DNA from: a virus
Reading direction: 5' to 3' (one strand)
Length of the DNA stretch: 64,000 bases
Virus record (IMG/VR): IMGVR_UViG_3300028827_000102
Coordinates: 1-64,000 of that record
Part shown: positions 1 through 64,000 of the stretch, piece by piece
How positions within the stretch are numbered: position 1 is the first letter of the stretch
How the letters are laid out: each line of letters starts with the position of its first letter
Notes under the pieces: generated by a model
The model's input: the letters and a program-made list of their open reading frames with translations, nothing else
The model's database searches: none
What the model was told of the DNA's origin: nothing
Translations under genes and position numbers: made by a program

Positions 1-2566
1 TAGATATCGCTCTTAGACTAGATGGATATGGTTCAAAAGGAGTGGCCGAGCTTTTGGTTGTCCAACACGGACTAGTGTAATAATCTAAATATGTGCCGGA
101 AGTTGGTTCCCCGTCTAACATTATACTTGCTGGCATATGTGTTACTATATGCGCACCATTAGGCGCATTAATAGTAAGTGTACCAGTCGCTTCGGTCCAT
201 GTGACCAGTGTACCGGAATAATCTGATCCAGTAGTAAAAGATTCGCAAACAGACATAAATTCTTTGGCGTCGGACCAAATTGTCCTAGTACCATCCGGAG
301 CGGCTAAACTAAAAGCAGCAGATCCTCCAGTTACATCAACCATATCAGATTGTAATATTCTACTACCAGCTACTTCTCCTCCTGTACCAGCTCCGGCCCA
401 TTTTTCTGCCATACGTGTACGTAGCTCACCTCTTAATAATTTGTTTATATCGTTTTCTAGTATATTATGTAAAGTACCTGGATCAACATCAACCATATGC
501 CGCAAATCTACCAAATCATCTGGGTGTATCACAGTAGCATCGGTTCGATCATCAGGACGACTAGATCCACTTCCGTTTGGATTAGTAGCATAATCCCACG
601 CTGTACTATTTCTGCGATGAATTAAAGCTATCGGAATGGCCCATTCGGTTTTTAGAATAGGTATACTTTCGTCATCATCGTAGTTAGTGTATTGTTTAGA
701 CCACAGACCTCCATCTAAGTATCTATCTGCCGTAGAAACACTTAAATCACCTTTGGACCAACCAGCCGATGTCATGGCATCGTGCTCGTCTAATTCGGTA
801 GCTGTAGAGCCCAGGGAATGAGCAACAAGTTCAAATACAGTATACGCTTTTTTTACTCCAAAACCAGCAAAAAAGTTTGTAATAGGTGTATGTACATCAC
901 TTATGTATCTTGTACTATTAGCATTGTCTGGATACAACACTTGTTTCATTTTAAGGTATACTAATATTCGTTCATAACCTGTTGATGGTGGTGTTCCCAA
1001 ATCTATTTCCCATAGACCTACCTTATCTTCTACACCGCGTATACGAACATGCAAGTACGATGAATTACTTAATGATAGTTTATTTGAAGATGTACCGGTT
1101 ATTTGGTAATCTAGACCACTTAAAAATCCACTAGGTTTGGTCTCTTTTGTTCTATTTAGATCTTGCTCGTTTTCTACTATATCTATAATATTTCTAGCAG
1201 TATTTCCAGTATCAGCTACTGGATATATTGGAAATACATATCGTTCGTCGTCTCTGAATTCTTTTATTCCATTACCGGTAGTATAGTCTTCAGTAGATGT
1301 ACGTTTTACCGCTAATATTGGTATTGCCCAGCTGATGCCGTCTTTTGCTGTTGTACTTGATGCGCCCCAAGTACGATACTCATAGCTGCTTGCTCCATAA
1401 GGAGATGTAAATGTATTTCCATCTATATTAGTTGCAGCTGGAGCTGCTACAGTATCATCGTATAATACTTGCGATGGGACATTTTCAATATAACTGAATC
1501 TATATTTTGTTACTACCCATTTATGGTCGTCCACCTGTATTTCATTTAAATCAAAGTTGTCCCCTCCTGTACCATCTTGCCAACCCATGGATTCAATCAG
1601 ATCCGATATTTGACTAATATTATAAGATAAACTTCCATCGGGATTACGTGGATAATTCCAGTTCTCGGGTACAGTTATCTCTTCTCGCCATACTTCCAAG
1701 AAAATAAGATCAAATCTTGTGCCAGAAGATGGAGCAGAAGGAAGTGTTATATTTCTAGCATATGTTTGTACATAATGTCCATTAACGATGGCTGAAAAAG
1801 AATCTATTCCTATTTGATTAGCTACAGTAGGAGTTTCAATTATACCAATTTGTAACGATGACGACAATCCTTTACTGCCTGTGTCCAATGAGCCTGCTAT
1901 TACACCAGAACCATTTTCTCTTCTATCGCGTTCCTCCGTTATAAGAACACGATTCATATTTTCTGTTTCGGTGTTATACGAACCTGTGGTAAATGGAGTC
2001 CAAGACGCACCATCCCACCAGTAAAATGTTTCATCAGCCTGAACAAAATAAATATCGCCCACTCTATTTTGTTTGGGCGTGTTAGGAGGCAAAGATGACG
2101 ATGATGCGATATTTCCGCGTATAAAAGACCTGTCTATTTGATCAATTTCATTACGGTCTAATAAACTAATATCGCTGTTTGATACAGATACAGACCCACT
2201 TGCCAGTGTTACAACACAAAATACTATTAAATAATCTTTTTCAGGGTCTGCATTGTATACGGACTGCTCTAACACTTCCCAGCTGAGCGTTGGTGTAGCA
2301 GGAGATCCGTAAGCATTATATTTTGCTCTTACTACTACATAATTCGTTTGTCCAGCTACTACAGCTAATGTTTGTGTTTCATCGTCTACAACGGTCATAC
2401 CGTCATAGCTTAATGCCATAAACGGAGAAACTGTAACAGTTAGTCCAGTACCAGGACTTACAGTACCACCGTAAAATATACCTTTGTTAGCCAGTCTATA
2501 TAGTCTATTATTAAGGCTAGAAGTACTGTCTGGGTGTTTCCAATAGAACGAAGCAGCGAGAGTCAT
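1..2566 (-). CDS. Large virion protein, probably tail fibre or baseplate-attached (3' part cut by window edge)
   Basis: An open minus-strand frame starts at ATG 2566 and reaches the left edge with no stop, so at least 855 residues are present and the C-terminus is missing. A GGAGAGG ribosome site lies just upstream. The product is rich in Ser, Thr, Gly, Asp and Tyr and has few long helices, as in beta-rich phage fibre or adhesin proteins. Its N-terminus (MTLAASFYWKHPDSTSS) is followed by segments that read as beta-sandwich. It is the last visible gene of the baseplate block, downstream of two other fibre-like genes, which is the usual place for receptor-binding proteins. No family is firmly recognised; the function is inferred from composition and position. 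Confidence 0.7.
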   Translation of the reverse strand, partial: MTLAASFYWKHPDSTSSLNNRLYRLANKGIFYGGTVSPGTGLTVTVSPFMALSYDGMTVVDDETQTLAVVAGQTNYVVVRAKYNAYGSPATPTLSWEVLEQSVYNADPEKDYLIVFCVVTLASGSVSVSNSDISLLDRNEIDQIDRSFIRGNIASSSSLPPNTPKQNRVGDIYFVQADETFYWWDGASWTPFTTGSYNTETENMNRVLITEERDRRENGSGVIAGSLDTGSKGLSSSLQIGIIETPTVANQIGIDSFSAIVNGHYVQTYARNITLPSAPSSGTRFDLIFLEVWREEITVPENWNYPRNPDGSLSYNISQISDLIESMGWQDGTGGDNFDLNEIQVDDHKWVVTKYRFSYIENVPSQVLYDDTVAAPAATNIDGNTFTSPYGASSYEYRTWGASSTTAKDGISWAIPILAVKRTSTEDYTTGNGIKEFRDDERYVFPIYPVADTGNTARNIIDIVENEQDLNRTKETKPSGFLSGLDYQITGTSSNKLSLSNSSYLHVRIRGVEDKVGLWEIDLGTPPSTGYERILVYLKMKQVLYPDNANSTRYISDVHTPITNFFAGFGVKKAYTVFELVAHSLGSTATELDEHDAMTSAGWSKGDLSVSTADRYLDGGLWSKQYTNYDDDESIPILKTEWAIPIALIHRRNSTAWDYATNPNGSGSSRPDDRTDATVIHPDDLVDLRHMVDVDPGTLHNILENDINKLLRGELRTRMAEKWAGAGTGGEVAGSRILQSDMVDVTGGSAAFSLAAPDGTRTIWSDAKEFMSVCESFTTGSDYSGTLVTWTEATGTLTINAPNGAHIVTHMPASIMLDGEPTSGTYLDYYTSPCWTTKSSATPFEPYPSSLRAIS

Positions 2567-2576
2567 GATGCCTCTC

Positions 2577-3035
2577 CTATAGACGCGGAGTCAGTTTAAA
2601 TGTGACCGGACCATCTGTAGCTGTTATTATTAATAAAGGTCTATTATAGATACCAAATAAAAACGTATCTCCAACAGAAGGTGCTGCTGGGGCACCTGAA
2701 GGACGAGATATTCCGGCATCTATTATTTCAGCAACCAGAGCTATTGAGCTTAAGCCGCCAGTATATTCACCTTGGTTTATAGTACACACAAAAGTTGGAC
2801 AGCTAATTGTTTGCCATTCTATATCGTCTATCGGCTCTGGTCCAAAGGTAGGTGGATCTCCTGGCATAACGGTAGCAGCTGGGTCTACTGCTAAAGCTGT
2901 AGTAGGATCGCTAGGATCATGACCTCCGTCTGATATTTGGAACCATTTTACAATAAAAGATGTTCCATACGCCCAACCTTGGGCAGTGTATTGTTTTGCA
3001 ATATTTGTAACTGATATTTGTGCTTCGTATGCCAT
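2577..3035 (-). CDS. Small virion protein, fibre-associated, unknown
   Basis: This 152-residue product has an N-terminal strand-rich half, a Pro/Asp-rich middle and a C-terminal strand-rich part (VGDTFLFGIYNRPLLIITA). It is not recognised as a named family. The look, small, beta-rich, with alternating hydrophobic residues, fits an accessory fibre, tail-collar-like or adaptor protein. It sits between two large fibre-like genes, with only about 10 nt on each side, so it is probably made with them from one late mRNA. Two Cys residues near the middle (PTFVCTI and ISC) are not in a metal motif. Confidence 0.65.
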   Translation of the reverse strand: MAYEAQISVTNIAKQYTAQGWAYGTSFIVKWFQISDGGHDPSDPTTALAVDPAATVMPGDPPTFGPEPIDDIEWQTISCPTFVCTINQGEYTGGLSSIALVAEIIDAGISRPSGAPAAPSVGDTFLFGIYNRPLLIITATDGPVTFKLTPRL

Positions 3036-3044
3036 TTAGCACCT

Positions 3045-4631
3045 TTAAGAATGTAACCACACTTTATAAACATAAATATTAGAGTATGCTATAAACCCAC
3101 CTGTGACCGCTACCCGTATTATATAATAGTCTGGAAGTGTTGTTATTATTCCAGACATCAAATTAACCCTTGTACGGGTTGATATTCCTGAGCTAGTAGC
3201 TGACGCTTTAGCGGCCTGCCATGCGGATGTACTATTATTCCAATAATACATATCACTGGTACGTTGTATTGTTACCTCTACGGTACCAGCGCTTAGTTCT
3301 CCTTTATAGTCTATATCTAAGTTTAATGGTGTAGAGTCAATAGGATTGAAAATTGTTTCTATATAGGATAGTCCTGATACATCGTTTAATACTAATTTGC
3401 AACAATAGTCGCTTTGTCCGACAGTTATTTGTGGGACAGACAGATTAAATAATTTTACTATATCCGGATCGGTTGAATTTGCTTCAATGTTATTCGTCGA
3501 TGTATGTATATTTCTCCATCCACGAAACACTTTATTACGTTTTCGGTATATGTACCAACCAATATAATCTACAAATAATGTACATTCATTACTTGTTAAT
3601 GAACTGTCTCCTGTACCAAACAATAAATTTGAAGATGCACTCGTATCTGTATATTTAGAATAATCAGATTCTATAACAATATTTCCATCTATTGCCACAG
3701 ATACGCCATTGACAAAATTATTAGGATCAGCGTCAACTATTAAATGATAAATAAAATAATCAGACCAATCGTGCTGATATTTAACAATATAATCAGACGG
3801 GTTATTACGATCACCGGAAGAGTCGATAAGACCGATGTATTTATCTCCGCTGTCTAAAAATGCACACAATTTTACAGTATGTGCATTTGTACCTATTTCT
3901 AATAAAGTGGATATAAATGAAGTAGAAGACATTGATGTCTCAATTTTTAATCTACCCACCGCTTCGCGGACATAATCATCGCCAACATTTGGTACGTTTA
4001 TGTTGTAGTTTCTATATTGTGATGTTCCTGTATCACTGATAGTAAGTATGTCCGATGTTATGGTTGCTGAAGATGATCCGCTGGATGTCCACTGCAAGTC
4101 ACCCGATACAGCATCTGGCGTAACGTTCATTTCTAGCGAATCATATCTGTATTCTGAAGGCATCCAAACTGTTTCTAAGTATAATTTGCTTACATGAATG
4201 CCAGGAGATCCAGTATCGTCTCTGACAGAGACTCCTATGTCGCCTAAGCCGGATGGTTTAAATCTAGACGATGTAGATGGATCATAACGTACCCAAAGTT
4301 TAAAGTCTTTCCATATTCTGTTTGTCACGGTAGCAGTGTCTGTAACTATCGCAGAACCGCCTCTATACAAGCCATACGTTACTTGCACCGTACCGGTTGC
4401 TGCAGCCCTCATTCTAAGATGTACATAAAAACCGGCTATAAAATCAGGTATTGGTACCGCTATTGGATGACACACAAAATTGCTTATGTTTCCTGCAGTG
4501 GCTGATGTTATATAAGTGGTATCGTCCGAAGTGGATGCTACAGCTTCGTATGCAGTATTAGCAGATACAGTGGTCCATTGGGAGCTACTACCCGTTTGTA
4601 CAGGATCACTGATATGAAACAAATTTAACAT
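3045..4631 (-). CDS. Fibre-like virion protein with repeated beta-sandwich segments
   Basis: The 528-residue product has no signal peptide. It appears to contain three or so beta-sandwich domains of the carbohydrate-binding or lectin type: strands such as FYVHLRMRAA, YFIYHLIVDADPNNF and VEVTIQRTSDMYYW alternate with Ser/Thr-rich turns. Residues about 155-365 read like a concanavalin/LamG-type domain, with the phrase IDGNIVIESDYSKY and a trailing LFVDYIGWYIYRKR. The start overlaps the end of the 66-residue gene upstream by 7 nt. A role in host-surface binding is inferred from fold-like composition and position next to the large fibre; no catalytic motif is seen. Confidence 0.65.
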   Translation of the reverse strand: MLNLFHISDPVQTGSSSQWTTVSANTAYEAVASTSDDTTYITSATAGNISNFVCHPIAVPIPDFIAGFYVHLRMRAAATGTVQVTYGLYRGGSAIVTDTATVTNRIWKDFKLWVRYDPSTSSRFKPSGLGDIGVSVRDDTGSPGIHVSKLYLETVWMPSEYRYDSLEMNVTPDAVSGDLQWTSSGSSSATITSDILTISDTGTSQYRNYNINVPNVGDDYVREAVGRLKIETSMSSTSFISTLLEIGTNAHTVKLCAFLDSGDKYIGLIDSSGDRNNPSDYIVKYQHDWSDYFIYHLIVDADPNNFVNGVSVAIDGNIVIESDYSKYTDTSASSNLLFGTGDSSLTSNECTLFVDYIGWYIYRKRNKVFRGWRNIHTSTNNIEANSTDPDIVKLFNLSVPQITVGQSDYCCKLVLNDVSGLSYIETIFNPIDSTPLNLDIDYKGELSAGTVEVTIQRTSDMYYWNNSTSAWQAAKASATSSGISTRTRVNLMSGIITTLPDYYIIRVAVTGGFIAYSNIYVYKVWLHS

Positions 4632-4825
4632 TTATTATGTGATTTTGTACGCTGTGTGTACAATTTTAATATTGTACCAAGTCTAATTAAATCTTCTCTA
4701 CTAAAAGTTAATGCTATGTTATCTGCTTTGTCCACGTTTGCGGCAAAACCTAGTAAAGCACTTCCAAGTGCTTCTACTTTCTCTCGAAGTTGCTCATTTG
4801 TACTATGTTTTAAACTAAAATCCAT
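4625..4825 (-). CDS. Small protein in the baseplate operon, unknown
   Basis: This 66-residue, mostly helical product (REKVEALGSALLGFAANV) lies between the 551-residue baseplate-region protein and the fibre-like gene. It overlaps the latter by 7 nt, which suggests translational coupling. It has no recognised domain, signal peptide or metal motif. Its position suggests a small structural or assembly factor, but nothing in the sequence decides this. Confidence 0.55.
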   Translation of the reverse strand: MDFSLKHSTNEQLREKVEALGSALLGFAANVDKADNIALTFSREDLIRLGTILKLYTQRTKSHNKC

Positions 4826-4831
4826 TTTTAC

Positions 4832-6487
4832 CTACAGAATAGAAAAATATGGGTTAAATAGTAAACCAGGATCGTCTCCCCCGAATACAGGATGATTGGG
4901 TGTAACGGAAGAAGTAATATCCTGGCTATTTACATCAGTACAAAAAGTCTTTGTATCAGGACCTTCTGTACAACAACTTAAATTTTCTGGTGATATAGCT
5001 ATTGGACTGGTATCAAAACAAGAACCCGTGTCCAATGCTTTAGAAGTGGACGCTCCTACCCAATAGTCTGTTAATTTATCAGCGTCGTACAAAGTGTCAA
5101 AACTTGCAAATGTTATGTGATCGTTATATTTTACCAATAATTCATTGCAGAAATTTAACAGCTCGCTTTCTCCTGCAGATGATGATATTGTAATATCTAG
5201 TGTATATGTGTCATCTATAGGATTGTGCATAGAAGAATCGGAAAGATGTTCAGCGTATTTTGTTTGTATTTCTAAACACGCTGTACGCAGAGTGACTATA
5301 TCATACGGAGAGGTGGACGTGATTTGGTGCGACCCGCCTGTACTATGATGCCAAGTAGACGTAGGATCATTATCATGTGCATTATATTTAGTTATGAAAT
5401 CAGATACAAGATCATAAGCAGTCTGTAAATCTATCGCTGGAAGTCTTAACAATCTATTTGTGTCATCGGCTGTGATGTGTCCTGATAAATCGAATGTTCC
5501 TATATCTAGAAATCTTCCACCTATACCCGGGTATTCTACAATGCTGTCTAGATTTCTACTCCAGTAGCAGAAAGATGAGCGGTTGGTAAATTCCATAAAA
5601 CCGCTCATAATCAAGTTATCCATACAACCTATAGATAATATATCATTTAAAGAACATCCATTACCAAATAAATCAAATACATGTTGTGTAGTAAATTCAC
5701 TTGTTATGTCGTGTACTAATACAACTGTTTCTGATAGGTTTTTAAAAGTGAAGTTTTTTAGATTGTTTATAAGTGTAACAAAAGATGCCCATCTAGATAT
5801 ACATAAATTTGGTAGCCATACATGTAAATCATATGTAAAAGTATCGTCAGATTGATTTACTGGTTGATATAAAATCGGTTGCCAGTCTTCTGGATTTCTA
5901 TATTCTTGTATAACAGGAGTAGAACAAGAAAAACCGGAAACGAAATTTATCGTGCCTCGTTCTCTACCAGCTTCGTTATACAACACATTGGTTTGTAGTT
6001 TTACTGCCAATGAACGTAATGTATGTATGTCAGGCAGTAAATCATGCCAAGGCGACAACCATTCAGCAATGAAAGAATTCCACGGAGATTTTAATAGATC
6101 GTAGTATTTTTCTACCGTTTTGCCAGCTACTTCATAGTGTTGAGTAGCTATAGTTTCCATATAAGTGGCTAAATATGTGGAAGCTATGGATAAATGTACA
6201 TCTGGATCTATACCATTCGTAACTTTTATATCATTTTTGTGTGGTGCAACAGCTAGTGGGATCTCTACGGTCTCTCTACCGGTCGGTACAACAGTTTTTA
6301 CAAGAACATTATTTATGTAGATATATACTGGTGCTTGTGTGTCTGTTATGAGGGTAAATTTAGCAGGTAAAGACGACCTTGCCACCATTTCCAGCGTCTT
6401 CAGATAAAAGCCACCGGATGGTATGTAATCTGTCATCTCCTCAAAATAGGGAGTATGCGGTTTTTGTTCTGGATAAAATTGTAGCAT
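4832..6487 (-). CDS. Baseplate-region virion protein following baseplate J, possibly gpI-like
   Basis: The 551-residue product starts directly after the baseplate J gene (stop and start adjoin at 6487/6488), the place where P2-type phages carry tail protein I. The N-terminal ~90 residues look beta-rich. Residues about 100-190 are helical and Trp-rich (NSFIAEWLSPWHDLLPD). The C-terminal third carries a phage-virion motif of the form YNAH..D..H..S followed by a helix and then YAEHLSD...H..ID. The same motif recurs in the 218-residue protein at 35253-35909. Cys-rich tail residues (SCCTEGPDTKTFC) may form disulfides or bind metal. The assignment to the baseplate is by order; the exact family is not recognised. 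Confidence 0.65.
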   Translation of the reverse strand: MLQFYPEQKPHTPYFEEMTDYIPSGGFYLKTLEMVARSSLPAKFTLITDTQAPVYIYINNVLVKTVVPTGRETVEIPLAVAPHKNDIKVTNGIDPDVHLSIASTYLATYMETIATQHYEVAGKTVEKYYDLLKSPWNSFIAEWLSPWHDLLPDIHTLRSLAVKLQTNVLYNEAGRERGTINFVSGFSCSTPVIQEYRNPEDWQPILYQPVNQSDDTFTYDLHVWLPNLCISRWASFVTLINNLKNFTFKNLSETVVLVHDITSEFTTQHVFDLFGNGCSLNDILSIGCMDNLIMSGFMEFTNRSSFCYWSRNLDSIVEYPGIGGRFLDIGTFDLSGHITADDTNRLLRLPAIDLQTAYDLVSDFITKYNAHDNDPTSTWHHSTGGSHQITSTSPYDIVTLRTACLEIQTKYAEHLSDSSMHNPIDDTYTLDITISSSAGESELLNFCNELLVKYNDHITFASFDTLYDADKLTDYWVGASTSKALDTGSCFDTSPIAISPENLSCCTEGPDTKTFCTDVNSQDITSSVTPNHPVFGGDDPGLLFNPYFSIL

Positions 6488-7921
6488 TTATTTTACCGAG
6501 AAAATAGAATTGATCGACAATGTAGGGTATTGTGTTACCCCGTCCAATGCGATCTCTTCTATGTCCAACCATGCTCTATCAGTACGCACGAATTTTGTCA
6601 AGCGAAAATGGGACAATCCGTCAATATTGGCTTCTATAGCCTGTTGATAATGATAAGGATCAAGTCTATCCACAAATAGCTGGACAGACGAAGACGGATT
6701 GTCAGGATCTCTTAGATAACCTGCAGTAAATGATTCTATTTCTGCTACAACGTCTTCTGGATTAATAGTCGATATTGCATATGCAGTAGCTTCTATAAAA
6801 ATATCTACTGTTTCTGCTAAACGCAACAATACATCTGCTCCAAATATACTCTCTTTCGCTTCTATTGCTTCCTGTCCTTCTTGAATCAGATCATAATATA
6901 GATATCTTATCTCATATGTTTGTGCTGGTTGCAATGGTGTCGATAAAGTTATTTTGTCTGTTGCTTTTGCGGATTCTTTCCAAGCTTCGTCCGTTTCTTT
7001 TTCTAGAGAAAACGGCACCTGTACCCCATCTACCAATACATATACAACTGACAACACTGGTTGCTTTTCCAGTTGTATATAAGTTTCGCCTCCATTGGCG
7101 ATGCCAGACTGAATAGCGTCTTTAGTAGAATCTGATATGATATATACATCATATCCCATCTTTTTTTCTAGTTTGTGTATACGTTTAAATACATCTAAAT
7201 CCGATGAACTAACAACACTTATATCATCAAACGCTACCGGGTTGATGTCTAAAAATGTTGTTATCATGTTACCTACTGTGCTTTGATTAAGACCCTGTTG
7301 CGCATTCCATATCAAATTTCTAAACTGGTACTTGTCTAAAGGATCTGTCCCCTGACGCATATAATCTTTATTGATTACACCATCCCAATCTTCTTGTGTG
7401 GTTTGTATAGTATTTATCACTCCAGGAGGAAGATTGAAATCATCTCCAACTGCTTCCGCTATAACCGAAACAGGTACCTCGTACCTCTTTTCTGTGGAAT
7501 TATAATAAGCAGAAGCATTATCTGATGACATCTCGGCGCTTTCTACCACCAAAAAATTGTACCTGCTGTCTGATGTACTGACAATATACCCATTCTCTAC
7601 TTTTTTTACTGTGCCCTCTTCGGGTGGTACGGTTGTATAAAAATATACTAGCCCACGCGCCGGAATACCTCTATTTGGATCTAGACCAAAGTTCAGTCCT
7701 AAAGAAAATATATCTTCATCATCGATACCATCAACATCATCCAGTCTATACAGTGTTTGTAAGTATGCTGCTTGTACTTCTGTTTGTGAGCCAACAACAG
7801 CAGCAGCATACATGAGCACGGCTGCTGCGCCTTTAGATATATCTAACGAAGGGTCTATATTGTTTATTGTGTCTGTAAGAGCTGTAAGATAGCTGTCTAC
7901 ATCTCGTGGTTTTGTTGACAT
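6488..7921 (-). CDS. Baseplate J-like wedge protein
   Basis: The 477-residue product has the layout of the Baseplate_J family (P2 gpJ, T4 gp6 type). A helical N-terminus (residues 1-60) is followed by a linker containing PARGLVYFYTT and a domain with VPVSVIAEAVGDDFNLPPGVI. This last stretch matches the family pattern in which a value field is followed by GxxxNLPAGxI. A repeat of wedge modules then follows to the C-terminus (AIEANIDGLSHFRLTK). In contractile tails this protein dimerises to form the ring of wedges around the hub. The neighbours agree: a gp25-like gene lies 9 nt upstream. Confidence 0.85.
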   Translation of the reverse strand: MSTKPRDVDSYLTALTDTINNIDPSLDISKGAAAVLMYAAAVVGSQTEVQAAYLQTLYRLDDVDGIDDEDIFSLGLNFGLDPNRGIPARGLVYFYTTVPPEEGTVKKVENGYIVSTSDSRYNFLVVESAEMSSDNASAYYNSTEKRYEVPVSVIAEAVGDDFNLPPGVINTIQTTQEDWDGVINKDYMRQGTDPLDKYQFRNLIWNAQQGLNQSTVGNMITTFLDINPVAFDDISVVSSSDLDVFKRIHKLEKKMGYDVYIISDSTKDAIQSGIANGGETYIQLEKQPVLSVVYVLVDGVQVPFSLEKETDEAWKESAKATDKITLSTPLQPAQTYEIRYLYYDLIQEGQEAIEAKESIFGADVLLRLAETVDIFIEATAYAISTINPEDVVAEIESFTAGYLRDPDNPSSSVQLFVDRLDPYHYQQAIEANIDGLSHFRLTKFVRTDRAWLDIEEIALDGVTQYPTLSINSIFSVK

Positions 7922-7930
7922 TTTTGTCCT

Positions 7931-8416
7931 TTATAGCGGCACACCGATGCCAGTTATATGGTCACCATCAGGACTTAGAGATTGTGGTAGTTGCTGGCTA
8001 AGATCCAATGTGGCTTCTGATTTTACCTGTTCTTCTGATTCTGTTAGTAATGATACGTAAAATGCCCAGCTGAGGTCACCAACAGGAAATGCACGCAATG
8101 TAACTATATCATATATCATTTCGTCATCATCAACATAAGGATCTTCTTCTTGTGATATGATTACTCTTTCTATAGCATCATATACCATTGTTTCTATTTG
8201 TGTGGATATATCTCCTGCAGAATATGTAGATGGAGAACCAACCAGTCGATGAAACTCTGCACCAGTAGGATACCAAGGTGGATCTCCAGAATCGTATTCA
8301 TTCAGTAGTGTTTCAGCTACATCTTGTGTAACTTTTTCCAAACCGACTATCTCTACCGGACGTCCGGTAGAATCCATCAAAATATCACCACCAGCCATTT
8401 TTAGTGTTTTGGACAT
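7931..8416 (-). CDS. gp25/GpW-like baseplate wedge protein
   Basis: The segment GGDILMDSTGRPVEIVGLEKVTQDV, given here in parts as GDILMDSTGRPVEI and VGLEKVTQDVAETLL, followed by a Trp-Tyr-Pro-Thr-Gly phrase and EFHRLVG, has the T4 gp25 pattern: a starting value, a helix that sets up the system and a GxxL ending. I chose ATG 8416, two bases past the stop of the upstream gene, giving 161 residues. A longer frame beginning at GTG 8461 would overlap that gene by 43 nt and is less likely. The protein joins wedge and sheath initiation, and the gene lies directly before baseplate J, as in P2, Mu and T4-like order. Confidence 0.75.
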   Translation of the reverse strand: MSKTLKMAGGDILMDSTGRPVEIVGLEKVTQDVAETLLNEYDSGDPPWYPTGAEFHRLVGSPSTYSAGDISTQIETMVYDAIERVIISQEEDPYVDDDEMIYDIVTLRAFPVGDLSWAFYVSLLTESEEQVKSEATLDLSQQLPQSLSPDGDHITGIGVPL

Positions 8417-8418
8417 AT

Positions 8419-8961
8419 TTACACCAGATACGTAGATAGTACACGTTTCCAACTGCGCCACTCTTTTCGTTGCTCATCAGATATTTCTGCTTTATACCTA
8501 TCTTCGGCTTTTTCGTACATTTTAACCGCCAGTACAGTTTCATCGTACCTATTTAGTAACGATTTAAGTCCAGAGGACAGGGACTCAAGAAGCGGAGACA
8601 CTCCTTCAGATAAATCTGAGATATTCGGTTCATCGGTGGTACCTTTAAACGTTGTCAAACCTTGTTTGAAGTCTTCATACATATCTACCATTGTACCCAA
8701 CTCTGTTTTCCGGTTTGCCAGGTTTCCGCGTTGTTTGGTTGCCGCAAGTTTTATCAAAGTATCTCTATCAGTTGTTTCCGGTGAAAATTCTAATAGAGCG
8801 TCTATGTAATCAATAGCCTGCCGTTTGCTATCAGAAGACGCCAAAATTAAAGCATCTTCGGTAGCGGAACCAAGCGGCTCAGAGTTACCGGTTTTTCTGT
8901 TATACAAATTAGGCGGATTTTTTCGTCTATGTTTTGCTAATAAAGCAAGTATATCAGACAT
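8419..8961 (-). CDS. Helical protein of the tail block, unknown
   Basis: The 180-residue product is largely alpha-helical and charged, with heptad-like stretches (LLESLSSGLKSLLNRYDETV and KMYEKAEDRYKAEISDEQR). It starts with MSDILALLAKHRRKNPPNLY. It lies between the 783-residue structural gene and the gp25-like gene. No family is recognised. Order and composition suggest a tail or baseplate assembly component, not a catalyst. Confidence 0.6.
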   Translation of the reverse strand: MSDILALLAKHRRKNPPNLYNRKTGNSEPLGSATEDALILASSDSKRQAIDYIDALLEFSPETTDRDTLIKLAATKQRGNLANRKTELGTMVDMYEDFKQGLTTFKGTTDEPNISDLSEGVSPLLESLSSGLKSLLNRYDETVLAVKMYEKAEDRYKAEISDEQRKEWRSWKRVLSTYLV

Positions 8962-8985
8962 GTTTCCTCATTAAAGGTTAATGAC

Positions 8986-11337
8986 CTACAGGTTATCAGT
9001 AATGTTATCTGTAAATAATCCTAATACTGGGGGCAAACAAGAATTGGATGAATCTGCGCTTTCATCGATATTAGTTTTTTGTTCGTCTACGTCACTGAAT
9101 AAATCATTTATGGCCTTATTCAGTTTATCGACGATACTCACTTTGGCGTTTATTGTGTCTTGTAATTCTGAAACAACTTCGTTGATTCCTCTAGTTATCT
9201 CTGGTGTTATTGTTGTCGTTTCTGTTGCGACTGTACCTATAAAATCTTTTACCGTTTCTGTTGTTTCTGTTTGTTGTTCTGTTGTAGTAATAAGGGAAGA
9301 GTAGCTTAGACCATTTAATGTCGCTGCCATATCAGTTGATTTATCTATTATTTCCTGTATATCATACGGATCACATTTTTCATTATAGTCTTTGCTGTCT
9401 TTGCATATATTTGCCACTCCCCCTAAATCAAAGCCACTAATAGATGATATTATAGATTCAGCCAAACACATCGGAATCATTAAAAATTCCATTACTGTAG
9501 CTACAGCATCTGTTATCACTTCATCTAGTGTTTTAGCCAACTCGTCTAGAACCGATTTAAATAATGACAATGGAATTCCACCGGTAACGGATTCTATATT
9601 TGGTATACCGTCTACAGAACCTGATGATATCCCAGATGCACTGTTTATTCCGCTAAATTCTGGTTTTCCTGTTGTGGAAGTACCAAAACCCAACAAACAT
9701 TTTGCCAGATCATTATTTCCCATATTAGCAGCTAAGTTAAGAATATCAGAAATTTTATTGAGGAGACCAGATACAGAGTCTACTAATTTTCCTACCATTC
9801 TATCAAACGTAGAACTGGCTTTTTCTATAGCTGCAGATATAGCCGCATAGGCAGATTCTACCTTTTTACTAGTATCTGGAAGCTGTGAAAAAGAAATATT
9901 AGGTATATCGTCATTATAAAATTTATACATATCTGGCACTTTTGTACCTAAACGCGCGCACGCCTTTCCCCTTAATGCCATCTCTCTTGCAATATCATCA
10001 ACATTTAATGTTTTCTCTAAATCCACTGTTTGTATAGCTGCAATCGGCGCTTTTGTTAAATTTTTGGCTCCATTTTCTAGTGTTTCTATTTTATCCGCAA
10101 ATACCCCCAACAAAGCTGTAATTTTATCATTATTGGTCATTTTGTTTGGTATTTTAATACCGTCAATATTTTTTGAAAGTAATTCAATTAATTCTTCATC
10201 AGTGAAAGCAAGTGCTTCTAAGAGTGTGGTGTCTTCTACAGTCCATGTACCTATATTTCCAAATATAGATGTATCCTCCGGCTGATTACCTTCCATAATG
10301 TCATTTATCAAATCATCATTTAATCCTAATAAACTAAGCTTTTGGTATGCAGCCATAGATGCTTTTGGTGATTTTCCCCAAAATATGTAGTAATTAAAAC
10401 TTTCGGCATCTCCACCCCACTTTGCTTTTGCCGTAGATATTGATATATCTATCCCTCTATAAATTTCATTTATTTCGTTAAATGTTTGTACTTCTCCGCA
10501 CACTATTTTAGTGGTTGTTCTTGTTACATTCTGTGTTATTACTGCGGTTGGGGTGTAATCAGAGATTTTTACATTTATGTCTTTAACCTTATTTATATCT
10601 GCTGTAATAGCATATAGCCTATTTAATCCTACTAAATTAGTTCCATCTACTATAAATACTTTCTTTCCAATAATAATGTATTTTCCATCTTCTTCTAAAA
10701 AGGACGCAGCCTCTTCTGGAGAACTTATCGTAGGTATATCTATACTCTGTAGCAAATCTTTCATGCTATTTTTACCGAAAACATTTGCAATGTCATTTCC
10801 GACATCTTGTATATCTTTTAATACTTGCGATGTTCCCCCAGATAAAAAGGTCTGGTTCGTTGTTTCTGGTATATCTGTACCTGAACCAGTAATAGTAGAA
10901 GTTACCAAATCTGCTAGTTCTGGCAGAGAATTGTACCATTTAGTAATGGTATCATTCATATTATACGTTATTGTACCAGTGTTGTCTACTCCTAAATATA
11001 AATGAACGGTTACACCATCAGACATAATCTTTGCGTATGGTTCTTTTGGTACTAGATTACCAGTAGAGTCTACTCCAGGTGATTGATAAATATATTGTAT
11101 ACTTATCTTATTTCCTTCTGTACCGTTTACTACAGCTTCCCATTTTACTTCCCAGTCTCCGTTACCTATGAAAACATAGGCTTTATCGGCTTCATTTTCT
11201 AAAGAAGAGATAATATTGTCAAGGTCGTTTAATGCTGAATCAAATTTTTCTTCTATTTCTTGCAGATGGTTATTAAATGCAGACAAAGCATCATAAGCAG
11301 AATCTTGAATTGTGCATCCATTATATACTGAAGGCAT
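8986..11337 (-). CDS. Large tail/baseplate structural protein with a sheath-like phrase, unknown family
   Basis: The 783-residue product opens with a coiled coil (about residues 18-55). A beta domain follows (about 58-170) containing GTEGNKISIQYIYQS and, later, TFLSGGTS. This phrase resembles a motif found in tail-sheath and other phage proteins (AGTxGNxIxV and a FxGG end). The remainder alternates helical bundles (DDIAREMALRGKACARLGTK, SAYAAISAAIEKASSTFDR) with Gly/Ser loops, and a long helical C-terminus ends DVDEQKTNIDESADSS. Its last coding bases lie next to the spike gene, with a TAATG junction at 11337. It is probably a baseplate or tail-terminal component; a true sheath would normally be shorter and more compact, so I do not call it sheath. 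Confidence 0.6.
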   Translation of the reverse strand: MPSVYNGCTIQDSAYDALSAFNNHLQEIEEKFDSALNDLDNIISSLENEADKAYVFIGNGDWEVKWEAVVNGTEGNKISIQYIYQSPGVDSTGNLVPKEPYAKIMSDGVTVHLYLGVDNTGTITYNMNDTITKWYNSLPELADLVTSTITGSGTDIPETTNQTFLSGGTSQVLKDIQDVGNDIANVFGKNSMKDLLQSIDIPTISSPEEAASFLEEDGKYIIIGKKVFIVDGTNLVGLNRLYAITADINKVKDINVKISDYTPTAVITQNVTRTTTKIVCGEVQTFNEINEIYRGIDISISTAKAKWGGDAESFNYYIFWGKSPKASMAAYQKLSLLGLNDDLINDIMEGNQPEDTSIFGNIGTWTVEDTTLLEALAFTDEELIELLSKNIDGIKIPNKMTNNDKITALLGVFADKIETLENGAKNLTKAPIAAIQTVDLEKTLNVDDIAREMALRGKACARLGTKVPDMYKFYNDDIPNISFSQLPDTSKKVESAYAAISAAIEKASSTFDRMVGKLVDSVSGLLNKISDILNLAANMGNNDLAKCLLGFGTSTTGKPEFSGINSASGISSGSVDGIPNIESVTGGIPLSLFKSVLDELAKTLDEVITDAVATVMEFLMIPMCLAESIISSISGFDLGGVANICKDSKDYNEKCDPYDIQEIIDKSTDMAATLNGLSYSSLITTTEQQTETTETVKDFIGTVATETTTITPEITRGINEVVSELQDTINAKVSIVDKLNKAINDLFSDVDEQKTNIDESADSSNSCLPPVLGLFTDNITDNL

Positions 11338-12533
11338 TATTGCACCATTACAGAATTGCTCAATATTCTGTTTGTTAATGCAGAAATAGATTGCAATGTG
11401 GCTACGCTGCCAGCAATGGTCTGTTTGGTTGCAGAAGATAACGCTGGTTCAGCTGCCAGGACATTAAATGTTGCTGACAAACTGATCAACATTGTATCTA
11501 ACATACTTTGTAAAGTATTACCCAATACAGCCGATTCAGTGGCAGTATTACCAAGTTTTATTGTATTTGATTTTATATGGGTGGAAGGTGTTTTAATAGT
11601 CAATGAGTTACCAAAAATTAAATTTCCTTTTTTCTTTGCATTTAAAGTTATATCTTTTATACGTATTTTTAATTTATGTTTATCGCCCATATCTACTAAT
11701 GTATCTCTGTCTCTAGTGTGTGTATTTCTAATAGTTACATTTAATTCTTCGTCAACAAATGTTTCAAGTCTATAAGCACCTGTACTGTCACCAATTTGTT
11801 TAATACATCGTAAAGGCTTTCCTGTTCTTCCGTCCTTTAAAACTTTACCATTTTCGTCATAAATGTTACCTTCATGTGTTACTACCAACAATTTGTCTTC
11901 TTGAGAATATAGCCATCTACCATACTCTAGAAGAAATTTATCTCCATCCATAACATATTTTTCTCTGGTAAATGGCTTATTAGTATCGGGACGTTTAACC
12001 ACACCAAATCTTTCCTCATGTCTTATATTGGGTAATTCATGTAAATGTAATTCTCTTCTGTATGTTGGTGTTCTTTGTCGTATCTCTAATTTATCCATAT
12101 CTAAGTCATGTTCTAGTACTCCACCTAATGTTTTGACGGATCCATCAGAAAGCCAAGCGGTTGTGGCTTTGCCCGAAGACATTACTTCTATTTCACCTGG
12201 ACGCAGTTGCCTGACTATAATATTGTCGTCTTTTGTTGCTTTATATACAACTTCTCCAAATCTTTGTGAGATATAACCAAGAACAACATGCCTTCTGGGT
12301 GTGTTTGCCATCTCTACCATACATTTTGTACCTATTTCTGGCATACACCTAATCCAACTATGAGGACCTAGATATGGATGTCTTACTGGTACAGATGGCC
12401 GCCCTGTAGTTGTAGCTACATCCAGTTTAAGTACTTCGTGTTCTGGTATAACTCTATTAACAATTGCTTTGTTTATACCATTAAGAGTTTTTGCTGTACG
12501 TTCATTGTTGACTATTTCTCTTATAGTAGGCAC
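11337..12533 (-). CDS. Baseplate central spike protein (gp5/gpV OB-fold type)
   Basis: The 398-residue product has an N-terminal OB-fold-like part (residues about 35-100: PYLGPHSWIRCMPEIGTKCMVEMAN and RRHVVLGYI), matching the spike OB domain in which a solid phrase about PxxGxxxxRxLPxxGxxV is followed by VVLGYL. A long beta-rich middle and a C-terminal stretch of the form THIKSNTIKLGN and AVLGNTLQSMLDTML follow. This last is the standard ending of P2 gpV and T4 gp5-like spikes, where the beta-helix needle leads into a GxxLxxLL motif. The gene is flanked by the hub protein upstream and the 783-aa protein downstream. The junctions are tight (1 nt at 12533 and 11337). Confidence 0.75.
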   Translation of the reverse strand: MPTIREIVNNERTAKTLNGINKAIVNRVIPEHEVLKLDVATTTGRPSVPVRHPYLGPHSWIRCMPEIGTKCMVEMANTPRRHVVLGYISQRFGEVVYKATKDDNIIVRQLRPGEIEVMSSGKATTAWLSDGSVKTLGGVLEHDLDMDKLEIRQRTPTYRRELHLHELPNIRHEERFGVVKRPDTNKPFTREKYVMDGDKFLLEYGRWLYSQEDKLLVVTHEGNIYDENGKVLKDGRTGKPLRCIKQIGDSTGAYRLETFVDEELNVTIRNTHTRDRDTLVDMGDKHKLKIRIKDITLNAKKKGNLIFGNSLTIKTPSTHIKSNTIKLGNTATESAVLGNTLQSMLDTMLISLSATFNVLAAEPALSSATKQTIAGSVATLQSISALTNRILSNSVMVQ

Positions 12534-15500
12534 TATGATCTCCTAGAAGCTGGCTTACGTGTATATGTATCCATTCTACCTTGTGCAGTATCTTTATCAA
12601 CTTTAGCATCTAGTCTATTAGCAATACGAATGGTAGCATTTTCGTTCCTCCTGGAAGGTATTCCGGAGTAATGCTTTTCCAGCGCTGTTGTAAGTTGTAA
12701 CTTACATTCTTTTACAGCAGAAATTCTATTTCTTCTTCCACGTTTTCGTCTAGCCGCTTTTTTACAGGCATTGTATTTTCTAAAAATGTTTAAACGTTCT
12801 TTTAAAATAACCGTAGACCCGCACAAAGAATATCTTTGAGTTGATCTATCTGGTCTGTATATATAAATATCATTTACATATTTATAGTATTTTCTGTAAT
12901 CGCTGGTAAGTGTTGGAAGTATTTCTTCTGGTTTAAAGAAGAAAAATGGGTTTGTAAATAAAGCATCTCCACGTAGTTTTACTGTTCTATAAAACCTATA
13001 ACGCAGGTTATCTTTTGTTGGCCACGAGGCCGGACGCATTAAATAGTCCAATGCATCGTCAACTGTTTCGATTGGTTTTTTGCCCTGTTTTCTTCTATGT
13101 TCATTTATTCTATTAAAATATCTTTGCCATTTTTCGCTCATTTTGTCTGATTTTATATTATTACCAGTGACCTTCATGGCGAGCATGGTGCGCATATATT
13201 CTCTATTTGCTTTTAATGTTTCTTGGAGTGCGCTTTGATCTGTACGTTTACTGTTGGTGTGTATTAACATTTCTACATGTACATGGTAAGTACTTGAATT
13301 GCCTGTATTACCAACATAAGCTATTTTTTCTCCCGCTTTAGGTAACCGCGAATAACCATGTAAACCAAAATAATAGTTACTTCCAGAAGGCTTTACTACA
13401 TCGTCTAAATGTCCAAAACGAAGTGTAACGTATAAACTTTTAGAGGCATCTCCTGGAAGTGTTACAGATCCGACCACCTCCATAAACATTCCTATTTTTG
13501 TGCTGTATCCTTTTGGATTCAATCTTGGCGTAGCTGCTCCGTTACTATACTTCTTGAATCGTTTTAGCATACCTTCGTCCACTACCACTTCCAAGAAACC
13601 ATCGCCCACATCTTTTGGTTTAGTGCCCTGTATTATAAATGGAAAAAGGGAAGGAAATTTTGTTACATGTACTCTATATTTTTTCTTTTGATTAGTGCGC
13701 CAACCAGCTGGTATACCTAATATACATATTGTGGGTTTTATTGGTGTATGTATAGGTGTGCCTTTAGGAGCTATTAAATCTACACCATTATGCCACGAAA
13801 ATCTGCTTTTGTAGGCATCACCCACACCACGCACAGGACCATAATTTGAAAATACAGACGGATTCCCTTTTACTGTAGCTGGTCCGCCTAACACAAACCC
13901 ATATGGATATGGGTTGTAAAACAACCTTCTAACGTCGTATATTGGTTTGTCTCCTTCGTGTTTTTTGGCGTTACCGTCGTGTAAACCAGTGTCTTTTGTT
14001 GTTATTGCTTCTGCCTTGTCGCCTGGATTAGGAGGTTCCCTGCTTACTCTTGTACCAACAAAACCACCGTGCAATCCATGTAATAGGTATTTTGGTATAT
14101 CTCCAGATTGCCCAGCAGCCCCTGCGGTAGATCCCCCATATGTACTAGCCACCCTAAACTGAGACAATCTGTCAACTGAAAATGCACTCGCTTCTATATA
14201 ACGATCTCGAAGTAATGGGCCGCAAGACCAATTAGTATTACGCATATCTCTTACGCTATGTCCCGACGCATCAGATATGCTTTTTGCTGCAGCTCCCATA
14301 CTTCTACCCAATGTTCTATGTTCTACGGCTTTCCGCGCGCCCCATCTCATATTGTACTTTATATCTCCGGTAAATAGACCAGAGTAATCGATAGGCATTC
14401 TAGATCCACCTGTTATGGTTCTAAATGTTCCATCTCTAAACAACTCTTTCACATACGAAACATTCATGTCTACAGTACAATTACCATCAGGAGGGGACAT
14501 AGAATAACTTACATTTTTTATCATACCGATACGTTGTCTGGGTACTAAGTGAATGGGTCTATTTGGTAACAAATAAGGACGAAACGGTATCTTTATCGAC
14601 ATGGATGACATTTGTCCCATGTCTTTTTGTATTTCAAGGTAGGCATAAGCTAGTAAAGACGCGACACCCGCATTTGCCGAAATTAAACCACCTATTCCTG
14701 GTATTTTCACATTTATCTGTTTTACTTTTGCTCCTATTCTTTGTGCTAATATTGGGGCCACAATTACTTTTTTCTTGAACAGATTTTGTACTAATTGATT
14801 AAATGCGGCTTTTTTAGTTTCGTCGTCTTCTTCTCCAGTCAATACCCAAGCAGTGTACATCGGACCAGTTTCTGGTGTTATTCTGTCTGATATTAATTCC
14901 TTTGCTACTTTATAAGCACCAGAAAATACCTTTCCCCAATCACTAGGAAGACCGTTATACATGGGGAACTCAAATATCATATCCCCCATAGGAGACACAT
15001 AAAACTGATAATCTAATGTATCTGATATCGCATTTAGTAATGACAATCTTGTTTCATATCTGTAACTTCCTTCTGTCCCGGTAGCATGGCCTATATTTTG
15101 ATGTACGATAGTTGCCGCTCCAGTGCCGCTTTTAGGCAATAACATATGTACGAAGCATTGTAGAGGTGAAAATACAGCACTTTCACTCCTGTCTGACACA
15201 GTACCATGCCCAATTGCACTCACTTCACGATAAGTAAACGGTCTGCCTATTATACCAAACAAAACAGTTTTGTTCCATGCCTGCATCTTTCTCGTATCGT
15301 ACTTATCCAAATCTAATTCTATCCCCATAGAAGTAGGCAGATGTGTGAGTGTAAGCCACTTAACGGCTGTTTCATATGACATACCAGCTAGAGGGTGCGA
15401 GTCTCTAGACAAAGCGTTTACCAAATCTTGGTACATTCCTGCATTTTTTTCATTAAATTGTGCGGCTGTATGGACAAAATCGGCCTTTGTTCCTCCAGCT

Positions 15501-17743
15501 TCACTTTGCTTCACTGCGTCTGATTGTCCTTTTGTGTGTGCTTCCCTCAACTGTCTACGTAATTCTTGTATTCTTCGTTGTCTGCGTACATTTGGGTCTC
15601 TTTTTTCTTCTCTGGTTACTTTTGCTTCTGCATCCTTAAATGCTTTTCTTACTGTCTCAAGACGTGAATTTAGTTCTTTAAGCAGATCCGCTTGCTTGTA
15701 TTTTAATGAGCCAAGAGCACCTTTTACGTATTTTTCGTTATATTCAGTAAGAGCTTGAATGAGTCCATTATTCATTTCAGGTGTTATATATCGATATACA
15801 GTATCCTTAAACATTTTATTGGCATTGAATACAATCAATGTACCAGATGTGTCCACATATTTTTTCAGATACTTTTCAAGCTCCCGTCTAGATTTTTCAG
15901 CGAAATCTCTTTTTCCTTTTGCTCTGGGCAGATTTGACTTAAAATTCTCTACCTTTTTTGCTACATATGCACTTAATAACAATGATACATCATTATATTG
16001 TGGCCAATAATAACCTGAGTAGTTTTCTATAAAATTTTGTTCAGACCTAGAATCATTAGGTAAAAAAGCAGTGGCAAAATTACTACTTCCGCCTGCTATT
16101 TTCCGTATTGCGGATTTTGCAGATATGTCTTCTCTTTTATCCCAACTTAGTTGTTTTTCCAAATCATTATCGTTTATATTTTTAAGAAGATCGTCTATTA
16201 TAGTATAAACAGGACCATAATTATTATACAATAGTCCTTCTATTTTCTCTTTATTGCTTGCATTTGGGTTTGCTTTGATCTTTGACTGTGCTGTTTTGTA
16301 TGCAGCGCTCACTGTTTGCGCAGCAGATATTATTTCTCGTCCTTTTGTGTGTAAAAATCCTATTAATTCTGTTATAGATTTGCCGAGGTCTATAGGTTTT
16401 GCATCACCATAACTCAATTCCAGTCTGCCCTTACTTTTGGGCTTCATTACTATCTTTCTCTTTCCACCGTCTACTTTGTTTGCTTTATCAATAACATCTA
16501 CCGCATTTTTATAAGCAGCGTAAAATTCTTTTACTTGAGCTTGTACTTCTCCCTTCGTTTCAGCGTACACTTTTTTAGCACAAGCGATATCGTATTTTCC
16601 GTCTTTTTTACAATTAGCCGCAACAAGTCTATGTTCAAATAAGGAATTAAATAGTCTTATAAATTCTACCGCTATTTCCTGATTGTCTATATTCCTCAAC
16701 CACGCTAAATCTATACCAAGTTTCTTAGCTTCAACAAAAACAGGACTTGTTTCTATCTCCCTTTGTACGGCATCTTGTAATGAATTATCTCCTTTTCCGC
16801 GTTTACCCTGATCATTGGTACTACTTATGGGAGATGCTTGTGTACGTACCCTCATTCTATTAAGTATTCCGCGAATATCGTAACATTTTATATTTATTTG
16901 TCTGTCTCCATTTACAAAATCATCTATTATATCATACTCGTCTATAAATCCAGTAAAAGCCGGTACCCATAGTTCGTTGTATCTTATTATTTTTCCATTT
17001 TTCTTTTTTACTGCACCTGCCATATGTGGCAATCTATAAAACACACGTACACAATCATGTTTATTGAATATACATCCATACGGATTAAGCGGATATAACC
17101 ACATACCCGTTTCATCGATTTGTTCGTCTTTGGTTCCTGGACGAACCTTTAAATATTTTTGACGATAAATTTTATATTTTGCCCATTCATCTGTATGGGA
17201 GCTACTTCTATACGGTGAAGTGATTATTCTTCCTTTTTTATCTCGTGCCAACATCCAACCGTGCGAGTTGAGATCTGCGCACACATTCATCGGTGTTACT
17301 ATAAAAGCGTCTTGGTTATTATTCAGAGTAAATGAACATGTATTCATTCCGCCGGTAGATTCTATAGTCCACCTTACGTCTCCACGTAAATATGGAGTTA
17401 CTTCTGCTCCTTCTATAAATACCCTTATTTCTGCGCTATGTACTTTCCAAACACCTTCTCTGTAGGCAATTTGGCTATCTATGCTACACAGATAAGCATT
17501 ATTACCAAAGCTTTTCCCGCCATATATTGATGCAGAAGGAAAACATTTTGGGGCACTTAATACACTACTTTTTCTTCTTCTTAGAATCGACAGCTTTCGC
17601 TGTAAATCACGCTGTTTAGCCATCAATTGCCGGTACCTAGCGGCACCTTCAGCATCGATACTACGCTGTATCTCCCCCCTTAGATTACCGGCTACTATGG
17701 TATTTTTCTCAGATTGACTTTGTGTGGATTGTCTATCGGCCAT
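12533..17743 (-). CDS. Baseplate hub / tail tape-like protein with M23 zinc endopeptidase domain
   Basis: At 1736 residues this is the largest gene here. Residues about 100-300 hold a hub-like beta domain (EIRVFIEGAEVTPYLRG, TCSFTLNNNQDAF) typical of gpD/gp27-type hubs. Residues about 330-800 are long charged helices. A second hub-like region (about 1080-1160) includes the phrase GMIKNVSYSMSPPDGNCTVD. Residues about 1310-1495 are an M23 (LytM) peptidase: WHNGVDLIAPKGTPI with H1318 and D1322, GHLDDVV, and the closing HVHVE pair at about 1487-1489, preceded by YVGNTGNSST. Such domains cut peptide cross-links so the tube can cross the cell wall. The C-terminal ~200 residues are Arg/Lys-rich. It is placed directly before the spike, as expected for the hub. 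Confidence 0.8.
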   Translation of the reverse strand: MADRQSTQSQSEKNTIVAGNLRGEIQRSIDAEGAARYRQLMAKQRDLQRKLSILRRRKSSVLSAPKCFPSASIYGGKSFGNNAYLCSIDSQIAYREGVWKVHSAEIRVFIEGAEVTPYLRGDVRWTIESTGGMNTCSFTLNNNQDAFIVTPMNVCADLNSHGWMLARDKKGRIITSPYRSSSHTDEWAKYKIYRQKYLKVRPGTKDEQIDETGMWLYPLNPYGCIFNKHDCVRVFYRLPHMAGAVKKKNGKIIRYNELWVPAFTGFIDEYDIIDDFVNGDRQINIKCYDIRGILNRMRVRTQASPISSTNDQGKRGKGDNSLQDAVQREIETSPVFVEAKKLGIDLAWLRNIDNQEIAVEFIRLFNSLFEHRLVAANCKKDGKYDIACAKKVYAETKGEVQAQVKEFYAAYKNAVDVIDKANKVDGGKRKIVMKPKSKGRLELSYGDAKPIDLGKSITELIGFLHTKGREIISAAQTVSAAYKTAQSKIKANPNASNKEKIEGLLYNNYGPVYTIIDDLLKNINDNDLEKQLSWDKREDISAKSAIRKIAGGSSNFATAFLPNDSRSEQNFIENYSGYYWPQYNDVSLLLSAYVAKKVENFKSNLPRAKGKRDFAEKSRRELEKYLKKYVDTSGTLIVFNANKMFKDTVYRYITPEMNNGLIQALTEYNEKYVKGALGSLKYKQADLLKELNSRLETVRKAFKDAEAKVTREEKRDPNVRRQRRIQELRRQLREAHTKGQSDAVKQSEAGGTKADFVHTAAQFNEKNAGMYQDLVNALSRDSHPLAGMSYETAVKWLTLTHLPTSMGIELDLDKYDTRKMQAWNKTVLFGIIGRPFTYREVSAIGHGTVSDRSESAVFSPLQCFVHMLLPKSGTGAATIVHQNIGHATGTEGSYRYETRLSLLNAISDTLDYQFYVSPMGDMIFEFPMYNGLPSDWGKVFSGAYKVAKELISDRITPETGPMYTAWVLTGEEDDETKKAAFNQLVQNLFKKKVIVAPILAQRIGAKVKQINVKIPGIGGLISANAGVASLLAYAYLEIQKDMGQMSSMSIKIPFRPYLLPNRPIHLVPRQRIGMIKNVSYSMSPPDGNCTVDMNVSYVKELFRDGTFRTITGGSRMPIDYSGLFTGDIKYNMRWGARKAVEHRTLGRSMGAAAKSISDASGHSVRDMRNTNWSCGPLLRDRYIEASAFSVDRLSQFRVASTYGGSTAGAAGQSGDIPKYLLHGLHGGFVGTRVSREPPNPGDKAEAITTKDTGLHDGNAKKHEGDKPIYDVRRLFYNPYPYGFVLGGPATVKGNPSVFSNYGPVRGVGDAYKSRFSWHNGVDLIAPKGTPIHTPIKPTICILGIPAGWRTNQKKKYRVHVTKFPSLFPFIIQGTKPKDVGDGFLEVVVDEGMLKRFKKYSNGAATPRLNPKGYSTKIGMFMEVVGSVTLPGDASKSLYVTLRFGHLDDVVKPSGSNYYFGLHGYSRLPKAGEKIAYVGNTGNSSTYHVHVEMLIHTNSKRTDQSALQETLKANREYMRTMLAMKVTGNNIKSDKMSEKWQRYFNRINEHRRKQGKKPIETVDDALDYLMRPASWPTKDNLRYRFYRTVKLRGDALFTNPFFFFKPEEILPTLTSDYRKYYKYVNDIYIYRPDRSTQRYSLCGSTVILKERLNIFRKYNACKKAARRKRGRRNRISAVKECKLQLTTALEKHYSGIPSRRNENATIRIANRLDAKVDKDTAQGRMDTYTRKPASRRS

Positions 17744-17744
17744 T

Positions 17745-18278
17745 TTATCCTGTTAGTACCTTATTTTTAAGGTACATTAATAACTGCGCTTCAGGTTTAC
17801 CAATACGTATTCTTTGTTCTTTTTGTTGTACACTGGCACTAGTATCAACGTCTAATATCTGCATAATGACCCTGCTCATTATTTCATCCTTGTATTCATC
17901 CAATCCTAGTAAATCTATCAGTTCAGCTTCTACCTTCAACTTCATCAACTTTTGAAATGTACTATTAAATTCAGACGAAGAAAACACTCTTCCTATATCA
18001 CCAGCTTCATCTTCAGGCAAACCTGCATGTAGACGTTCGTCTACAATTTTTGTGTGTATGTCTTTTTCAAACCTTGCTGCAGCTTTAGCCGCTGCATCGC
18101 TTTCTTCAAAATTCCTCCACAGTATATCTAAAACTTTCTGCTCTTTTTCAGACGGTGGAGGTATCTCTTTAGCTTTTTTAAGCAGACTTAATTCAGCTTT
18201 GGCCGCTTTTACCCTCTCTCGGCGGCTCGTAAGTTTTGGTGACTTTCCCTGTTTCCCATTCGATCTGGTCTTCATCAT
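17745..18278 (-). CDS. Helical charged protein upstream of the hub gene, unknown
   Basis: The 177-residue product begins with a basic tail (KTRSNGKQGKSPKLTSRRER) and continues as helices with Ala-rich stretches (ESDAAAKAAARFEKDIHTK). It has no recognised domain. The start (two consecutive ATGs at 18278) lies inside the previous gene, giving an 86-nt overlap. No later in-frame Met exists near the upstream stop, so the overlap appears real. It ends 1 nt before the hub start. A role as tail assembly chaperone or baseplate factor is possible from position, but not shown. Confidence 0.6.
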   Translation of the reverse strand: MMKTRSNGKQGKSPKLTSRRERVKAAKAELSLLKKAKEIPPPSEKEQKVLDILWRNFEESDAAAKAAARFEKDIHTKIVDERLHAGLPEDEAGDIGRVFSSSEFNSTFQKLMKLKVEAELIDLLGLDEYKDEIMSRVIMQILDVDTSASVQQKEQRIRIGKPEAQLLMYLKNKVLTG

Positions 18279-18531
18279 CCAATCCGTATTTTTCTTTTAT
18301 TTTCGTTACTATTTCATCTAGAATATTTTTGGCTTTTTGTATTACAATACTATTTTTCCTTTTTTCTTCTGAGAGAATAGCCCTATTTAATTCATGGTAT
18401 TCTATTCTTGCTAAAGAATATCTAAGTTCACTTTCAATATGTTTATCGATTATTAATGTTTTTTCGTATTCTTGATTGGCTACCCGTAGTCTTAGTAAAT
18501 CATGTTCATCTATTATCGTATTTTTACTCAT
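18193..18531 (-). CDS. Small coiled-coil protein, unknown
   Basis: This 112-residue product is nearly all helix, with heptad-type stretches (LLRLRVANQEYEKTLIIDKH and LSEEKRKNSIVIQKAKNIL). It overlaps the fibre-like gene upstream as ATGA at 18528-18531, which shows coupling and also shows that TGA is a real stop in this genome. Its last 86 nt overlap the next gene. A coiled-coil scaffold or tail chaperone is plausible, but no family is recognised. Confidence 0.6.
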   Translation of the reverse strand: MSKNTIIDEHDLLRLRVANQEYEKTLIIDKHIESELRYSLARIEYHELNRAILSEEKRKNSIVIQKAKNILDEIVTKIKEKYGLDDEDQIEWETGKVTKTYEPPREGKSGQS

Positions 18532-20249
18532 ATCAACTGTACCTCTATTTTTCCTTCTACTACTTGATCTCCGGATTGTATTAATTGGCCTATTGCTTTA
18601 CCAACCAAAGTGGTATGATCGTATGGTTCAGTGGCCAATACAGCACAACCATCTGGTCCAGCCATGAGCAATTCACCATTACCGTATATATTACCATATG
18701 CTGTACTGCATTTTGTAGGTACTATTCCAGTAACAGCTAATTTTACATAATGTTTATGCTTACGTATATTAGCTAATATTTTACTATTTGCTGTTACCTT
18801 TACTACTCTATCTAACACAATACTATAAATATTGTCAACCATTTTAACGTCAGTAATCTCAGCGTAGTCTGTTCCAATAAGTACATATGTTCCTATTTGT
18901 AATTTTTCTTGCACATATAATCTGTCTGTGTCTCCAAAATTTTTCACGCTTATCTGAAAACTATCCGTTTCATCGTACATTCTATTTTTTCCGAACACTA
19001 CTCCAGGTTGTGTGGCTACTACACCAGCTACACCTTTTGCCTTTATCGTATCAGATTTGGTATAAATACCATTTCTTATTATCATTACTGTACCAGGATC
19101 ATATGTATCGTCAGAAATAACTATTTCCGCTACGTCACCTCCAGTGGCATTAAATGAGGCTGTAGAATCTATATTTACATTACCTTGATTGTCTATATTA
19201 AAAACAGCGTTTGCACCGTACCAAACACGCATAGCATACCAACTAAACGCTGTATTGGAATCTGTGTATATCGTAAATATCTCCCCATTACTATCACGAT
19301 TCGCTCTGTCACGTAAATACAACACCGGAGATAATTTTGCCATAGAGGCAGAAGAATCTTTTCCTATAACAGCCAGTGTAGGATTATTATAATTACTAGG
19401 ATCGCTATAAAAAGGATCATCAGGTTGTACGCCTATCAACATCATCAATGCGTCATAATTAGATGGGTCATCGGCGGCAACATATAAACGAGGGTAGCCC
19501 AAACCGGCTTTGGCTTCTATCACATTATAATATTGCCCGGAGGTACCTGAATCAAAAGCACGTAAAACTAATCCATTACCGTTATCGTAATCACCTACAA
19601 TAAATTTTGCAGTAGACGGATCACTAGTAATATTTCTCCATCCCCCTACAGCTATATCATAACTGGGATGTCGAATCCATATATCTGTGGTTTTTATATC
19701 GAGCCCAGATTTTGCTGTTATTCGCGCCCCAGACGAAGATCCCCCTACAGCTCCATACCCACCATATAATGTGAGCAGATAATCAGATCCATCAGACCCA
19801 CAGGCTACTTCAGAGTTTACAGCACCACCCAGAACCGTTCTGGGTCCAACGGACATACGTACAACGGATTTAGGCGGAAGCACAGAAAACAGCTCTTCTC
19901 CTACAGTCAGAAGCTCTTTGTCTGGGTCTGTGACGTTTCCACTGCTCTGGTCTTGCGCTACACGGAAGTATCTTGGTTGTGTGGCATATCCATCATCATC
20001 ATTAGCATCAATAAATACAGTAAAATCTGTATCACTAGATATACTGTCTCCATTTGAAAATGATCCATACGATAAAGACGACAACAAATTATCTATGTCT
20101 GTTTCTGTAGCATCATTTTCAATGTTGAAAATCTTTTCTACATCGGCTGTTGAGCTAAGCAAGCCGCCAAATCTTAATGCTTTTACAGTGGCTTGTAATA
20201 TCTTTTCTGATGCTAATGGAATGGTGGACACAACTATACCTCCATACAA
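18528..20249 (-). CDS. Fibre-like virion protein with a C-terminal GDVAE-type domain
   Basis: The 573-residue product has a Ser/Gly/Tyr-rich body with an ordered set of strands (SLDIKTTDIW-like phrases, WYGANAVFNIDNQGNVNID). It ends in a domain starting TGGDVAEIVISDDTYDPGTV, continuing with GVAGVVATQPGVVFGKN, and closing with GELLMAGPDGCAVLATEP and LVGKAIGQLIQSG. This order matches a widespread C-terminal module of fibre and surface proteins, with GDVAE, GVVS.xPG and GDLLxTS...GxAM...GKAL. The module is thought to help trimerise or fold the fibre. The stop overlaps the next start as ATGA. It is placed away from the other fibre-like genes, at the far upstream end of the tail block. Confidence 0.7.
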   Translation of the reverse strand: MYGGIVVSTIPLASEKILQATVKALRFGGLLSSTADVEKIFNIENDATETDIDNLLSSLSYGSFSNGDSISSDTDFTVFIDANDDDGYATQPRYFRVAQDQSSGNVTDPDKELLTVGEELFSVLPPKSVVRMSVGPRTVLGGAVNSEVACGSDGSDYLLTLYGGYGAVGGSSSGARITAKSGLDIKTTDIWIRHPSYDIAVGGWRNITSDPSTAKFIVGDYDNGNGLVLRAFDSGTSGQYYNVIEAKAGLGYPRLYVAADDPSNYDALMMLIGVQPDDPFYSDPSNYNNPTLAVIGKDSSASMAKLSPVLYLRDRANRDSNGEIFTIYTDSNTAFSWYAMRVWYGANAVFNIDNQGNVNIDSTASFNATGGDVAEIVISDDTYDPGTVMIIRNGIYTKSDTIKAKGVAGVVATQPGVVFGKNRMYDETDSFQISVKNFGDTDRLYVQEKLQIGTYVLIGTDYAEITDVKMVDNIYSIVLDRVVKVTANSKILANIRKHKHYVKLAVTGIVPTKCSTAYGNIYGNGELLMAGPDGCAVLATEPYDHTTLVGKAIGQLIQSGDQVVEGKIEVQLI

Positions 20250-20270
20250 ACTTGTTTCTAAACATTAATG

Positions 20271-20768
20271 TTAGTTAGGTGGTCTATGCTGTGCCCAGCG
20301 TAGGTTGCTTTCTAAATCGATTTGAAATTTCAATGACTTAAGAGCTGATCCTAATCTGCTTTGCGCTTGTTGACAGAGATCTATTATAACTGCCCACTCA
20401 TTTTTCACTACCATTAAATTGCGTACATATGTTGTAAGTATACGCTGCTGTGTTGGACCTGAAGCATTTTTCGCCAATTCTCCCGCATCCACTAGGGCAG
20501 ATACTACTATCGATTCTACCTTTGATATGCCCTGTAATGCTATTTTTGCGTCGTGGTGAATGGCTATTATTCTGTCTAATATACTTTCTATTTTTGCTAC
20601 AGATTCTTGTGCCTTTCTTACTGCATCGACGTCATCTGATGCTATAACTGTAGGTATGAGATGACCCACCTGCGTAGCTTCTTTTATACTGGAAGCCAAA
20701 GAAGTAAAATCAGCCCTAAATTTTTTTGCCTGCGCGTTTGCTTTTCTGATTATCTCATTTTGTTCCAT
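20271..20768 (-). CDS. Helical protein downstream of the helicase, unknown
   Basis: The 165-residue product is all-helical (SIKEATQVGHL, ESVAKIESILDRIIAIHHDA, KSLKFQIDLESN). It overlaps the UvrD-type helicase gene by 19 nt. It contains no enzyme motif, signal peptide or metal site. It marks the border between the replication block and the tail block, so it may belong to either. No family is recognised. Confidence 0.6.
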   Translation of the reverse strand: MEQNEIIRKANAQAKKFRADFTSLASSIKEATQVGHLIPTVIASDDVDAVRKAQESVAKIESILDRIIAIHHDAKIALQGISKVESIVVSALVDAGELAKNASGPTQQRILTTYVRNLMVVKNEWAVIIDLCQQAQSRLGSALKSLKFQIDLESNLRWAQHRPPN

Positions 20769-22705
20769 CTTACTGTGTCTCCCATTTCTAATAAATATCT
20801 GCTAGGTTCACACGAAAGTGTGTTTTTTCCCACCAACCTTATTCTTGGGTATGTTATTGTAAGATTTGTTTCCGCTCTCGTAATGGCTACAAAAAATACT
20901 CTTCTTTCTTCTTCTAGTAACGAAGTTATGTTTTCTGGTGCCATCATATCTGTTCCACGCAAAATAGGCATTATACCTTCTACAGCCCCCACCAAATACA
21001 CGGAGTCGAATTCTAGACCTTTAGCAGCATGTACGGTCATCATCATCACTTTGTTGTGTTCGTCTTCTCCTTTAGGTCTGGTTTGCATCATAGACGCATA
21101 TTCCAAAAAACCTAATACTCCTCTACCTATTTCTTTGTCGTAATCGTGTGCTGCTTGTATCATTTCGTGCATATCGTCTAGTTGTCTATTTTTTACATCA
21201 GGTTTATTTTTATCGAAACTAGCCTCCATGTCGGTAAGTTTTACTATCATTTCCACTATATCACCAACTTTTCGTTTATCTGCTTTTATAAGCTTGGTGA
21301 ATAGCACCTTCATATATTTTACAGCATTAAATGCATTGGATGACAAAATGTCTTCACATATATCCATATGCCTGAACATGTACAATAATGGTATATTTTT
21401 ATCGTTCGCCACTTTACTAAATTTGGCAAAACTGGCGGCACCAAAACCACGTCTTGGCTTGTTATATATACGAGTGAAACTTATGTCATCTCTTGGATTA
21501 ATGGATAAAGACAAATACGCTAATATATCTTTTACGACGGCTCTATGAAAAAATCCCTTTGCTCCTATTATTATATACGGTACATTACGTTTTATGCATG
21601 CTTCTTCTAACCATCTGTGTTGGTTACGTGTACGAAATAAAATAGCATGGTCTCTCCATTTTTTTCCATTTCGCACAGCAGCACAAATATCAGTGATTAC
21701 AAGATTAGCTTCATCTCTTTGTGTTTCACATTCATATATTATCGGTTTTTTGCCTCCGGTTTTATTAGCCTTACTTGTTTTTTCTATACGTCTTGCGTTA
21801 TGTTGTATTACCGCATTGGCCGCTTCTACTATTGGGGGCGTAGATCTGAAATTTGTTTGCAACAAGTAAATTTTTGCTTCAGGAAAAGACGTAAAAAAGT
21901 TGTCTTCGTTTTCTCTAGATTCTGCGCCTCTCCAACCATAAATAGATTGATCCAAATCACCTACTACAAAAATATTACGTCTTATATGTGATAACCAATA
22001 AATTAGCTCAAACTGCGCATGGTTGGTATCCTGAAATTCGTCTACCAATAGATAATGAATAGCCTTTGCAAAGCTATTCTGCATGCGTTTATCATTTCTA
22101 ATACGAAGCGTAAATAACATGATCATATCATCAAAATCGACCATGTTATTTGCACCCAGTAATCTTTGGTATTCTCTGTAATAAAGATATGCTTTCTCGC
22201 TATATTCTTCGTGGTCTTTTATTTCATCAGGAAGTAGCAGTCTATTCTTTGCTTTTGATATTTCTGCTTTTAGTATATCTAGATTAAGGTCGCTCTTTTT
22301 TATGTCTTTATCGGTGGTTCCTTCTACTATGGCTACAGCATGTATGAATATAGTATCAGAATCAGATTCATCAGCAATTGTGAAATTCTTCGATAATCCG
22401 AAGAATTTATGATATTTGCGTAATAGTCTACAACAGTAGCTATGGAATGTAGATAGAGTAATATCTTTTCCCTTTTTACCTACCAAAGATATCACTCTAT
22501 CTTTCATTTCTTTAGCCGCTTTATTGGTAAACGTTATTCCTACTATTTTTGTCGGATCGGTCCCATTTTGTATCAACCAGGCAATACGCCTAGTTATAGT
22601 CATAGTTTTTCCGCTTCCGGGGGCAGCGGATACAATAGCTGGCCCATTAGCATGCAAAATAGCTGCACGCTGTTCTTCTGTTGTCCCAGCTAAAAGATTT
22701 GACAT
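20750..22705 (-). CDS. UvrD/Rep-type superfamily 1 DNA helicase
   Basis: The 651-residue product carries the SF1A motifs in order: the Q-motif region (TTEEQRAAI), Walker A (APGSGKT, residues 28-34), motif Ia (GITFTNKAAKEMKDRV), motif II (LLVDEFQDTNHAQFEL), motif III (VGDLDQSIYGWRGAE), motif IV (LLQTNFRSTPPIVE), motif V (TVHAAKGLEFDSVYLVG) and motif VI (VAITRAETNL). The enzyme unwinds DNA 3' to 5' at the expense of ATP, in repair or replication restart; the length is close to that of bacterial UvrD, Rep and PcrA. T4 Dda is SF1 too, but of a different subgroup. The gene is at the end of a long minus-strand replication operon. Confidence 0.93.
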   Translation of the reverse strand: MSNLLAGTTEEQRAAILHANGPAIVSAAPGSGKTMTITRRIAWLIQNGTDPTKIVGITFTNKAAKEMKDRVISLVGKKGKDITLSTFHSYCCRLLRKYHKFFGLSKNFTIADESDSDTIFIHAVAIVEGTTDKDIKKSDLNLDILKAEISKAKNRLLLPDEIKDHEEYSEKAYLYYREYQRLLGANNMVDFDDMIMLFTLRIRNDKRMQNSFAKAIHYLLVDEFQDTNHAQFELIYWLSHIRRNIFVVGDLDQSIYGWRGAESRENEDNFFTSFPEAKIYLLQTNFRSTPPIVEAANAVIQHNARRIEKTSKANKTGGKKPIIYECETQRDEANLVITDICAAVRNGKKWRDHAILFRTRNQHRWLEEACIKRNVPYIIIGAKGFFHRAVVKDILAYLSLSINPRDDISFTRIYNKPRRGFGAASFAKFSKVANDKNIPLLYMFRHMDICEDILSSNAFNAVKYMKVLFTKLIKADKRKVGDIVEMIVKLTDMEASFDKNKPDVKNRQLDDMHEMIQAAHDYDKEIGRGVLGFLEYASMMQTRPKGEDEHNKVMMMTVHAAKGLEFDSVYLVGAVEGIMPILRGTDMMAPENITSLLEEERRVFFVAITRAETNLTITYPRIRLVGKNTLSCEPSRYLLEMGDTVRWNKMR

Positions 22706-22712
22706 GTATCTA

Positions 22713-23072
22713 TTACCTTATGCCCATACTAATCTCTATGCGACGTATAGCATCACGTAGATCATCAATGTTCATACCTGTGGGCTTATACCCACGCAAC
22801 TCCTTAAATCGTCGCTTTAGTTTACGCATTTCTATCTCTGTATCAGAAAGATCTTTTGGCCTTACTCTGGGTTTATTATTATCATCGAGCAAAATAAATG
22901 TATTTTCTTTTGCTACCTTTGCTCTGTGCCTTTCTTCGATATCATCTGAAATAATATCATCTTCATCGAAGTCGATTCGTACCTTTTTTTCTGATTTCAC
23001 CATCATCTTAGGTACATCATTATCAAATTCATCATTGTGTCTACGTCGCTTTGCTGCCACTTTTTCCTCCAA
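22713..23072 (-). CDS. Charged small protein, unknown
   Basis: The 119-residue product has a basic N-terminus (KVAAKRRRHN), an acidic middle (DFDEDDIISDDIEER) and a helical C-terminus with a heptad-like run (DLSDTEIEMRKLKRRFKELRG). It is unrecognised. It lies 7 nt upstream of the UvrD-type helicase gene and directly after the 175-residue unknown (start at 23072, next to stop 23073). It may be a partner of the replication proteins, but the sequence gives no direct sign. Confidence 0.6.
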   Translation of the reverse strand: MEEKVAAKRRRHNDEFDNDVPKMMVKSEKKVRIDFDEDDIISDDIEERHRAKVAKENTFILLDDNNKPRVRPKDLSDTEIEMRKLKRRFKELRGYKPTGMNIDDLRDAIRRIEISMGIR

Positions 23073-23600
23073 TCATGTTCCATCTTTCCACACGCCTTTG
23101 AAGTGTATGTACGTACTAGCGTCTGGAAATTTGTCGTTAAAGTGTGCTTCTACATGTTTTCTGCACACAACCAAAAAATCATCACCAAATTTCAAAACTC
23201 TAATGTTTGCGTCATTGTATTCTATTGTTGGTATAATTTTTTCTATACCATTACTGTAAATAAGCGCTATATAAGCAGGAAACCATTTTATTACGGGATT
23301 ATCGGCATATAATATAACGTACCCTATTATTCTTCTTTTTATTCTTTTTGCGTATATACCTATCAGCCATATATATCTTGACTGAACTAGTGTAGTAAAT
23401 TCTATACTCTCTGCACTGGTAAATTCACCTATTTTTATAGCATATGTATGCGATGTTACTTTTGCTATTACATATGGAAATAAACCATCCCATTGTTGTT
23501 TTATCGCTTCATGTAATTTATCTAATTTTGTGTCACCACCATATAATCCACCATACCCGCCTCCGTTTTCATTATCAGATACAGGTACATTCCGTTCCAT
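23073..23600 (-). CDS. Unknown protein overlapping the clamp gene
   Basis: The 175-residue product has a Gly/Tyr-rich N-terminus (ENGGGYGGLYGG) and then a beta-rich body (ESIEFTTLVQSRYIWLIGIY, RIIGYVILYADNP). It is not recognised. The start ATG 23600 lies inside the clamp gene, giving a 79-nt overlap, and has a convincing AAGGA ribosome site 7 nt away, so the overlap is likely real. The overlapped bases must therefore satisfy two frames. A role in replication is suggested only by neighbours. Confidence 0.6.
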   Translation of the reverse strand: MERNVPVSDNENGGGYGGLYGGDTKLDKLHEAIKQQWDGLFPYVIAKVTSHTYAIKIGEFTSAESIEFTTLVQSRYIWLIGIYAKRIKRRIIGYVILYADNPVIKWFPAYIALIYSNGIEKIIPTIEYNDANIRVLKFGDDFLVVCRKHVEAHFNDKFPDASTYIHFKGVWKDGT

Positions 23601-24625
23601 ACTTCTATCCTTGTCTCCAACCCGCCTGGAGCGGCTTTTACAAATTCATTTACGTATTCTATATTAAATGTCACAGGTGACGTGGTATGTGCATCTATTT
23701 CTGATGCATCTATTTTATGGTTAACAGAATGATTGTTTCCTACCGCAGACATATACATATTTCCATTTCTCGCTACTAGCGCAACTTCAGCTTCGTTTTT
23801 GTAAATAGGCATAATAGCTGCAATAGCCTTTTGTATTTCCGCAGGAGACACCACAAATGAAAAGGTTTTTTCTCCTGCTTTACACTTTTTAATTACTTCG
23901 TCGTCTATATTTACAACATTACCTGTAGTACACGGACAAAGAACATACATATCTTTGGTTTTAAATGATACCAAAGATGCATCTTTGTTTGTCCCTACCG
24001 TAATTGAACCGTCACCAGCGTCTTTTAGTAATAACCTCAGCACAGAATTAGCAATTAATACAGTAAGACTTGTTTTTGCTTGTATAGCATCATCGTTTAG
24101 TATATATCTACCGTAACTGATATAGTCTCTGCTAACATATTCAATATTTCCGTTGTGTATCGTTATTTGTGTTATTTGGTCGCCAGTTTGTGTTCTAAAT
24201 TCGGTGGTTTTTGTTGCCGCCTGAAACAACGATACAGGCATCTTTGCCAGTGTTTTAACCTTTTTTCTATCTTCCTTGTGTGCTTCAATAGACGATTCAG
24301 CAGAAACATCTACAGAAAATGACCATTTAGAGCTACCACAAGAAATAAGCATTTTGTCATCGTTGGTATCTATAATCACGTTTCCTTTTAGTGGAAGTGA
24401 CTCTATGTCTTTCATATTACAAAATATTCTTCCTGGACGTAATACGGTAACTGGAATTGTTCTATGTACAAACATGCCAGCAAATGCTGCTGCTATATGT
24501 AGCGAAGTATTTTTCTCCGTTACTATAAGCTCACAAGCCCGTTGGTCTGTCTTATCTATGGTAAATATAGCATTAATAGACTTCAATGCTTTTTTTATAT
24601 CTTTCGCTTTGACTTTGCACTTCAT
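23522..24625 (-). CDS. dnaN: Sliding clamp, DnaN (beta) type
   Basis: At 367 residues the protein has the length of bacterial beta clamps. It reads as three repeated domains: residues 1-~125 (MKCKVKAKDIKKALKSINAI, then a run of strands), ~125-245 (MPVSLFQAATKTTEFR) and ~250-367 (FSFVVSPAEIQKAIAAIMPIY). Each domain opens with a helix and a hydrophobic strand, as in DnaN. The C-terminal phrase VNEFVKAAPGGLETRIEVW followed by MVDYMVVTQN corresponds to the family's ending YLLDALKA... and the VMPM tail. The clamp tethers polymerase and other enzymes to DNA. A clamp-loader-type ATPase at 52559-53671 supports this. Sequence identity to known clamps is low, so a T4 gp45-like function with a beta-like fold is an inference. 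Confidence 0.7.
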   Translation of the reverse strand: MKCKVKAKDIKKALKSINAIFTIDKTDQRACELIVTEKNTSLHIAAAFAGMFVHRTIPVTVLRPGRIFCNMKDIESLPLKGNVIIDTNDDKMLISCGSSKWSFSVDVSAESSIEAHKEDRKKVKTLAKMPVSLFQAATKTTEFRTQTGDQITQITIHNGNIEYVSRDYISYGRYILNDDAIQAKTSLTVLIANSVLRLLLKDAGDGSITVGTNKDASLVSFKTKDMYVLCPCTTGNVVNIDDEVIKKCKAGEKTFSFVVSPAEIQKAIAAIMPIYKNEAEVALVARNGNMYMSAVGNNHSVNHKIDASEIDAHTTSPVTFNIEYVNEFVKAAPGGLETRIEVWNGMYLYLIMKTEAGMVDYMVVTQN

Positions 24626-24631
24626 AGCTAT

Positions 24632-25465
24632 CTATCCAGATATTGTTCTGGCCTCTATTTCTGAAATGTTGGCAATAGACATAAGTTTATTTGGATCACC
24701 AGTAAATCTCTTTTTTTGGACTTTTATGTGCTTCCAAGCTGATATTATTGCAGCATTTTGTTTAATGGTATTTAAGTTATCGAGTATAGCTTTTTGCTGT
24801 TTATGAGTAAGCCAAGATGAGCCTTGTACTGTTTCTTCTAATTTATCTACATTGCCAGATTCATTTACCAGCTTCAGTATCACCTTTTTACTCATTCTAG
24901 GTACAGCTTTAGGTATATCATCAGACACGTCTCCTGTCAATGCTTTTAATAGTACTACTTGGTCAGGCCATACACCTAATATTCGTTTGCATGTATATGA
25001 ATCTACCATAATCTGTTTTCCTTTTATGGTAGCATAAACACGCACCCCATTTGTTATATTTTGCCATATGTCACGGTCATTTGATACCACTATTATATCT
25101 TTTTCCTCATTGTTTTTAACATAGATAGCAATGGCATCATCCGCTTCTCCTTTAGGGGCCATTATAATGGTACAATTGCAACAAGAAATAATCTTTTTCG
25201 CTTTGCTTCTAGCCCAAGCAAATTCTTTAGTAGGACGAATTCTTCTTATCTTGTACCTATCAAATATTTTTCTTCTTTCTAACGTACCAGAACCTTCCAA
25301 TGCAAAGACAAAGTACCTGCCCGGAAACTTTTTTCTATAATTTAGCAACATTTGAATGAATAAAGGAGTGAACTTATCTATATTTCCAGCAACGGATAAA
25401 GCTCTGGCCACGACATTAGCCAAGTCGTATACAACGACCCCTTCTTGTGTAAATAATCCAACCAT
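24632..25465 (-). CDS. 5'-3' exonuclease / flap endonuclease (FEN-like)
   Basis: The 277-residue product has the metal ligands of the FEN/PolA 5'-nuclease fold: D14 (VVYDLAN), the cluster E107-A-D109-D110 (KGEADDAIA), D130 and D132 (SNDRDIW), and the late pair D179 with D182-D183 (TGDVSDDIP). The last is followed by a helix-hairpin-helix-like stretch (RMSKKVILKLV). The family removes RNA primers and flaps from lagging-strand DNA, as T4 RNase H and T5 exonuclease do. The gene overlaps the DnaB-like helicase start by one base at 25465 (TAATG). Confidence 0.88.
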   Translation of the reverse strand: MVGLFTQEGVVVYDLANVVARALSVAGNIDKFTPLFIQMLLNYRKKFPGRYFVFALEGSGTLERRKIFDRYKIRRIRPTKEFAWARSKAKKIISCCNCTIIMAPKGEADDAIAIYVKNNEEKDIIVVSNDRDIWQNITNGVRVYATIKGKQIMVDSYTCKRILGVWPDQVVLLKALTGDVSDDIPKAVPRMSKKVILKLVNESGNVDKLEETVQGSSWLTHKQQKAILDNLNTIKQNAAIISAWKHIKVQKKRFTGDPNKLMSIANISEIEARTISG

Positions 25466-26844
25466 TATATATCTATATCATCTATTTGTTTGTTTGTTTT
25501 TTGTTTCATTCTACTCATAGTAGAAGTGTCAAATCTACTAACAGGGCTGATGGAATCACCAAAACGTACACTCATGGTAGGCATATCAAACGTGGCCTGT
25601 ATATAACCACGCGCTGCGTTGCGTGCTTTGGCTAGTTTGATCTCTGTCTGTCCACCACGCGCCACTTCTTCGTCACCATATTTCCACCATAACCACCAGT
25701 CTGCATCTTCTTCTGGCCCGCGTCCGTATTTCACACGTTCATTGTCTGATAGCTGTGTAAGCAACACTATGACGGTATTCAATTCTTTGGCTAGCTGTTT
25801 AAAGAACCTGCTGTATTCTTTTTGCGCCAACCATAAGTCCCTTCCACCAGAAGAAAATAGTGTGAGATAATCTATCCATATACAATCATACCCAAACGGT
25901 AACACGGTTTTCTTCAAATCTGTCGGCTTACAGGCAGCATCCGATACATCCCATATAGTTAACTTCCCGCCCTTTTTAGCGTTATTTATAAATTCATACC
26001 ATTTATTCGTTAGACTTTTAATATATTCAATATTGTTCTTTTTTCTTACACGCACATCAACGAACAACTCACCAGTTGCGGAAGCCAACATACGTTCTAT
26101 AAGCTGATCTCTGGACATTTCTAACGACCACAGCGCCACATTCAACCCATGTGTAGCAAACTGCTTGGTGGCTGCTTGTAGCATCATTGCGGTCTTCCCG
26201 CCACCACGAGGAGCTGATACCAGCACCAGATCTCCGCGCACAGCTCCACGTACTTCTTCATCCAAAGCATCTATACCAAACTCAACGAAGCGTTTTTCTT
26301 CTACCTCCATGATTTTTCTAACCAGCTTATCAGCTGATTTTTCGCTCATTTTTGATACTATTGTTATTGATCTTACCGCTTCACTTTGTTTAGTTGTTTG
26401 TGCCAAATCATCCAATAAAGCATTTACTTGAGCGAATTCCTCTTCACCATAAGTACCTTCTTTTAATATACTTATAACTGACTGTAAAGATTCGTATACT
26501 TTTCTGGCTTTTTTGTACTGTTTCAGCTGGCTTATCATCAACTTCAGCTTATTTATATCGACAGCACGACAATAATTTAATTCTCTACTTTTTACAGATG
26601 TTAACAGTAAACGGGCTTTTTGCGACAAACCAGGGTCATCGGTCATATCTTCCAAAGCAGAAGGAAGTTTGCCAATCTCCAGTCTTTTTTCTAGCCTTCT
26701 TCTTATCTCATTGCATACTTTATTTGCAAAGTCGTTCGTTTCCGTTAGTGATAACGCAGCTATACGAATTTTTTTATCTTTATTTGCTATAGCTGTTACC
26801 AGAACTCTACGTTCTACCCCTATATTTATTAAAGAATTTCCCAT
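25465..26844 (-). CDS. Replicative DNA helicase, DnaB-like
   Basis: The 459-residue product has a helical N-terminal half (to about residue 185). A RecA-fold motor follows, with Walker A SAPRGGGKTA (residues 210-219), the phrase VALWSLEMSRDQLIERMLA (the DnaB pattern SLEMS..QL..R), a Walker B of the form YDCIWIDYLTLF, and VIVLLTQLSDN. The family forms hexameric rings that unwind DNA 5' to 3' at the fork, as T4 gp41 does. The GGGK P-loop variant is normal for the family. The upstream gene looks like a helicase loader that has lost its ATPase motifs. Confidence 0.9.
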   Translation of the reverse strand: MGNSLINIGVERRVLVTAIANKDKKIRIAALSLTETNDFANKVCNEIRRRLEKRLEIGKLPSALEDMTDDPGLSQKARLLLTSVKSRELNYCRAVDINKLKLMISQLKQYKKARKVYESLQSVISILKEGTYGEEEFAQVNALLDDLAQTTKQSEAVRSITIVSKMSEKSADKLVRKIMEVEEKRFVEFGIDALDEEVRGAVRGDLVLVSAPRGGGKTAMMLQAATKQFATHGLNVALWSLEMSRDQLIERMLASATGELFVDVRVRKKNNIEYIKSLTNKWYEFINNAKKGGKLTIWDVSDAACKPTDLKKTVLPFGYDCIWIDYLTLFSSGGRDLWLAQKEYSRFFKQLAKELNTVIVLLTQLSDNERVKYGRGPEEDADWWLWWKYGDEEVARGGQTEIKLAKARNAARGYIQATFDMPTMSVRFGDSISPVSRFDTSTMSRMKQKTNKQIDDIDI

Positions 26845-27380
26845 TATTTACAGTCTACTAGAAAGTGCATATCAACAGACATGCACAATTTTTGAGTGGA
26901 AAATTTTACTGGATTTGGACATCCAGATACAGCCAATATACACATACTATATCTAAATCTAAATATGGCGTCTCTGATAGCCTGTAATCTTTCGGTGGTA
27001 GCATTATCAATAATATTATAAATAATTACCAATGATGGTGCTTTTTTCCAGGCGTGTAAATTCTGTGAATCTAACCATAAGAACGAATTGCCTGTCTGAC
27101 GGACACGCTCTTGTACTATAGCCGAAGAAAGTAATAAAGCTGCTGTATCTGTGCGTTTGCTAGCTATTATCGATACACCCCGTTTGTGTGCCGTTGCTAT
27201 ACTGCGGGCATCTGTACGTTGTTTGGCTACTGTTATAATAGATCTTCCATGTTTTATAGCGCTAAAACGTACGGATGAAAAAGAAGCTCCCCAATACTGT
27301 GGAGGAATATTATGTTTTGCCAACATCACTTCAAAAGAAGTGCGTGCCTTAAATTTGTCTTCTATTTCTTGAGAGAACAT
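26844..27380 (-). CDS. DnaC/IstB-like protein with degenerate ATPase motifs, possible helicase loader
   Basis: The 178-residue product follows the DnaC order: an N-terminal phrase NIPPQYWGASFSSV (family pattern GIPxRYxxASF), then a stretch RGVSIIASKRTDTAALLLSS (about residues 68-87) where the P-loop G....GKT would be, then SLVIIYNI (about 116-123) where Walker B LLIIDDI would be, then ILAVSGCPNPVKF, where the sensor-like T.NP phrase of the family lies. Both nucleotide-binding motifs have lost their key residues (no GKT; no DD). The gene sits directly upstream of the DnaB-like helicase, with a 1-nt overlap. An ATP-independent loader or cofactor is inferred. It might equally be a truncated, inactive remnant, but the intact frame and coupling argue against decay. 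Confidence 0.5.
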   Translation of the reverse strand: MFSQEIEDKFKARTSFEVMLAKHNIPPQYWGASFSSVRFSAIKHGRSIITVAKQRTDARSIATAHKRGVSIIASKRTDTAALLLSSAIVQERVRQTGNSFLWLDSQNLHAWKKAPSLVIIYNIIDNATTERLQAIRDAIFRFRYSMCILAVSGCPNPVKFSTQKLCMSVDMHFLVDCK

Positions 27381-27401
27381 AATGTATTTGTCAATAATGT
27401 T

Positions 27402-28916
27402 TTACTTTTTTCTTTTCTTTCTCCACAAACCTGTTTTCATGGCCATTCTTCGGGAGTCTTCCTCTTCTATGTCCCATCCTTCTTTATTACAGTATCTTTT
27501 TAGATTTTTTGCTGCTCCTGACAATTGTCCTCCTTCGCTAACATATACACGTATCAATGGAAATGGTTTTCCTTCTTGAGGTCGTCTAGTACGACCAAAA
27601 AACTGCTGCATAGTTATTTCATCGTTTACAGGAGTAACCAAATGCATACAGTCAAGAGGATCGATTGATACCATAGCTTTTAGCACTTTTCCTGCACAAA
27701 TACAACGGTACTTTTTTCCTTTTGCCACTTCTTTGTATATCTCATCTCTTTTAGCTTTTTTTACTTTTCCGTCCACATAAGCGACTTTATATCCTTCTTG
27801 TCTAAGCCTGTCACGTATTTTTTTAACTATAGATAATCTTAACCCAACCACCGCAACCAGTCTACCATTGTCGATATCTTCCATCACTTTTTTTACAATC
27901 AGATCGTTTCTGTATTCGTCCTGTTCCAATAGTTGGTGTAATTTATTCCATTTCCACTGCCTACTGTATGGAGTACGACCATCTAACCACGATGGAACTA
28001 CAAATCCGTCCTTTATAAAAGTAACCTGTGGCCGCATTTGGTCCACTTCTGCTTCAGCAACAATACCTCCAAGATGCCAAAGAGCAAGTTGTTCGCGTCT
28101 GTCGTTTCTCTTTATTGTAGCTGTCAACCCCAACCACGATAAAGGGTTCCATAAAGACAATACTCTAAAAAATTCTTGTGACACTAATTCATGTATCTCA
28201 TCACATATGATAAAACCAAAGTGGTTCTGGTGTCTTATCAATGATTCATAACCAGATTTATGTAAAAATGTTTGTATGGTAGATACAGCTATATCAGGCT
28301 GTTTGTCTTTGTTTGGATCGTATTTTCCAATAATCTTTCTGTTAAGCTTTTTTTCTATTTTATCTATATTTGTATGCTTACGGAATTCTGGTACCCAATG
28401 CGGTTCTACATCTTTTCTAGCTGCTAATACTAAAGTGCGAAGTCCTAAACGAACCGCTGTGGCTATACCCATAACAGTTTTACCTGATCCGGTTTTTGCT
28501 ATTATTATGCCTGATCCTTTTTTCAGAAATTTGTCAACACATTGTTTTTGGTATGTATTCCATCTATCATCTGCCAGCGTAGCCTTGTTCATCTTAAAAC
28601 GAAAAGACAGTGGACATACAGACCTTACATCTATCGCTTTTCTTACAAATTCATACAAATTTGTACAGTTTCCACGAGGAAAACCAATGTAATCTTGTCC
28701 TATGCCTGATAATATACTTCTAGTGCCTACAATGGTATGCTGTATTTCTTTTCTTTCTAGTTTTGGCTTGCCTGCGTTGTCCAGTACAACTAAACCATCA
28801 TCACCTATTTTACTGTCTGTATAGTATTGTGTCCAATTGATTGTGTATCTAGACAACATATCCGCAGTAACATCATGTCTTGGTATAAATAATCTATTTC
28901 CAAGTAGTACATTCAT
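27402..28916 (-). CDS. Superfamily 2 DNA helicase, XPB/UvsW-like
   Basis: The 504-residue product has Walker A AKTGSGKT (residues 140-147), motif Ia LVLAARKDVEPHW, a DEIH box (IICDEIHEL, about 234-243), motif III GLTATIKR, and a second RecA lobe ending with the motif VI-like QQFGRTRRP. The N-terminal ~110 residues are an accessory domain. The order suits XPB/RecG/UvsW-type duplex translocases; T4 UvsW unwinds branched recombination intermediates and R-loops. The stop overlaps with the next gene's coding (28913-28916). Its neighbours, RuvC-like resolvase and RecA in other blocks, agree with a recombination role. Confidence 0.85.
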   Translation of the reverse strand: MNVLLGNRLFIPRHDVTADMLSRYTINWTQYYTDSKIGDDGLVVLDNAGKPKLERKEIQHTIVGTRSILSGIGQDYIGFPRGNCTNLYEFVRKAIDVRSVCPLSFRFKMNKATLADDRWNTYQKQCVDKFLKKGSGIIIAKTGSGKTVMGIATAVRLGLRTLVLAARKDVEPHWVPEFRKHTNIDKIEKKLNRKIIGKYDPNKDKQPDIAVSTIQTFLHKSGYESLIRHQNHFGFIICDEIHELVSQEFFRVLSLWNPLSWLGLTATIKRNDRREQLALWHLGGIVAEAEVDQMRPQVTFIKDGFVVPSWLDGRTPYSRQWKWNKLHQLLEQDEYRNDLIVKKVMEDIDNGRLVAVVGLRLSIVKKIRDRLRQEGYKVAYVDGKVKKAKRDEIYKEVAKGKKYRCICAGKVLKAMVSIDPLDCMHLVTPVNDEITMQQFFGRTRRPQEGKPFPLIRVYVSEGGQLSGAAKNLKRYCNKEGWDIEEEDSRRMAMKTGLWRKKRKK

Positions 28917-29419
28917 TTTATACTTGCCATAATATCATTATACTTTATACAACCAGCATCTAAGAAAAATACTGGTATATTGTTATCCTTTGCTATACGT
29001 ATACCTTGTTCTGTACCTCCCTTTTTATCGTGTCTACGAAAAGCTAAAACAAAATCAGTGTCCTTGATTATATTGTAATTTCTGGCATGTAATCGCAACG
29101 CTCCTTTACTCAAGGCTTTAGGTTTCGGGTGGTATTTAGTCACAGAAGAAAATGCCTCAAAGTCCGTATCATTCAATATATTTATATGAACATCTCCGTG
29201 TAAAGATGCCACCCAAGTCCTTTCGTATGATGCCCACGGTAAAAACAATACCACCTTTCCACCGGCCTGTAAAGCACCCTCAACAAAAGCCTGGTCTGCT
29301 CCTACAGCAGCTCCGGTATGAAGTACCATACCTTTTCTGGCCAGTTTTCTCCCTATATTAATCAGTCTAGATCTGTCTTTGATGGACAGCTTTCTAGTAC
29401 CAATGCCAGCGTATATCAT
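28913..29419 (-). CDS. SLOG-domain (DprA/YAcAr-like) protein
   Basis: The 168-residue product has a Rossmann-like nucleotide-binding layout: MIYAGIGTR at the start, ARKGMVLHTGAAVGADQAFVEG around residues 28-50, a strand KVVLFLPW, and near the end VLAFRRHDKKGGTEQGIRIA with the GGT.xG phrase. These are the marks of SLOG/DprA-like and DUF1273/DUF2493-like families, which bind nucleotides or nucleotide-like signals. Its partner and ligand are unknown. It overlaps the SF2 helicase gene by 4 nt, an ATGA-type junction, so it is made together with it. Confidence 0.75.
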   Translation of the reverse strand: MIYAGIGTRKLSIKDRSRLINIGRKLARKGMVLHTGAAVGADQAFVEGALQAGGKVVLFLPWASYERTWVASLHGDVHINILNDTDFEAFSSVTKYHPKPKALSKGALRLHARNYNIIKDTDFVLAFRRHDKKGGTEQGIRIAKDNNIPVFFLDAGCIKYNDIMASIK

Positions 29420-29977
29420 TTATATTTTTTCTATGCTTATATATTTTGGTAAGATATATTTTGGCAATACAAACGGATCTTTCAGTCTTCCAGCTTTCGG
29501 GTCTATTACTATTTCATAGCGTTTTGTTATATTAGACCATAACAAAGCTTTCGGCCATACATGTTTATTATTAGATAAATCCACATGAAATTCGATCATT
29601 ACTATCAATCTTTTTGCGGCTACGACTACAATAGGGAACCATCCCCAAATACCAGGCTTTATTTGCATCATATTAGATCTGGTACATACAACCGATAATA
29701 ATGACTTCTTCTCTGCTTCAGAGCCGCCAGAATACAGTGTATCATTTAACAATGATACGCCAAAAACATTCGCTACACTGTTCCCAAGAGGTATTATATA
29801 TTGTTGTTCGTATGCATCAGCCCAACCGTATTTTTGTGGCTCTTGTTGTGGTTCAAACAAACGCACATCTTTGTACGGATCGAGCTGAAGTACGCCGATT
29901 GGCATATTTTGGTTTTCATCCTCCGGCATGGGAGAACTTAAATCCGTTATTATACTCTTTTTATGTAGATTATCCAT
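29420..29977 (-). CDS. Unknown protein of the replication block
   Basis: The 185-residue product has a Pro/acidic N-terminus (LSSPMPEDENQNMPIG), then a beta-rich body with hydrophobic runs (PGIWGWFPIVVVAAKRLIVMI) and a basic-hydrophobic C-terminus with a near repeat (VLPKYILPKYISIEK). It has no recognised domain. It overlaps the upstream unknown by 8 nt and adjoins the SLOG gene downstream. The hydrophobic run could be a buried strand pair, not a membrane segment. Confidence 0.55.
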   Translation of the reverse strand: MDNLHKKSIITDLSSPMPEDENQNMPIGVLQLDPYKDVRLFEPQQEPQKYGWADAYEQQYIIPLGNSVANVFGVSLLNDTLYSGGSEAEKKSLLSVVCTRSNMMQIKPGIWGWFPIVVVAAKRLIVMIEFHVDLSNNKHVWPKALLWSNITKRYEIVIDPKAGRLKDPFVLPKYILPKYISIEKI

Positions 29978-30407
29978 TTTTGGCTCTGTTTATTATGGCT
30001 TCAGCCTTTTTCCTAATATCACCAAAAAAGTCCAAGTCACCTAGCATTTTTTCATAATCATCTACTTGTATCCAAGCTCTATACATTTGAGAATTGATTA
30101 GACCTTCAGAGGAAGATAAGGCTTGTACATAATAGCGGCCGGTATTAGACATACGTATAGCTATTATTGGTTTTATTTTGATCCTATCCGTAGCCGGGTT
30201 TACTGGACCAATGGGAGCATCTGTTCCGCCTATTTCTGCCCAAAAACCTTTATAATTTTTTATATCTATTCCAAGCTTTTTATTGAAAAGCGATGGGTCT
30301 GGAGTATAAAACATCCTATTAGCATACTGTCTAAAATCTTCTTCATTCTGTAGTTGAATTAACTCAACCCACGGTGGTCGTATAAGTCTTTCCATAAAAG
30401 GATCCAT
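29970..30407 (-). CDS. Unknown protein of the replication block
   Basis: The 145-residue product reads as mixed alpha/beta, with FWAEIGGTDAPIGPVNP, a strand pair IKPIIAIRMSNTGRYYVQAL and a helical end RKKAEAIINRAKNG. It is not recognised. The 8-nt overlap with the following gene and the 3-nt gap to the preceding one place it firmly in the operon that contains the ribonucleotide reductase. No function can be read from it. Confidence 0.55.
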   Translation of the reverse strand: MDPFMERLIRPPWVELIQLQNEEDFRQYANRMFYTPDPSLFNKKLGIDIKNYKGFWAEIGGTDAPIGPVNPATDRIKIKPIIAIRMSNTGRYYVQALSSSEGLINSQMYRAWIQVDDYEKMLGDLDFFGDIRKKAEAIINRAKNG

Positions 30408-30410
30408 TTT

Positions 30411-31163
30411 TTACTCCTGTTGTATCTTTGCTTCTGTCATTTTATCTAAAACATCCGATAATTCGTCATGTATCCAATCTTCTTCTGTTTCTTCTATTTC
30501 TTCTGTTTCGAGTAAAGACGTTCTTATTTCATCAGCTATCTCTTCTTCGTCTTTTGATGGTATAAATGCTTCTATATCATTTCCATCGATATCTTTCAGT
30601 GCGCCACTATACAAATGCAGTTGATCTACTTCAGTAAAAACAATTCGTTCTTCATCATCTTTTACACGTACAGATATCAACACATCCTGAATTTCTATTT
30701 GTTGTTCTCCATCTTTAGGAGGATTTTCTTTTGCATTTAACATTATGCTGTAATGGCCGTTGGGCCATTCATGCATTTTTAAGATAGATGCTATTTGGGC
30801 AAAAGGCACAGCTGGTGCTGTAAGCGGTGGTAAATATGAACTTGATATAATTTCCCTTATACCATCATCGTTTTTTTCAATACCATAAGCCAACAGAAAT
30901 CTATTGTCAGAGAAAAAAGGAACCAATGTACCATATTCGGGCGGAAGTAGACCAACTACAAATTTATCATCTTTTGTAACTGTACCATCAACATAACCCA
31001 CTTTTTTGACAATTGGATCTACATCATCACTATTTTCTAACACAAATGTTATATAATCGTCTATTCTTACTTCTGTTTTAAGTACAACAAATGTTTTAAC
31101 GCCAGCTGATATGGCATTTAATTCTTCTTCGTTTACTTCTACACGTATATTTTGCGGTATCAT
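30411..31163 (-). CDS. Acidic protein with an ASCH/DUF3850-like N-terminal pattern
   Basis: The 250-residue product begins with RVEVNEEELNAISAGVKTFVV and RIDDYITFVLE, which recalls the ASCH/DUF3850 pattern (a helix ending in xGxKTFExR followed by xGDxLxFxE). This resemblance covers only the first ~70 residues. The remainder is beta-rich, with an acidic C-terminal tail (ETEEIEETEEDWIHDELSDV). ASCH domains are RNA- or nucleotide-related PUA-like folds. The gene lies 9 nt downstream of the ribonucleotide reductase gene. The family call is tentative. Confidence 0.5.
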   Translation of the reverse strand: MIPQNIRVEVNEEELNAISAGVKTFVVLKTEVRIDDYITFVLENSDDVDPIVKKVGYVDGTVTKDDKFVVGLLPPEYGTLVPFFSDNRFLLAYGIEKNDDGIREIISSSYLPPLTAPAVPFAQIASILKMHEWPNGHYSIMLNAKENPPKDGEQQIEIQDVLISVRVKDDEERIVFTEVDQLHLYSGALKDIDGNDIEAFIPSKDEEEIADEIRTSLLETEEIEETEEDWIHDELSDVLDKMTEAKIQQE

Positions 31164-31172
31164 TAATTACCT

Positions 31173-33821
31173 CTAACACCTTGTATAGCCGCAAGTTTCG
31201 CAATAATCACACTTATTTGGTATTACGACTAGTGTGTGGTTGGAACATTTAGGACAATAATCATACGGTATAGATATATTGTGTGTTGCGGTTTTATCGT
31301 TGTTTTTAGTTCCAAGTAACAATATGTCTTTTACGGTTTCATGTAATGCTGGGTCCTTCAGTACGGCAAGTAAATCTTCTACCTGTCTGGTACCAAATGG
31401 AAGGGCAGCTAAAGGAAAGTCCCCGGAAAGGTATTGATCTAATATTTTAGCCAGTGTGTCTGGCATAGATCTCTTAGCATGAGGACCGAAACCAACTTGG
31501 CCTCTACCCAAAATATCCACCAACTGGTCACGTACCATTTCTAGTCTAGTGTGTTGATTTATTGTTTTCCCGTTTGGCCATCTCAGTATGATTGAAATTA
31601 GTCTGCCTATCGCTTCCGCGTCTGCAGAAGCATCTCCTTTACCGAGAGTAACAAATAGGTCTATCGGGTCTCCACTTTCTGGATCATGTCTAATGGTAGC
31701 ATGTACCGTTCCTATAGGAGATTCTTCTGAAAAAGTTACGCTTATACCGGCATCAGGACGTGGGCGAATGAAATTTGTATCAGTTATGTAATCTTCTTTT
31801 TTGTCGTCATTTTTGTCTTTGTTGGTATATAATACTTGCTCATCCCTCGATCCGTCTCTATATACTGTACCACCTTTGCAGCCTAATTTCCACATCAGTG
31901 TATATGCTCGCGCCACATCATCCACCGTAGCATTATTTGGCATATTTACTGTTTTTGATATAGAAGCATCAATATGTTTTTGTATTACCGACATTGTATG
32001 TATGTGGTCGTCTGTAGATATACCATTTTGTGCAGTAACCACATAACTGGGCCATTTTGACTCATCTTTTCCAAATTTGTCTAATAAAATATCGGTCACA
32101 CTGGCTGTTTCATCAACTAATCCTATTCTTGTGTTACTGGTATAACTAAGAGCAAAAAATGGCTCACAACCGCTAGATGTATTTAATAAAGCCGCTACAG
32201 AACCTGTAGGAGCTACGGTATTAACGGTTACATTTCTTATTCCGTATTTTCTTATTAGTGCCCTAATCTCTTCATCCTGTTTACGCAAAAAACCAGAATT
32301 TACGTATTTTCTTGGTTTAAATAGCGGGAACGGTCCACGCAATTTCGCTAAGTTAATACTGGCTTTGTAACTTTCTTGCTTAAAGAATGATACAAGTTTT
32401 TCTGTAAATTGTAAAGCAGCTTCTGAGCCATACCTAAGACCTAATCGCATGAGCGCATCGCCATAACCAAGAAAACCCAAACCTATACGTCTTTCGTTAG
32501 TCTGTTGGTCTTCTACCACTTTTTCGTGGTATTTATTTAGATCTATAACATCGTCTAGAAAACGTATGCCATTATGAATACATGACTTAAAATCATCCCA
32601 GTTAAATTCTAGATCAGCACTTTCAAATGTTCTTTCGTAGTTAGGGAACTGTCCTACAGGTTTTATGAATTTTGCTAGATTTAAATGACTGAGATTGCAT
32701 ACCCCATTAGCAGGTAGCATTTGCTCTCCGCACGGATTACTAGCTATTAGTCTAGCATAATAATATGAATTTGACATATTATTAGCATGGTCCATAAATA
32801 TAATACCAGGCTCGCCAGACTCCCATGCATTTTGTATTATCTCTTTCCACAAAAATCTTGCTTGTATAGTGTCGTATACTTTTACCGTTTTACCAGCAGA
32901 CAACCAATCTTCTAATGAACCATTCCACAGATCATCGTATTCAGGATCATCCAAATCTGGAAATACCAGATCCCAGGTATCGTCGTTTTCTACAGCACGC
33001 ATAAATGAATCGCTTAATAATACTGATATATTTGTATTACTCAATAAATTTTCATTTACATATACGTTACCGTTTGGTGTTGATATACTTTTTCTTTTTG
33101 CTTTTACGGTAACAAAATCAAGTATGTCTGGATGCCAGCACCACATAGCCTGCAAGCCTGCTCCACGTCTACTTCCACCTTGTTCTACAGCTCCAGCTAT
33201 CTGAGAAAATTGTTCTGCCCACGACACTGCTCCACTAGATCTTCCATTTACTTTTTTTACTGTGGCGCCTTTAGGACGTAGGATAGACAAGTTCCACCCA
33301 ACCCCACCTCCTCTGGAATATGTTTCAAACAACCTCGCCCAATGATTTGAAATCCCAGATCTACTGTCAGATGATATAGGAAATACGTAACAATTGAATA
33401 ATGTCAAATCTTGGTCCAGTCCCATACCTGCTTGTATTCTTCCGGCAGGTATAAATTTCTCGTTTATCATATCCGCTATTATTTCTTCTTTAAATATCTC
33501 CGTATCATCATGATATTGTTCGCTTTCCGCCTTTACTACAGCTTCACCTACTCTGCGGCATATGTCATCGTACGTTTTTTCCACCACCACATCTACTGAT
33601 GAGTGTGGTAATGTAATTGTTTCGTCTGAATTCGCTATTTTTACCGTAGCGTTTTTTGAAGACGCTTTTTCTACAACACCTATTTCTCTAGAAATATATC
33701 TGCGCCCTCCAGACTCTCTTTCTACCGAAACCACAACTAAATCGCCTTGTTTAGGCGCAGAACTGTAATCTTTTTTTGCATAGCGGTCCAAGCGAATACG
33801 ATCTCTATATCGCATAAGCAT
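31173..33821 (-). CDS. nrdJ: Class II (adenosylcobalamin-dependent) ribonucleoside-diphosphate/triphosphate reductase
   Basis: The 882-residue enzyme makes deoxyribonucleotides using vitamin B12. The catalytic core shows C144 (FNCYVFP), the radical-site motif N362-P-C364-G-E366-Q, the second redox cysteine C375 (GVCNLSHLNL), the phrase GGGVGWNLSILRP, and the barrel strand TVNTVAPTGSVAALL. The C-terminus carries a Cys-rich ribbon (CPKC, CDYCETCGYTRC) like the reductant-accepting tail of NrdJ proteins. No small (NrdB) subunit gene is seen, which agrees with class II. An unusual N-terminal piece of about 80 residues (QGDLVVVSVERESGGRRY, GVVEKASSKNATVKI) looks like an SH3-type barrel and precedes the usual start of the core (TYDDICRRVGEAV). 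Confidence 0.92.
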   Translation of the reverse strand: MLMRYRDRIRLDRYAKKDYSSAPKQGDLVVVSVERESGGRRYISREIGVVEKASSKNATVKIANSDETITLPHSSVDVVVEKTYDDICRRVGEAVVKAESEQYHDDTEIFKEEIIADMINEKFIPAGRIQAGMGLDQDLTLFNCYVFPISSDSRSGISNHWARLFETYSRGGGVGWNLSILRPKGATVKKVNGRSSGAVSWAEQFSQIAGAVEQGGSRRGAGLQAMWCWHPDILDFVTVKAKRKSISTPNGNVYVNENLLSNTNISVLLSDSFMRAVENDDTWDLVFPDLDDPEYDDLWNGSLEDWLSAGKTVKVYDTIQARFLWKEIIQNAWESGEPGIIFMDHANNMSNSYYYARLIASNPCGEQMLPANGVCNLSHLNLAKFIKPVGQFPNYERTFESADLEFNWDDFKSCIHNGIRFLDDVIDLNKYHEKVVEDQQTNERRIGLGFLGYGDALMRLGLRYGSEAALQFTEKLVSFFKQESYKASINLAKLRGPFPLFKPRKYVNSGFLRKQDEEIRALIRKYGIRNVTVNTVAPTGSVAALLNTSSGCEPFFALSYTSNTRIGLVDETASVTDILLDKFGKDESKWPSYVVTAQNGISTDDHIHTMSVIQKHIDASISKTVNMPNNATVDDVARAYTLMWKLGCKGGTVYRDGSRDEQVLYTNKDKNDDKKEDYITDTNFIRPRPDAGISVTFSEESPIGTVHATIRHDPESGDPIDLFVTLGKGDASADAEAIGRLISIILRWPNGKTINQHTRLEMVRDQLVDILGRGQVGFGPHAKRSMPDTLAKILDQYLSGDFPLAALPFGTRQVEDLLAVLKDPALHETVKDILLLGTKNNDKTATHNISIPYDYCPKCSNHTLVVIPNKCDYCETCGYTRC

Positions 33822-33845
33822 TTACTCCTGTCCAGATTGTAAAAA

Positions 33846-34028
33846 TTATTTATTTACGTCATTATTAGGTACTTTAGGAGAGTCTTGCATGTAATTACAT
33901 ACATTACAAGCTAGTACCGTTTTTGTTGGTTGGGAAAGAGTATTGGTCCTAAAACTGGCTATGCGTAAAGCAGAGCCACATTTGGGGCATTTATTGCCCA
34001 TTTCATTTTTATGATTCATTTTTTCCAT
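33846..34028 (-). CDS. Small zinc-ribbon protein
   Basis: This 60-residue product contains C14-P-K-C17-G and C41-N-V-C44, spaced as a zinc ribbon. Between them lie strands with a Thr-rich turn. It starts inside the preceding gene's last 20 nt. The protein is too small for enzymatic action and more likely is a nucleic-acid- or protein-binding adaptor. It lies between the resolvase-coiled-coil pair and the ribonucleotide reductase. Confidence 0.6.
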   Translation of the reverse strand: MEKMNHKNEMGNKCPKCGSALRIASFRTNTLSQPTKTVLACNVCNYMQDSPKVPNNDVNK

Positions 34029-34434
34029 TTTTTGCAGATTTTATTACTTGTACAAGATGATCTATTGTTAGCAATATTGCTAAATCTTGTACTTTTCCGT
34101 CTATGTCACAACAACATAATATTCTTGCTTGTTTTCCGCGTGTCTGCACCTTATCAACAGACAATACCTCAAATCGCTTGACCTGTCCACCCTTTTTTGC
34201 AGCCTGCATATATGATTTCACGGTAGAGGTCAGTGTTTCAACTTCCGCTTCTAACGCAGCGGTTTTTCTTTTCCACTCGTTACATTCGGCTTTTAGTGAA
34301 TCTATTATATCTTCTTTTTCGTCATGTTTTCCGTTCACTGTTACCTGTTTCTCTACAGCCACTCCATTTCTAATTTTGTATACAATTTTTTCGTGTTTGT
34401 TTTCAGTTGGTTTATCTACAACACGCACTGCCAT
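34009..34434 (-). CDS. Coiled-coil protein next to the RuvC-like gene, unknown
   Basis: I chose ATG 34434, whose first base is the last base of the RuvC-like gene's TGA stop (TGATG junction). A GTG one codon earlier is less likely. The 141-residue product has a coiled coil at about residues 45-75 (DSLKAECNEWKRKTAALEAE) and a C-terminal beta-rich part (ARILCCCDIDGKVQDLAILL). It is unrecognised. Coupling to the resolvase gene suggests joint work in recombination, as an inference only. Confidence 0.6.
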   Translation of the reverse strand: MAVRVVDKPTENKHEKIVYKIRNGVAVEKQVTVNGKHDEKEDIIDSLKAECNEWKRKTAALEAEVETLTSTVKSYMQAAKKGGQVKRFEVLSVDKVQTRGKQARILCCCDIDGKVQDLAILLTIDHLVQVIKSAKNGKNES

Positions 34435-34910
34435 CACTTTTCTCCTTCTTGTTTTATTGCCGCATATTTAGCAATGTTTGCCGCATCAGCTTCGTGTTCT
34501 GTTGATAAATGACACCATTGTTTACAAGTAAGTGTAGATATTTTTCCGTTTTTTCCTTTTATTGCTCCAAAATGTCTTTTAGCGTATGTTTTATGTACTG
34601 ATGGTGTGATCAATGATACTTGTATATTTCTATTATAACACTCTCCGGCCAAGATTCCAATCATTATATTCACTTTTTCCATATTTCCAATAAAACCTTT
34701 TCCTCTACGTAATTGATACCGCTCTATCGCACACACATCAGGAGAAAATGTATTCAGTATATTTGAGACTCTATAGGAAAAATAAAACAATCTGGTTACA
34801 TCTTTTCCAATGCCTTCAGTCACACCTGTAGCTTCTAGGCAATCTTCTTCAAAATTATAGACCGCCCAGGCACAGTTTACAATACCAGGATCCCAGCCGA
34901 TTACCAACAT
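34434..34910 (-). CDS. RuvC-like Holliday junction resolvase
   Basis: The 158-residue product has the RNase H-like fold layout of RuvC: D7 in the first strand (VIGWDPGIVNCAWAVY), E63 (CAIERYQL), and the closing helix with E138-H139-E140-A-D142 (EHEADAANIAKYAA), where the family has the H/D pair followed by DA.AxA. These acidic residues bind the two metals that cut crossed strands. The length is near that of E. coli RuvC (173). Such enzymes resolve recombination intermediates and clear branches before packaging, the part T4 gp49 plays with another fold. Confidence 0.8.
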   Translation of the reverse strand: MLVIGWDPGIVNCAWAVYNFEEDCLEATGVTEGIGKDVTRLFYFSYRVSNILNTFSPDVCAIERYQLRRGKGFIGNMEKVNIMIGILAGECYNRNIQVSLITPSVHKTYAKRHFGAIKGKNGKISTLTCKQWCHLSTEHEADAANIAKYAAIKQEGEK

Positions 34911-34922
34911 ATATTAGTGTTT

Positions 34923-35243
34923 TTAGCCTTTCTTTTTATCAGGCTTTTTCTTTTTATCAGCTTTTTTCGCAGCCTTCGCAAGCTTGGCTTCTAATGTTTT
35001 TATAATGTCAGACATTTTATTGATTTCGTCTTCCTGCTCTTTTATTTTCTTTTGCAAGTCTGCGTTTATTTTACGTGTGTCTTTTAGTTCTTTATTTAAC
35101 TTATCCAATTTATCCTGCAAATCAGACTTGGCAGAGGCAATCAAGGCAGATATATCAGGCGCATAATCTTTATTTTCTCTTTCCTTAGCACTGCGTTGTA
35201 CAACCTGTTTTCCAGCTTTTGTTACTAAAAGTACTTTACCCAT
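34923..35243 (-). CDS. Lys-rich coiled-coil protein, unknown
   Basis: The 106-residue product is a long coiled coil (about residues 30-88: SAKSDLQDKLDKLNKELKDT, INADLQKKIKEQEDEINKMS), with a strongly basic C-terminal tail (KKADKKKKPDKKKG). The tail could touch nucleic acid. It begins 10 nt upstream of the structural genes and lies just before the RuvC-like gene. The family is unknown; a scaffold or DNA-associated role is only a possibility. Confidence 0.6.
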   Translation of the reverse strand: MGKVLLVTKAGKQVVQRSAKERENKDYAPDISALIASAKSDLQDKLDKLNKELKDTRKINADLQKKIKEQEDEINKMSDIIKTLEAKLAKAAKKADKKKKPDKKKG

Positions 35244-35252
35244 GGTTTACTC

Positions 35253-35909
35253 CTAATAGGTTAAAATTCCAGGTATGTCTACAGACACAGAACTTACTAT
35301 CCATGTAATATGGTTACTAAAAGCTCTGTGTAGTTCTTGCATGGCACTTACCGCTTGTAAAAGTGTAGATGGGGCTCCTGATGATAAAGTATTTTCTGAA
35401 TCTATATACGGATGAGCCGTCGCATCAGGACGATGTGCAGTATAGGCTGTTTGAGCAGAAGCGACCCAAGACAATAAAGTTGCTTCATCTGTAGGAGCAG
35501 ATCCAGATATTGCTGCTGTCGTTGCGTTATGCACTCCCATATTTCCGTAATGAAAATTCATAGCACTATGCATATCTTCAGCTACATCTAAAGCATGACT
35601 CAATATAAGACTATCGCTTCCTGTGTTTATCAAATAATCATAATCGTACTGTAAACTACTACCAGTATCTACATATTTATGAGTAGAATTTAATTCTTGC
35701 ACAGACAAGATTCCAGAAGAAACGTATTCAGCAACATGATCTTTTACGCTTGAATGCATATTACTGAAAGTATGTCTCGGCATATCTATATAATCCCCCG
35801 GACCGAGATTAAAAACCAGTTTGCTGCTAGAAGCACGCCCAAATTTACTTGTTATGCCTACTCTTGTTTCAGTGGATTTACCCTTTGAAATGTTTATTAT
35901 TCTAAGCAT
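35253..35909 (-). CDS. Virion protein with a His-containing helical repeat motif
   Basis: The 218-residue product has a beta-rich start and then a helical part with the phrases MHSAMNFHYGNMGVHNATTA and AYTAHRPDATAHPYID, followed by NTLSSG and a closing helix MQELHRAFSNHI. The Y..H..D...H...D phrase is common in phage structural proteins. It also occurs in the 551-residue baseplate-region protein at 4832-6487. It is therefore probably a virion component, perhaps binding metal at the His/Asp sites. It is followed by the 310-residue gene, 9 nt away. Confidence 0.6.
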   Translation of the reverse strand: MLRIINISKGKSTETRVGITSKFGRASSSKLVFNLGPGDYIDMPRHTFSNMHSSVKDHVAEYVSSGILSVQELNSTHKYVDTGSSLQYDYDYLINTGSDSLILSHALDVAEDMHSAMNFHYGNMGVHNATTAAISGSAPTDEATLLSWVASAQTAYTAHRPDATAHPYIDSENTLSSGAPSTLLQAVSAMQELHRAFSNHITWIVSSVSVDIPGILTY

Positions 35910-35918
35910 TGTATGCTC

Positions 35919-36851
35919 CTACAATGGAAAATAAGCCATACTTTCATATGGCTGTATTATTCTTGCCGTTATGTCCCAGGACAATAATTTTCCCTCTGGT
36001 GCCATATCTTTTACAGATATAGCTTTCCATCTATTTGAATCATCAGTAGCAGCAAACCAGTCTTCTGTAGTAATTCTGCGGAGAGTGTTATCTAACCACA
36101 AGTCTTGGGAACTAAAGTCATCGGATACACCGAAATCTTGTAAAATTTCTGCTTCGTCTTTTCTCGGTATATTTGCGTATACCACCATGTTAGATTTTCG
36201 TATATATCTTACATATACCATCCCAAAACGGGGACTTTCTCCTATCGGAGACGACCTTTTCATGGCTATTTTAACGTAGATATAAGAATTATGTAACCGC
36301 TGCTCTAAATTTTCTTTCGAGAAGGAAACCCAATCTAAATCAGATGGGGCTTTAATGTAAGCATCTATTTCGCCGCCTTCTGGTACGTCGGCTAAAGAAT
36401 AAATGGTATCTATTTTACCTATATTTGTCTGTATTTGTATTTTAGTGATTAAATATCCTTCGCGTGCGCCAGGTATTAGTACAAATCTACGTGGACGTTC
36501 TCGTTCGGAATAGTCAGGTATAATATTTACTGTTGTTATATTTGGATGCGTTACGTCCAGTGAGAAAAAATTTGTTCCATACTTATCAAAGCCACCCACT
36601 ACGCCTGTGCCATAACAACACCTGCATTTTGTATTAGGCGATACTTCGATATCAGCACAACTGCACCGTCTTCCTGCTATTATTCTGGAATAAAAATATA
36701 ACGATATCCGTACCGTTTCTACTGCTACATGGTTTAGTTGCGCTATACGCGGCAGCAATTGGTCTATAGCCACACTTCTAGCTTTATGGCGTAAAGCGTC
36801 AGTACCCGCAGAAACACGTAAAGTTTGTGGTCTATATATCTTTGCCATCAT
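35919..36851 (-). CDS. Virion-type protein with a Cys-rich loop
   Basis: The 310-residue product has an N-terminal helical part, a Cys cluster (C63-S-C65 ... C76-R-C78-C79-Y-G-T-G, residues 63-82) suited to zinc binding, and then a beta-rich body with strand pairs (FGMVYVRYIRKSNMVVYANI). It is transcribed away from the plus-strand island, and its ribosome site (AGGTGGA) abuts the left arm of the palindrome at 36857-36894. It is not recognised. The beta-rich body and neighbours suggest a virion or neck component. C-x-C...C-x-CC-x-GxG also resembles a DnaJ-like zinc turn, but there is only one copy. Confidence 0.55.
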   Translation of the reverse strand: MMAKIYRPQTLRVSAGTDALRHKARSVAIDQLLPRIAQLNHVAVETVRISLYFYSRIIAGRRCSCADIEVSPNTKCRCCYGTGVVGGFDKYGTNFFSLDVTHPNITTVNIIPDYSERERPRRFVLIPGAREGYLITKIQIQTNIGKIDTIYSLADVPEGGEIDAYIKAPSDLDWVSFSKENLEQRLHNSYIYVKIAMKRSSPIGESPRFGMVYVRYIRKSNMVVYANIPRKDEAEILQDFGVSDDFSSQDLWLDNTLRRITTEDWFAATDDSNRWKAISVKDMAPEGKLLSWDITARIIQPYESMAYFPL

Positions 36852-36856
36852 TCCAC

Positions 36857-36894
36857 CTACTAAAAACTAAGCCTAGTTGCTTAGTTTTTAGTAG
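36857..36894. promoter_or_regulatory. Perfect 15-bp inverted repeat with 8-nt loop in the divergent spacer
   Basis: Left arm 36857-36871 and right arm 36880-36894 are exact reverse complements (left arm CTACTAAAAACTAAG); the loop is 36872-36879. It lies in the 80-nt spacer between the leftward 310-aa gene and the rightward 388-aa gene, so each arm shows the same TTTTTAGTAG to its own gene. It could be an operator for a dimeric regulator, a pair of back-to-back promoter elements, or a hairpin in the leader. It is not a classical terminator, as no gene ends here. Confidence 0.6.
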
Positions 36895-36931
36895 AGATTA
36901 AATTTCGGACCGATGTTGCCAAAAGTGATAC

Positions 36932-38098
36932 ATGGAAGTAGTAAGAGGAACACATACAAATTTTGAAGCTGAATTTGTCGATATAAATGGTACACCACTT
37001 GTACCGGCAAATCCCGAGACTTACCCAATAGTAACCGTTCGAGATCCTGATGGTGATATTATTTCTACAGGCACAGGAACGGTTCTGGGAGACGGTTTAT
37101 ATAGATTTGCTTGGTTTGTGCCAGAAGACGCAGAAATAAATACTAACGACACACATTGGTCTGTATCTTGGGTATTTGTTACATCCTCTGGACATACCAA
37201 ACAAGTTGAACAAGCATTCGATGTAGTCGATAGAATTGAAGATTCGCCAGAAGATCTGGAACAGACCGTTATAGTTGACAGTGGTGAGTCTGCTAGAGTA
37301 TCTGTCCGGTGGCCAATAAAACCATATAGTATATCTTTGGATTTTCGCGATTCCTCTGGTGCGGTCTTATGGTCTGTGGATGGTGTTTCTACTAACTCGA
37401 TGGAATCCGATCCAGAAAACCCAAATCGTCTTATTACAGAAGTCGTTATAAATGGCGAATATGTATATTATTATGACACAGGCCCATTAAATTATGGCGA
37501 ATATCAAGCAGCATGGAATATACGCGAATCAATAGTATCAAATGCCACAAAATACATTCAAATAATTAGAGCAGTTCCTGGTGTGTTTTGGCACTATGCG
37601 ACCGAGTTGCGTATTTTTATCGACAAAATGCAAAAAAGAAGCGGAGTCGTACAGGCATATACTGATTCCGATCTATATAGCCATGTAATGGGAGGATTGG
37701 ACATAATAAATTTTTATGCCCCTACTACTACCTGGACGCTTACAGATATTCCTTTACAGGGTTCGCGTGGTGTTCGCACAGCATTATTATATGCTTCGGC
37801 AGTAAAAGCAATACAAGCACAGCAAATTTTGGATGTTGACTTGGATTTCAATCATTCCGGACAGACTGTAACACTTACATATAGTCACGACTGGAGTAAT
37901 GTATTATCCGCCCTGCAAGGACAATTAGATAAATTTGCAGAGGCTAAACCACAACTATTCCGCTTGGCAAACGGTGCAGCATTTTCAGGTGGACGACCAA
38001 AGAACTACAGATTCACCGAAAGAGTGTTCCGTATGTCGCATAATATGCGCGGAGTAGCTTTACCGTTAGGAGGTCCATGGCAAGCAATAGGATTATAA
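36932..38098 (+). CDS. Virion structural protein, beta-rich, unknown family
   Basis: The 388-residue product starts a three-gene plus-strand group. Residues 1-~95 and ~105-215 look like two immunoglobulin-like beta domains (TVRDPDGDIISTGTGTVLGD; YSISLDFRDSSGAVLWSVDG). The C-terminal ~170 residues are mixed, with a helix NVLSALQGQLDKFAEAKP. It is not recognised. The gene lies in the virion-type block, and its ribosome site is weak (the upstream bases are mainly A). A role as head-tail or decoration protein is possible, but not proven. Confidence 0.6.
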   Translation: MEVVRGTHTNFEAEFVDINGTPLVPANPETYPIVTVRDPDGDIISTGTGTVLGDGLYRFAWFVPEDAEINTNDTHWSVSWVFVTSSGHTKQVEQAFDVVDRIEDSPEDLEQTVIVDSGESARVSVRWPIKPYSISLDFRDSSGAVLWSVDGVSTNSMESDPENPNRLITEVVINGEYVYYYDTGPLNYGEYQAAWNIRESIVSNATKYIQIIRAVPGVFWHYATELRIFIDKMQKRSGVVQAYTDSDLYSHVMGGLDIINFYAPTTTWTLTDIPLQGSRGVRTALLYASAVKAIQAQQILDVDLDFNHSGQTVTLTYSHDWSNVLSALQGQLDKFAEAKPQLFRLANGAAFSGGRPKNYRFTERVFRMSHNMRGVALPLGGPWQAIGL

Positions 38099-38100
38099 AC

Positions 38101-38161
38101 CAAACAACAAGTAACCAAACAACAAGTAACCAAACAACAAGTAACCAAACAACCAAACAAC
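38101..38161 (+). repeat. A/C-only tandem repeat in an intergenic leader
   Basis: Three perfect 15-nt units (CAAACAACAAGTAAC) occupy 38101-38115, 38116-38130 and 38131-38145, followed by two 8-nt units (CAAACAAC) at 38146-38153 and 38154-38161. The plus-strand has G only in the AGTAAC parts, so the leader RNA should be nearly unstructured. It separates the 388-aa gene's stop (38098) from the GAGAGG ribosome site and ATG 38181 of the next gene. Confidence 0.85.
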
Positions 38162-38180
38162 CAACTATGAGAGGTGTAAC

Positions 38181-38921
38181 ATGTTAGACATCAACAGACT
38201 GATTGAAGAAGGGAAACCCGTATTTGTGTATAATAGAACAAATAGGATTCTTGACCATTATAGTCCATTTGTTCTTATACTAAAAGACGCACACGGTAAG
38301 CCGTTCCCAGTTCCAATCCCTGCTACAAAGTTTCCGTTTTTACTGTCAGGAACCGTCCCGCCTGATATTTTGGCAAATTCCATGGAATTACATGATGCCA
38401 TAAGAAAGGGCATACTAGAATTAGTAGACCCAGAAGAAGGCGAGCGAATCATGAATGATCCCATGGCACAGAAAGCCATGGAAAGAGCCATGCGCAGATT
38501 CCAATCCAGGCGTAAGCCTGATGGTAACGATAACGATACCAGCAGCAAACGTTCTGAATACGCAGAAAGATATATACCACCATATGTAGAGACAAGTACC
38601 GACTTTTCTCAGTCTGATGAAATAAACGCGGTTTTGGGTGAAAAGGCTAAAGAAGCTCCATTAAAAGTGGCAGGAAGCAAAACACCCGAGACTCTAAGTA
38701 CTGAAGCAGAAATTCGTCCCAAGATTTCCCAGATTATATGGGATGTAAATAAAGATCCTGATCTTGCCGGTGATGCTATTGTGGATCTTGCTGCCATGGA
38801 TCTAACAGTAGATGACCTTGGTTATATAATAAACGAAGCTGAAGTAAAATCAGTAGTCTCTTGGGCTAAAGCGGAGTTAGCAAAAATAACGCCCAAGAAA
38901 AAGCGTCGAGGACGTAAGTAG
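38181..38921 (+). CDS. Helical basic protein of the plus-strand island, unknown
   Basis: The 246-residue product has a mixed N-terminal third (ILDHYSPFVLILKDAHGKPF), then long charged helices with a run of Met/Ala (MAQKAMERAMRRFQSRR), a disordered Asp/Asn/Ser stretch, and a basic end KKKRRGRK. Its start has a GAGAGG site. It lies between two virion-type genes, with 6 nt to the next. It may be a tail chaperone, scaffold or internal protein. No family is recognised. Confidence 0.6.
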   Translation: MLDINRLIEEGKPVFVYNRTNRILDHYSPFVLILKDAHGKPFPVPIPATKFPFLLSGTVPPDILANSMELHDAIRKGILELVDPEEGERIMNDPMAQKAMERAMRRFQSRRKPDGNDNDTSSKRSEYAERYIPPYVETSTDFSQSDEINAVLGEKAKEAPLKVAGSKTPETLSTEAEIRPKISQIIWDVNKDPDLAGDAIVDLAAMDLTVDDLGYIINEAEVKSVVSWAKAELAKITPKKKRRGRK

Positions 38922-38927
38922 GTTAAT

Positions 38928-39983
38928 ATGGCCGTTGTAAAAAGCCTCTTTGCCGAAAGCACTGACTCCTTTGGCGGAATGCCTTCTACAGGTTCTTATG
39001 TACAAGGAGGAGCAGGACAAGTACTAACCAAAACTGGTGTGCCTCCAAGCAAAGGGGCTTCTTCTAATCGTGCTACTATAGAAGAAGTGGCACGTAAAGC
39101 CACTCAGAGAATAAGAGAAGCTGGTAATAATTCCAATGTAGAGGGTGGACGTCCGTTTATCTTTCCAAGGTCATCTACTGTGGTTACGTGCAGTGCTTGG
39201 GAATACAGAAAATTAAGTGGTATAAGGCTTTATGTAAATCCTTCAGAAGTTACTTGGAATATAAAACGTAGAGGAACTATAACAAAAACTGCTGCAGGTC
39301 ATGTAAGGAATACATGGAGAAATAGATTTAGGTACTACGGTAGACCGACATATTACGACGAGTTGGAGGTTTCTTTCACCTTTCAATCTGGAAATATAAT
39401 GCCATATGCTGGTATAGATATGTACGATCCTAACGCATCCCCAGCGCAAATGGCTGAATACTTAGCCAACATTCAACCGCCCCCAGGACTCCAGAATTTT
39501 TACGAATTTTTAAGCTTATTGGACCAGCCACAAGTTTTAGGTGCTTATGAAAATAGGCATATAGTAATTCATCATTCTAGAGTATTTCCAACTATAAGGC
39601 TAGAGGGATTTTTTATCGATTCTTCTCCGGTGACTTTTACCGAAAGCGCTGAAAATGGTAATGAAGTTATTTGGCGAGCAACTATGTTGGTTTATCGTAC
39701 ATATCCAATGTTACAATCTGCAACGCAATTGATTGATATGTACAATAAATGGGCATCTACAGAAGGAGCTGGCGAAGCTATTGGAGAGGATAATACTATT
39801 AAATACAAAGAATGGATAGCGGCTCAGCAGAAACGTACGGAAGTACCAACAGTATCGGTAGCGCCTAAAAGTACACCCAATGATTCACTTATAGATAGTG
39901 TTATTTATAAAGATGGAAAAGCGCCGAATTACAATAATCCTGTAGAATTGAGAAATGCTTTGAAGAAACTTGGTTTGCTTTGA
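38928..39983 (+). CDS. Tail/baseplate protein with tube-type N-terminal pattern
   Basis: The 351-residue product carries a pattern seen in many contractile-tail proteins: GIRLYVNPSEVTWNIKRRGT, then KTAAGHVRNTWRNRFRYYGR, DELEVSFTFQSGNIMP, LQNFYEFLSLLDQPQ and HIVIHHSRVFPTIRLEGFFI. Such proteins form the tube-end or baseplate-tube junction. The stretch after residue 265 is Glu/Lys-rich and helical. Its last 55 nt are also coding on the minus strand, where the lytic transglycosylase gene ends. It is the last gene of the plus-strand island. Confidence 0.7.
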   Translation: MAVVKSLFAESTDSFGGMPSTGSYVQGGAGQVLTKTGVPPSKGASSNRATIEEVARKATQRIREAGNNSNVEGGRPFIFPRSSTVVTCSAWEYRKLSGIRLYVNPSEVTWNIKRRGTITKTAAGHVRNTWRNRFRYYGRPTYYDELEVSFTFQSGNIMPYAGIDMYDPNASPAQMAEYLANIQPPPGLQNFYEFLSLLDQPQVLGAYENRHIVIHHSRVFPTIRLEGFFIDSSPVTFTESAENGNEVIWRATMLVYRTYPMLQSATQLIDMYNKWASTEGAGEAIGEDNTIKYKEWIAAQQKRTEVPTVSVAPKSTPNDSLIDSVIYKDGKAPNYNNPVELRNALKKLGLL

Positions 39984-40699
39984 TAAAACTTTTCTATCTC
40001 TGATATACTTTTAACCTTCCTGCAGTTTTTTAGTGGCTTCTCACCTGTAACTGCTCCATACATAAAACACATAACTCTCTTCCAATAATTGGCATAATAA
40101 AAACAACGTCCTCTTTTTCTATAACATTTACGTATACACTGTGATCTTTCTCTATACAAACGTTCGTCGGTGGGGCATTTTATAGTACACCGCCAACCGT
40201 ATCTATAATTACAAATTTCTCTGGTACGGTACTTTGGTCCTGCGTTGTACCTGTTCAACACACACCGTATAGTTGGTCTGTATTTTTTCAGGTGTGCGTG
40301 TTTTCCGCACCACTCAAAATGACGCATAAGTTCTTTTGCCGAAATAGTAGCTGTTTTACTAGGATGGCGCACCAGACGCCTGCAAGTACGCAAAACCCAT
40401 TTTGTGGGTCCAACTATATGATGTTGTGTTATACCACAATCAGCCCTACATCGCCTTGAATTAATATCTTTACATTCAGGCCATAAACGAAATGCCGGTA
40501 CAAAGTCAGATTCTACCCTCATTACAGCAACAAGTAAATATGGATCTATTCCTGTTATCTTGCTTGCGATTTTAACGGATTTCGTTATTTTTGACACATA
40601 ACGCACAGAAAACGTTGTTGGCGCTATAGATTGTATGGCCGTTTCTATGCTTGGTGTATTAGCCAATAGCACTGCTATAAATGCAGAAAGTACTTGCAT
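39929..40699 (-). CDS. Secreted Cys-rich lytic transglycosylase (SLT-type)
   Basis: The 256-residue product has an N-terminal hydrophobic stretch (MQVLSAFIAVLLANT), probably a signal peptide or anchor. The SLT lysozyme fold follows: KITGIDPYLLVAVMRVESDF with catalytic E63, a Gly-Ile-Thr-Gln phrase (DCGITQHHI), and LNRYNAGPKY near the end. The many Cys residues (at least 16), in pairs, suggest disulfides outside the cytoplasm. It cuts glycan strands of peptidoglycan and so is the likely endolysin or a cell-wall entry enzyme. A strong AAGGAGGG ribosome site lies just upstream. The 3' end overlaps the plus-strand gene by 55 nt, tail to tail. Confidence 0.78.
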   Translation of the reverse strand: MQVLSAFIAVLLANTPSIETAIQSIAPTTFSVRYVSKITKSVKIASKITGIDPYLLVAVMRVESDFVPAFRLWPECKDINSRRCRADCGITQHHIVGPTKWVLRTCRRLVRHPSKTATISAKELMRHFEWCGKHAHLKKYRPTIRCVLNRYNAGPKYRTREICNYRYGWRCTIKCPTDERLYRERSQCIRKCYRKRGRCFYYANYWKRVMCFMYGAVTGEKPLKNCRKVKSISEIEKFYQSKPSFFKAFLNSTGLL

Positions 40700-40757
40700 T
40701 TATACCCTCCTTAATCAATTATTTCGGATTATTTTACATACCAGAAAAGCTCGACTA

Positions 40758-41375
40758 TTAATTTGACGAGGTGATAACCTGTTCTACTTTTTCTGTAATA
40801 CCTTCATATGACTCGTCTTTGAGTCTTTCGGCAAAACGCGATAACATGTTATCAATCGCTGTTTTTATTCTACGTTGTAGTACTTCATCTCCACTTGTAA
40901 TAGTAAACAAATCATCACGCATTCTACTGGCTTCTTCTATTGCCATTATAGTGACTTGCTTTACAAGTGGATCTATTACTACTTCACGCAAACTGTCGAG
41001 CAACGCTTTGCTGGACTTGAGCTTACCGAGAGTGATAACACTTTCTCTCAGCTCTCTTTGGGTGGTGATAAAATTTGACAGGAGACTTCTTCCATCTATT
41101 CCGTCATCTTCATTTACTTCTAAATGTTTTCCCTCCTCTATATCACGTACAAGCATTCTAGCTATGTACGATAAATGTTGAACAGATCTATCTAATATAG
41201 CATAACCGTCAGAACTGTCTATCAGACAGTTATCTGCATGCCACAGCATATCTTCTTCTGATACTTTTACTTTTTTTGCTAGTTTAATAGGATCCGCACC
41301 ACGACGAAGAACAGAATCTATCTTACGGATCTGTTTATAAGTAAAAGTATCACATATTATACATGTTGTTGTCAT
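40758..41375 (-). CDS. Zinc/HTH-type protein, possibly terminase small subunit-like
   Basis: I start at ATG 41375, giving 205 residues; the longer frame opens with TTG at 41411 and would overlap the upstream gene. The N-terminus reads CIICDTFTYKQIRKIDSVL, then RGADPIKLAKKVKVSEEDML and WHADNC. This matches a pattern widespread in phage DNA-binding proteins (CxxC...I...L..G.S...IA...GVS...L.xH..xC), in which a zinc pair stabilises a small HTH. Long helices follow. A terminase small-subunit or packaging role is an inference; the large terminase gene is not in the window. Confidence 0.6.
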   Translation of the reverse strand: MTTTCIICDTFTYKQIRKIDSVLRRGADPIKLAKKVKVSEEDMLWHADNCLIDSSDGYAILDRSVQHLSYIARMLVRDIEEGKHLEVNEDDGIDGRSLLSNFITTQRELRESVITLGKLKSSKALLDSLREVVIDPLVKQVTIMAIEEASRMRDDLFTITSGDEVLQRRIKTAIDNMLSRFAERLKDESYEGITEKVEQVITSSN

Positions 41376-41388
41376 GTATATATCTATA

Positions 41389-42705
41389 CTACATATGAGG
41401 TGAGATGTCAATACCGTGTGGAGGGATCATACCAATCGCAGAAAAATCCTCTGAATTTGCTAATTTGGGGGACAAGTCGGCAAGCATGTGGGCAGGCAAA
41501 GTCACTGGCATCTCTTTTCCGCCAGGACGGTGTAGAGACACATCATATAAACTGTTTCCTTCTTCGTCATGCCATATACGTTCAACAATCAGTACCGGAA
41601 ACACATCATCATTTATCGCGTACCACTTACCAGGAACAACATCTATATTGACATCATCATTGTTTTTATCACTTTTACTTTCTTCGCCTGTTTCGGCGTG
41701 AATGCGCATACTCCACTCTGGATTATATGTTATATTTAACCTATTATCATGTTCACTCACCAAAGACTTTAAATATTCAATATCACCGTCATATACATCA
41801 TACACCAACAATGAATTGGTGGAATTCTGTGTAGTATCGAAGCCAGCCGCTCTTAATTTAGAATTAAGAGTGTGTATAGATTTTTTTCCTCCTTCCACCA
41901 ACACTGCCGCAAACAAAGACACGGGTCTTTCTTCATTATCTAACATCATATTATGAATGTCCTCCAAATCCTCAAGTATAAGTATATACCTGATTTTATG
42001 TACTAACAGAGTGGCTATGCTAGTCGGTAGATTTTTCTCGTCTGGTACCTCTTCGTCCGAATACAACTTTTCTTCAAATATCTCTGCATACTGCATCACT
42101 TCTTTAGGTTGTTTAACTATTTTGCGGTGTATGCTTGCTTCCAGCACTGCTATTCTATTTTTAAATGCGTCTATTATATTCTGCCTTTCTCCGTCTTTCA
42201 GCTTTATAAAGGCTTCTTTAACGATTCTCCAATCCAAAAAATCCAGATTAGTGGTATATCTTTCTCTATATATTCTCCAGTGTATGTATTTTAAAAGTTC
42301 TTCAGGTTGTATTAACTCGGTCTGGTCAGATATAAATTTTCCGTACCATCTCTGTTTTACAACGGAAAACATTGCACCAAAATGACGTGACATTACATCC
42401 GGATTCAATGTAGATCTTATAACAAATATATGTATGGTATTTTCATACCCAGGTATAGAAGATACACCTTCTTCCGCTTTTCTCCTATAAGCACATAAAC
42501 ATTTTTCTGGTGCAAAGACAACTATATCAATCGGTGAGTCATGTTGCCAATAATGCGACACAGCATCACCGATGATACACAAATCCGTTAGCAAAGGAAA
42601 TTTGTTTATTATTTCCTTTACTTTTTCGGAGAATCTTTTTGTGAGGGTACCATCTTCCGACCAAACGGCCGGAAGAAGGTACTTAGCATGATAATCTAGT
42701 AGCAT
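41389..42705 (-). CDS. Large protein with a nucleotidyltransferase-like N-terminal phrase
   Basis: The 438-residue product begins with a region containing LTDLCIIGDAVSHYWQHDSP and IDIVVFAP (G46-D47 ... D60). This recalls the minimal nucleotidyltransferase fold, where a G-S/D motif is followed by D-x-D. Only one Asp of the usual pair is present, so activity is doubtful. The middle is helical (residues ~125-240), and the C-terminal ~100 residues form a beta-rich part. It ends 14 bases before the next gene. It may be a neck or packaging-related protein; neither family is firmly recognised. Confidence 0.5.
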   Translation of the reverse strand: MLLDYHAKYLLPAVWSEDGTLTKRFSEKVKEIINKFPLLTDLCIIGDAVSHYWQHDSPIDIVVFAPEKCLCAYRRKAEEGVSSIPGYENTIHIFVIRSTLNPDVMSRHFGAMFSVVKQRWYGKFISDQTELIQPEELLKYIHWRIYRERYTTNLDFLDWRIVKEAFIKLKDGERQNIIDAFKNRIAVLEASIHRKIVKQPKEVMQYAEIFEEKLYSDEEVPDEKNLPTSIATLLVHKIRYILILEDLEDIHNMMLDNEERPVSLFAAVLVEGGKKSIHTLNSKLRAAGFDTTQNSTNSLLVYDVYDGDIEYLKSLVSEHDNRLNITYNPEWSMRIHAETGEESKSDKNNDDVNIDVVPGKWYAINDDVFPVLIVERIWHDEEGNSLYDVSLHRPGGKEMPVTLPAHMLADLSPKLANSEDFSAIGMIPPHGIDISPHM

Positions 42706-43122
42706 TTATGCGGCATATGCTACCAGGCTAACAACAGTGCTGGCTCCTGGATCCGCCGAGAAGCTGATGGTAACTGTATTAGCGGCTGTTCTCTTCACAC
42801 CGGTGAGATATACCGCATTGGTCGATGACATTAGTGTAGCTACTAGAATGTCGTCTGCTTCGACCCCATACACTGTAACAGTGGTAGAAGTACCCCCACC
42901 CGCATAGCTGACTGTACCAACAAAATAAGGATCTGGAGTTTGCTGACGAATACGAATGTATCCATTGTTAATCAGATCCTGTATACCAGAGCTTTCGATG
43001 AAAGCATCTACGTTTTCGACAGTCACCTCAACAGTTTCACCCGGCTTGACCGCTTTGACGTAGTAACCCCCTGGTAGTGTTATTGTTTTGCTCGAAAGGT
43101 TAGTGATAGGAATAACAGCCAT
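42706..43122 (-). CDS. Small beta-rich virion protein, decoration-like
   Basis: The 138-residue product has an N-terminal part of the form ITNLSSKTITLPGGYYVKAV and KPGETVEVTVENVDAFIESS. This is a common opening for phage head-fibre or decoration proteins. The C-terminal half is also beta-rich (GTVSYAGGGTSTTVTVYG). It is Gly/Thr/Val-rich and has no Cys. The gene's stop adjoins the start of the 438-aa gene at 42705/42706. A capsid decoration role is inferred only from composition. Confidence 0.6.
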   Translation of the reverse strand: MAVIPITNLSSKTITLPGGYYVKAVKPGETVEVTVENVDAFIESSGIQDLINNGYIRIRQQTPDPYFVGTVSYAGGGTSTTVTVYGVEADDILVATLMSSTNAVYLTGVKRTAANTVTISFSADPGASTVVSLVAYAA

Positions 43123-43131
43123 TTTTTCCTC

Positions 43132-44208
43132 CTAAACTGCTGCCCTTATGGCAGAAATCAATTTATTATAATCTCCTGAGTTTTTATACTCAACTACACG
43201 TCCATTAAGGACGTCATTAATATTATATTTCCAATTATATTTTGCACTTCTGATGCATCCGAAATGTTTGTGATCAGACAGATGTACCGCTCTGTGTTCT
43301 GCTATACCGATCATACTTATCACACTCAATCTTATATCGCTATAGCCACCCAACTTTTTGAAATTTGCTGCCAACGAACAAATTTCATATGTAGCAAACT
43401 CTTCTTTTTCGTCTAATATGGCAAAACCATGGTATTGTACATAATCATCATCGTAGTTCACATAAAATACCCCACCGTTGTGGTTTTTCAGCCAATTTTC
43501 TATTGCTTGGGTATAGTACGATTCATTTTTTTCCGCTTGCCACCAAACACCAACAAACATACTCGTGGCAAAACGTTTACCTCTTACAATTGCAGGTTCT
43601 CTTGTATTTTTCCTCCCTACTCTAGCCAACACTCTTTTACCTGTTTCATCTACTCGCCAACGGTAACCAGGAGGAGGTTTATCAAGAGCATCATCAACAG
43701 CCGACATAAAAGCAACAAAATCCAAAGATTGTTCGCTTAATAAACCTATCACTTTTGACGCTAAATCGGCTGGTATTTTTAGGTTCTCGGTTTCCAATAT
43801 TGGTGTCGGGTCGTTCGATACTGCCGCATCCAACAATAAAATAAATTCTCCAAGCTCAATCTTTGCTTTAGATAGAAACTGTAAAATCGGTATAATTATA
43901 TCTTCTGGAAGTGTGTCCGCTTCCTTAGACCATCTGTTTTTCGCGAAGTTAGATATGGCGCGTTTTATTACGTTTAATGTTTCTGTGCGCCCTATCTTAT
44001 CAATCAGACCTTTTACTGCATTTAGTAAACTTTTCGGTATACGTGCTATTTTTTGTCCGATAGTAAACAAGCGGCTAAGTAATGATTCCACTTGTTCCCT
44101 AGATATACCTGATCGATATATCCAGTCCCACAGAAAAGATACTATCTGCTGAGCTATGTCTGAGGTAGATGCTTCGCGATACAAAAATCTCTTGTATCGT
44201 ACAAACAT
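43132..44208 (-). CDS. Unknown two-part protein with helical N-terminus
   Basis: The 358-residue product has a helical N-terminal half (FLWDWIYRSGISREQVESLL, KGLIDKIGRTETLNVIKRAI) and a beta/alpha C-terminal half (GGVFYVNYDDDYVQYHGFAI, YEICSLAANFKKLGGYSD, VSMIGIAEH-like, HRAVHLSDHKHFGCI). The linker is Arg/Lys-rich. It is not recognised. The C-terminal half has a run of His and Cys residues that could hold metal, but no known motif. Junction with the upstream gene is a 1-nt overlap (44208). Confidence 0.55.
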   Translation of the reverse strand: MFVRYKRFLYREASTSDIAQQIVSFLWDWIYRSGISREQVESLLSRLFTIGQKIARIPKSLLNAVKGLIDKIGRTETLNVIKRAISNFAKNRWSKEADTLPEDIIIPILQFLSKAKIELGEFILLLDAAVSNDPTPILETENLKIPADLASKVIGLLSEQSLDFVAFMSAVDDALDKPPPGYRWRVDETGKRVLARVGRKNTREPAIVRGKRFATSMFVGVWWQAEKNESYYTQAIENWLKNHNGGVFYVNYDDDYVQYHGFAILDEKEEFATYEICSLAANFKKLGGYSDIRLSVISMIGIAEHRAVHLSDHKHFGCIRSAKYNWKYNINDVLNGRVVEYKNSGDYNKLISAIRAAV

Positions 44209-44996
44209 TACTGTCCGGGTTTAACAGTCAAATCCTTACCTGGCCCCGTACCGGAAAATAGGTATTTGTCGAAAAATTCACTAAGGAATTTATTGTGCTT
44301 TTCCACAGCAGCAGGATTCTTTTCAAGAATATCAACAATATAGTCTTTTGGTATCGGATTACTTTGTCCTTTTATCTTTACAGAATCGCCGCTAATGCTA
44401 GAAACAACGCCATGCTTCTGCAGCATACCACCACCAGGAACGACATATATCACTTTATCTCCAACTTCTACATTCAACGTTCCTGCTGTACGTACCATTC
44501 CAAGATGTACACGAGCGTAACGTCCGTTTCTATTTCTATCTATACGCGATTCAAGTATCTCTTCCATTTCTTCTTGTCGTTCGCGTACCAGCACTTTTTC
44601 GCCGCCAATAGTCTGCATAGACCATGTGCTTCCATCGGTAGAAGCAAACCTACCGGCACCTACAGGAAGCATACTATTAGCCTTATATGCCGGAAGAGGA
44701 AGACGTACTTCTTCGCATATAGCTGTTATAGCATTTAGGTCCTTGTGGCTTCTAAAGGAGGCCACAAGTGGACGTAGGTTACCATTGAACGTGGTAGTAA
44801 CCCACTCCATCATTTGTGTTTGTGTGGGTGTGCCGCGCTCGGGAGAGTACTCCACCATGATACGGTATTCCGTGTCACCAATGCGTTCGTAGTCTGCCAA
44901 GCGCATATCAAGACGACCGCATCTAGTAAGCCTCTCATCACGCTCGATTTTTTCTTTGAGCTTTTTAGCTATTTTAGTTGCAATGATCTTATTCAT
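44208..44996 (-). CDS. Unknown protein with an SH3/KOW-like C-terminal segment
   Basis: The 262-residue product has a basic helical N-terminus (NKIIATKIAKKLKEKIERDE), a middle alpha/beta part, and near residues 170-225 a small barrel-like segment (VEVGDKVIYVVPGGG, KHGVVSSISGDSVKIKG), of the SH3/KOW kind. A GGAGAGG ribosome site is found before its ATG. It is followed by the 358-aa gene with a 1-nt overlap. It may be a capsid-related or nucleic-acid-binding factor; nothing further is shown. Confidence 0.55.
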   Translation of the reverse strand: MNKIIATKIAKKLKEKIERDERLTRCGRLDMRLADYERIGDTEYRIMVEYSPERGTPTQTQMMEWVTTTFNGNLRPLVASFRSHKDLNAITAICEEVRLPLPAYKANSMLPVGAGRFASTDGSTWSMQTIGGEKVLVRERQEEMEEILESRIDRNRNGRYARVHLGMVRTAGTLNVEVGDKVIYVVPGGGMLQKHGVVSSISGDSVKIKGQSNPIPKDYIVDILEKNPAAVEKHNKFLSEFFDKYLFSGTGPGKDLTVKPGQ

Positions 44997-45033
44997 AACA
45001 CCTCTCCTTCTGCGGAGTAAAGAATAATCTGTC

Positions 45034-45043
45034 CTACTAAATG
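45034..45043 (-). promoter_or_regulatory. TTTAGTAG motif upstream of the 262-aa gene
   Basis: On the minus strand CATTTAGTAG lies in the 47-nt spacer between the 269-aa gene's stop (45044) and the 262-aa gene's ATG (44996), about 38 nt upstream of the start. The same TTTTTAGTAG or TTTAGTAG element occurs in the palindrome at 36857-36894 and at 58865-58874, the latter in another divergent spacer. It may be part of a phage-specific promoter, but the sequence is short and may recur by chance in AT-rich DNA. Confidence 0.3.
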
Positions 45044-45853
45044 TTAAGATGTAGAGCTAATAAAATCTGGAGGTGTTATGTTATGTTTTTCTAATAATGC
45101 GCGTAATTCTGCCGAATTCAGTCCTAAAGCATTATTCAGCTTTCGTTTCCCATGAAAGCTAGTTATTGCAATTTCAAGTAATTTCTTTGTAGGGATGCCG
45201 AATTCAGATTCTAATCTAAGCTCACTGGGACGTTTGTGTTTGAAACACGACTGACTGCAATAAACAAATCCGTCAGTAAGTTTATAGATATTACCTGTAT
45301 TTCCACAAACCGAACAACCTGTATCGTATATTTTTACCGTATCTGCAGCAGCATCTGAAGCGGCTTTGCGAAGAGCCAATTTTTGTAATTTTGTTATAGC
45401 GGAGTTTGTTATTCTTCTAAATTGCGCTTGTGTGATACCTAACAAAAAACGTATCTCATTTACATCTAAATCCTGTTTGTTTTGGCTATATATGTAACGT
45501 ATTATACAGTTTCCTGTCCATCTATTCATTGTATGAAACATGCACGACGAAACTGTACATGGTACATATATATCTAAATCTATTTCGGTACATTTAAATG
45601 GTTTTACATCTTCTAGACTGTAAACACCTGGGTCTGGGAGATATGCGCCTATGTATTCTAATACAGTTTCTACCGAAGCCGGGCTAATGGCTTCTCCTAT
45701 ATACTGCAATCTAGACAGCAACTCGAAGCACGGACCAGATTTTGTACACGTTTGAATAGTGTCATTTCTTTTGGATAGCTTTTCAACAAGTTTACTTACA
45801 CTTGTACATATGTCGGTAAACTCACAGCGCATATCTCCCAGACCACCTGACAT
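45044..45853 (-). CDS. Zinc/HTH protein with a sigma region 4-like segment
   Basis: The 269-residue product has a Cys-rich middle (C99, C104, H107, C116). A helix-turn-helix then reads like sigma-70 region 4: NKQDLDVNEIRFLLGITQAQ, then RRITNSAITKLQKLAL (residues about 125-162; family pattern LTxxEIAxxLGIS..RVxxIExxALxKL). A second zinc site (C180-S-V-C183 ... C199-S-Q-S-C203) follows, and a helical tail. It probably binds DNA or RNA polymerase and may act as a phage transcription factor or as a partner of the sigma factor at 57488-58849. No exact family is recognised. Confidence 0.6.
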   Translation of the reverse strand: MSGGLGDMRCEFTDICTSVSKLVEKLSKRNDTIQTCTKSGPCFELLSRLQYIGEAISPASVETVLEYIGAYLPDPGVYSLEDVKPFKCTEIDLDIYVPCTVSSCMFHTMNRWTGNCIIRYIYSQNKQDLDVNEIRFLLGITQAQFRRITNSAITKLQKLALRKAASDAAADTVKIYDTGCSVCGNTGNIYKLTDGFVYCSQSCFKHKRPSELRLESEFGIPTKKLLEIAITSFHGKRKLNNALGLNSAELRALLEKHNITPPDFISSTS

Positions 45854-45860
45854 GGTTTAA

Positions 45861-46580
45861 CTATAGATCATCAAGATCTAGATCGTCGTCAGACCACGGT
45901 AAATCGTCCAGGTCGTCATCATTCTCGTCAGCATCATCAAGATCAAAGTCATCCAGGTCATTCAAATCGTCGTCATCTTCTGTATTATTGTCATCGGCAT
46001 CATCGAGATCAAGTTCATCTAGATCATCATTGTCTTCATCTAAGCCAAAATCGTCCGAGTCAGCAGCATCGCTTTCGTCTGCCTTGGTTTTTGCGTCCGA
46101 ATTACTACCCTGATCAGACACATCATTAAAATCCAAATCGTCCAAATCATCCAGATCATCTATGCCCAAACCATCATCGTCGTCCAATACCAAATTTGTC
46201 TGACTGTCCTTTTTGTTTACATTCTTTTCGTCGTCTTTCTTCTTTGCCTCTTCATCGTCCTTCTTCGCCTTACGCTTACGTCCACGCTTACCCTTGGTCT
46301 TCTTCTCCTGCTCTTCCTCATCCTTCTTCGCTTTACGCTTACGTCCACGCTTACCCTTGGTCTTCTTTTCGGTTTTCTCAGCCCTTTCTTCCTTTTTCTC
46401 TGTTTCTACCCTAACATTCTCCTCTACCAACGCAGGAGCAGGCGAAATAGGAAAAGTATATATCTTTACACCTTCTCCAATGTCACCAGAAATGGTAAAC
46501 ATTGCGTCTTTTACTGCTACTACCTTGCCTTTTGTAAGTAGTGTTTCTACCTGACTAGAAGACAAAACAATCATAGACAT
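45861..46580 (-). CDS. Low-complexity acidic protein with basic repeats
   Basis: The 239-residue product has an N-terminal folded part (about 45 residues, IVLSSSQVETLLTKGKVVAV), then a Lys/Arg-rich stretch containing two copies of KKTKGKRGRKRKAKKD, and then an extremely acidic Asp-Leu-rich half with phrases such as DDLDDLDDLDFND. The acidic half resembles the tail of the SSB at 56387-57469. It has no enzyme motif. Such mixed-charge proteins may be nucleic-acid mimics, chaperones or internal head proteins. The gene lies between the ligase and the zinc/HTH gene. Confidence 0.6.
   Translation of the reverse strand: MSMIVLSSSQVETLLTKGKVVAVKDAMFTISGDIGEGVKIYTFPISPAPALVEENVRVETEKKEERAEKTEKKTKGKRGRKRKAKKDEEEQEKKTKGKRGRKRKAKKDDEEAKKKDDEKNVNKKDSQTNLVLDDDDGLGIDDLDDLDDLDFNDVSDQGSNSDAKTKADESDAADSDDFGLDEDNDDLDELDLDDADDNNTEDDDDLNDLDDFDLDDADENDDDLDDLPWSDDDLDLDDL
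46258..46367 (-). repeat. In-frame direct repeat, 47 nt copies, 63-nt period
   Basis: Copies lie at 46258-46304 and 46321-46367, with one mismatch, spaced 63 nt (21 codons). They encode the basic segment with KGKRGRKRKAKK in the acidic protein. The near-identity at DNA level, including third codon positions, suggests a recent duplication. Confidence 0.85.
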
Positions 46581-46592
46581 GAAATACCTCCA

Positions 46593-48119
46593 CTATAGAT
46601 CGTCTCGCAGACGAACAAATCTGTTGAAACGCCCAACAGCAACTTTATTTGGATCACTTTGACTTATGTAATCAATTTTCTTTCCCACTAATTTGGACCT
46701 GTTTTTCCATAATTGTTCCCTTTCTTTATCCTTTATCCCTCCTCCTATACGTATTTTGTCTCCATTAGAAGTTACAGCCATAAAATAACCTAGACGAGGA
46801 CCATATCTAAAATATATACGATTGTTTTTAACCGTTAGTCTCCTATCTGTGCTGTCACCAATAATTTTGCGTAGTTTCTTTGCCACTTGGACGCACTTAG
46901 AAGAGTCATTAAATTCGCATATTAAATATATATCTGTTTTCTTTACTTTGCCATACTTTTTAAGCGTTTGCAGTACGGTTTGTACCGTCTCCTTGTCTGC
47001 TTCTGCGTGCTTTCCTTTCCCGCATACAACTTCTACTATAGTAGCAGTGTCTTCGTCTTCTGGTTTTACTTTTAGTATATCTTTTGTCCTTTTTACTTCA
47101 TAACCTGCTTCCATGCTTTTTAGCATTATACCTTCAAAGCCATTATCAACCATCTTCTCATAATATAGCATCGCAGTTTTTTCGTCACGTAAGATACGAT
47201 GTCCTATTATTGCTATATTATCTGAAAACTTGATTGTTTTTGTGTGCTTATCAGCACCTATAGCTTTGAACAAAGACGTTTTCCTGTCTTTCCATGGTTT
47301 AGCGGATGAATTTACATAATCTTCATAAGGCAACCAATCCCACACATATAAACACACATCAGACAAAAATTTGTCTTCGTCGAAGTTTTTTGTTCTACGT
47401 ATTATTTTTGAAGTAGAATTCCAGTCTTTAGCTAAAAACTCTCCGTCTAAAAACACTTCGTTTTCCGGCAAAACACTAGCCAGTTGCAAAATTTGCTGTA
47501 CAAATCGTTTTGATTGTTCAATCGGATCTCTTCTTTTTCCGCTCCGAGTAAAAACATAAACATTATCACCAGAAACAAAAATTAATGCCCGTTCTCCGTC
47601 CAGTTTTGGTTCTCCAGCCATTGGCCAAGTTAATTTACTCGACTCTATGTCTGAATACTTCTTTGCTAAAGCACAACCACGAAATACTATATCACCCTCT
47701 GATCTTTTAAAAACATCAGGCCATATATTAGATATTGTTTGTGCTGCTACACCTACTCTAAGATCGTGTAGCATGATACGTACAAACCATTTTGCCATCT
47801 TCGGCTTTGTCACCGACAATAGCTTAGAGGTTTCTTCTTTTGCTTTTTTACCTGTTATTGTTCTAGTACGTAGTCTATCCAACAGCATTAAAAAAGCATT
47901 CCAAGCTTCTTGTGCTGTTAAAGACGGGGTAAAAGTTTCTGGTAATTTCGGTCGCACGTAATAACGAGTATCACCAAAAGATAATGAGAATATATCCTTT
48001 AAAACGTCATTATCCTTAAATTTATGTAATAATGCTTCTTTTTCTTTTCTTTTATCCAATGTTTCTAGCTTATTAAGTACTGCTATTGCTATGATTATTT
48101 TATCATCCATATCAATCAT
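46593..48119 (-). CDS. ATP-dependent DNA ligase
   Basis: The 508-residue enzyme has the nucleotidyltransferase motif I EPKLDGER with the adenylated Lys K172, then motif III-like VFLDGEFLA, motif IIIa-like KIIRRTKNF and WDWLPYEDYV, motif IV EGIMLKS, and motif V LKVKPED. An OB-fold C-terminal domain follows (KIRIGGGIKDKEREQLWKNR). An N-terminal helical domain (about residues 1-155) precedes the core, as in archaeal/viral ligases and phage T4 gp30. It joins Okazaki fragments and recombination nicks. The start overlaps the upstream gene by 8 nt. Confidence 0.92.
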   Translation of the reverse strand: MIDMDDKIIIAIAVLNKLETLDKRKEKEALLHKFKDNDVLKDIFSLSFGDTRYYVRPKLPETFTPSLTAQEAWNAFLMLLDRLRTRTITGKKAKEETSKLLSVTKPKMAKWFVRIMLHDLRVGVAAQTISNIWPDVFKRSEGDIVFRGCALAKKYSDIESSKLTWPMAGEPKLDGERALIFVSGDNVYVFTRSGKRRDPIEQSKRFVQQILQLASVLPENEVFLDGEFLAKDWNSTSKIIRRTKNFDEDKFLSDVCLYVWDWLPYEDYVNSSAKPWKDRKTSLFKAIGADKHTKTIKFSDNIAIIGHRILRDEKTAMLYYEKMVDNGFEGIMLKSMEAGYEVKRTKDILKVKPEDEDTATIVEVVCGKGKHAEADKETVQTVLQTLKKYGKVKKTDIYLICEFNDSSKCVQVAKKLRKIIGDSTDRRLTVKNNRIYFRYGPRLGYFMAVTSNGDKIRIGGGIKDKEREQLWKNRSKLVGKKIDYISQSDPNKVAVGRFNRFVRLRDDL

Positions 48120-48858
48120 CCCTTGCTATAAGCTTAACGTTCATCTTATACAAATCCCTAAACCTGAACTTCTTTATCATCTTTGGGGTTGAATCGGGCG
48201 ATGCTTTTACAGCCTTATAATAGTAGTCTGGATCGAAAAATTCTAAGTCTTTGCCAACAATAAGCACTTTGATCCAGTGTGAATTTTTTGCCGTCTTTTT
48301 TACAATACCAGATATATATCTATCACCTTTTCTCCATTCTATCTCATCTCCAATACGTAGTCGTACCATATCTTTTTTCTTTAGTAATAGCAATCTATTT
48401 ATTATCGGGGTCAAAGATGCAGCAAGAAACCTCGCATCAGTTTTACTCATTTTTAGTGCTAACAGCAAAGCGTGCCGCATTTCGGTTTGCATGCGTACTC
48501 CACCCTGTCTTGTTCCCCAATTCCGAAGAACATCTAATGTATTTACTATCATCATCCATTTCCGTGACATAAACCTTATAGCGGTTAAAATTGGCACGGA
48601 TTCGTATTTTCCAGAAGGTAAAATTTCATTTATATCAAAATAATATGGAATATAACACTTCTTACAGCTCCATGTATTTTTATCCATAGGCTCATCTAGC
48701 TTAGACCCTAAAAATGTTTGCGCGCCTTGACAACATAACAACTTGCCATGTATTATTTTTTCCCACATGGCACAGGTGCTACATATTATAGGTATATCTT
48801 CTCCGGTTTTGGGGTGAGTGTAATATTTATTTTTAATACGAGGCAGCTGAGGCATCAT
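48112..48858 (-). CDS. Cys-containing protein with SH3-like segment, unknown
   Basis: The 248-residue product has an N-terminal Cys cluster (ICSTCAMW at ~25-32, LCCQG, SCKKCYIPYY) apt for zinc. Helices follow, with FMSRKWMMIVNTLDVL. Near residues 165-215 there is a barrel-like part (VRLRIGDEIEWRKGDRYISG and IVKKTAKNSHWIKVLIVG). It is not recognised. It sits between the BRCT-like gene and the ligase, with short overlaps both sides (4 and 8 nt), so it likely shares their DNA-metabolism context. Confidence 0.55.
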   Translation of the reverse strand: MMPQLPRIKNKYYTHPKTGEDIPIICSTCAMWEKIIHGKLLCCQGAQTFLGSKLDEPMDKNTWSCKKCYIPYYFDINEILPSGKYESVPILTAIRFMSRKWMMIVNTLDVLRNWGTRQGGVRMQTEMRHALLLALKMSKTDARFLAASLTPIINRLLLLKKKDMVRLRIGDEIEWRKGDRYISGIVKKTAKNSHWIKVLIVGKDLEFFDPDYYYKAVKASPDSTPKMIKKFRFRDLYKMNVKLIARDD

Positions 48859-49619
48859 TCTACCTCCTTAGCTGTCGAATACAAAAGGATAAGATCATCT
48901 GGCTCTACATCGTATTTCTCTGCTATATCATAAATATCAGCTTCTGTATCAGCCATAAAAGATAAATAAGCTTTCGACAAGGACTTGCCATCATCACCTA
49001 TCAACCACTTAAAGAAATAAGTAGCAGCTTTTTTCGTTTTTTCGTTGTTTATGATGCGTTTTATATCTGCTTTTAAAGACTCTTTATCCGACAAAGCGGC
49101 TAAAAACATAAATGTAGGTATTTCAACAGTTTCTTGAAAATCTACATCTTTTGATACAAGTTTTTCCAACAATGACAACCAAGCATCATATGTTTCAGGC
49201 CATCCTTTGTTAGGAGATTTGACAGCGGAGTGTGTTTTTTCTCTGTCTACAAGCGTTAGATCAGATGACTTCTTTTCTATTAATTCTATATATTCTGCTG
49301 GGGTACGACTGTCCTTTAATTGTAATCTACCATCAACAATATCGGCATCTAATATTGGAATACCTAGTGTGCGCGCTTCTGATGCTTTTCCGTCTACATA
49401 CAACAATAAATACTTTATTTTGTCAGCATATTTATATAAACTATCTTTCTTCGACATATTTGGCAGTATAACTACATTATTCCCATCCGACACCAACATC
49501 AATGTTTTAGGATCACCGCTGTAGATAGATACACGGTATCCTCTGTTTGCCAATACAATGCGCAGCGCATCTGGACCTAAAAAAGCAAAGGCTGCCGCTT
49601 TAACCGTTTTCGTGTTCAT
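48855..49619 (-). CDS. Protein with a BRCT-like N-terminal domain
   Basis: In the 254-residue product residues about 8-100 read as BRCT-like: AFLGPDALRIVLANRGYRVS, then TLMLVSDG, then DKIKYLLLYVDGKASEARTL with GIPILDADIVDG. The family pattern is G...R..L...I...GG.V......T.LV......SK..KA..LGI.II. The C-terminal half is helical (WLSLLEKLVSKDVDFQ). BRCT domains are common in DNA ligases and repair proteins; here the ligase is two genes downstream. The match is by eye only and the identity is weak. Confidence 0.42.
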   Translation of the reverse strand: MNTKTVKAAAFAFLGPDALRIVLANRGYRVSIYSGDPKTLMLVSDGNNVVILPNMSKKDSLYKYADKIKYLLLYVDGKASEARTLGIPILDADIVDGRLQLKDSRTPAEYIELIEKKSSDLTLVDREKTHSAVKSPNKGWPETYDAWLSLLEKLVSKDVDFQETVEIPTFMFLAALSDKESLKADIKRIINNEKTKKAATYFFKWLIGDDGKSLSKAYLSFMADTEADIYDIAEKYDVEPDDLILLYSTAKEVE

Positions 49620-50115
49620 ACTCTACCTCTTTTTTTAACCGACGATACAGTATTGTATGTAGCCATTTACAAGGAGGCAATGCTACTAAAACATTGTCTC
49701 CTTTATCTACGAATTTTAGATTCTTTATCTTAATTCTATTAGGAAAGCTGTCCCATACCGATATAAATTTGTTTATCGAGCTATCGTAGAAAAACCTATT
49801 TACATACTTTGTCGGTATTTTTAATTTATTTGCCAGCATTGTGGCTACATAGTAGCCAGTATCATCATGTATGTCATAATCACAACATAAACACCACAAC
49901 AACACGCAAGACAGTCTTAAATGCTTTCCTTCAGTATGCTGCTTTAGTTTTTTCATAAACAATCCGGCACTCAAATACACTCGTTCATCGTGAATGTCAA
50001 GGACAATATTACCGTCTTTTATATGATATGAACGTACATCTCCATATGTATTTATCACCCAATCTTTAAGTGGTGTGTCTTCCATTCTATGATATAATCT
50101 ATGTATTAGCATCAC
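49600..50115 (-). CDS. Unknown protein between SbcC-like and BRCT-like genes
   Basis: The 171-residue product is mixed alpha/beta. It has a Cys-rich spot (LSCVLLWCLCCDYDIHDDTG, residues about 68-87), where the Cys and His could form a metal site, and a basic end RRLKKEVEYEHENG. It overlaps the SbcC-like gene by 4 nt and the next by 20 nt, so it is strongly coupled. No domain is recognised. Confidence 0.55.
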   Translation of the reverse strand: MMLIHRLYHRMEDTPLKDWVINTYGDVRSYHIKDGNIVLDIHDERVYLSAGLFMKKLKQHTEGKHLRLSCVLLWCLCCDYDIHDDTGYYVATMLANKLKIPTKYVNRFFYDSSINKFISVWDSFPNRIKIKNLKFVDKGDNVLVALPPCKWLHTILYRRLKKEVEYEHENG

Positions 50116-52562
50116 ACCAACATTGACTTGTCCAGATACGGTTTAAATTTTTCTGGTAGTCCTGTTTTGTACAATTCCGCTACATGTTCGTTTCGTACAG
50201 CCCACCATACCTGATCAAACATATCTTCGTGAACAAACACATCGCGTTGATTGCCAATAACTATTATTGTACCAATTCTTTTGCGTAGATCATGCAGTAT
50301 ACGTAAAAGACTACTGGTACCCTGCGGATCAAGGTTAGAGAACGGTTCATCTACGACTAATAGATTGGTACTTGTTCCTGTATATATTTCTTTTAAATCT
50401 CTGATACCAAATAGTAAAGCTAAACCGGCCTTGTTCCTTTCGCCACCACTAAACAACCTGCTTACTACTTCAGGACCACCGTCTTTTCGTCTAAGAGCCA
50501 CCTTTACGTCTGTACCCGACGCCACTAAATCAAGCACCACATTGCGCTTTGGCCACATTAATTCACTATAGCGAGGGACGGTTTTAGTCACAGCATCTGT
50601 AAGTATTCGCTCAAATCGTATACGTTTAAGACCTTTCGCACCAAAAGCCTTTTTTAGTGCTTCTAAACATTTATAACGTTTGCGCACCTCTGTCATTTTA
50701 GCAAGACCTGATACAATCTTTTCTTTACGCTTCATCATAGCATCGTATCTATCTACACTAGCACCTAAATTACCTACCATACGGTCAGCTTCTGTTTTGC
50801 TTTCACGTATACGGTCCAGCTTCAGTTTTGTGTTATGTATAACTTCTCTTAGCTGTTCTATATCACCTGAAGGTAAATCTTTAATCCTATTCCTTTTGGA
50901 AATCATTTCTGTGGCAGCTTCTATCAATGTTTTCTTTTCTTTTATTACTTTTTCATACCGTTTCTTATCTTTTGTTATTTTATGCTGATCGTTTCCAGAC
51001 GGAAGTTCTGCCAATTTTGCTTGTATAGTCATCCTAGAAGCCGCAGCTTCTAATTCTTCCACCAAATTTTGCTCTTTTACCATAAGAGAATTAAGCATTG
51101 TACGAAGAGCTGGCGCATTTTTAGGTGGTTTTGGTATATTCTGAAGTTTTTCTTTTAGCTTGGAATGCTTGTCTGCTGTTTTCAGCGCTTTTGATATTTC
51201 ATTTTCCTGGCGAACAAGCTTTTCTAAATATGCACGACGTTTAGCAAGCCTATGTTTCTTTACTGAAACTTCTTTGTCAGACATATTAAATGGACGATGA
51301 CACGTCGGGCACACATCACTCTTTAGGGCTCTATTAAGATCATCTATCTCTTTTTCAGTCTTTGCTATTTCGCCTGTTAAATCTTTCCATTGTGCCCTTA
51401 GTGCCGTTATATCCATGTCAGGAATAGGACCAAGAGCTTTAATTTCTTCAGCAATCTCTATTCTACGCTCTGCGTTGGGTATATAAACATCTTCTATTTT
51501 TTGTATTTTCTTTCTAACGCTTTTTAAATCATCTTCTATTTCGTCTTTATCTCTTGAATCGGGCAATGCTTCTAATCTTGTCTTCAGTGTAGCAACTCTT
51601 CCTATGGCATCTAAAGCAGCTTTGCATTGTTCTACTTGCTTTATTGCATTTTCATAGCTGACCGACAATTTTTCAACATATTCGTCATCTATATCATCTA
51701 CAGAACCTACACCAAAATCAACACTGCTCCATATTTCTTCTATTTCTTTTTGTATTTGATTATATTCTTTTACTTCACGTAATCTATGCTGTAAACGATT
51801 CAACCGTTTTGTTCCGACAGAAAATTCTTTATCTAGACGTTCTGCTTCTTTTCTATAGTAAGCCAGATCCTCTACCAGATCGTACATAGACTTCCCAAAG
51901 CTATCCAAGGCTGCATTAACATCTTCCAACTCTCGTTCGAGTTTTTCGGCATCCCTGAGTACTATTTTGTCGGTAACTAACATAGATTTAGTCTTCTCTA
52001 GTAAATCATCATATACATCTAGAGAAAACATTCTCATCAGACTTTGTTGTCTTTCACTATCTGTTCCTGACAGCAAAACATTATTATAATCTTGCGGTAA
52101 ATAAACAAGACTGAACAAAGATCTGTCATCTAATTTTGTAATGTTATCTACCAACCATTTGGTAGGGTGTTTTCTTGCAGAAGAAGGTAGTATATTATCG
52201 CCTGTGGCAAGATCTATTATACGAAAGGAATTTCCATATTTTCCGTGGTTTCTGTACTGAACAATTTCGTATTTATGTCCATCTACAGATAAATGTAAAT
52301 GTGCCTCATAGTTTCCGCCAGATTGTACATTTATCACATCAGATACAAATGTGCGTTCGCTTCTACCAGTACCTTTTCCGCTTTTTCCTACTAGTAAATG
52401 AGAAAAAATTTCAAATGGGCTGGTTTTACCGGCTCCTAGAAACCCACCATCATCTACATTCAATCCACGTAAAAGCACCAACCCCTGATTCTGCAGCGGA
52501 ATATCACATGTTTTGTACGCATAACCATTATTAAACCAAAGCTTTGTGTATTCTACTCTCAT
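50112..52562 (-). CDS. sbcC: SbcC/Rad50-type (T4 gp46-like) recombination ATPase
   Basis: The 816-residue product has Walker A G-F-L-G-A-G-K-T (residues 40-47), a signature phrase LFSGGERNKAGLALLFG, and Walker B LLVVDEPFSNLDPQG (about residue 737). Two long coiled coils flank a zinc-hook motif CPTC (about 415-418). With the SbcD-like nuclease this makes a complex that trims DNA ends for recombination-dependent replication. Upstream lies the clamp-loader gene, followed by SbcD-like and RecA genes, the T4 gp46/gp47/UvsX layout. The stop shares bases with the next gene's start (4-nt overlap). Confidence 0.9.
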   Translation of the reverse strand: MRVEYTKLWFNNGYAYKTCDIPLQNQGLVLLRGLNVDDGGFLGAGKTSPFEIFSHLLVGKSGKGTGRSERTFVSDVINVQSGGNYEAHLHLSVDGHKYEIVQYRNHGKYGNSFRIIDLATGDNILPSSARKHPTKWLVDNITKLDDRSLFSLVYLPQDYNNVLLSGTDSERQQSLMRMFSLDVYDDLLEKTKSMLVTDKIVLRDAEKLERELEDVNAALDSFGKSMYDLVEDLAYYRKEAERLDKEFSVGTKRLNRLQHRLREVKEYNQIQKEIEEIWSSVDFGVGSVDDIDDEYVEKLSVSYENAIKQVEQCKAALDAIGRVATLKTRLEALPDSRDKDEIEDDLKSVRKKIQKIEDVYIPNAERRIEIAEEIKALGPIPDMDITALRAQWKDLTGEIAKTEKEIDDLNRALKSDVCPTCHRPFNMSDKEVSVKKHRLAKRRAYLEKLVRQENEISKALKTADKHSKLKEKLQNIPKPPKNAPALRTMLNSLMVKEQNLVEELEAAASRMTIQAKLAELPSGNDQHKITKDKKRYEKVIKEKKTLIEAATEMISKRNRIKDLPSGDIEQLREVIHNTKLKLDRIRESKTEADRMVGNLGASVDRYDAMMKRKEKIVSGLAKMTEVRKRYKCLEALKKAFGAKGLKRIRFERILTDAVTKTVPRYSELMWPKRNVVLDLVASGTDVKVALRRKDGGPEVVSRLFSGGERNKAGLALLFGIRDLKEIYTGTSTNLLVVDEPFSNLDPQGTSSLLRILHDLRKRIGTIIVIGNQRDVFVHEDMFDQVWWAVRNEHVAELYKTGLPEKFKPYLDKSMLV

Positions 52563-53671
52563 AGGTCTTTTGCCAAATTCGCCAGTTTAACCGCTAACAC
52601 TTCCAATATAACTTTATTGTTTGTGTAATATGTCTTTATTCTTTCCTGCTCTCTGGTACAAAGATCAAGCATTTCTGCTATTATACTGGCCTTAGTAGTA
52701 ATATTTCCGGATTTGCGGTCAGGTAGTGGGACATTTTTTAACATGAATTTCTTTGTCTCGTCCATTAAATTTGGTGAAATCAAATATAATAACAATTGTT
52801 CCAACACTACTATAATTTGTCCGATAAAGTAATCATGTGCAGTTACTTCAGTGCTATAAGCTATAGCTTTACCGAACTTTCCAGACAACACTGAAGCAAC
52901 ATAATGCTGTACAGCTACATAGGTTTTTGTAGCGTCAGATTGCTTGATTATAGCAGGTAGAGCCTTGACTAGATCTTCCCCTGTCTTACCTGCTGAAGCA
53001 ACCTGTGATAGCAAATTTAGAGCGTCTCTAGGATGTCCGTCAACAGCCCGGGCAATCTGTAAAGTTGCTTTAGGAGGTATAGCTATACCTTCCTTTTTTG
53101 CTACAGGCAACAGTAATTTTTTGGCCAAAACTTCTGGCTTAACTGTTTTCAGATAGTATATTAAAGCCCTACTACGTATTGTGGTGGGAAGTACCTCCGG
53201 ATTGGTGGTACATAATATAAATCTGGCTTGACTATGAGGTTTCTCAAAAAGACGCAAAGCTGCATCAAACGCCTGCCTGGTTAGATTATGTGCTTCATCG
53301 ATTATAAAAAACCGATATTTATGTGGAGATCGGTACTTGGCTTGTTGTTCTAAAGCCCGTATAGCATCTATCCCTCTTTCGGATACCTGTTTTTCTACTA
53401 CAGAAGTAGTATCACCACCATAACGAATAGCTTTTATGGTTTGTTTGCAAGAATCACACTTGCCACAAATTTCTCCGTCTGTCCTATTTGTACAGTTAGC
53501 ATATAACGCTATCAACCACGCCAATGTGGTTTTCCCTACACCATGAGGACCACACAACAAAATAGTTGGATTGATTTCATCTTCCAAAGACCCACGAAGA
53601 GACGATACTACGGCATCTTGCCCAACTACTTGAGAAAATTTTATAGGTCTATACTTTGCTGTAAAATTCAT
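52559..53671 (-). CDS. dnaX: Clamp-loader ATPase, DnaX (gamma/tau)-like
   Basis: The 370-residue product opens with KYRPIKFSQVVGQDAVVSSL, the hallmark of clamp loaders. It has Walker A GPHGVGKT (residues 41-48), a zinc module (C60, C69, C72, C75) as in DnaX, and Walker B FFIIDEAHNL. A sensor-1 part with CTTNPEVLPTTIRSRALIYY follows, then helices including HPRDALNLLSQ. It loads the ring-shaped clamp on DNA. The SRC motif is changed to SRA. No small-subunit partner gene (delta, delta-prime) is seen in the window, unlike T4, where gp44 has gp62. Confidence 0.88.
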   Translation of the reverse strand: MNFTAKYRPIKFSQVVGQDAVVSSLRGSLEDEINPTILLCGPHGVGKTTLAWLIALYANCTNRTDGEICGKCDSCKQTIKAIRYGGDTTSVVEKQVSERGIDAIRALEQQAKYRSPHKYRFFIIDEAHNLTRQAFDAALRLFEKPHSQARFILCTTNPEVLPTTIRSRALIYYLKTVKPEVLAKKLLLPVAKKEGIAIPPKATLQIARAVDGHPRDALNLLSQVASAGKTGEDLVKALPAIIKQSDATKTYVAVQHYVASVLSGKFGKAIAYSTEVTAHDYFIGQIIVVLEQLLLYLISPNLMDETKKFMLKNVPLPDRKSGNITTKASIIAEMLDLCTREQERIKTYYTNNKVILEVLAVKLANLAKDL

Positions 53672-54669
53672 TCATTCACCTCTATCAACATTTTTCTGGC
53701 TATTTTTTCTGCCATAATAATCATATCTTGTTGTAGGTTTTCTTTTTCTAAGAACTCGTGGAGGTGCATAAGCGGATCTTCAAAAGACGATTCATACTTG
53801 CCATGCACCTTAACTGGAGGTTCATAGATTATATTGTCAGGCAAGACTACATTAGGATCAAGCTCTTTTTGTGGCTTTAATTTTAAGAATTCAGGTAAAT
53901 CATCACCTTTAAATTCATCCCAAACAACTAGAGGATATGGATGGTTGATGCGAACAAATTTTGGTTTTGCTTTGCCTGTGTCTACGATAAGAACGCCTTT
54001 ATTTTCATCCTCACCAAAATTTACCTGATGTGGCGATCCTGGATAATAAGCGTTGTCAGATATCTTCTGCCTTTTGTGTATATCACCAAGAGCCCAGTAT
54101 ACTATATCTGGCACATGGGGTATTTTGATTTGATTTGATTTTATTACCTTTGTACCATTATCCGTCACGGCTCCTGTAACAGCTTCGTGCATAACCGCAA
54201 TTATAGGTTTATTGCTTCTTGTCCTTATCTTTTCCACCATAGATTTTACTACTATATCAAAGTCATATCCAGACCAACCATGAAAAGGTAACAATAAAAA
54301 CACAACATCATTTATTTCGACAAAATCAGGCAGACCGTCACATATAACATGTTTACCAATAGGTAAATGAGACAGATAATTAAGAGCCGTATCACCAAAC
54401 TTATGTGATACTCTTTGATCATGATTGCCAGAAATAGCTATAACCGGTATAGGACAAGAATGCAACCAACCAGAAAATAACAATCTTTCGCTGTTTGTTA
54501 AATCCGGTCTATCCCAAATATCGCCAGATATAACTATAGCTTCTGCTTTGTATCTATTTGCTATGGCTGTTATTTTGTTTAGTGTAAATTTGTGTCTTAT
54601 AAGGTATTTACCAGGAAACTTTGCCCTTAGACAGTTTAAATGTAAATCTGCAGTGTGTAAAAATCTCAT
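53668..54669 (-). CDS. sbcD: SbcD/Mre11-type (T4 gp47-like) nuclease
   Basis: The 333-residue product has the calcineurin-like metallophosphoesterase ligands: D8 and H10 (HTADLHLNC), SGDIWDR (GD-x-xD), SGNHDQ (GNHD), and later the H-containing stretches VMHEAV and ALGDIHKRQ. It is a manganese-dependent nuclease that works with SbcC. The phrase YYPGSPHQVNFGED matches the family capping part. The 4-nt overlap with the clamp-loader gene and the position before the histone-fold gene show co-expression. Confidence 0.9.
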   Translation of the reverse strand: MRFLHTADLHLNCLRAKFPGKYLIRHKFTLNKITAIANRYKAEAIVISGDIWDRPDLTNSERLLFSGWLHSCPIPVIAISGNHDQRVSHKFGDTALNYLSHLPIGKHVICDGLPDFVEINDVVFLLLPFHGWSGYDFDIVVKSMVEKIRTRSNKPIIAVMHEAVTGAVTDNGTKVIKSNQIKIPHVPDIVYWALGDIHKRQKISDNAYYPGSPHQVNFGEDENKGVLIVDTGKAKPKFVRINHPYPLVVWDEFKGDDLPEFLKLKPQKELDPNVVLPDNIIYEPPVKVHGKYESSFEDPLMHLHEFLEKENLQQDMIIMAEKIARKMLIEVNE

Positions 54670-54923
54670 AGGTCATTTTTACGTATGGCTGTACGGTAGT
54701 TGTCAATACTACGCAAGGCCGCTTTTGTTATCAGTTTGTGTACTATTCTAGCCAATTCATCATAAAATTCGTCATCTAGTACCCTCATGCCCATACTATG
54801 CAACAAAGAGTTAACTTTACTTTTATTAATTAAACGTGATACATTTCCATCTTTGGCCCATTTTTTAGAATGGCGTTTTACGGTTACTCTGTCTTTTATT
54901 TTTTTCTGTTCTGAACCATTCAT
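54666..54923 (-). CDS. Histone-fold protein
   Basis: The 85-residue product has a basic N-terminal tail (KRHSKKWAKDG), and then residues 34-85 read like a single histone fold: KSKVNSLLHSMGMRVLDDEF, then DELARIVHKLITKAALRSID, then NYRTAIRKNDL. The pattern has the short first helix, the long middle helix and the loop/third helix ending in R-x-x-x-R-x-x-D-L, as in archaeal histones and the bacterial DUF1931 family (which end R-K-T-V-R-P-x-D-L). Such proteins dimerise to wrap or bend DNA. It overlaps the SbcD-like gene and is followed 4 nt overlapped by the 68-aa gene. No other histone is seen. Confidence 0.65.
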   Translation of the reverse strand: MNGSEQKKIKDRVTVKRHSKKWAKDGNVSRLINKSKVNSLLHSMGMRVLDDEFYDELARIVHKLITKAALRSIDNYRTAIRKNDL

Positions 54924-55126
54924 TGTATTTTTTGCTTGAATTCTCTATACGTAGTTATAAGACTACGTATTTCATTTTCTTTAGATAAGACAAATGCTAG
55001 TGTTAATACCGAAGCGGCTACGGACATCAAACCAGTACGTACCTTATCAAACAACTCAAACGGAGATGGATTGTGGTACATATTTATTGCATAAGATGGA
55101 AATGTATGCGATTGTTTATCAGACAT
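54920..55126 (-). CDS. Small protein between RecA and histone-fold genes
   Basis: The 68-residue product has a polar N-terminus and a hydrophobic helix of about 17 residues (GLMSVAASVLTLAFVLS), followed by a charged helix. The hydrophobic helix may be a membrane anchor or a buried packing helix. It lies 2 nt after the RecA gene and overlaps the histone-fold gene by 4 nt, the position of a recombination mediator such as UvsY, but it shows no resemblance to UvsY. The family is unknown. Confidence 0.55.
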   Translation of the reverse strand: MSDKQSHTFPSYAINMYHNPSPFELFDKVRTGLMSVAASVLTLAFVLSKENEIRSLITTYREFKQKIQ

Positions 55127-55127
55127 G

Positions 55128-56282
55128 CTATTCTCCCTCTACTTCTACAGAATCATCTGTGCCGTCTAAAGCGTAGTTTTTATATCCTAGTAGCTTAAAA
55201 TGTCGTCTATATACAGCATCCTTTTTTAGTAGAGAAAAACAATAATTTCGGAATTCGTCGCTCTCAGCTACTTTTCTAAATGCATCCCAAGCTAGATATT
55301 TGTCTGTAAAAAACTTTTTAAGCAGTATTTTATTTTTTCCCTGTTTTCTTTCCACCATTCCTATTGCTTCTAGGAAATCTAGACCGTCTTGAGCTTTATC
55401 TATGCCCTTGCCCATTATAATGTCTAATTCAAACTCTTGAAAAGCGGGGAAAGTCTTGTTTTTTATTGTCCTTACCCATACATGTTGGCGATACATACCA
55501 ACTTTATCTTCTTCGGCTTTCTTTCTACCGTGTACTCTAATTGCATAATCAGGATAATACTTCCAAGCCTGCCCTCCTGTAGGTGCTTCCGGATTAGCAC
55601 CAGGCATACGCATATTTATATTCATACGTATCTGATTAGAAGCTATCATTATGGCGCCTTTGTGTGCCAGTAATGATTTAGTTACGCCAAGAAAACGAGA
55701 ATGCATTCTAGCTTCTAATCCAGCTGCACCTTCTCCCGTTTCCACATCTCTACTCTTAGAAAACATGGCAGCGACACTATCCAACAAAATCAAACAACTT
55801 GGTTTATTTATATCATGCAAATTCACATCCGGTAGACGTCTAAGAAATCTATGTAGATGTTTATATACCCCTTCACCTGTTTCTGGTTGAGCATAAAAAT
55901 ACGCAGGAACATTCTTTCCGTTTATTTCTATTGTTTTGTGTATATCTAATCCTTGTGTACGCATATAAACAGGATCGGCTGAATGTTCTGTATCATAATG
56001 AACAATCGGAATATCTAACTTTTGTCCAGATATCGCACAAGCTTGTAAAAATGTACTTTTTCCGGAAGCTTCTGGACCGTATATATGCACTAGCCTGCCA
56101 CACTGAAAACCTCCACCTAACTTCAGATCTGCTATGAGAGATCCAGTAGACAGGGCTTTATCTACACGATGTGCTTCTCCCAACGAAACGCAACGTATTT
56201 CATCTTTTGTATCATTAAATGCATCTACTATAGCTGTTACCGGATCGGTAAATTCTATATCAGACTTTTTCTTTCTCGGCAT
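55128..56282 (-). CDS. recA: RecA/UvsX-type recombinase
   Basis: The 384-residue product has Walker A GPEASGKST (residues 69-77), motif CACAISGQKL, E/H-type VHYDTEHSADP, Walker B-like SCLILLDSVAAMFSK and the loop 1/2 region MIASNQIRMNINMRMPGANPEAPTGG (given here as two parts: MIASNQIRMNINM and RMPGANPEAPTGG). A C-terminal domain ends in DSVEVEGE, an acidic tail. It makes filaments on single-stranded DNA and exchanges strands. The ATG shares its first base with the stop of the Cys-rich module upstream (TAATG), so its translation is linked to that module. Confidence 0.93.
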   Translation of the reverse strand: MPRKKKSDIEFTDPVTAIVDAFNDTKDEIRCVSLGEAHRVDKALSTGSLIADLKLGGGFQCGRLVHIYGPEASGKSTFLQACAISGQKLDIPIVHYDTEHSADPVYMRTQGLDIHKTIEINGKNVPAYFYAQPETGEGVYKHLHRFLRRLPDVNLHDINKPSCLILLDSVAAMFSKSRDVETGEGAAGLEARMHSRFLGVTKSLLAHKGAIMIASNQIRMNINMRMPGANPEAPTGGQAWKYYPDYAIRVHGRKKAEEDKVGMYRQHVWVRTIKNKTFPAFQEFELDIIMGKGIDKAQDGLDFLEAIGMVERKQGKNKILLKKFFTDKYLAWDAFRKVAESDEFRNYCFSLLKKDAVYRRHFKLLGYKNYALDGTDDSVEVEGE

Positions 56283-56386
56283 TACACTACCTTATCATTT
56301 TCTAGATCTATGCACATCGGTAGCCAGAAGCAATTGGCGCATACTTCTTCTTCTCTATACCTGCCATAACAAGCAGGTTTACCCCT
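56282..56386 (-). CDS. Cys-rich 34-codon module in frame with SSB beyond a UGA stop
   Basis: After the SSB stop TGA (56389-56387) the same frame stays open for 34 codons to TAA, whose final base begins recA ATG 56282. The encoded peptide contains PACYGRYREEEVCANCFWLP and MCIDLENDKVV. Four Cys in a C-x10-C-x2-C-x6-C order recall the small C-terminal Cys modules of the form CFG.YD...ECxxC..xxxC found on some phage proteins. There is no in-frame ATG, GTG or TTG near its beginning (the first ATG is 12 codons before the end), so it cannot easily start by itself. It is either reached by UGA readthrough, or by frameshift or a sequence error, or is a remnant. TGA is a true stop elsewhere here. Confidence 0.5.
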   Translation of the reverse strand, partial: RGKPACYGRYREEEVCANCFWLPMCIDLENDKVV

Positions 56387-57469
56387 TCAATCAAAAGTTA
56401 GATCGTCATCGTCATCGAAAGAAAAATCATCAAGGTCGTCAGAAGAATCGGAAGAATCATCGTCATCATCATCGAAAGAAAGGTCATCGTCATCATCATC
56501 GAAAGAAAGGTCATCGTCATCATTCTTATTTTTTGCCTTCTTTTTATTGCCCTTATTGCTTTTATTGCTCTTATTGCCTCTTTTTCTGCTGCTATTTTTC
56601 TTAGTATTTGTCTTCTCTTCGTCTACAGTATCTTCGTCATCAAAAGAAATGTCATCAAGATCATCATCATTGTCAGTATCAAATTCAATATCGTCAGAAG
56701 ACGTGCCAGACACAGATACAGACACAGGAGCCCCAGTAGCTTTAGCTAAAGCAGCGTAACACCCCAACGAGTGTAACTTCTGTTCCAACACATCTGAATC
56801 TATGGTTTCTATTGAATCAAGCAAATCTACTAGTACGCCTTTATGTACCTTCCCCCCTAGCTTACATACATAAGCATCCTTATTTTCAATGTATTTCACG
56901 GGGAGACGTTTTCCTGTGGATACGAATTTGTATTCTACTCCACTCATATATGGATTGCTGCTCTTTTGTGCTAGCCATGTGAGCACTACACCACGCTTGT
57001 CGTCGTCAACAGAAGAACCTATTGCTTCTGCTATTCCCTTAAGTTCCTTCCACTCCAATACGTTCATATTTACCAGGCCCCACTGCTCGTCCGCGTTTTT
57101 CTTTATATTTGTGATGTGGAAAGCATGAGCCAAGTATCTGAAACTCTGAGGCATACGCAACCACTCAAAATCATTTCTCACGTCTATATACTTGTGGAAA
57201 TTGGCGCATATGGGGCAACCATTATCGACACTGGTAGCCTCAGCTATATCCCAATTTGGACATAAAGTATAGAATCCCTTTAGATCGTTTGATCCCTTTG
57301 GAACAAACTTGACGTAGTGTGTAACTATGGTAGCAAATCCACCTACCAGCCTAATCTGTACCGGCTTTCCAATAGACGGTCTAGAAAGCAGAGGAAGCAT
57401 TTCATCCCAACGTGAATCCGACTGCTGCCCAGGAACCTCTCCCATAGAACGGAAACCCTTTTTTCTCAT
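56387..57469 (-). CDS. Single-stranded DNA-binding protein, gp32-like, with zinc site and acidic repeats
   Basis: The 360-residue product carries a basic N-terminus (MRKKGFRS), and then an OB-fold-like core to about residue 235 with a possible zinc site (C70, C85, C88, H92: LCPNWDIAE, GCPICANFHKY). The C-terminal ~90 residues are low-complexity: Lys/Asn-rich, then Asp-rich with Ser-Phe-Asp units. T4 gp32 has the same order: an N-terminal basic part, a zinc-bearing core and an acidic C-terminal tail that recruits partners. Next to RecA it makes the pair that starts recombination. The stop is TGA; see the extension listed separately. Confidence 0.82.
   Translation of the reverse strand: MRKKGFRSMGEVPGQQSDSRWDEMLPLLSRPSIGKPVQIRLVGGFATIVTHYVKFVPKGSNDLKGFYTLCPNWDIAEATSVDNGCPICANFHKYIDVRNDFEWLRMPQSFRYLAHAFHITNIKKNADEQWGLVNMNVLEWKELKGIAEAIGSSVDDDKRGVVLTWLAQKSSNPYMSGVEYKFVSTGKRLPVKYIENKDAYVCKLGGKVHKGVLVDLLDSIETIDSDVLEQKLHSLGCYAALAKATGAPVSVSVSGTSSDDIEFDTDNDDDLDDISFDDEDTVDEEKTNTKKNSSRKRGNKSNKSNKGNKKKAKNKNDDDDLSFDDDDDDLSFDDDDDDSSDSSDDLDDFSFDDDDDLTFD
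56461..56514 (-). repeat. Two perfect 27-nt tandem units in the SSB tail
   Basis: Units at 56461-56487 and 56488-56514 are identical on the DNA level and encode a 9-residue Asp-rich unit with Leu-Ser-Phe. Related, less exact copies flank them. Such a repeat can change in number by slippage without breaking the frame. Confidence 0.85.
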
Positions 57470-57487
57470 GTCTGACTCCTTGTTTGT

Positions 57488-58849
57488 TTAAATATTGTCG
57501 ATACGATTGGCCATTTCTTTTGCCACTTGTACCTTACACGCTAACTGTCGAAGTGTTTCTGAATATACTTCAGCCATATCTAATCCAGAATTATCTATGC
57601 CATCTAGAAGACCATTACGTAAACATAATACCCTACACTCATCTTTTGTCAAGTGCTTTAACATCTTTAGAATGAAATCCTTCGTTTCATCATTTACAGT
57701 AAAAGTATGCTCTTCATCTGGGACATATACAAGCTTATCTTTATCATATACAGAAACTTCTTTCCATTCTGCATCTTCCTTTTGATCTTGGTCATAACTT
57801 ACCACCTGCGAAGCTTGTACTTCTCTTAATGTATCTTCTATTTTCTGTACACTACACCCTACTTCCTCTGCCAGCATATCATTAGTTGGTTCAAAGATAT
57901 TTAGTTCTGAAGCTAACTTACCAGCAGCTGATTGAATCTTTTGGTACATTCTCCATGTAGATGATGGTATTTTTATTAGTGGACCTCCACTAGATTTTCT
58001 GTATGCTTGTATTCTCTGTACTACCCACTGACGGGCAAAAGTGGGAAAAGACATGCGTTGTCTATAATCATAGTCAGAAACAGCTCTCCATAAGCCAAAA
58101 GAACCAGCTTGTAGCATATCACTGGCATGTAGGTCAGAATAAGCATATTTACGTACTTCTACTACCACTAATTTCATGTATGATTGCACAATGCGATTCT
58201 GTATTGTAGAAATACGTTTCACTATATTATTCACTATGCCGACAACTCCGTATAAATAGTTTGGGTACATTATTCCAGCTCTCTGTTCAATAAGCCTTTT
58301 TTTATCCGTAAGTTTGCTTATTCTCTTCATTATTGACACAATCTCATCGTTGTCAGTAGACAACGAAACCTTTGTCTTTAAGGTTGCCAGTTCTAATTCT
58401 ATTTGCTGGTAGTTAGAAGTAATGGCATCAAATGTACGCAATATTGCTTCATATCTGCTATTACGTAAACGTAGCCTTTCTAAAACAGCCTTAGTTTCTT
58501 TTTCTGCTACATCTCTCGGAGATGCTGCTAGCCTGAATAGACTATAACCGGTACTTAGTATCTGCAAATTTCCTGTACCGATTTGTACATCGTTGATAGT
58601 AGTAAAACCTTTGCACGATTCATCGTATATACTATATTTTTCGTTTTTGACAGCACCTCCAGCAATCCTGTAAAGAATATAACATATATTGTCTTCCACA
58701 AATGTGGTGTATTTTACCAATTCTTGTATGCCGATACTTGTGTATATTTCTATATCTTTAAACAAGGAATCCAATGTATGGTAATCTATATCCGGGGCAG
58801 ATAATATTTGCTTTGCAATGCTATTGAACATTTCAAATTTATCGGACAT
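57488..58849 (-). CDS. Sigma-70 family RNA polymerase sigma factor, divergent
   Basis: The 453-residue product has a region 2-like core: VVVEVRKYAYSDLHASDMLQ, then AGSFGLWRAVSDYDYRQRMS and FPTFARQWVVQRIQAYR (pattern DLxQEGxxGLxxAxxxFDxxxGxxFSTYAxxWIRxxI). A region 3-like stretch (LASELNIFEPTNDMLAEEVG) and a region 4-like part (LTKDECRVLCLRNGLLDG) follow. The last part lacks the clean closing HTH (no LGxxxxRVRQIExxAL). The N-terminal ~200 residues are helical and not of the RpoD 1.1 type. It should redirect host RNA polymerase to phage promoters. It is the first gene of the leftward operon from the 58850-58889 divergent spacer. Confidence 0.8.
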   Translation of the reverse strand: MSDKFEMFNSIAKQILSAPDIDYHTLDSLFKDIEIYTSIGIQELVKYTTFVEDNICYILYRIAGGAVKNEKYSIYDESCKGFTTINDVQIGTGNLQILSTGYSLFRLAASPRDVAEKETKAVLERLRLRNSRYEAILRTFDAITSNYQQIELELATLKTKVSLSTDNDEIVSIMKRISKLTDKKRLIEQRAGIMYPNYLYGVVGIVNNIVKRISTIQNRIVQSYMKLVVVEVRKYAYSDLHASDMLQAGSFGLWRAVSDYDYRQRMSFPTFARQWVVQRIQAYRKSSGGPLIKIPSSTWRMYQKIQSAAGKLASELNIFEPTNDMLAEEVGCSVQKIEDTLREVQASQVVSYDQDQKEDAEWKEVSVYDKDKLVYVPDEEHTFTVNDETKDFILKMLKHLTKDECRVLCLRNGLLDGIDNSGLDMAEVYSETLRQLACKVQVAKEMANRIDNI

Positions 58850-58864
58850 ACCAATGATCCTTAT

Positions 58865-58874
58865 TTTTTAGTAG
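58865..58874 (+). promoter_or_regulatory. TTTTTAGTAG motif in a divergent spacer
   Basis: The 40-nt spacer 58850-58889 between the leftward sigma gene and the rightward SWIM gene contains TTTTTAGTAG at 58865-58874, the same ten bases as in the right arm of the palindrome 36857-36894. Here the motif stands alone, 15 nt upstream of ATG 58890, and is followed by AGGATATATAACATG, which holds the ribosome site. Promoter identity is inferred only from recurrence. Confidence 0.35.
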
Positions 58875-58889
58875 AATAGGATATATAAC

Positions 58890-59495
58890 ATGCCAATAAC
58901 AAAAAAATTTGATATACCGCAACTCACACTAAAACATATACTAAAATATTCAAATGTGAGTCCTGTTAAAAGTACAAGCGGACAGCGACTTAAATCGCCC
59001 GCGTCTAGAGTGTCTGAATGTACCTTGATATCTCATCAATATAGTACAGGTTCGCGCGATGGTTTCAGACGAACTAGACATAAATATCCTACCATGTACA
59101 ACGAATTTCGCGGTCTTGTACGTTGCAGCGGAAGCGGTAAGAAACGTTACACATATATCCGTTTCTATGGGCCTCCATCTCTAGACACTCCTGTTTGGGT
59201 GTGGTGTAGCTGTGAACATTTTGCTTACACCTATGAATGGGTTTTAGCAAAATATAAATCCAGTACTATTAGTGCGGGATACAATTCTGTAGGTGTGTCG
59301 ATACGCCCAGAACCGCCACAAATACGTAACCCAAATAAGTACCCAGGAGCGTGCAAGCATATATTGCTAAGTGCCAAATATGCTTTGACCAAAAAGGACC
59401 TTATAGAGCAAAGGGAAGCATATGTGGCGGATCTGAAGCGGGCACGCCGCAATAAGATTTTACAGCGTGCCCGCCCCATCAAGCTTATCCGTTAA
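58890..59495 (+). CDS. SWIM zinc-finger protein
   Basis: The 201-residue product carries C106-S-C108 ... C155-K-H157, a SWIM-type zinc motif (CxC...CxH) with the typical context VWVWCSCEHFAYTYEW and YPGACKHILLSAKYAL. SWIM domains bind DNA or protein in repair and mobile-element contexts. The N-terminal 60 residues are basic. The C-terminus is basic as well (DLKRARRNKILQRARPIK). It is the only rightward gene between the sigma operon and the convergent KH gene, which it overlaps tail to tail by 11 nt. Confidence 0.72.
   Translation: MPITKKFDIPQLTLKHILKYSNVSPVKSTSGQRLKSPASRVSECTLISHQYSTGSRDGFRRTRHKYPTMYNEFRGLVRCSGSGKKRYTYIRFYGPPSLDTPVWVWCSCEHFAYTYEWVLAKYKSSTISAGYNSVGVSIRPEPPQIRNPNKYPGACKHILLSAKYALTKKDLIEQREAYVADLKRARRNKILQRARPIKLIR
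59438..59474. terminator. GC-rich hairpin at the convergent SWIM/KH junction
   Basis: Left arm 59438-59447 (GCGGGCACGC) and right arm 59465-59474 (GCGTGCCCGC) are perfect reverse complements, 10 bp with 9 GC pairs, around a 17-nt loop. It lies inside the last codons of the plus-strand SWIM gene, 11 to 47 nt before the end of the minus-strand KH gene. It may stop transcription in both directions. There is no long U-run after it, so the call is tentative. The GC richness stands out in this AT-rich DNA. Confidence 0.5.
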
Positions 59496-59817
59496 CCGAC
59501 GTCATATCATCATTTGCCAAATCGATACGAATGGAGTGCGAACGGACAAGAGGACCGAGCATAGCCTTCACCACTGTTCGCAAAGAACGAATGGTTCTAC
59601 CGTCGCCACCAAGAAACGGACCCCTATCCTTTGGATGCAAATCAAACTCCAGAACCGTCACTCTGCTAGTGCGCATGATACGCACGGTAGCGTCCTCTGG
59701 ATGCTTGGCGATATGATATGCTAGCAACATTACGATCTTTGCAAGGCTAAGGTTGCGCATATCTTCAGTAACCATGTCCTCAAGTCGGTAAACACCATCA
59801 GTAATAGTATCAGTCAT
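59485..59817 (-). CDS. KH-domain RNA-binding protein (KhpA-like)
   Basis: The 110-residue product has a helical front and then a KH-type part: VTVLEFDLHPKDRGPFLGGD followed by GRTIRSLRTVVKAMLGPL, with the GxxG loop G70-G-D-G73. The bacterial KhpA pattern is DxGxxIGxxGxTxxAxRxLL. KH domains grip single-stranded RNA or DNA. In bacteria KhpA regulates cell-wall and sRNA pathways; in the phage it may bind mRNA or chaperone RNA. It adjoins the nuclease gene by a 4-nt overlap. Confidence 0.72.
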   Translation of the reverse strand: MTDTITDGVYRLEDMVTEDMRNLSLAKIVMLLAYHIAKHPEDATVRIMRTSRVTVLEFDLHPKDRGPFLGGDGRTIRSLRTVVKAMLGPLVRSHSIRIDLANDDMTSVNG

Positions 59818-60770
59818 TGTACCTCTCCTTCGTCTATTTTCTGAGAAGTTTCGATTTTCCGTTCCGCTGTCCTATCTTGCGGTCTCTTGTCTTCTGGATA
59901 CACCTCGTCGTGCAAAAGGGTTTCAAGCAAAGGGGAAAAGCACATCTGATTAACTTCACAATATCTCGCTGTTGGGTCTCCCTGACTAGTACATACACCT
60001 ATCGGAGCGTTTGGTTGTTTCAAACTGTCTTCCGCTGTTTTTATCAGGGCCATTGTCTCTCTGTAAACCCTACGAGATACCGGCATCTGTATCGGTACCC
60101 ACCCTTTCCAATTCCAAGGTGTACCTCTGTCAATATACACTATCACAACACTGTTTATTTTTTCTACTTTTCCTAGATCTTGACCTCCTATGTTTATTGC
60201 ATTGGCATAGCAATTAACTTGCACATAGTGCTTTGGGTACGCACTTCTACTATTACGTATCTCGGCTAGCTTGTCAAGGGAAGATCCCTTAAAATCGACC
60301 AGCACATTGTGTCGATAGCTGTCAAAACTAAGAATCATATCTATGTGTCCGGTGAAAGGAACTTTACGATTTTTTGTGATTGCATATTCATGGTACATCA
60401 TTTCTTTTCCACACACCGAACATTTTTGTATACCTAGTTTATGCTTTTTTATCTTCTTACATTTTCGACAGACCCAACAACCATAAGCATTGTTAGGCAA
60501 CATTATTCCGAACCATCGTTGTAGAGCTATGTGTAAAGCCGTGCCTTCTAATGTGGCTGCGTCGCTTATAAACGTATCCTCTGTTTTCGGTCTTTTACTT
60601 AATGGCAAATGTCTATAAATATAGTATTTACGCGGACAGATTGGTAAACTACTTGCTCTCTTTTCCACCCTAAAGGGTACATCGCTTTGCCGTCTTCCCT
60701 TTCTTACACGCTCTAGGGCTTGCGCTACCCTACCATCCAATGCTATACTACCCGGTAGTTGGATTTCCAT
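59814..60770 (-). CDS. PD-(D/E)XK nuclease, RecB/Cas4-like
   Basis: The 318-residue product has the RecB-family nuclease order: LPICPRKYYIYRH near residue 43, GTALH (H80), the metal pair D144 (GHIDMI) and D159-F-K161 (LVDFKGSS), and then Q184-x3-Y188 (VQVNCYA). Inserted between H80 and D144 is a zinc-ribbon (C98, C101/C104, C117, C120). It probably degrades or trims DNA in recombination or repair; the T4 relation is not close. Divergent from the primase, with only 25 nt in between. Confidence 0.8.
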   Translation of the reverse strand: MEIQLPGSIALDGRVAQALERVRKGRRQSDVPFRVEKRASSLPICPRKYYIYRHLPLSKRPKTEDTFISDAATLEGTALHIALQRWFGIMLPNNAYGCWVCRKCKKIKKHKLGIQKCSVCGKEMMYHEYAITKNRKVPFTGHIDMILSFDSYRHNVLVDFKGSSLDKLAEIRNSRSAYPKHYVQVNCYANAINIGGQDLGKVEKINSVVIVYIDRGTPWNWKGWVPIQMPVSRRVYRETMALIKTAEDSLKQPNAPIGVCTSQGDPTARYCEVNQMCFSPLLETLLHDEVYPEDKRPQDRTAERKIETSQKIDEGEVQ

Positions 60771-60795
60771 TTCTCACCTTTCAGGCAAAAATACA

Positions 60796-61677
60796 ATGAA
60801 CGATCTTACTACTATAATCCTTGCGGAACTGGCAAAACACGGAATAAAAGTAGCAAATATAAATGACAATTCTAGAAATATTCAAGCTTTCTGTTTCAAC
60901 GGACATGATCATGATACACCATCCCTATCAATACGCAAGAGCGATGGTGCTTTTTTCTGCTTTGGCTGTGGCACAAAAGGACCAAATTGGAATGTACTAG
61001 CTGAAAAAATAGGGGCAAAAACCATCGACGACGGTGAAATGCCAAATCCTTTTGGCATCATGTATGAATATATAGAAAAAGCTATGACTGACTCTGGTGA
61101 TGTTACCCTACCTATGGGAGCCATTCCTTGGGCGAAGGGAGCATGGCGATCATTACCAGAAAAATTTTTGAAAATGTTAGGTGCGTACTTTTGGTATGAT
61201 TCTGGAGTACATGCAGATAGAATTCTTTTTCCCATTATACAGCTAGGTTCATTAGCCGGTTGGGTAGCTAGACGGCTAGATGACGGGCGCATGAAATACA
61301 GGAATTCATCCGATCTAAGAAGCAGGGAAATATTGTATCCATATGACTTTGTGTATGATAGAGACCCGCGTACAATAGTATTGGTGGAAGGACCATTCGA
61401 TGCTTTACGATTATTACGTTTTCGTATACCGGCTTTAGCTTTTATGGGAACCAATAATTTTACAGAAGAAAATGCCATCATGCTTTCGTCTTTTGTATCG
61501 GAAGTTATAGTGTGTACGGATAATGATGATGCTGGCAACAAATGTAGAAAAAATATAGTAACACCAATATGCAAAGACTATGGATTAAAAGTAAGCCATT
61601 TCTTTCCCCCTAAAGGTTCTGACCCAGGAGACATGCCATTGCGTTATATACGAAAGCTAAAAGAGATTTGTTCTTAG
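60796..61677 (+). CDS. DnaG-like primase with CHC2 zinc finger and TOPRIM domain
   Basis: The 293-residue product has the zinc-binding set C33, H37, C55, C58 (AFCFNGHDHDTPSLSIR; FFCFGCGTKG), followed by a linker and a TOPRIM domain: IVLVEGPFDALRLLRFRIPA (E around residue 199) and VCTDNDDAGNKCRKNI (DxD..G). It is much shorter than bacterial DnaG and lacks a helicase-binding domain, as do many phage primases (T4 gp61 is 342 residues). It makes RNA primers for Okazaki fragments with the DnaB-like helicase. The stop overlaps the end of the next minus-strand gene by 4 nt. Confidence 0.87.
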   Translation: MNDLTTIILAELAKHGIKVANINDNSRNIQAFCFNGHDHDTPSLSIRKSDGAFFCFGCGTKGPNWNVLAEKIGAKTIDDGEMPNPFGIMYEYIEKAMTDSGDVTLPMGAIPWAKGAWRSLPEKFLKMLGAYFWYDSGVHADRILFPIIQLGSLAGWVARRLDDGRMKYRNSSDLRSREILYPYDFVYDRDPRTIVLVEGPFDALRLLRFRIPALAFMGTNNFTEENAIMLSSFVSEVIVCTDNDDAGNKCRKNIVTPICKDYGLKVSHFFPPKGSDPGDMPLRYIRKLKEICS

Positions 61678-62387
61678 TTTGTATATTTTTCTTCCACGCC
61701 TTTTGACATAAACTGAAACATTTTTTCTACAGATGCCTGCGTCGTTTCAATATCAAAACCTTCCAAAATATCCAGCAACATCATTATTATACTAGATATA
61801 CGAATTATATCTTTACATGCCTGTTCCATGTAAAACAGTCGAATAGTAGTATTCGACGTTTCATAGGCTATCACGTTGGACTGTAAAGAATCCAATGCGT
61901 CATCAATACGTAAAATACTGAGTGAAGGTCTGAATAAACTTTGATATTCTTTTATGTCATCAAAGTTTTTATATCGAAAATCTTTGTCATCTAAAACAGC
62001 TTTATACAAAAAACGCACGAATTCGTCAACATACGTAGATATACTCTTCTTGTTACCGTTTATTGTAATATCAGAATAAATATACAACCAAAATAGACCT
62101 GACAAAGCCATATCTAAAACGGCCAATGCGGATAAACGTTCATGCTCTATAATTACATCCGTTGTTCTTTTACTATTTCCGTTTACTCCGAAAGATGGGT
62201 AATCTGTAGATAAAATTATACACGATTTACGCAAATCTTCTGCACGTAACAACGATGCTACAGATACATATAAAGTTGAAAAAGATCCTGTTGTTTTGTT
62301 TATATTGAAATCCTTATCTATTTTTTCTGCATACTTACCCATGTATGTATGCAGTTTTTTGGTTACTTCTTCCGCCCATCTCTGCAT
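61674..62387 (-). CDS. Helical protein, unknown
   Basis: I use ATG 62387, after the lipoprotein gene's stop; a GTG at 62468 would give 264 residues and a 65-nt overlap. The 237-residue product is mainly helical, with several hydrophobic helices (ALAVLDMALSGLFWLYIYSD, IIRISSIIMMLLDILEGFD). Either soluble four-helix bundle or peripheral membrane association is possible. It ends tail to tail with the primase gene. No family is recognised, and there is no enzyme motif. Confidence 0.5.
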   Translation of the reverse strand: MQRWAEEVTKKLHTYMGKYAEKIDKDFNINKTTGSFSTLYVSVASLLRAEDLRKSCIILSTDYPSFGVNGNSKRTTDVIIEHERLSALAVLDMALSGLFWLYIYSDITINGNKKSISTYVDEFVRFLYKAVLDDKDFRYKNFDDIKEYQSLFRPSLSILRIDDALDSLQSNVIAYETSNTTIRLFYMEQACKDIIRISSIIMMLLDILEGFDIETTQASVEKMFQFMSKGVEEKYTN

Positions 62388-62403
62388 TGACACATTTTCT
62401 GGT

Positions 62404-62871
62404 CTACTTAGAAAGGCGTTCAACCGCGATACCAAAGTCTTTACCAAAATCAATTGTACACTCCACACTGATATTAAGGTTTCCTATATTAGCTGGAAGA
62501 TCAAACAATAAATCGAATCCTTCCAATTGCCTGCTAGATTTAGACGGTATCTTAGTCTTGGCTACATAAGGCGTACCTAGAACACCATCATCTACGGTGT
62601 ATATACATTTTATCGCTACATTTAATGATGATGTAGTTGGGTTATGTATTACTACCGTTGTTCCCGCCCAATAACTGCATAGATTATTGGTACACCCTCT
62701 ATCTCTAAGTGTCATGTCTTTTACTACCATATAAGGCTTATTGACATCAGGTTTACCTGTATAGGATGTAGGAGCCCGCGCGACAGTATCACACGAAGCT
62801 AAAGAACAACCATTGTCCCCACAAGAAATGGCAAATAGCAGACTTACTACCACAAACACAATTTTTCTCAT
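62404..62871 (-). CDS. Phage-encoded lipoprotein
   Basis: The 155-residue product has a signal peptide of the lipoprotein type: MRKIVFVVVSLLFAISC with a basic n-region, a hydrophobic core and a lipobox ending at C17. The mature part has six further Cys in an order that suits disulfides (C22, C27, C60 region), then beta-rich stretches (TVVIHNPTTSSLNVAIKCIY, LNISVECTIDFG). Phage lipoproteins often block superinfection at the cell surface, as T5 Llp does, but no such family is recognised. It is translated from the same strand as the dCTP-deaminase-like gene, 7 nt upstream. Confidence 0.65.
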   Translation of the reverse strand: MRKIVFVVVSLLFAISCGDNGCSLASCDTVARAPTSYTGKPDVNKPYMVVKDMTLRDRGCTNNLCSYWAGTTVVIHNPTTSSLNVAIKCIYTVDDGVLGTPYVAKTKIPSKSSRQLEGFDLLFDLPANIGNLNISVECTIDFGKDFGIAVERLSK

Positions 62872-62878
62872 TTTTACC

Positions 62879-63544
62879 TCACTTTGATACCCTTGGCAAC
62901 ATCATTTCGGGTACCCATTGACGTTTCTTTGCCTCCATATCTAAAATCGGATCGTAGTTACCTGACAAATTTTGATATAATTCAGATTTGCTTGTAAGCA
63001 TAAAACTTATTTGAGCTATTCTTGCTCCTACCAACAATACAACTACATGATATTTACTAGTATTTGTTATCTCCATGGTCCATCTGTTGCAATATCCATG
63101 ATCTCCCCAACCACCGGAACCACACACATCCAAAAAATTACGTACAGTGGTAGACCTACTATGCATTTCTGGAATAATGGTATTACAAGCAGATCCGATG
63201 AATTCTTCGGTATGGGCAAGAATCATAGATCTAGGAGGAATAAAAATAACTTTATCTTCACCATCTAATCCATCTAAATATCTTTCATCAACTGTTGATA
63301 AAGATATTAGATCTTTTACTTTTGCTGCTTTTCCTTTGCGCCATACACTACCAATCGATTTAGCACTGTAAGGATTGTATATGTTCATCATCTTAGAATC
63401 TTTATCGGGTATTTGTTCATACCAAAAATGTTCTCCCAGGCGCACATCATAGCTAGCGCTGGTGACACAACTTTGGTCATAAGGTTCTATTATAATCATA
63501 CCCGCTTTATATGCTTCTATGATCTGATCATGTACTAATAGCAT
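62879..63544 (-). CDS. dcd: dCTP deaminase / dUTPase family protein
   Basis: The 221-residue product has the family layout: SYDVRLGEHFWYE near the N-terminus, a beta-barrel body with IPPRSMILAHTEEFIG, the subunit-contact phrase MHSRSTTVRNFL (family RSSLGRLG), a VCGSGGWGDHGYCNRW segment (family AGxIDPGFxG) and VGARIAQISFMLTS. These enzymes turn dCTP to dUTP, or dUTP to dUMP, and supply the T pool. The active-site Glu region (family LExxN) is read here as MEITNTS. It may be one of the bifunctional forms. It overlaps the topoisomerase gene by 17 nt. Confidence 0.8.
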   Translation of the reverse strand: MLLVHDQIIEAYKAGMIIIEPYDQSCVTSASYDVRLGEHFWYEQIPDKDSKMMNIYNPYSAKSIGSVWRKGKAAKVKDLISLSTVDERYLDGLDGEDKVIFIPPRSMILAHTEEFIGSACNTIIPEMHSRSTTVRNFLDVCGSGGWGDHGYCNRWTMEITNTSKYHVVVLLVGARIAQISFMLTSKSELYQNLSGNYDPILDMEAKKRQWVPEMMLPRVSK

Positions 63545-64000
63545 AATATACTTTTACTTCCTTTCTTTTTATTGCTGAGATTGTATCTGATAAGCTTAAT
63601 ACTTTTCTTTTTCCATCTAAAAATACCACAAAATTCTTATTTCCTGCGACTGACAAATTCTTTCTTGTGGTTATTGATAACTGTTCGACCCTTCTACCAT
63701 TATCGGATAATAACACATTTCCAGGAGAAAGTACAAGCACTTTCTTTACATCGGATCTACCGATCCTTTTAGGAAGAACATTTGGTCTCGTTACTTTTAG
63801 ATTAGAGACTTCCGTTTTTATTATTCTTCCATTCTTACATATTATTAATATAGTGTCTTCATCGTTTACACCCACAGCAAACAAAGGATTATCGTCTTTT
63901 TTGAACGCCTTAAATATTTTTCGTCGTTGGTCTGAAGGAAACAAAACATAATTGCGCGTTGACAACACTAAGCAATATTTTTTTGTACTAATACCAACTA
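63528..64000 (-). CDS. Type IIA DNA topoisomerase, A-subunit C-terminal domain (5' part outside window)
   Basis: The minus-strand frame stays open through the right edge, so this is the end of a longer gene. The last ~155 residues include a run of blades of the GyrA/ParC beta-pinwheel: ISTKKYCLVLSTRNYVLF, then NPLFAVGVNDEDTILIICKN and GRIIKTEVSNL, then VKKVLVLSPGNVLLSDNGRR, then KNFVVFLDGKRKVLSLS. Each reads as a strand, a GK/GR turn and a strand. GyrA-type domains wrap DNA. The stop is 17 nt inside the dcd-like gene. The catalytic core is not visible, so gyrase, topo IV or a phage-type gp52 cannot be told apart. Confidence 0.65.
   Translation of the reverse strand, partial: VGISTKKYCLVLSTRNYVLFPSDQRRKIFKAFKKDDNPLFAVGVNDEDTILIICKNGRIIKTEVSNLKVTRPNVLPKRIGRSDVKKVLVLSPGNVLLSDNGRRVEQLSITTRKNLSVAGNKNFVVFLDGKRKVLSLSDTISAIKRKEVKVYYAIST

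Follow-up and report, generated by a model that had tools for sequence, protein, structure and literature searches.

Helicase loaders are usually described as being of two kinds. Some are ATP-dependent AAA+ proteins, like DnaC and DnaI, and others are unrelated proteins that work without ATP, like lambda P, T4 gp59 and DciA. Among clamp loaders, dead subunits are known (delta, delta-prime). The literature searched, which consisted largely of papers available without a subscription, contained no account of an AAA+ helicase loader that has lost its ATPase. A natural family that keeps the AAA+ shape without an ATP site pulls the AAA+ fold and ATP dependence apart, and it would directly test what ATP turnover adds to loading.

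DnaC carries its helicase-binding domain in residues 1-75. This domain, which is free of ATPase, reaches about half the wild-type level of DnaB loading, and DnaC with a mutated Walker A loads like wild type, though unwinding is stimulated less well (PMC8213410). The LH-DH of DnaB is reported to be the binding site common to loaders (PMC9912922).

The gene and its family

The window is the whole stretch of viral DNA that was analysed, 64,000 nucleotides long. On its minus strand, directly before the gene for a DnaB-type helicase, lies an open reading frame of 178 codons, running from ATG to TAA. An earlier note had read its product as a DnaC-like loader with both ATPase motifs lost. The strings it quoted are all present: NIPPQYWGASF at residues 24-34, IASKRTDTAALL at 72-83, LVIIYNI at 117-123 and SGCPNPVKF at 152-160. 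The features of the locus are:

26844-27380, minus strand: pseudo-AAA+ coding sequence, 178 aa, a divergent member of PHROG_20094
27240-27380, minus strand: N-terminal 47 residues; AlphaFold2 pLDDT below 50 for residues 1-47
27132-27167, minus strand: P-loop place, residues 72-83, IASKRTDTAALL; no GKT, D78 conserved family-wide
27012-27032, minus strand: Walker B place, residues 117-123, LVIIYNI; no acidic pair, family mostly hhhTN
26901-26927, minus strand: end of the sensor-I strand and loop, residues 152-160, SGCPNPVKF; family G-x-D-P
26856-26870, minus strand: last core strand in the AlphaFold2 model, residues 171-175
25465-26844, minus strand: DnaB-type replicative helicase, 459 aa; PF03796 E=6e-25, phrog_19 E=4.9e-52
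27402-28916, minus strand: ResIII/UvsW-like helicase, 504 aa, directly upstream of the pseudo-AAA+ gene
24632-25465, minus strand: 5'-3' exonuclease (FEN/PolA N-terminal type); PF02739 E=9.3e-18
23522-24625, minus strand: sliding clamp; phrog_947
52559-53671, minus strand: clamp-loader ATPase (DnaX/RFC-like), GKT and DE intact; PF13177 E=9.8e-26

The clamp-loader ATPase is the sole PF13177 match in the genome and lies 25 kb from the pseudo-AAA+ gene. The TAA of the latter and the ATG of dnaB overlap by one base (...aaaTAATGgg). The junction itself is ordinary and by itself carries little weight, because other gene borders in the window (25465, 12533) show the same overlap of one base.

The window protein matches the PHROG_20094 model at E=1.4e-4 in a PHROGs profile search. 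A family HMM built without it matched it at 39.7 bits (E=3.5e-11). The background consisted of 377 window frames and 1000 shuffles, and given that the best shuffle reached 7.7 bits, this match is beyond chance. The HMM was also built without the protein of Rhizobium phage RHph_N46, which then matched at 43.2 bits. The family's gene order, a UvsW-like helicase, the pseudo-AAA+ gene and, in part of the family, the DnaB helicase, is the order found in the window. Vibrio phages GR7B and GR11A, which were reached via DnaB, have a 216-217-aa protein directly before dnaB and a helicase gene upstream of it, and these proteins match PHROG_20094 at about 1e-31.

Further relatives are found in PaBG, Lu11, HRDY3, Alexandravirus, Salmondvirus, Snuvirus, Sarumanvirus, Motura, the PpuM phages, PhiXhv-12, NCTB and Yersinia fHe-Yen9-02, with a shorter one in RHph_N46. 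The window protein is 16-25% identical to its relatives and has a shorter N-terminus than the family. Its end branch on the family tree measures 3.78, and the tree cannot place it. The front motif NIPPQYWGASF, which had been taken as a sign of DnaC order, does not recur in the other members and is no evidence of such an order.

Other searches yielded little. Pfam scans of the window protein and its relatives gave nothing usable, and a PDB sequence search with the family profile returned no AAA+ protein (the best match, 6fhe at E=0.021, is a synthetic construct). Scanning IMG/VR with the single protein matched only a near-identical copy of the same region, and a scan with the RHph protein as query had no matches.

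In many phage records, members of PHROG_20094 are labelled 'DNA polymerase' (or 'DNA exonuclease'), for example at L003:7929-8549 and L013:4653-5462. The polymerase name is wrong, because a polymerase of the phrog_17 type is encoded elsewhere in each of the genomes. In the window this is a separate 963-aa gene, and the 178-aa protein, an AAA+ core, has no polymerase domain. The reading proposed here would correct a label that is now copied across many phage records.

Predicted fold and loss of the ATP site

It is well supported, by AlphaFold2 models and Foldseek searches, that the window protein has an AAA+ core of the clamp-loader/initiator type, shrunken and with its P-loop and Walker B eroded. 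The fold the earlier note had proposed is therefore the one predicted. With 17 alignment rows, AlphaFold2 gave a confident core from about residue 51 (pLDDT about 85). The strands are at 68-74, 100-104, 117-124, 146-152 and 171-175, and the helices lie between them as expected for an AAA+ core: the P-loop strand is followed by a helix at 80-96, and 117-124 is the Walker B strand. Strands 2 and 3 are joined by a short segment. Only 3 residues follow the last core strand, and this means there is no lid, Arg-finger or sensor II. For another family member, L027, the model had an overall pLDDT of 84.7 and a pTM of 0.83.

Against the PDB, Foldseek matched RFC, Hda, DnaC (3ec2/3ecc), T4 gp44 and the E. 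coli DnaC in 6qel, at a probability of about 1.0. The best E-values went to clamp loaders, not DnaC. TM-scores were mostly 0.4-0.5, which points to a reduced and drifted AAA+ core. In a viral structure library, family members came out on top, followed by RFC small subunits and DnaC-type phage proteins.

The places of the P-loop (72-83) and Walker B (117-123) were set by the family alignment, the AlphaFold2 model and the DnaC profile alignment. A motif search found neither GK[ST] nor hhhhD[DE] anywhere in the window protein, so the absence of a GKT and of an acidic pair holds as first described. It is also not a one-off design of this phage, since the Walker A motif and the Walker B acidic pair are absent in 25 out of 25 members examined. 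Former P-loops elsewhere in the family include SSFPNDYRAK and GSPDDRQAL, and the Walker B place reads hhhTN in most members and YN in the window protein, where N122 is shared by almost the whole family. What is new here is that the ATP site was lost long ago and throughout this family of large phages, a trait masked by the wrong label.

The minimal member of the family, the 162-aa protein of RHph_N46 (L010:5328-5816), has the most P-loop-like stretch (SAPEYGRLF) and is the only one with an acid at the Walker B place (LLILDS, one acid). It is possibly an intermediate of ATP-site loss.

One rival reading is that the window gene decayed, in this phage alone, from a DnaC-type gene that was once active. 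The long branch and the low identity to relatives would fit damage. But the Walker motifs are missing from all 24 relatives examined as well, the reading frame has stayed open, and the family positions Q54, D78, N122, R136, D137, G153 and P157 are retained. Given that no homologue examined keeps Walker motifs, this reading is refuted, and we hold it to be wildly improbable.

Which clade of AAA+ proteins the core came from is not told by sequence alone: the profiles hint at DnaC, and the fold search leans slightly to clamp loaders. The family profile aligned to a profile of nine DnaC/DnaI proteins with a score of 21.9, where 100 column permutations gave a mean of 12.5 (sd 2.1) and none as high. 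This alignment is in register: P-loop on P-loop, Walker B on Walker B and sensor I on sensor I. Against a profile of 17 clamp-loader ATPases from the same phages the score was 16.8 in an alignment out of register, a value reached by 6 of 100 permutations. The DnaC link is a hint only, because hhalign's own figures for it are a probability of 2% and E=0.024.

Known profiles did not match. For PF01695, which covers DnaC/IstB, the window protein had no match at E up to 1 and its relatives none at E up to 5-10, so membership of DnaC/IstB was not borne out by sequence. The same goes for T4 gp59 (PF08993), which had been suggested as a second HMM check; the predicted fold is alpha/beta, whereas gp59 is all-helical. 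The clamp-loader subunit profiles PF13177 and PF16790 did not match the window protein either.

What the protein shares with DnaC, DnaI and IstB is a small predicted AAA+ core of similar size, the in-register profile alignment, and a gene that adjoins dnaB in part of the family. It differs in lacking Walker A and B, Arg-finger, sensor II and a PF01695 match, in the short link between strands 2 and 3, and in having only a putative N-terminal helicase-binding domain (47 low-confidence residues). With clamp-loader subunits (RFC, gp44, delta/delta-prime) it shares the AAA+ fold and the broad clade. It would do the same job without ATP as lambda P, T4 gp59 and DciA, but their folds are unrelated, while this one is AAA+-derived.

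Neighbourhood, replisome and rival roles

The replisome inventory covers 17 genomes and the gene distances 16 of these, with one near-copy left out. DnaB, the clamp, a clamp-loader ATPase and a phrog_17-type DNA polymerase are each present in 17/17. Profile searches for gp59, gp62 and DnaC/IstB (PF01695) found 0/17 each above the cut-off. Judged by the gp59 and DnaC/IstB profiles, the helicase-loader slot in these genomes looks empty.

In 7/16 genomes no more than 50 bp separate the pseudo-AAA+ gene from dnaB downstream of it: the window, GR7B, GR11A, PpuM-Aura, PhiXhv-12, Motura and RHph_N46. For any one gene, such adjacency has a chance below 1% in each genome. The family tree requires 3 changes of the dnaB-adjacent label, compared to a shuffled mean of 6.3.

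The other 9/16 genomes have dnaB 3 kb to 129 kb away (3.3 kb in Saruman), while a UvsW-like helicase stays within 5 kb in 15/16 and is adjacent in several. This goes against a DnaB partner. The protein might instead assist the UvsW-like branch-migration helicase during recombination-dependent replication, with its place next to dnaB being secondary. Against this, the RHph_N46 gene is directly before dnaB with the ResIII helicase 7.5 kb off, and it is dnaB with which the gene shares its stop/start overlap in the window, GR11A and PpuM-Aura. We consider a UvsW accessory unlikely.

We likewise give a small probability to a catalytically dead clamp-loader subunit, like delta or delta-prime or in the place of T4 gp62, that would aid the phage ATPase in opening the clamp. 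All 17 genomes have one clamp-loader ATPase and a clamp with no detectable gp62, RFC subunits are the top Foldseek matches, and the clamp gene is within about 6.3 kb in 15/16 genomes. But the lid and collar domains that hold clamp loaders together are absent, since the model ends with the core, the gene is never within 10 kb of the clamp-loader gene (16 genomes), and the profiles are out of register. Quite improbable is a structural adaptor in the replisome whose fold derives from AAA+ but which takes no part in loading, or else a protein that regulates the helicase of the phage or of the host. The loss of all catalytic parts and the high sequence divergence do fit a scaffold; the position directly before dnaB, conserved in several lineages, and the lack of any other detected loader in these genomes (gp59 and DnaC/IstB were searched) do not.

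A candidate partner of DnaB

The family membership, the AAA+ fold, the family-wide loss of the ATP site and the conserved gene order are computed. The best reading of them, to which we give somewhat better than even chances, is an AAA+-derived pseudo-ATPase acting as partner or loader of DnaB. Such a protein probably assists in putting the helicase on DNA and spends no ATP in doing so. If true, this would account for the loader that is missing from many large-phage replisomes.

Contact with DnaB, loading and the trigger for release are steps that we infer. Nucleotide binding would have gone with Walker A, Walker B and the lid that holds the Arg-finger and sensor II. The five-strand core is retained, and so are the conserved D from the old P-loop, the N behind the Walker B strand, the R-D in the next helix and the G-x-D/N-P loop that follows sensor I. 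With its synthesis tied to that of DnaB through the shared stop/start, the protein would bind the helicase, and its leftover AAA+ surface could act as a passive brace that keeps the helicase ring open. Alternatively, the ring might be handed to single-stranded DNA at forks that the UvsW-like helicase encoded next to it has shaped. Release would be driven by the helicase's own ATPase and not the loader's. The DnaC experiments cited above indicate that a DnaC-type loader does not strictly depend on ATP turnover; by analogy, a dead DnaB-binding core could brace an open ring.

A more specific version, to which we give slightly less than even chances, is that this family turned an AAA+ helicase loader ATP-independent: the site, lid and Arg-finger were lost early, and the core would still load DnaB on the helicase's energy alone. 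The 47 N-terminal residues sit where DnaC and DnaI carry their helicase-binding domain. Against a DnaB partner, this region has no structure in the window model and is almost missing from the dnaB-adjacent RHph_N46, and as noted the best Foldseek E-values and the weak DnaC link do not favour it.

Many members of the family carry hydrophobic-acidic C-terminal tails (KADLMDML, KASIMDI, SLLDI, QQLEL) which resemble a clamp-binding peptide. Tail-bearing members are L004:5644-6417, L013:4653-5462, L014:4944-5690, L026, L027 and L010:5328-5816; most dnaB-adjacent members have no such tail. The tail (LMDIL, IMDI, LEL) was rejected as a clamp-binding peptide, given that the polymerases in these genomes do not have it and the window protein is tailless.

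The window holds other genes of note. A DprA/SLOG-like protein (28913-29419) is encoded immediately upstream of the UvsW-like helicase. The clamp-loader ATPase sits in one block with an SbcC-like gene (50112-52562), a calcineurin-like (SbcD-like) phosphoesterase (53668-54669) and RecA (55128-56282). Finally, the product of 12533-17743 is 1736 aa long and has a stretch around residues 1469-1548 that resembles a peptidase; it is probably a protein of the tail or virion.
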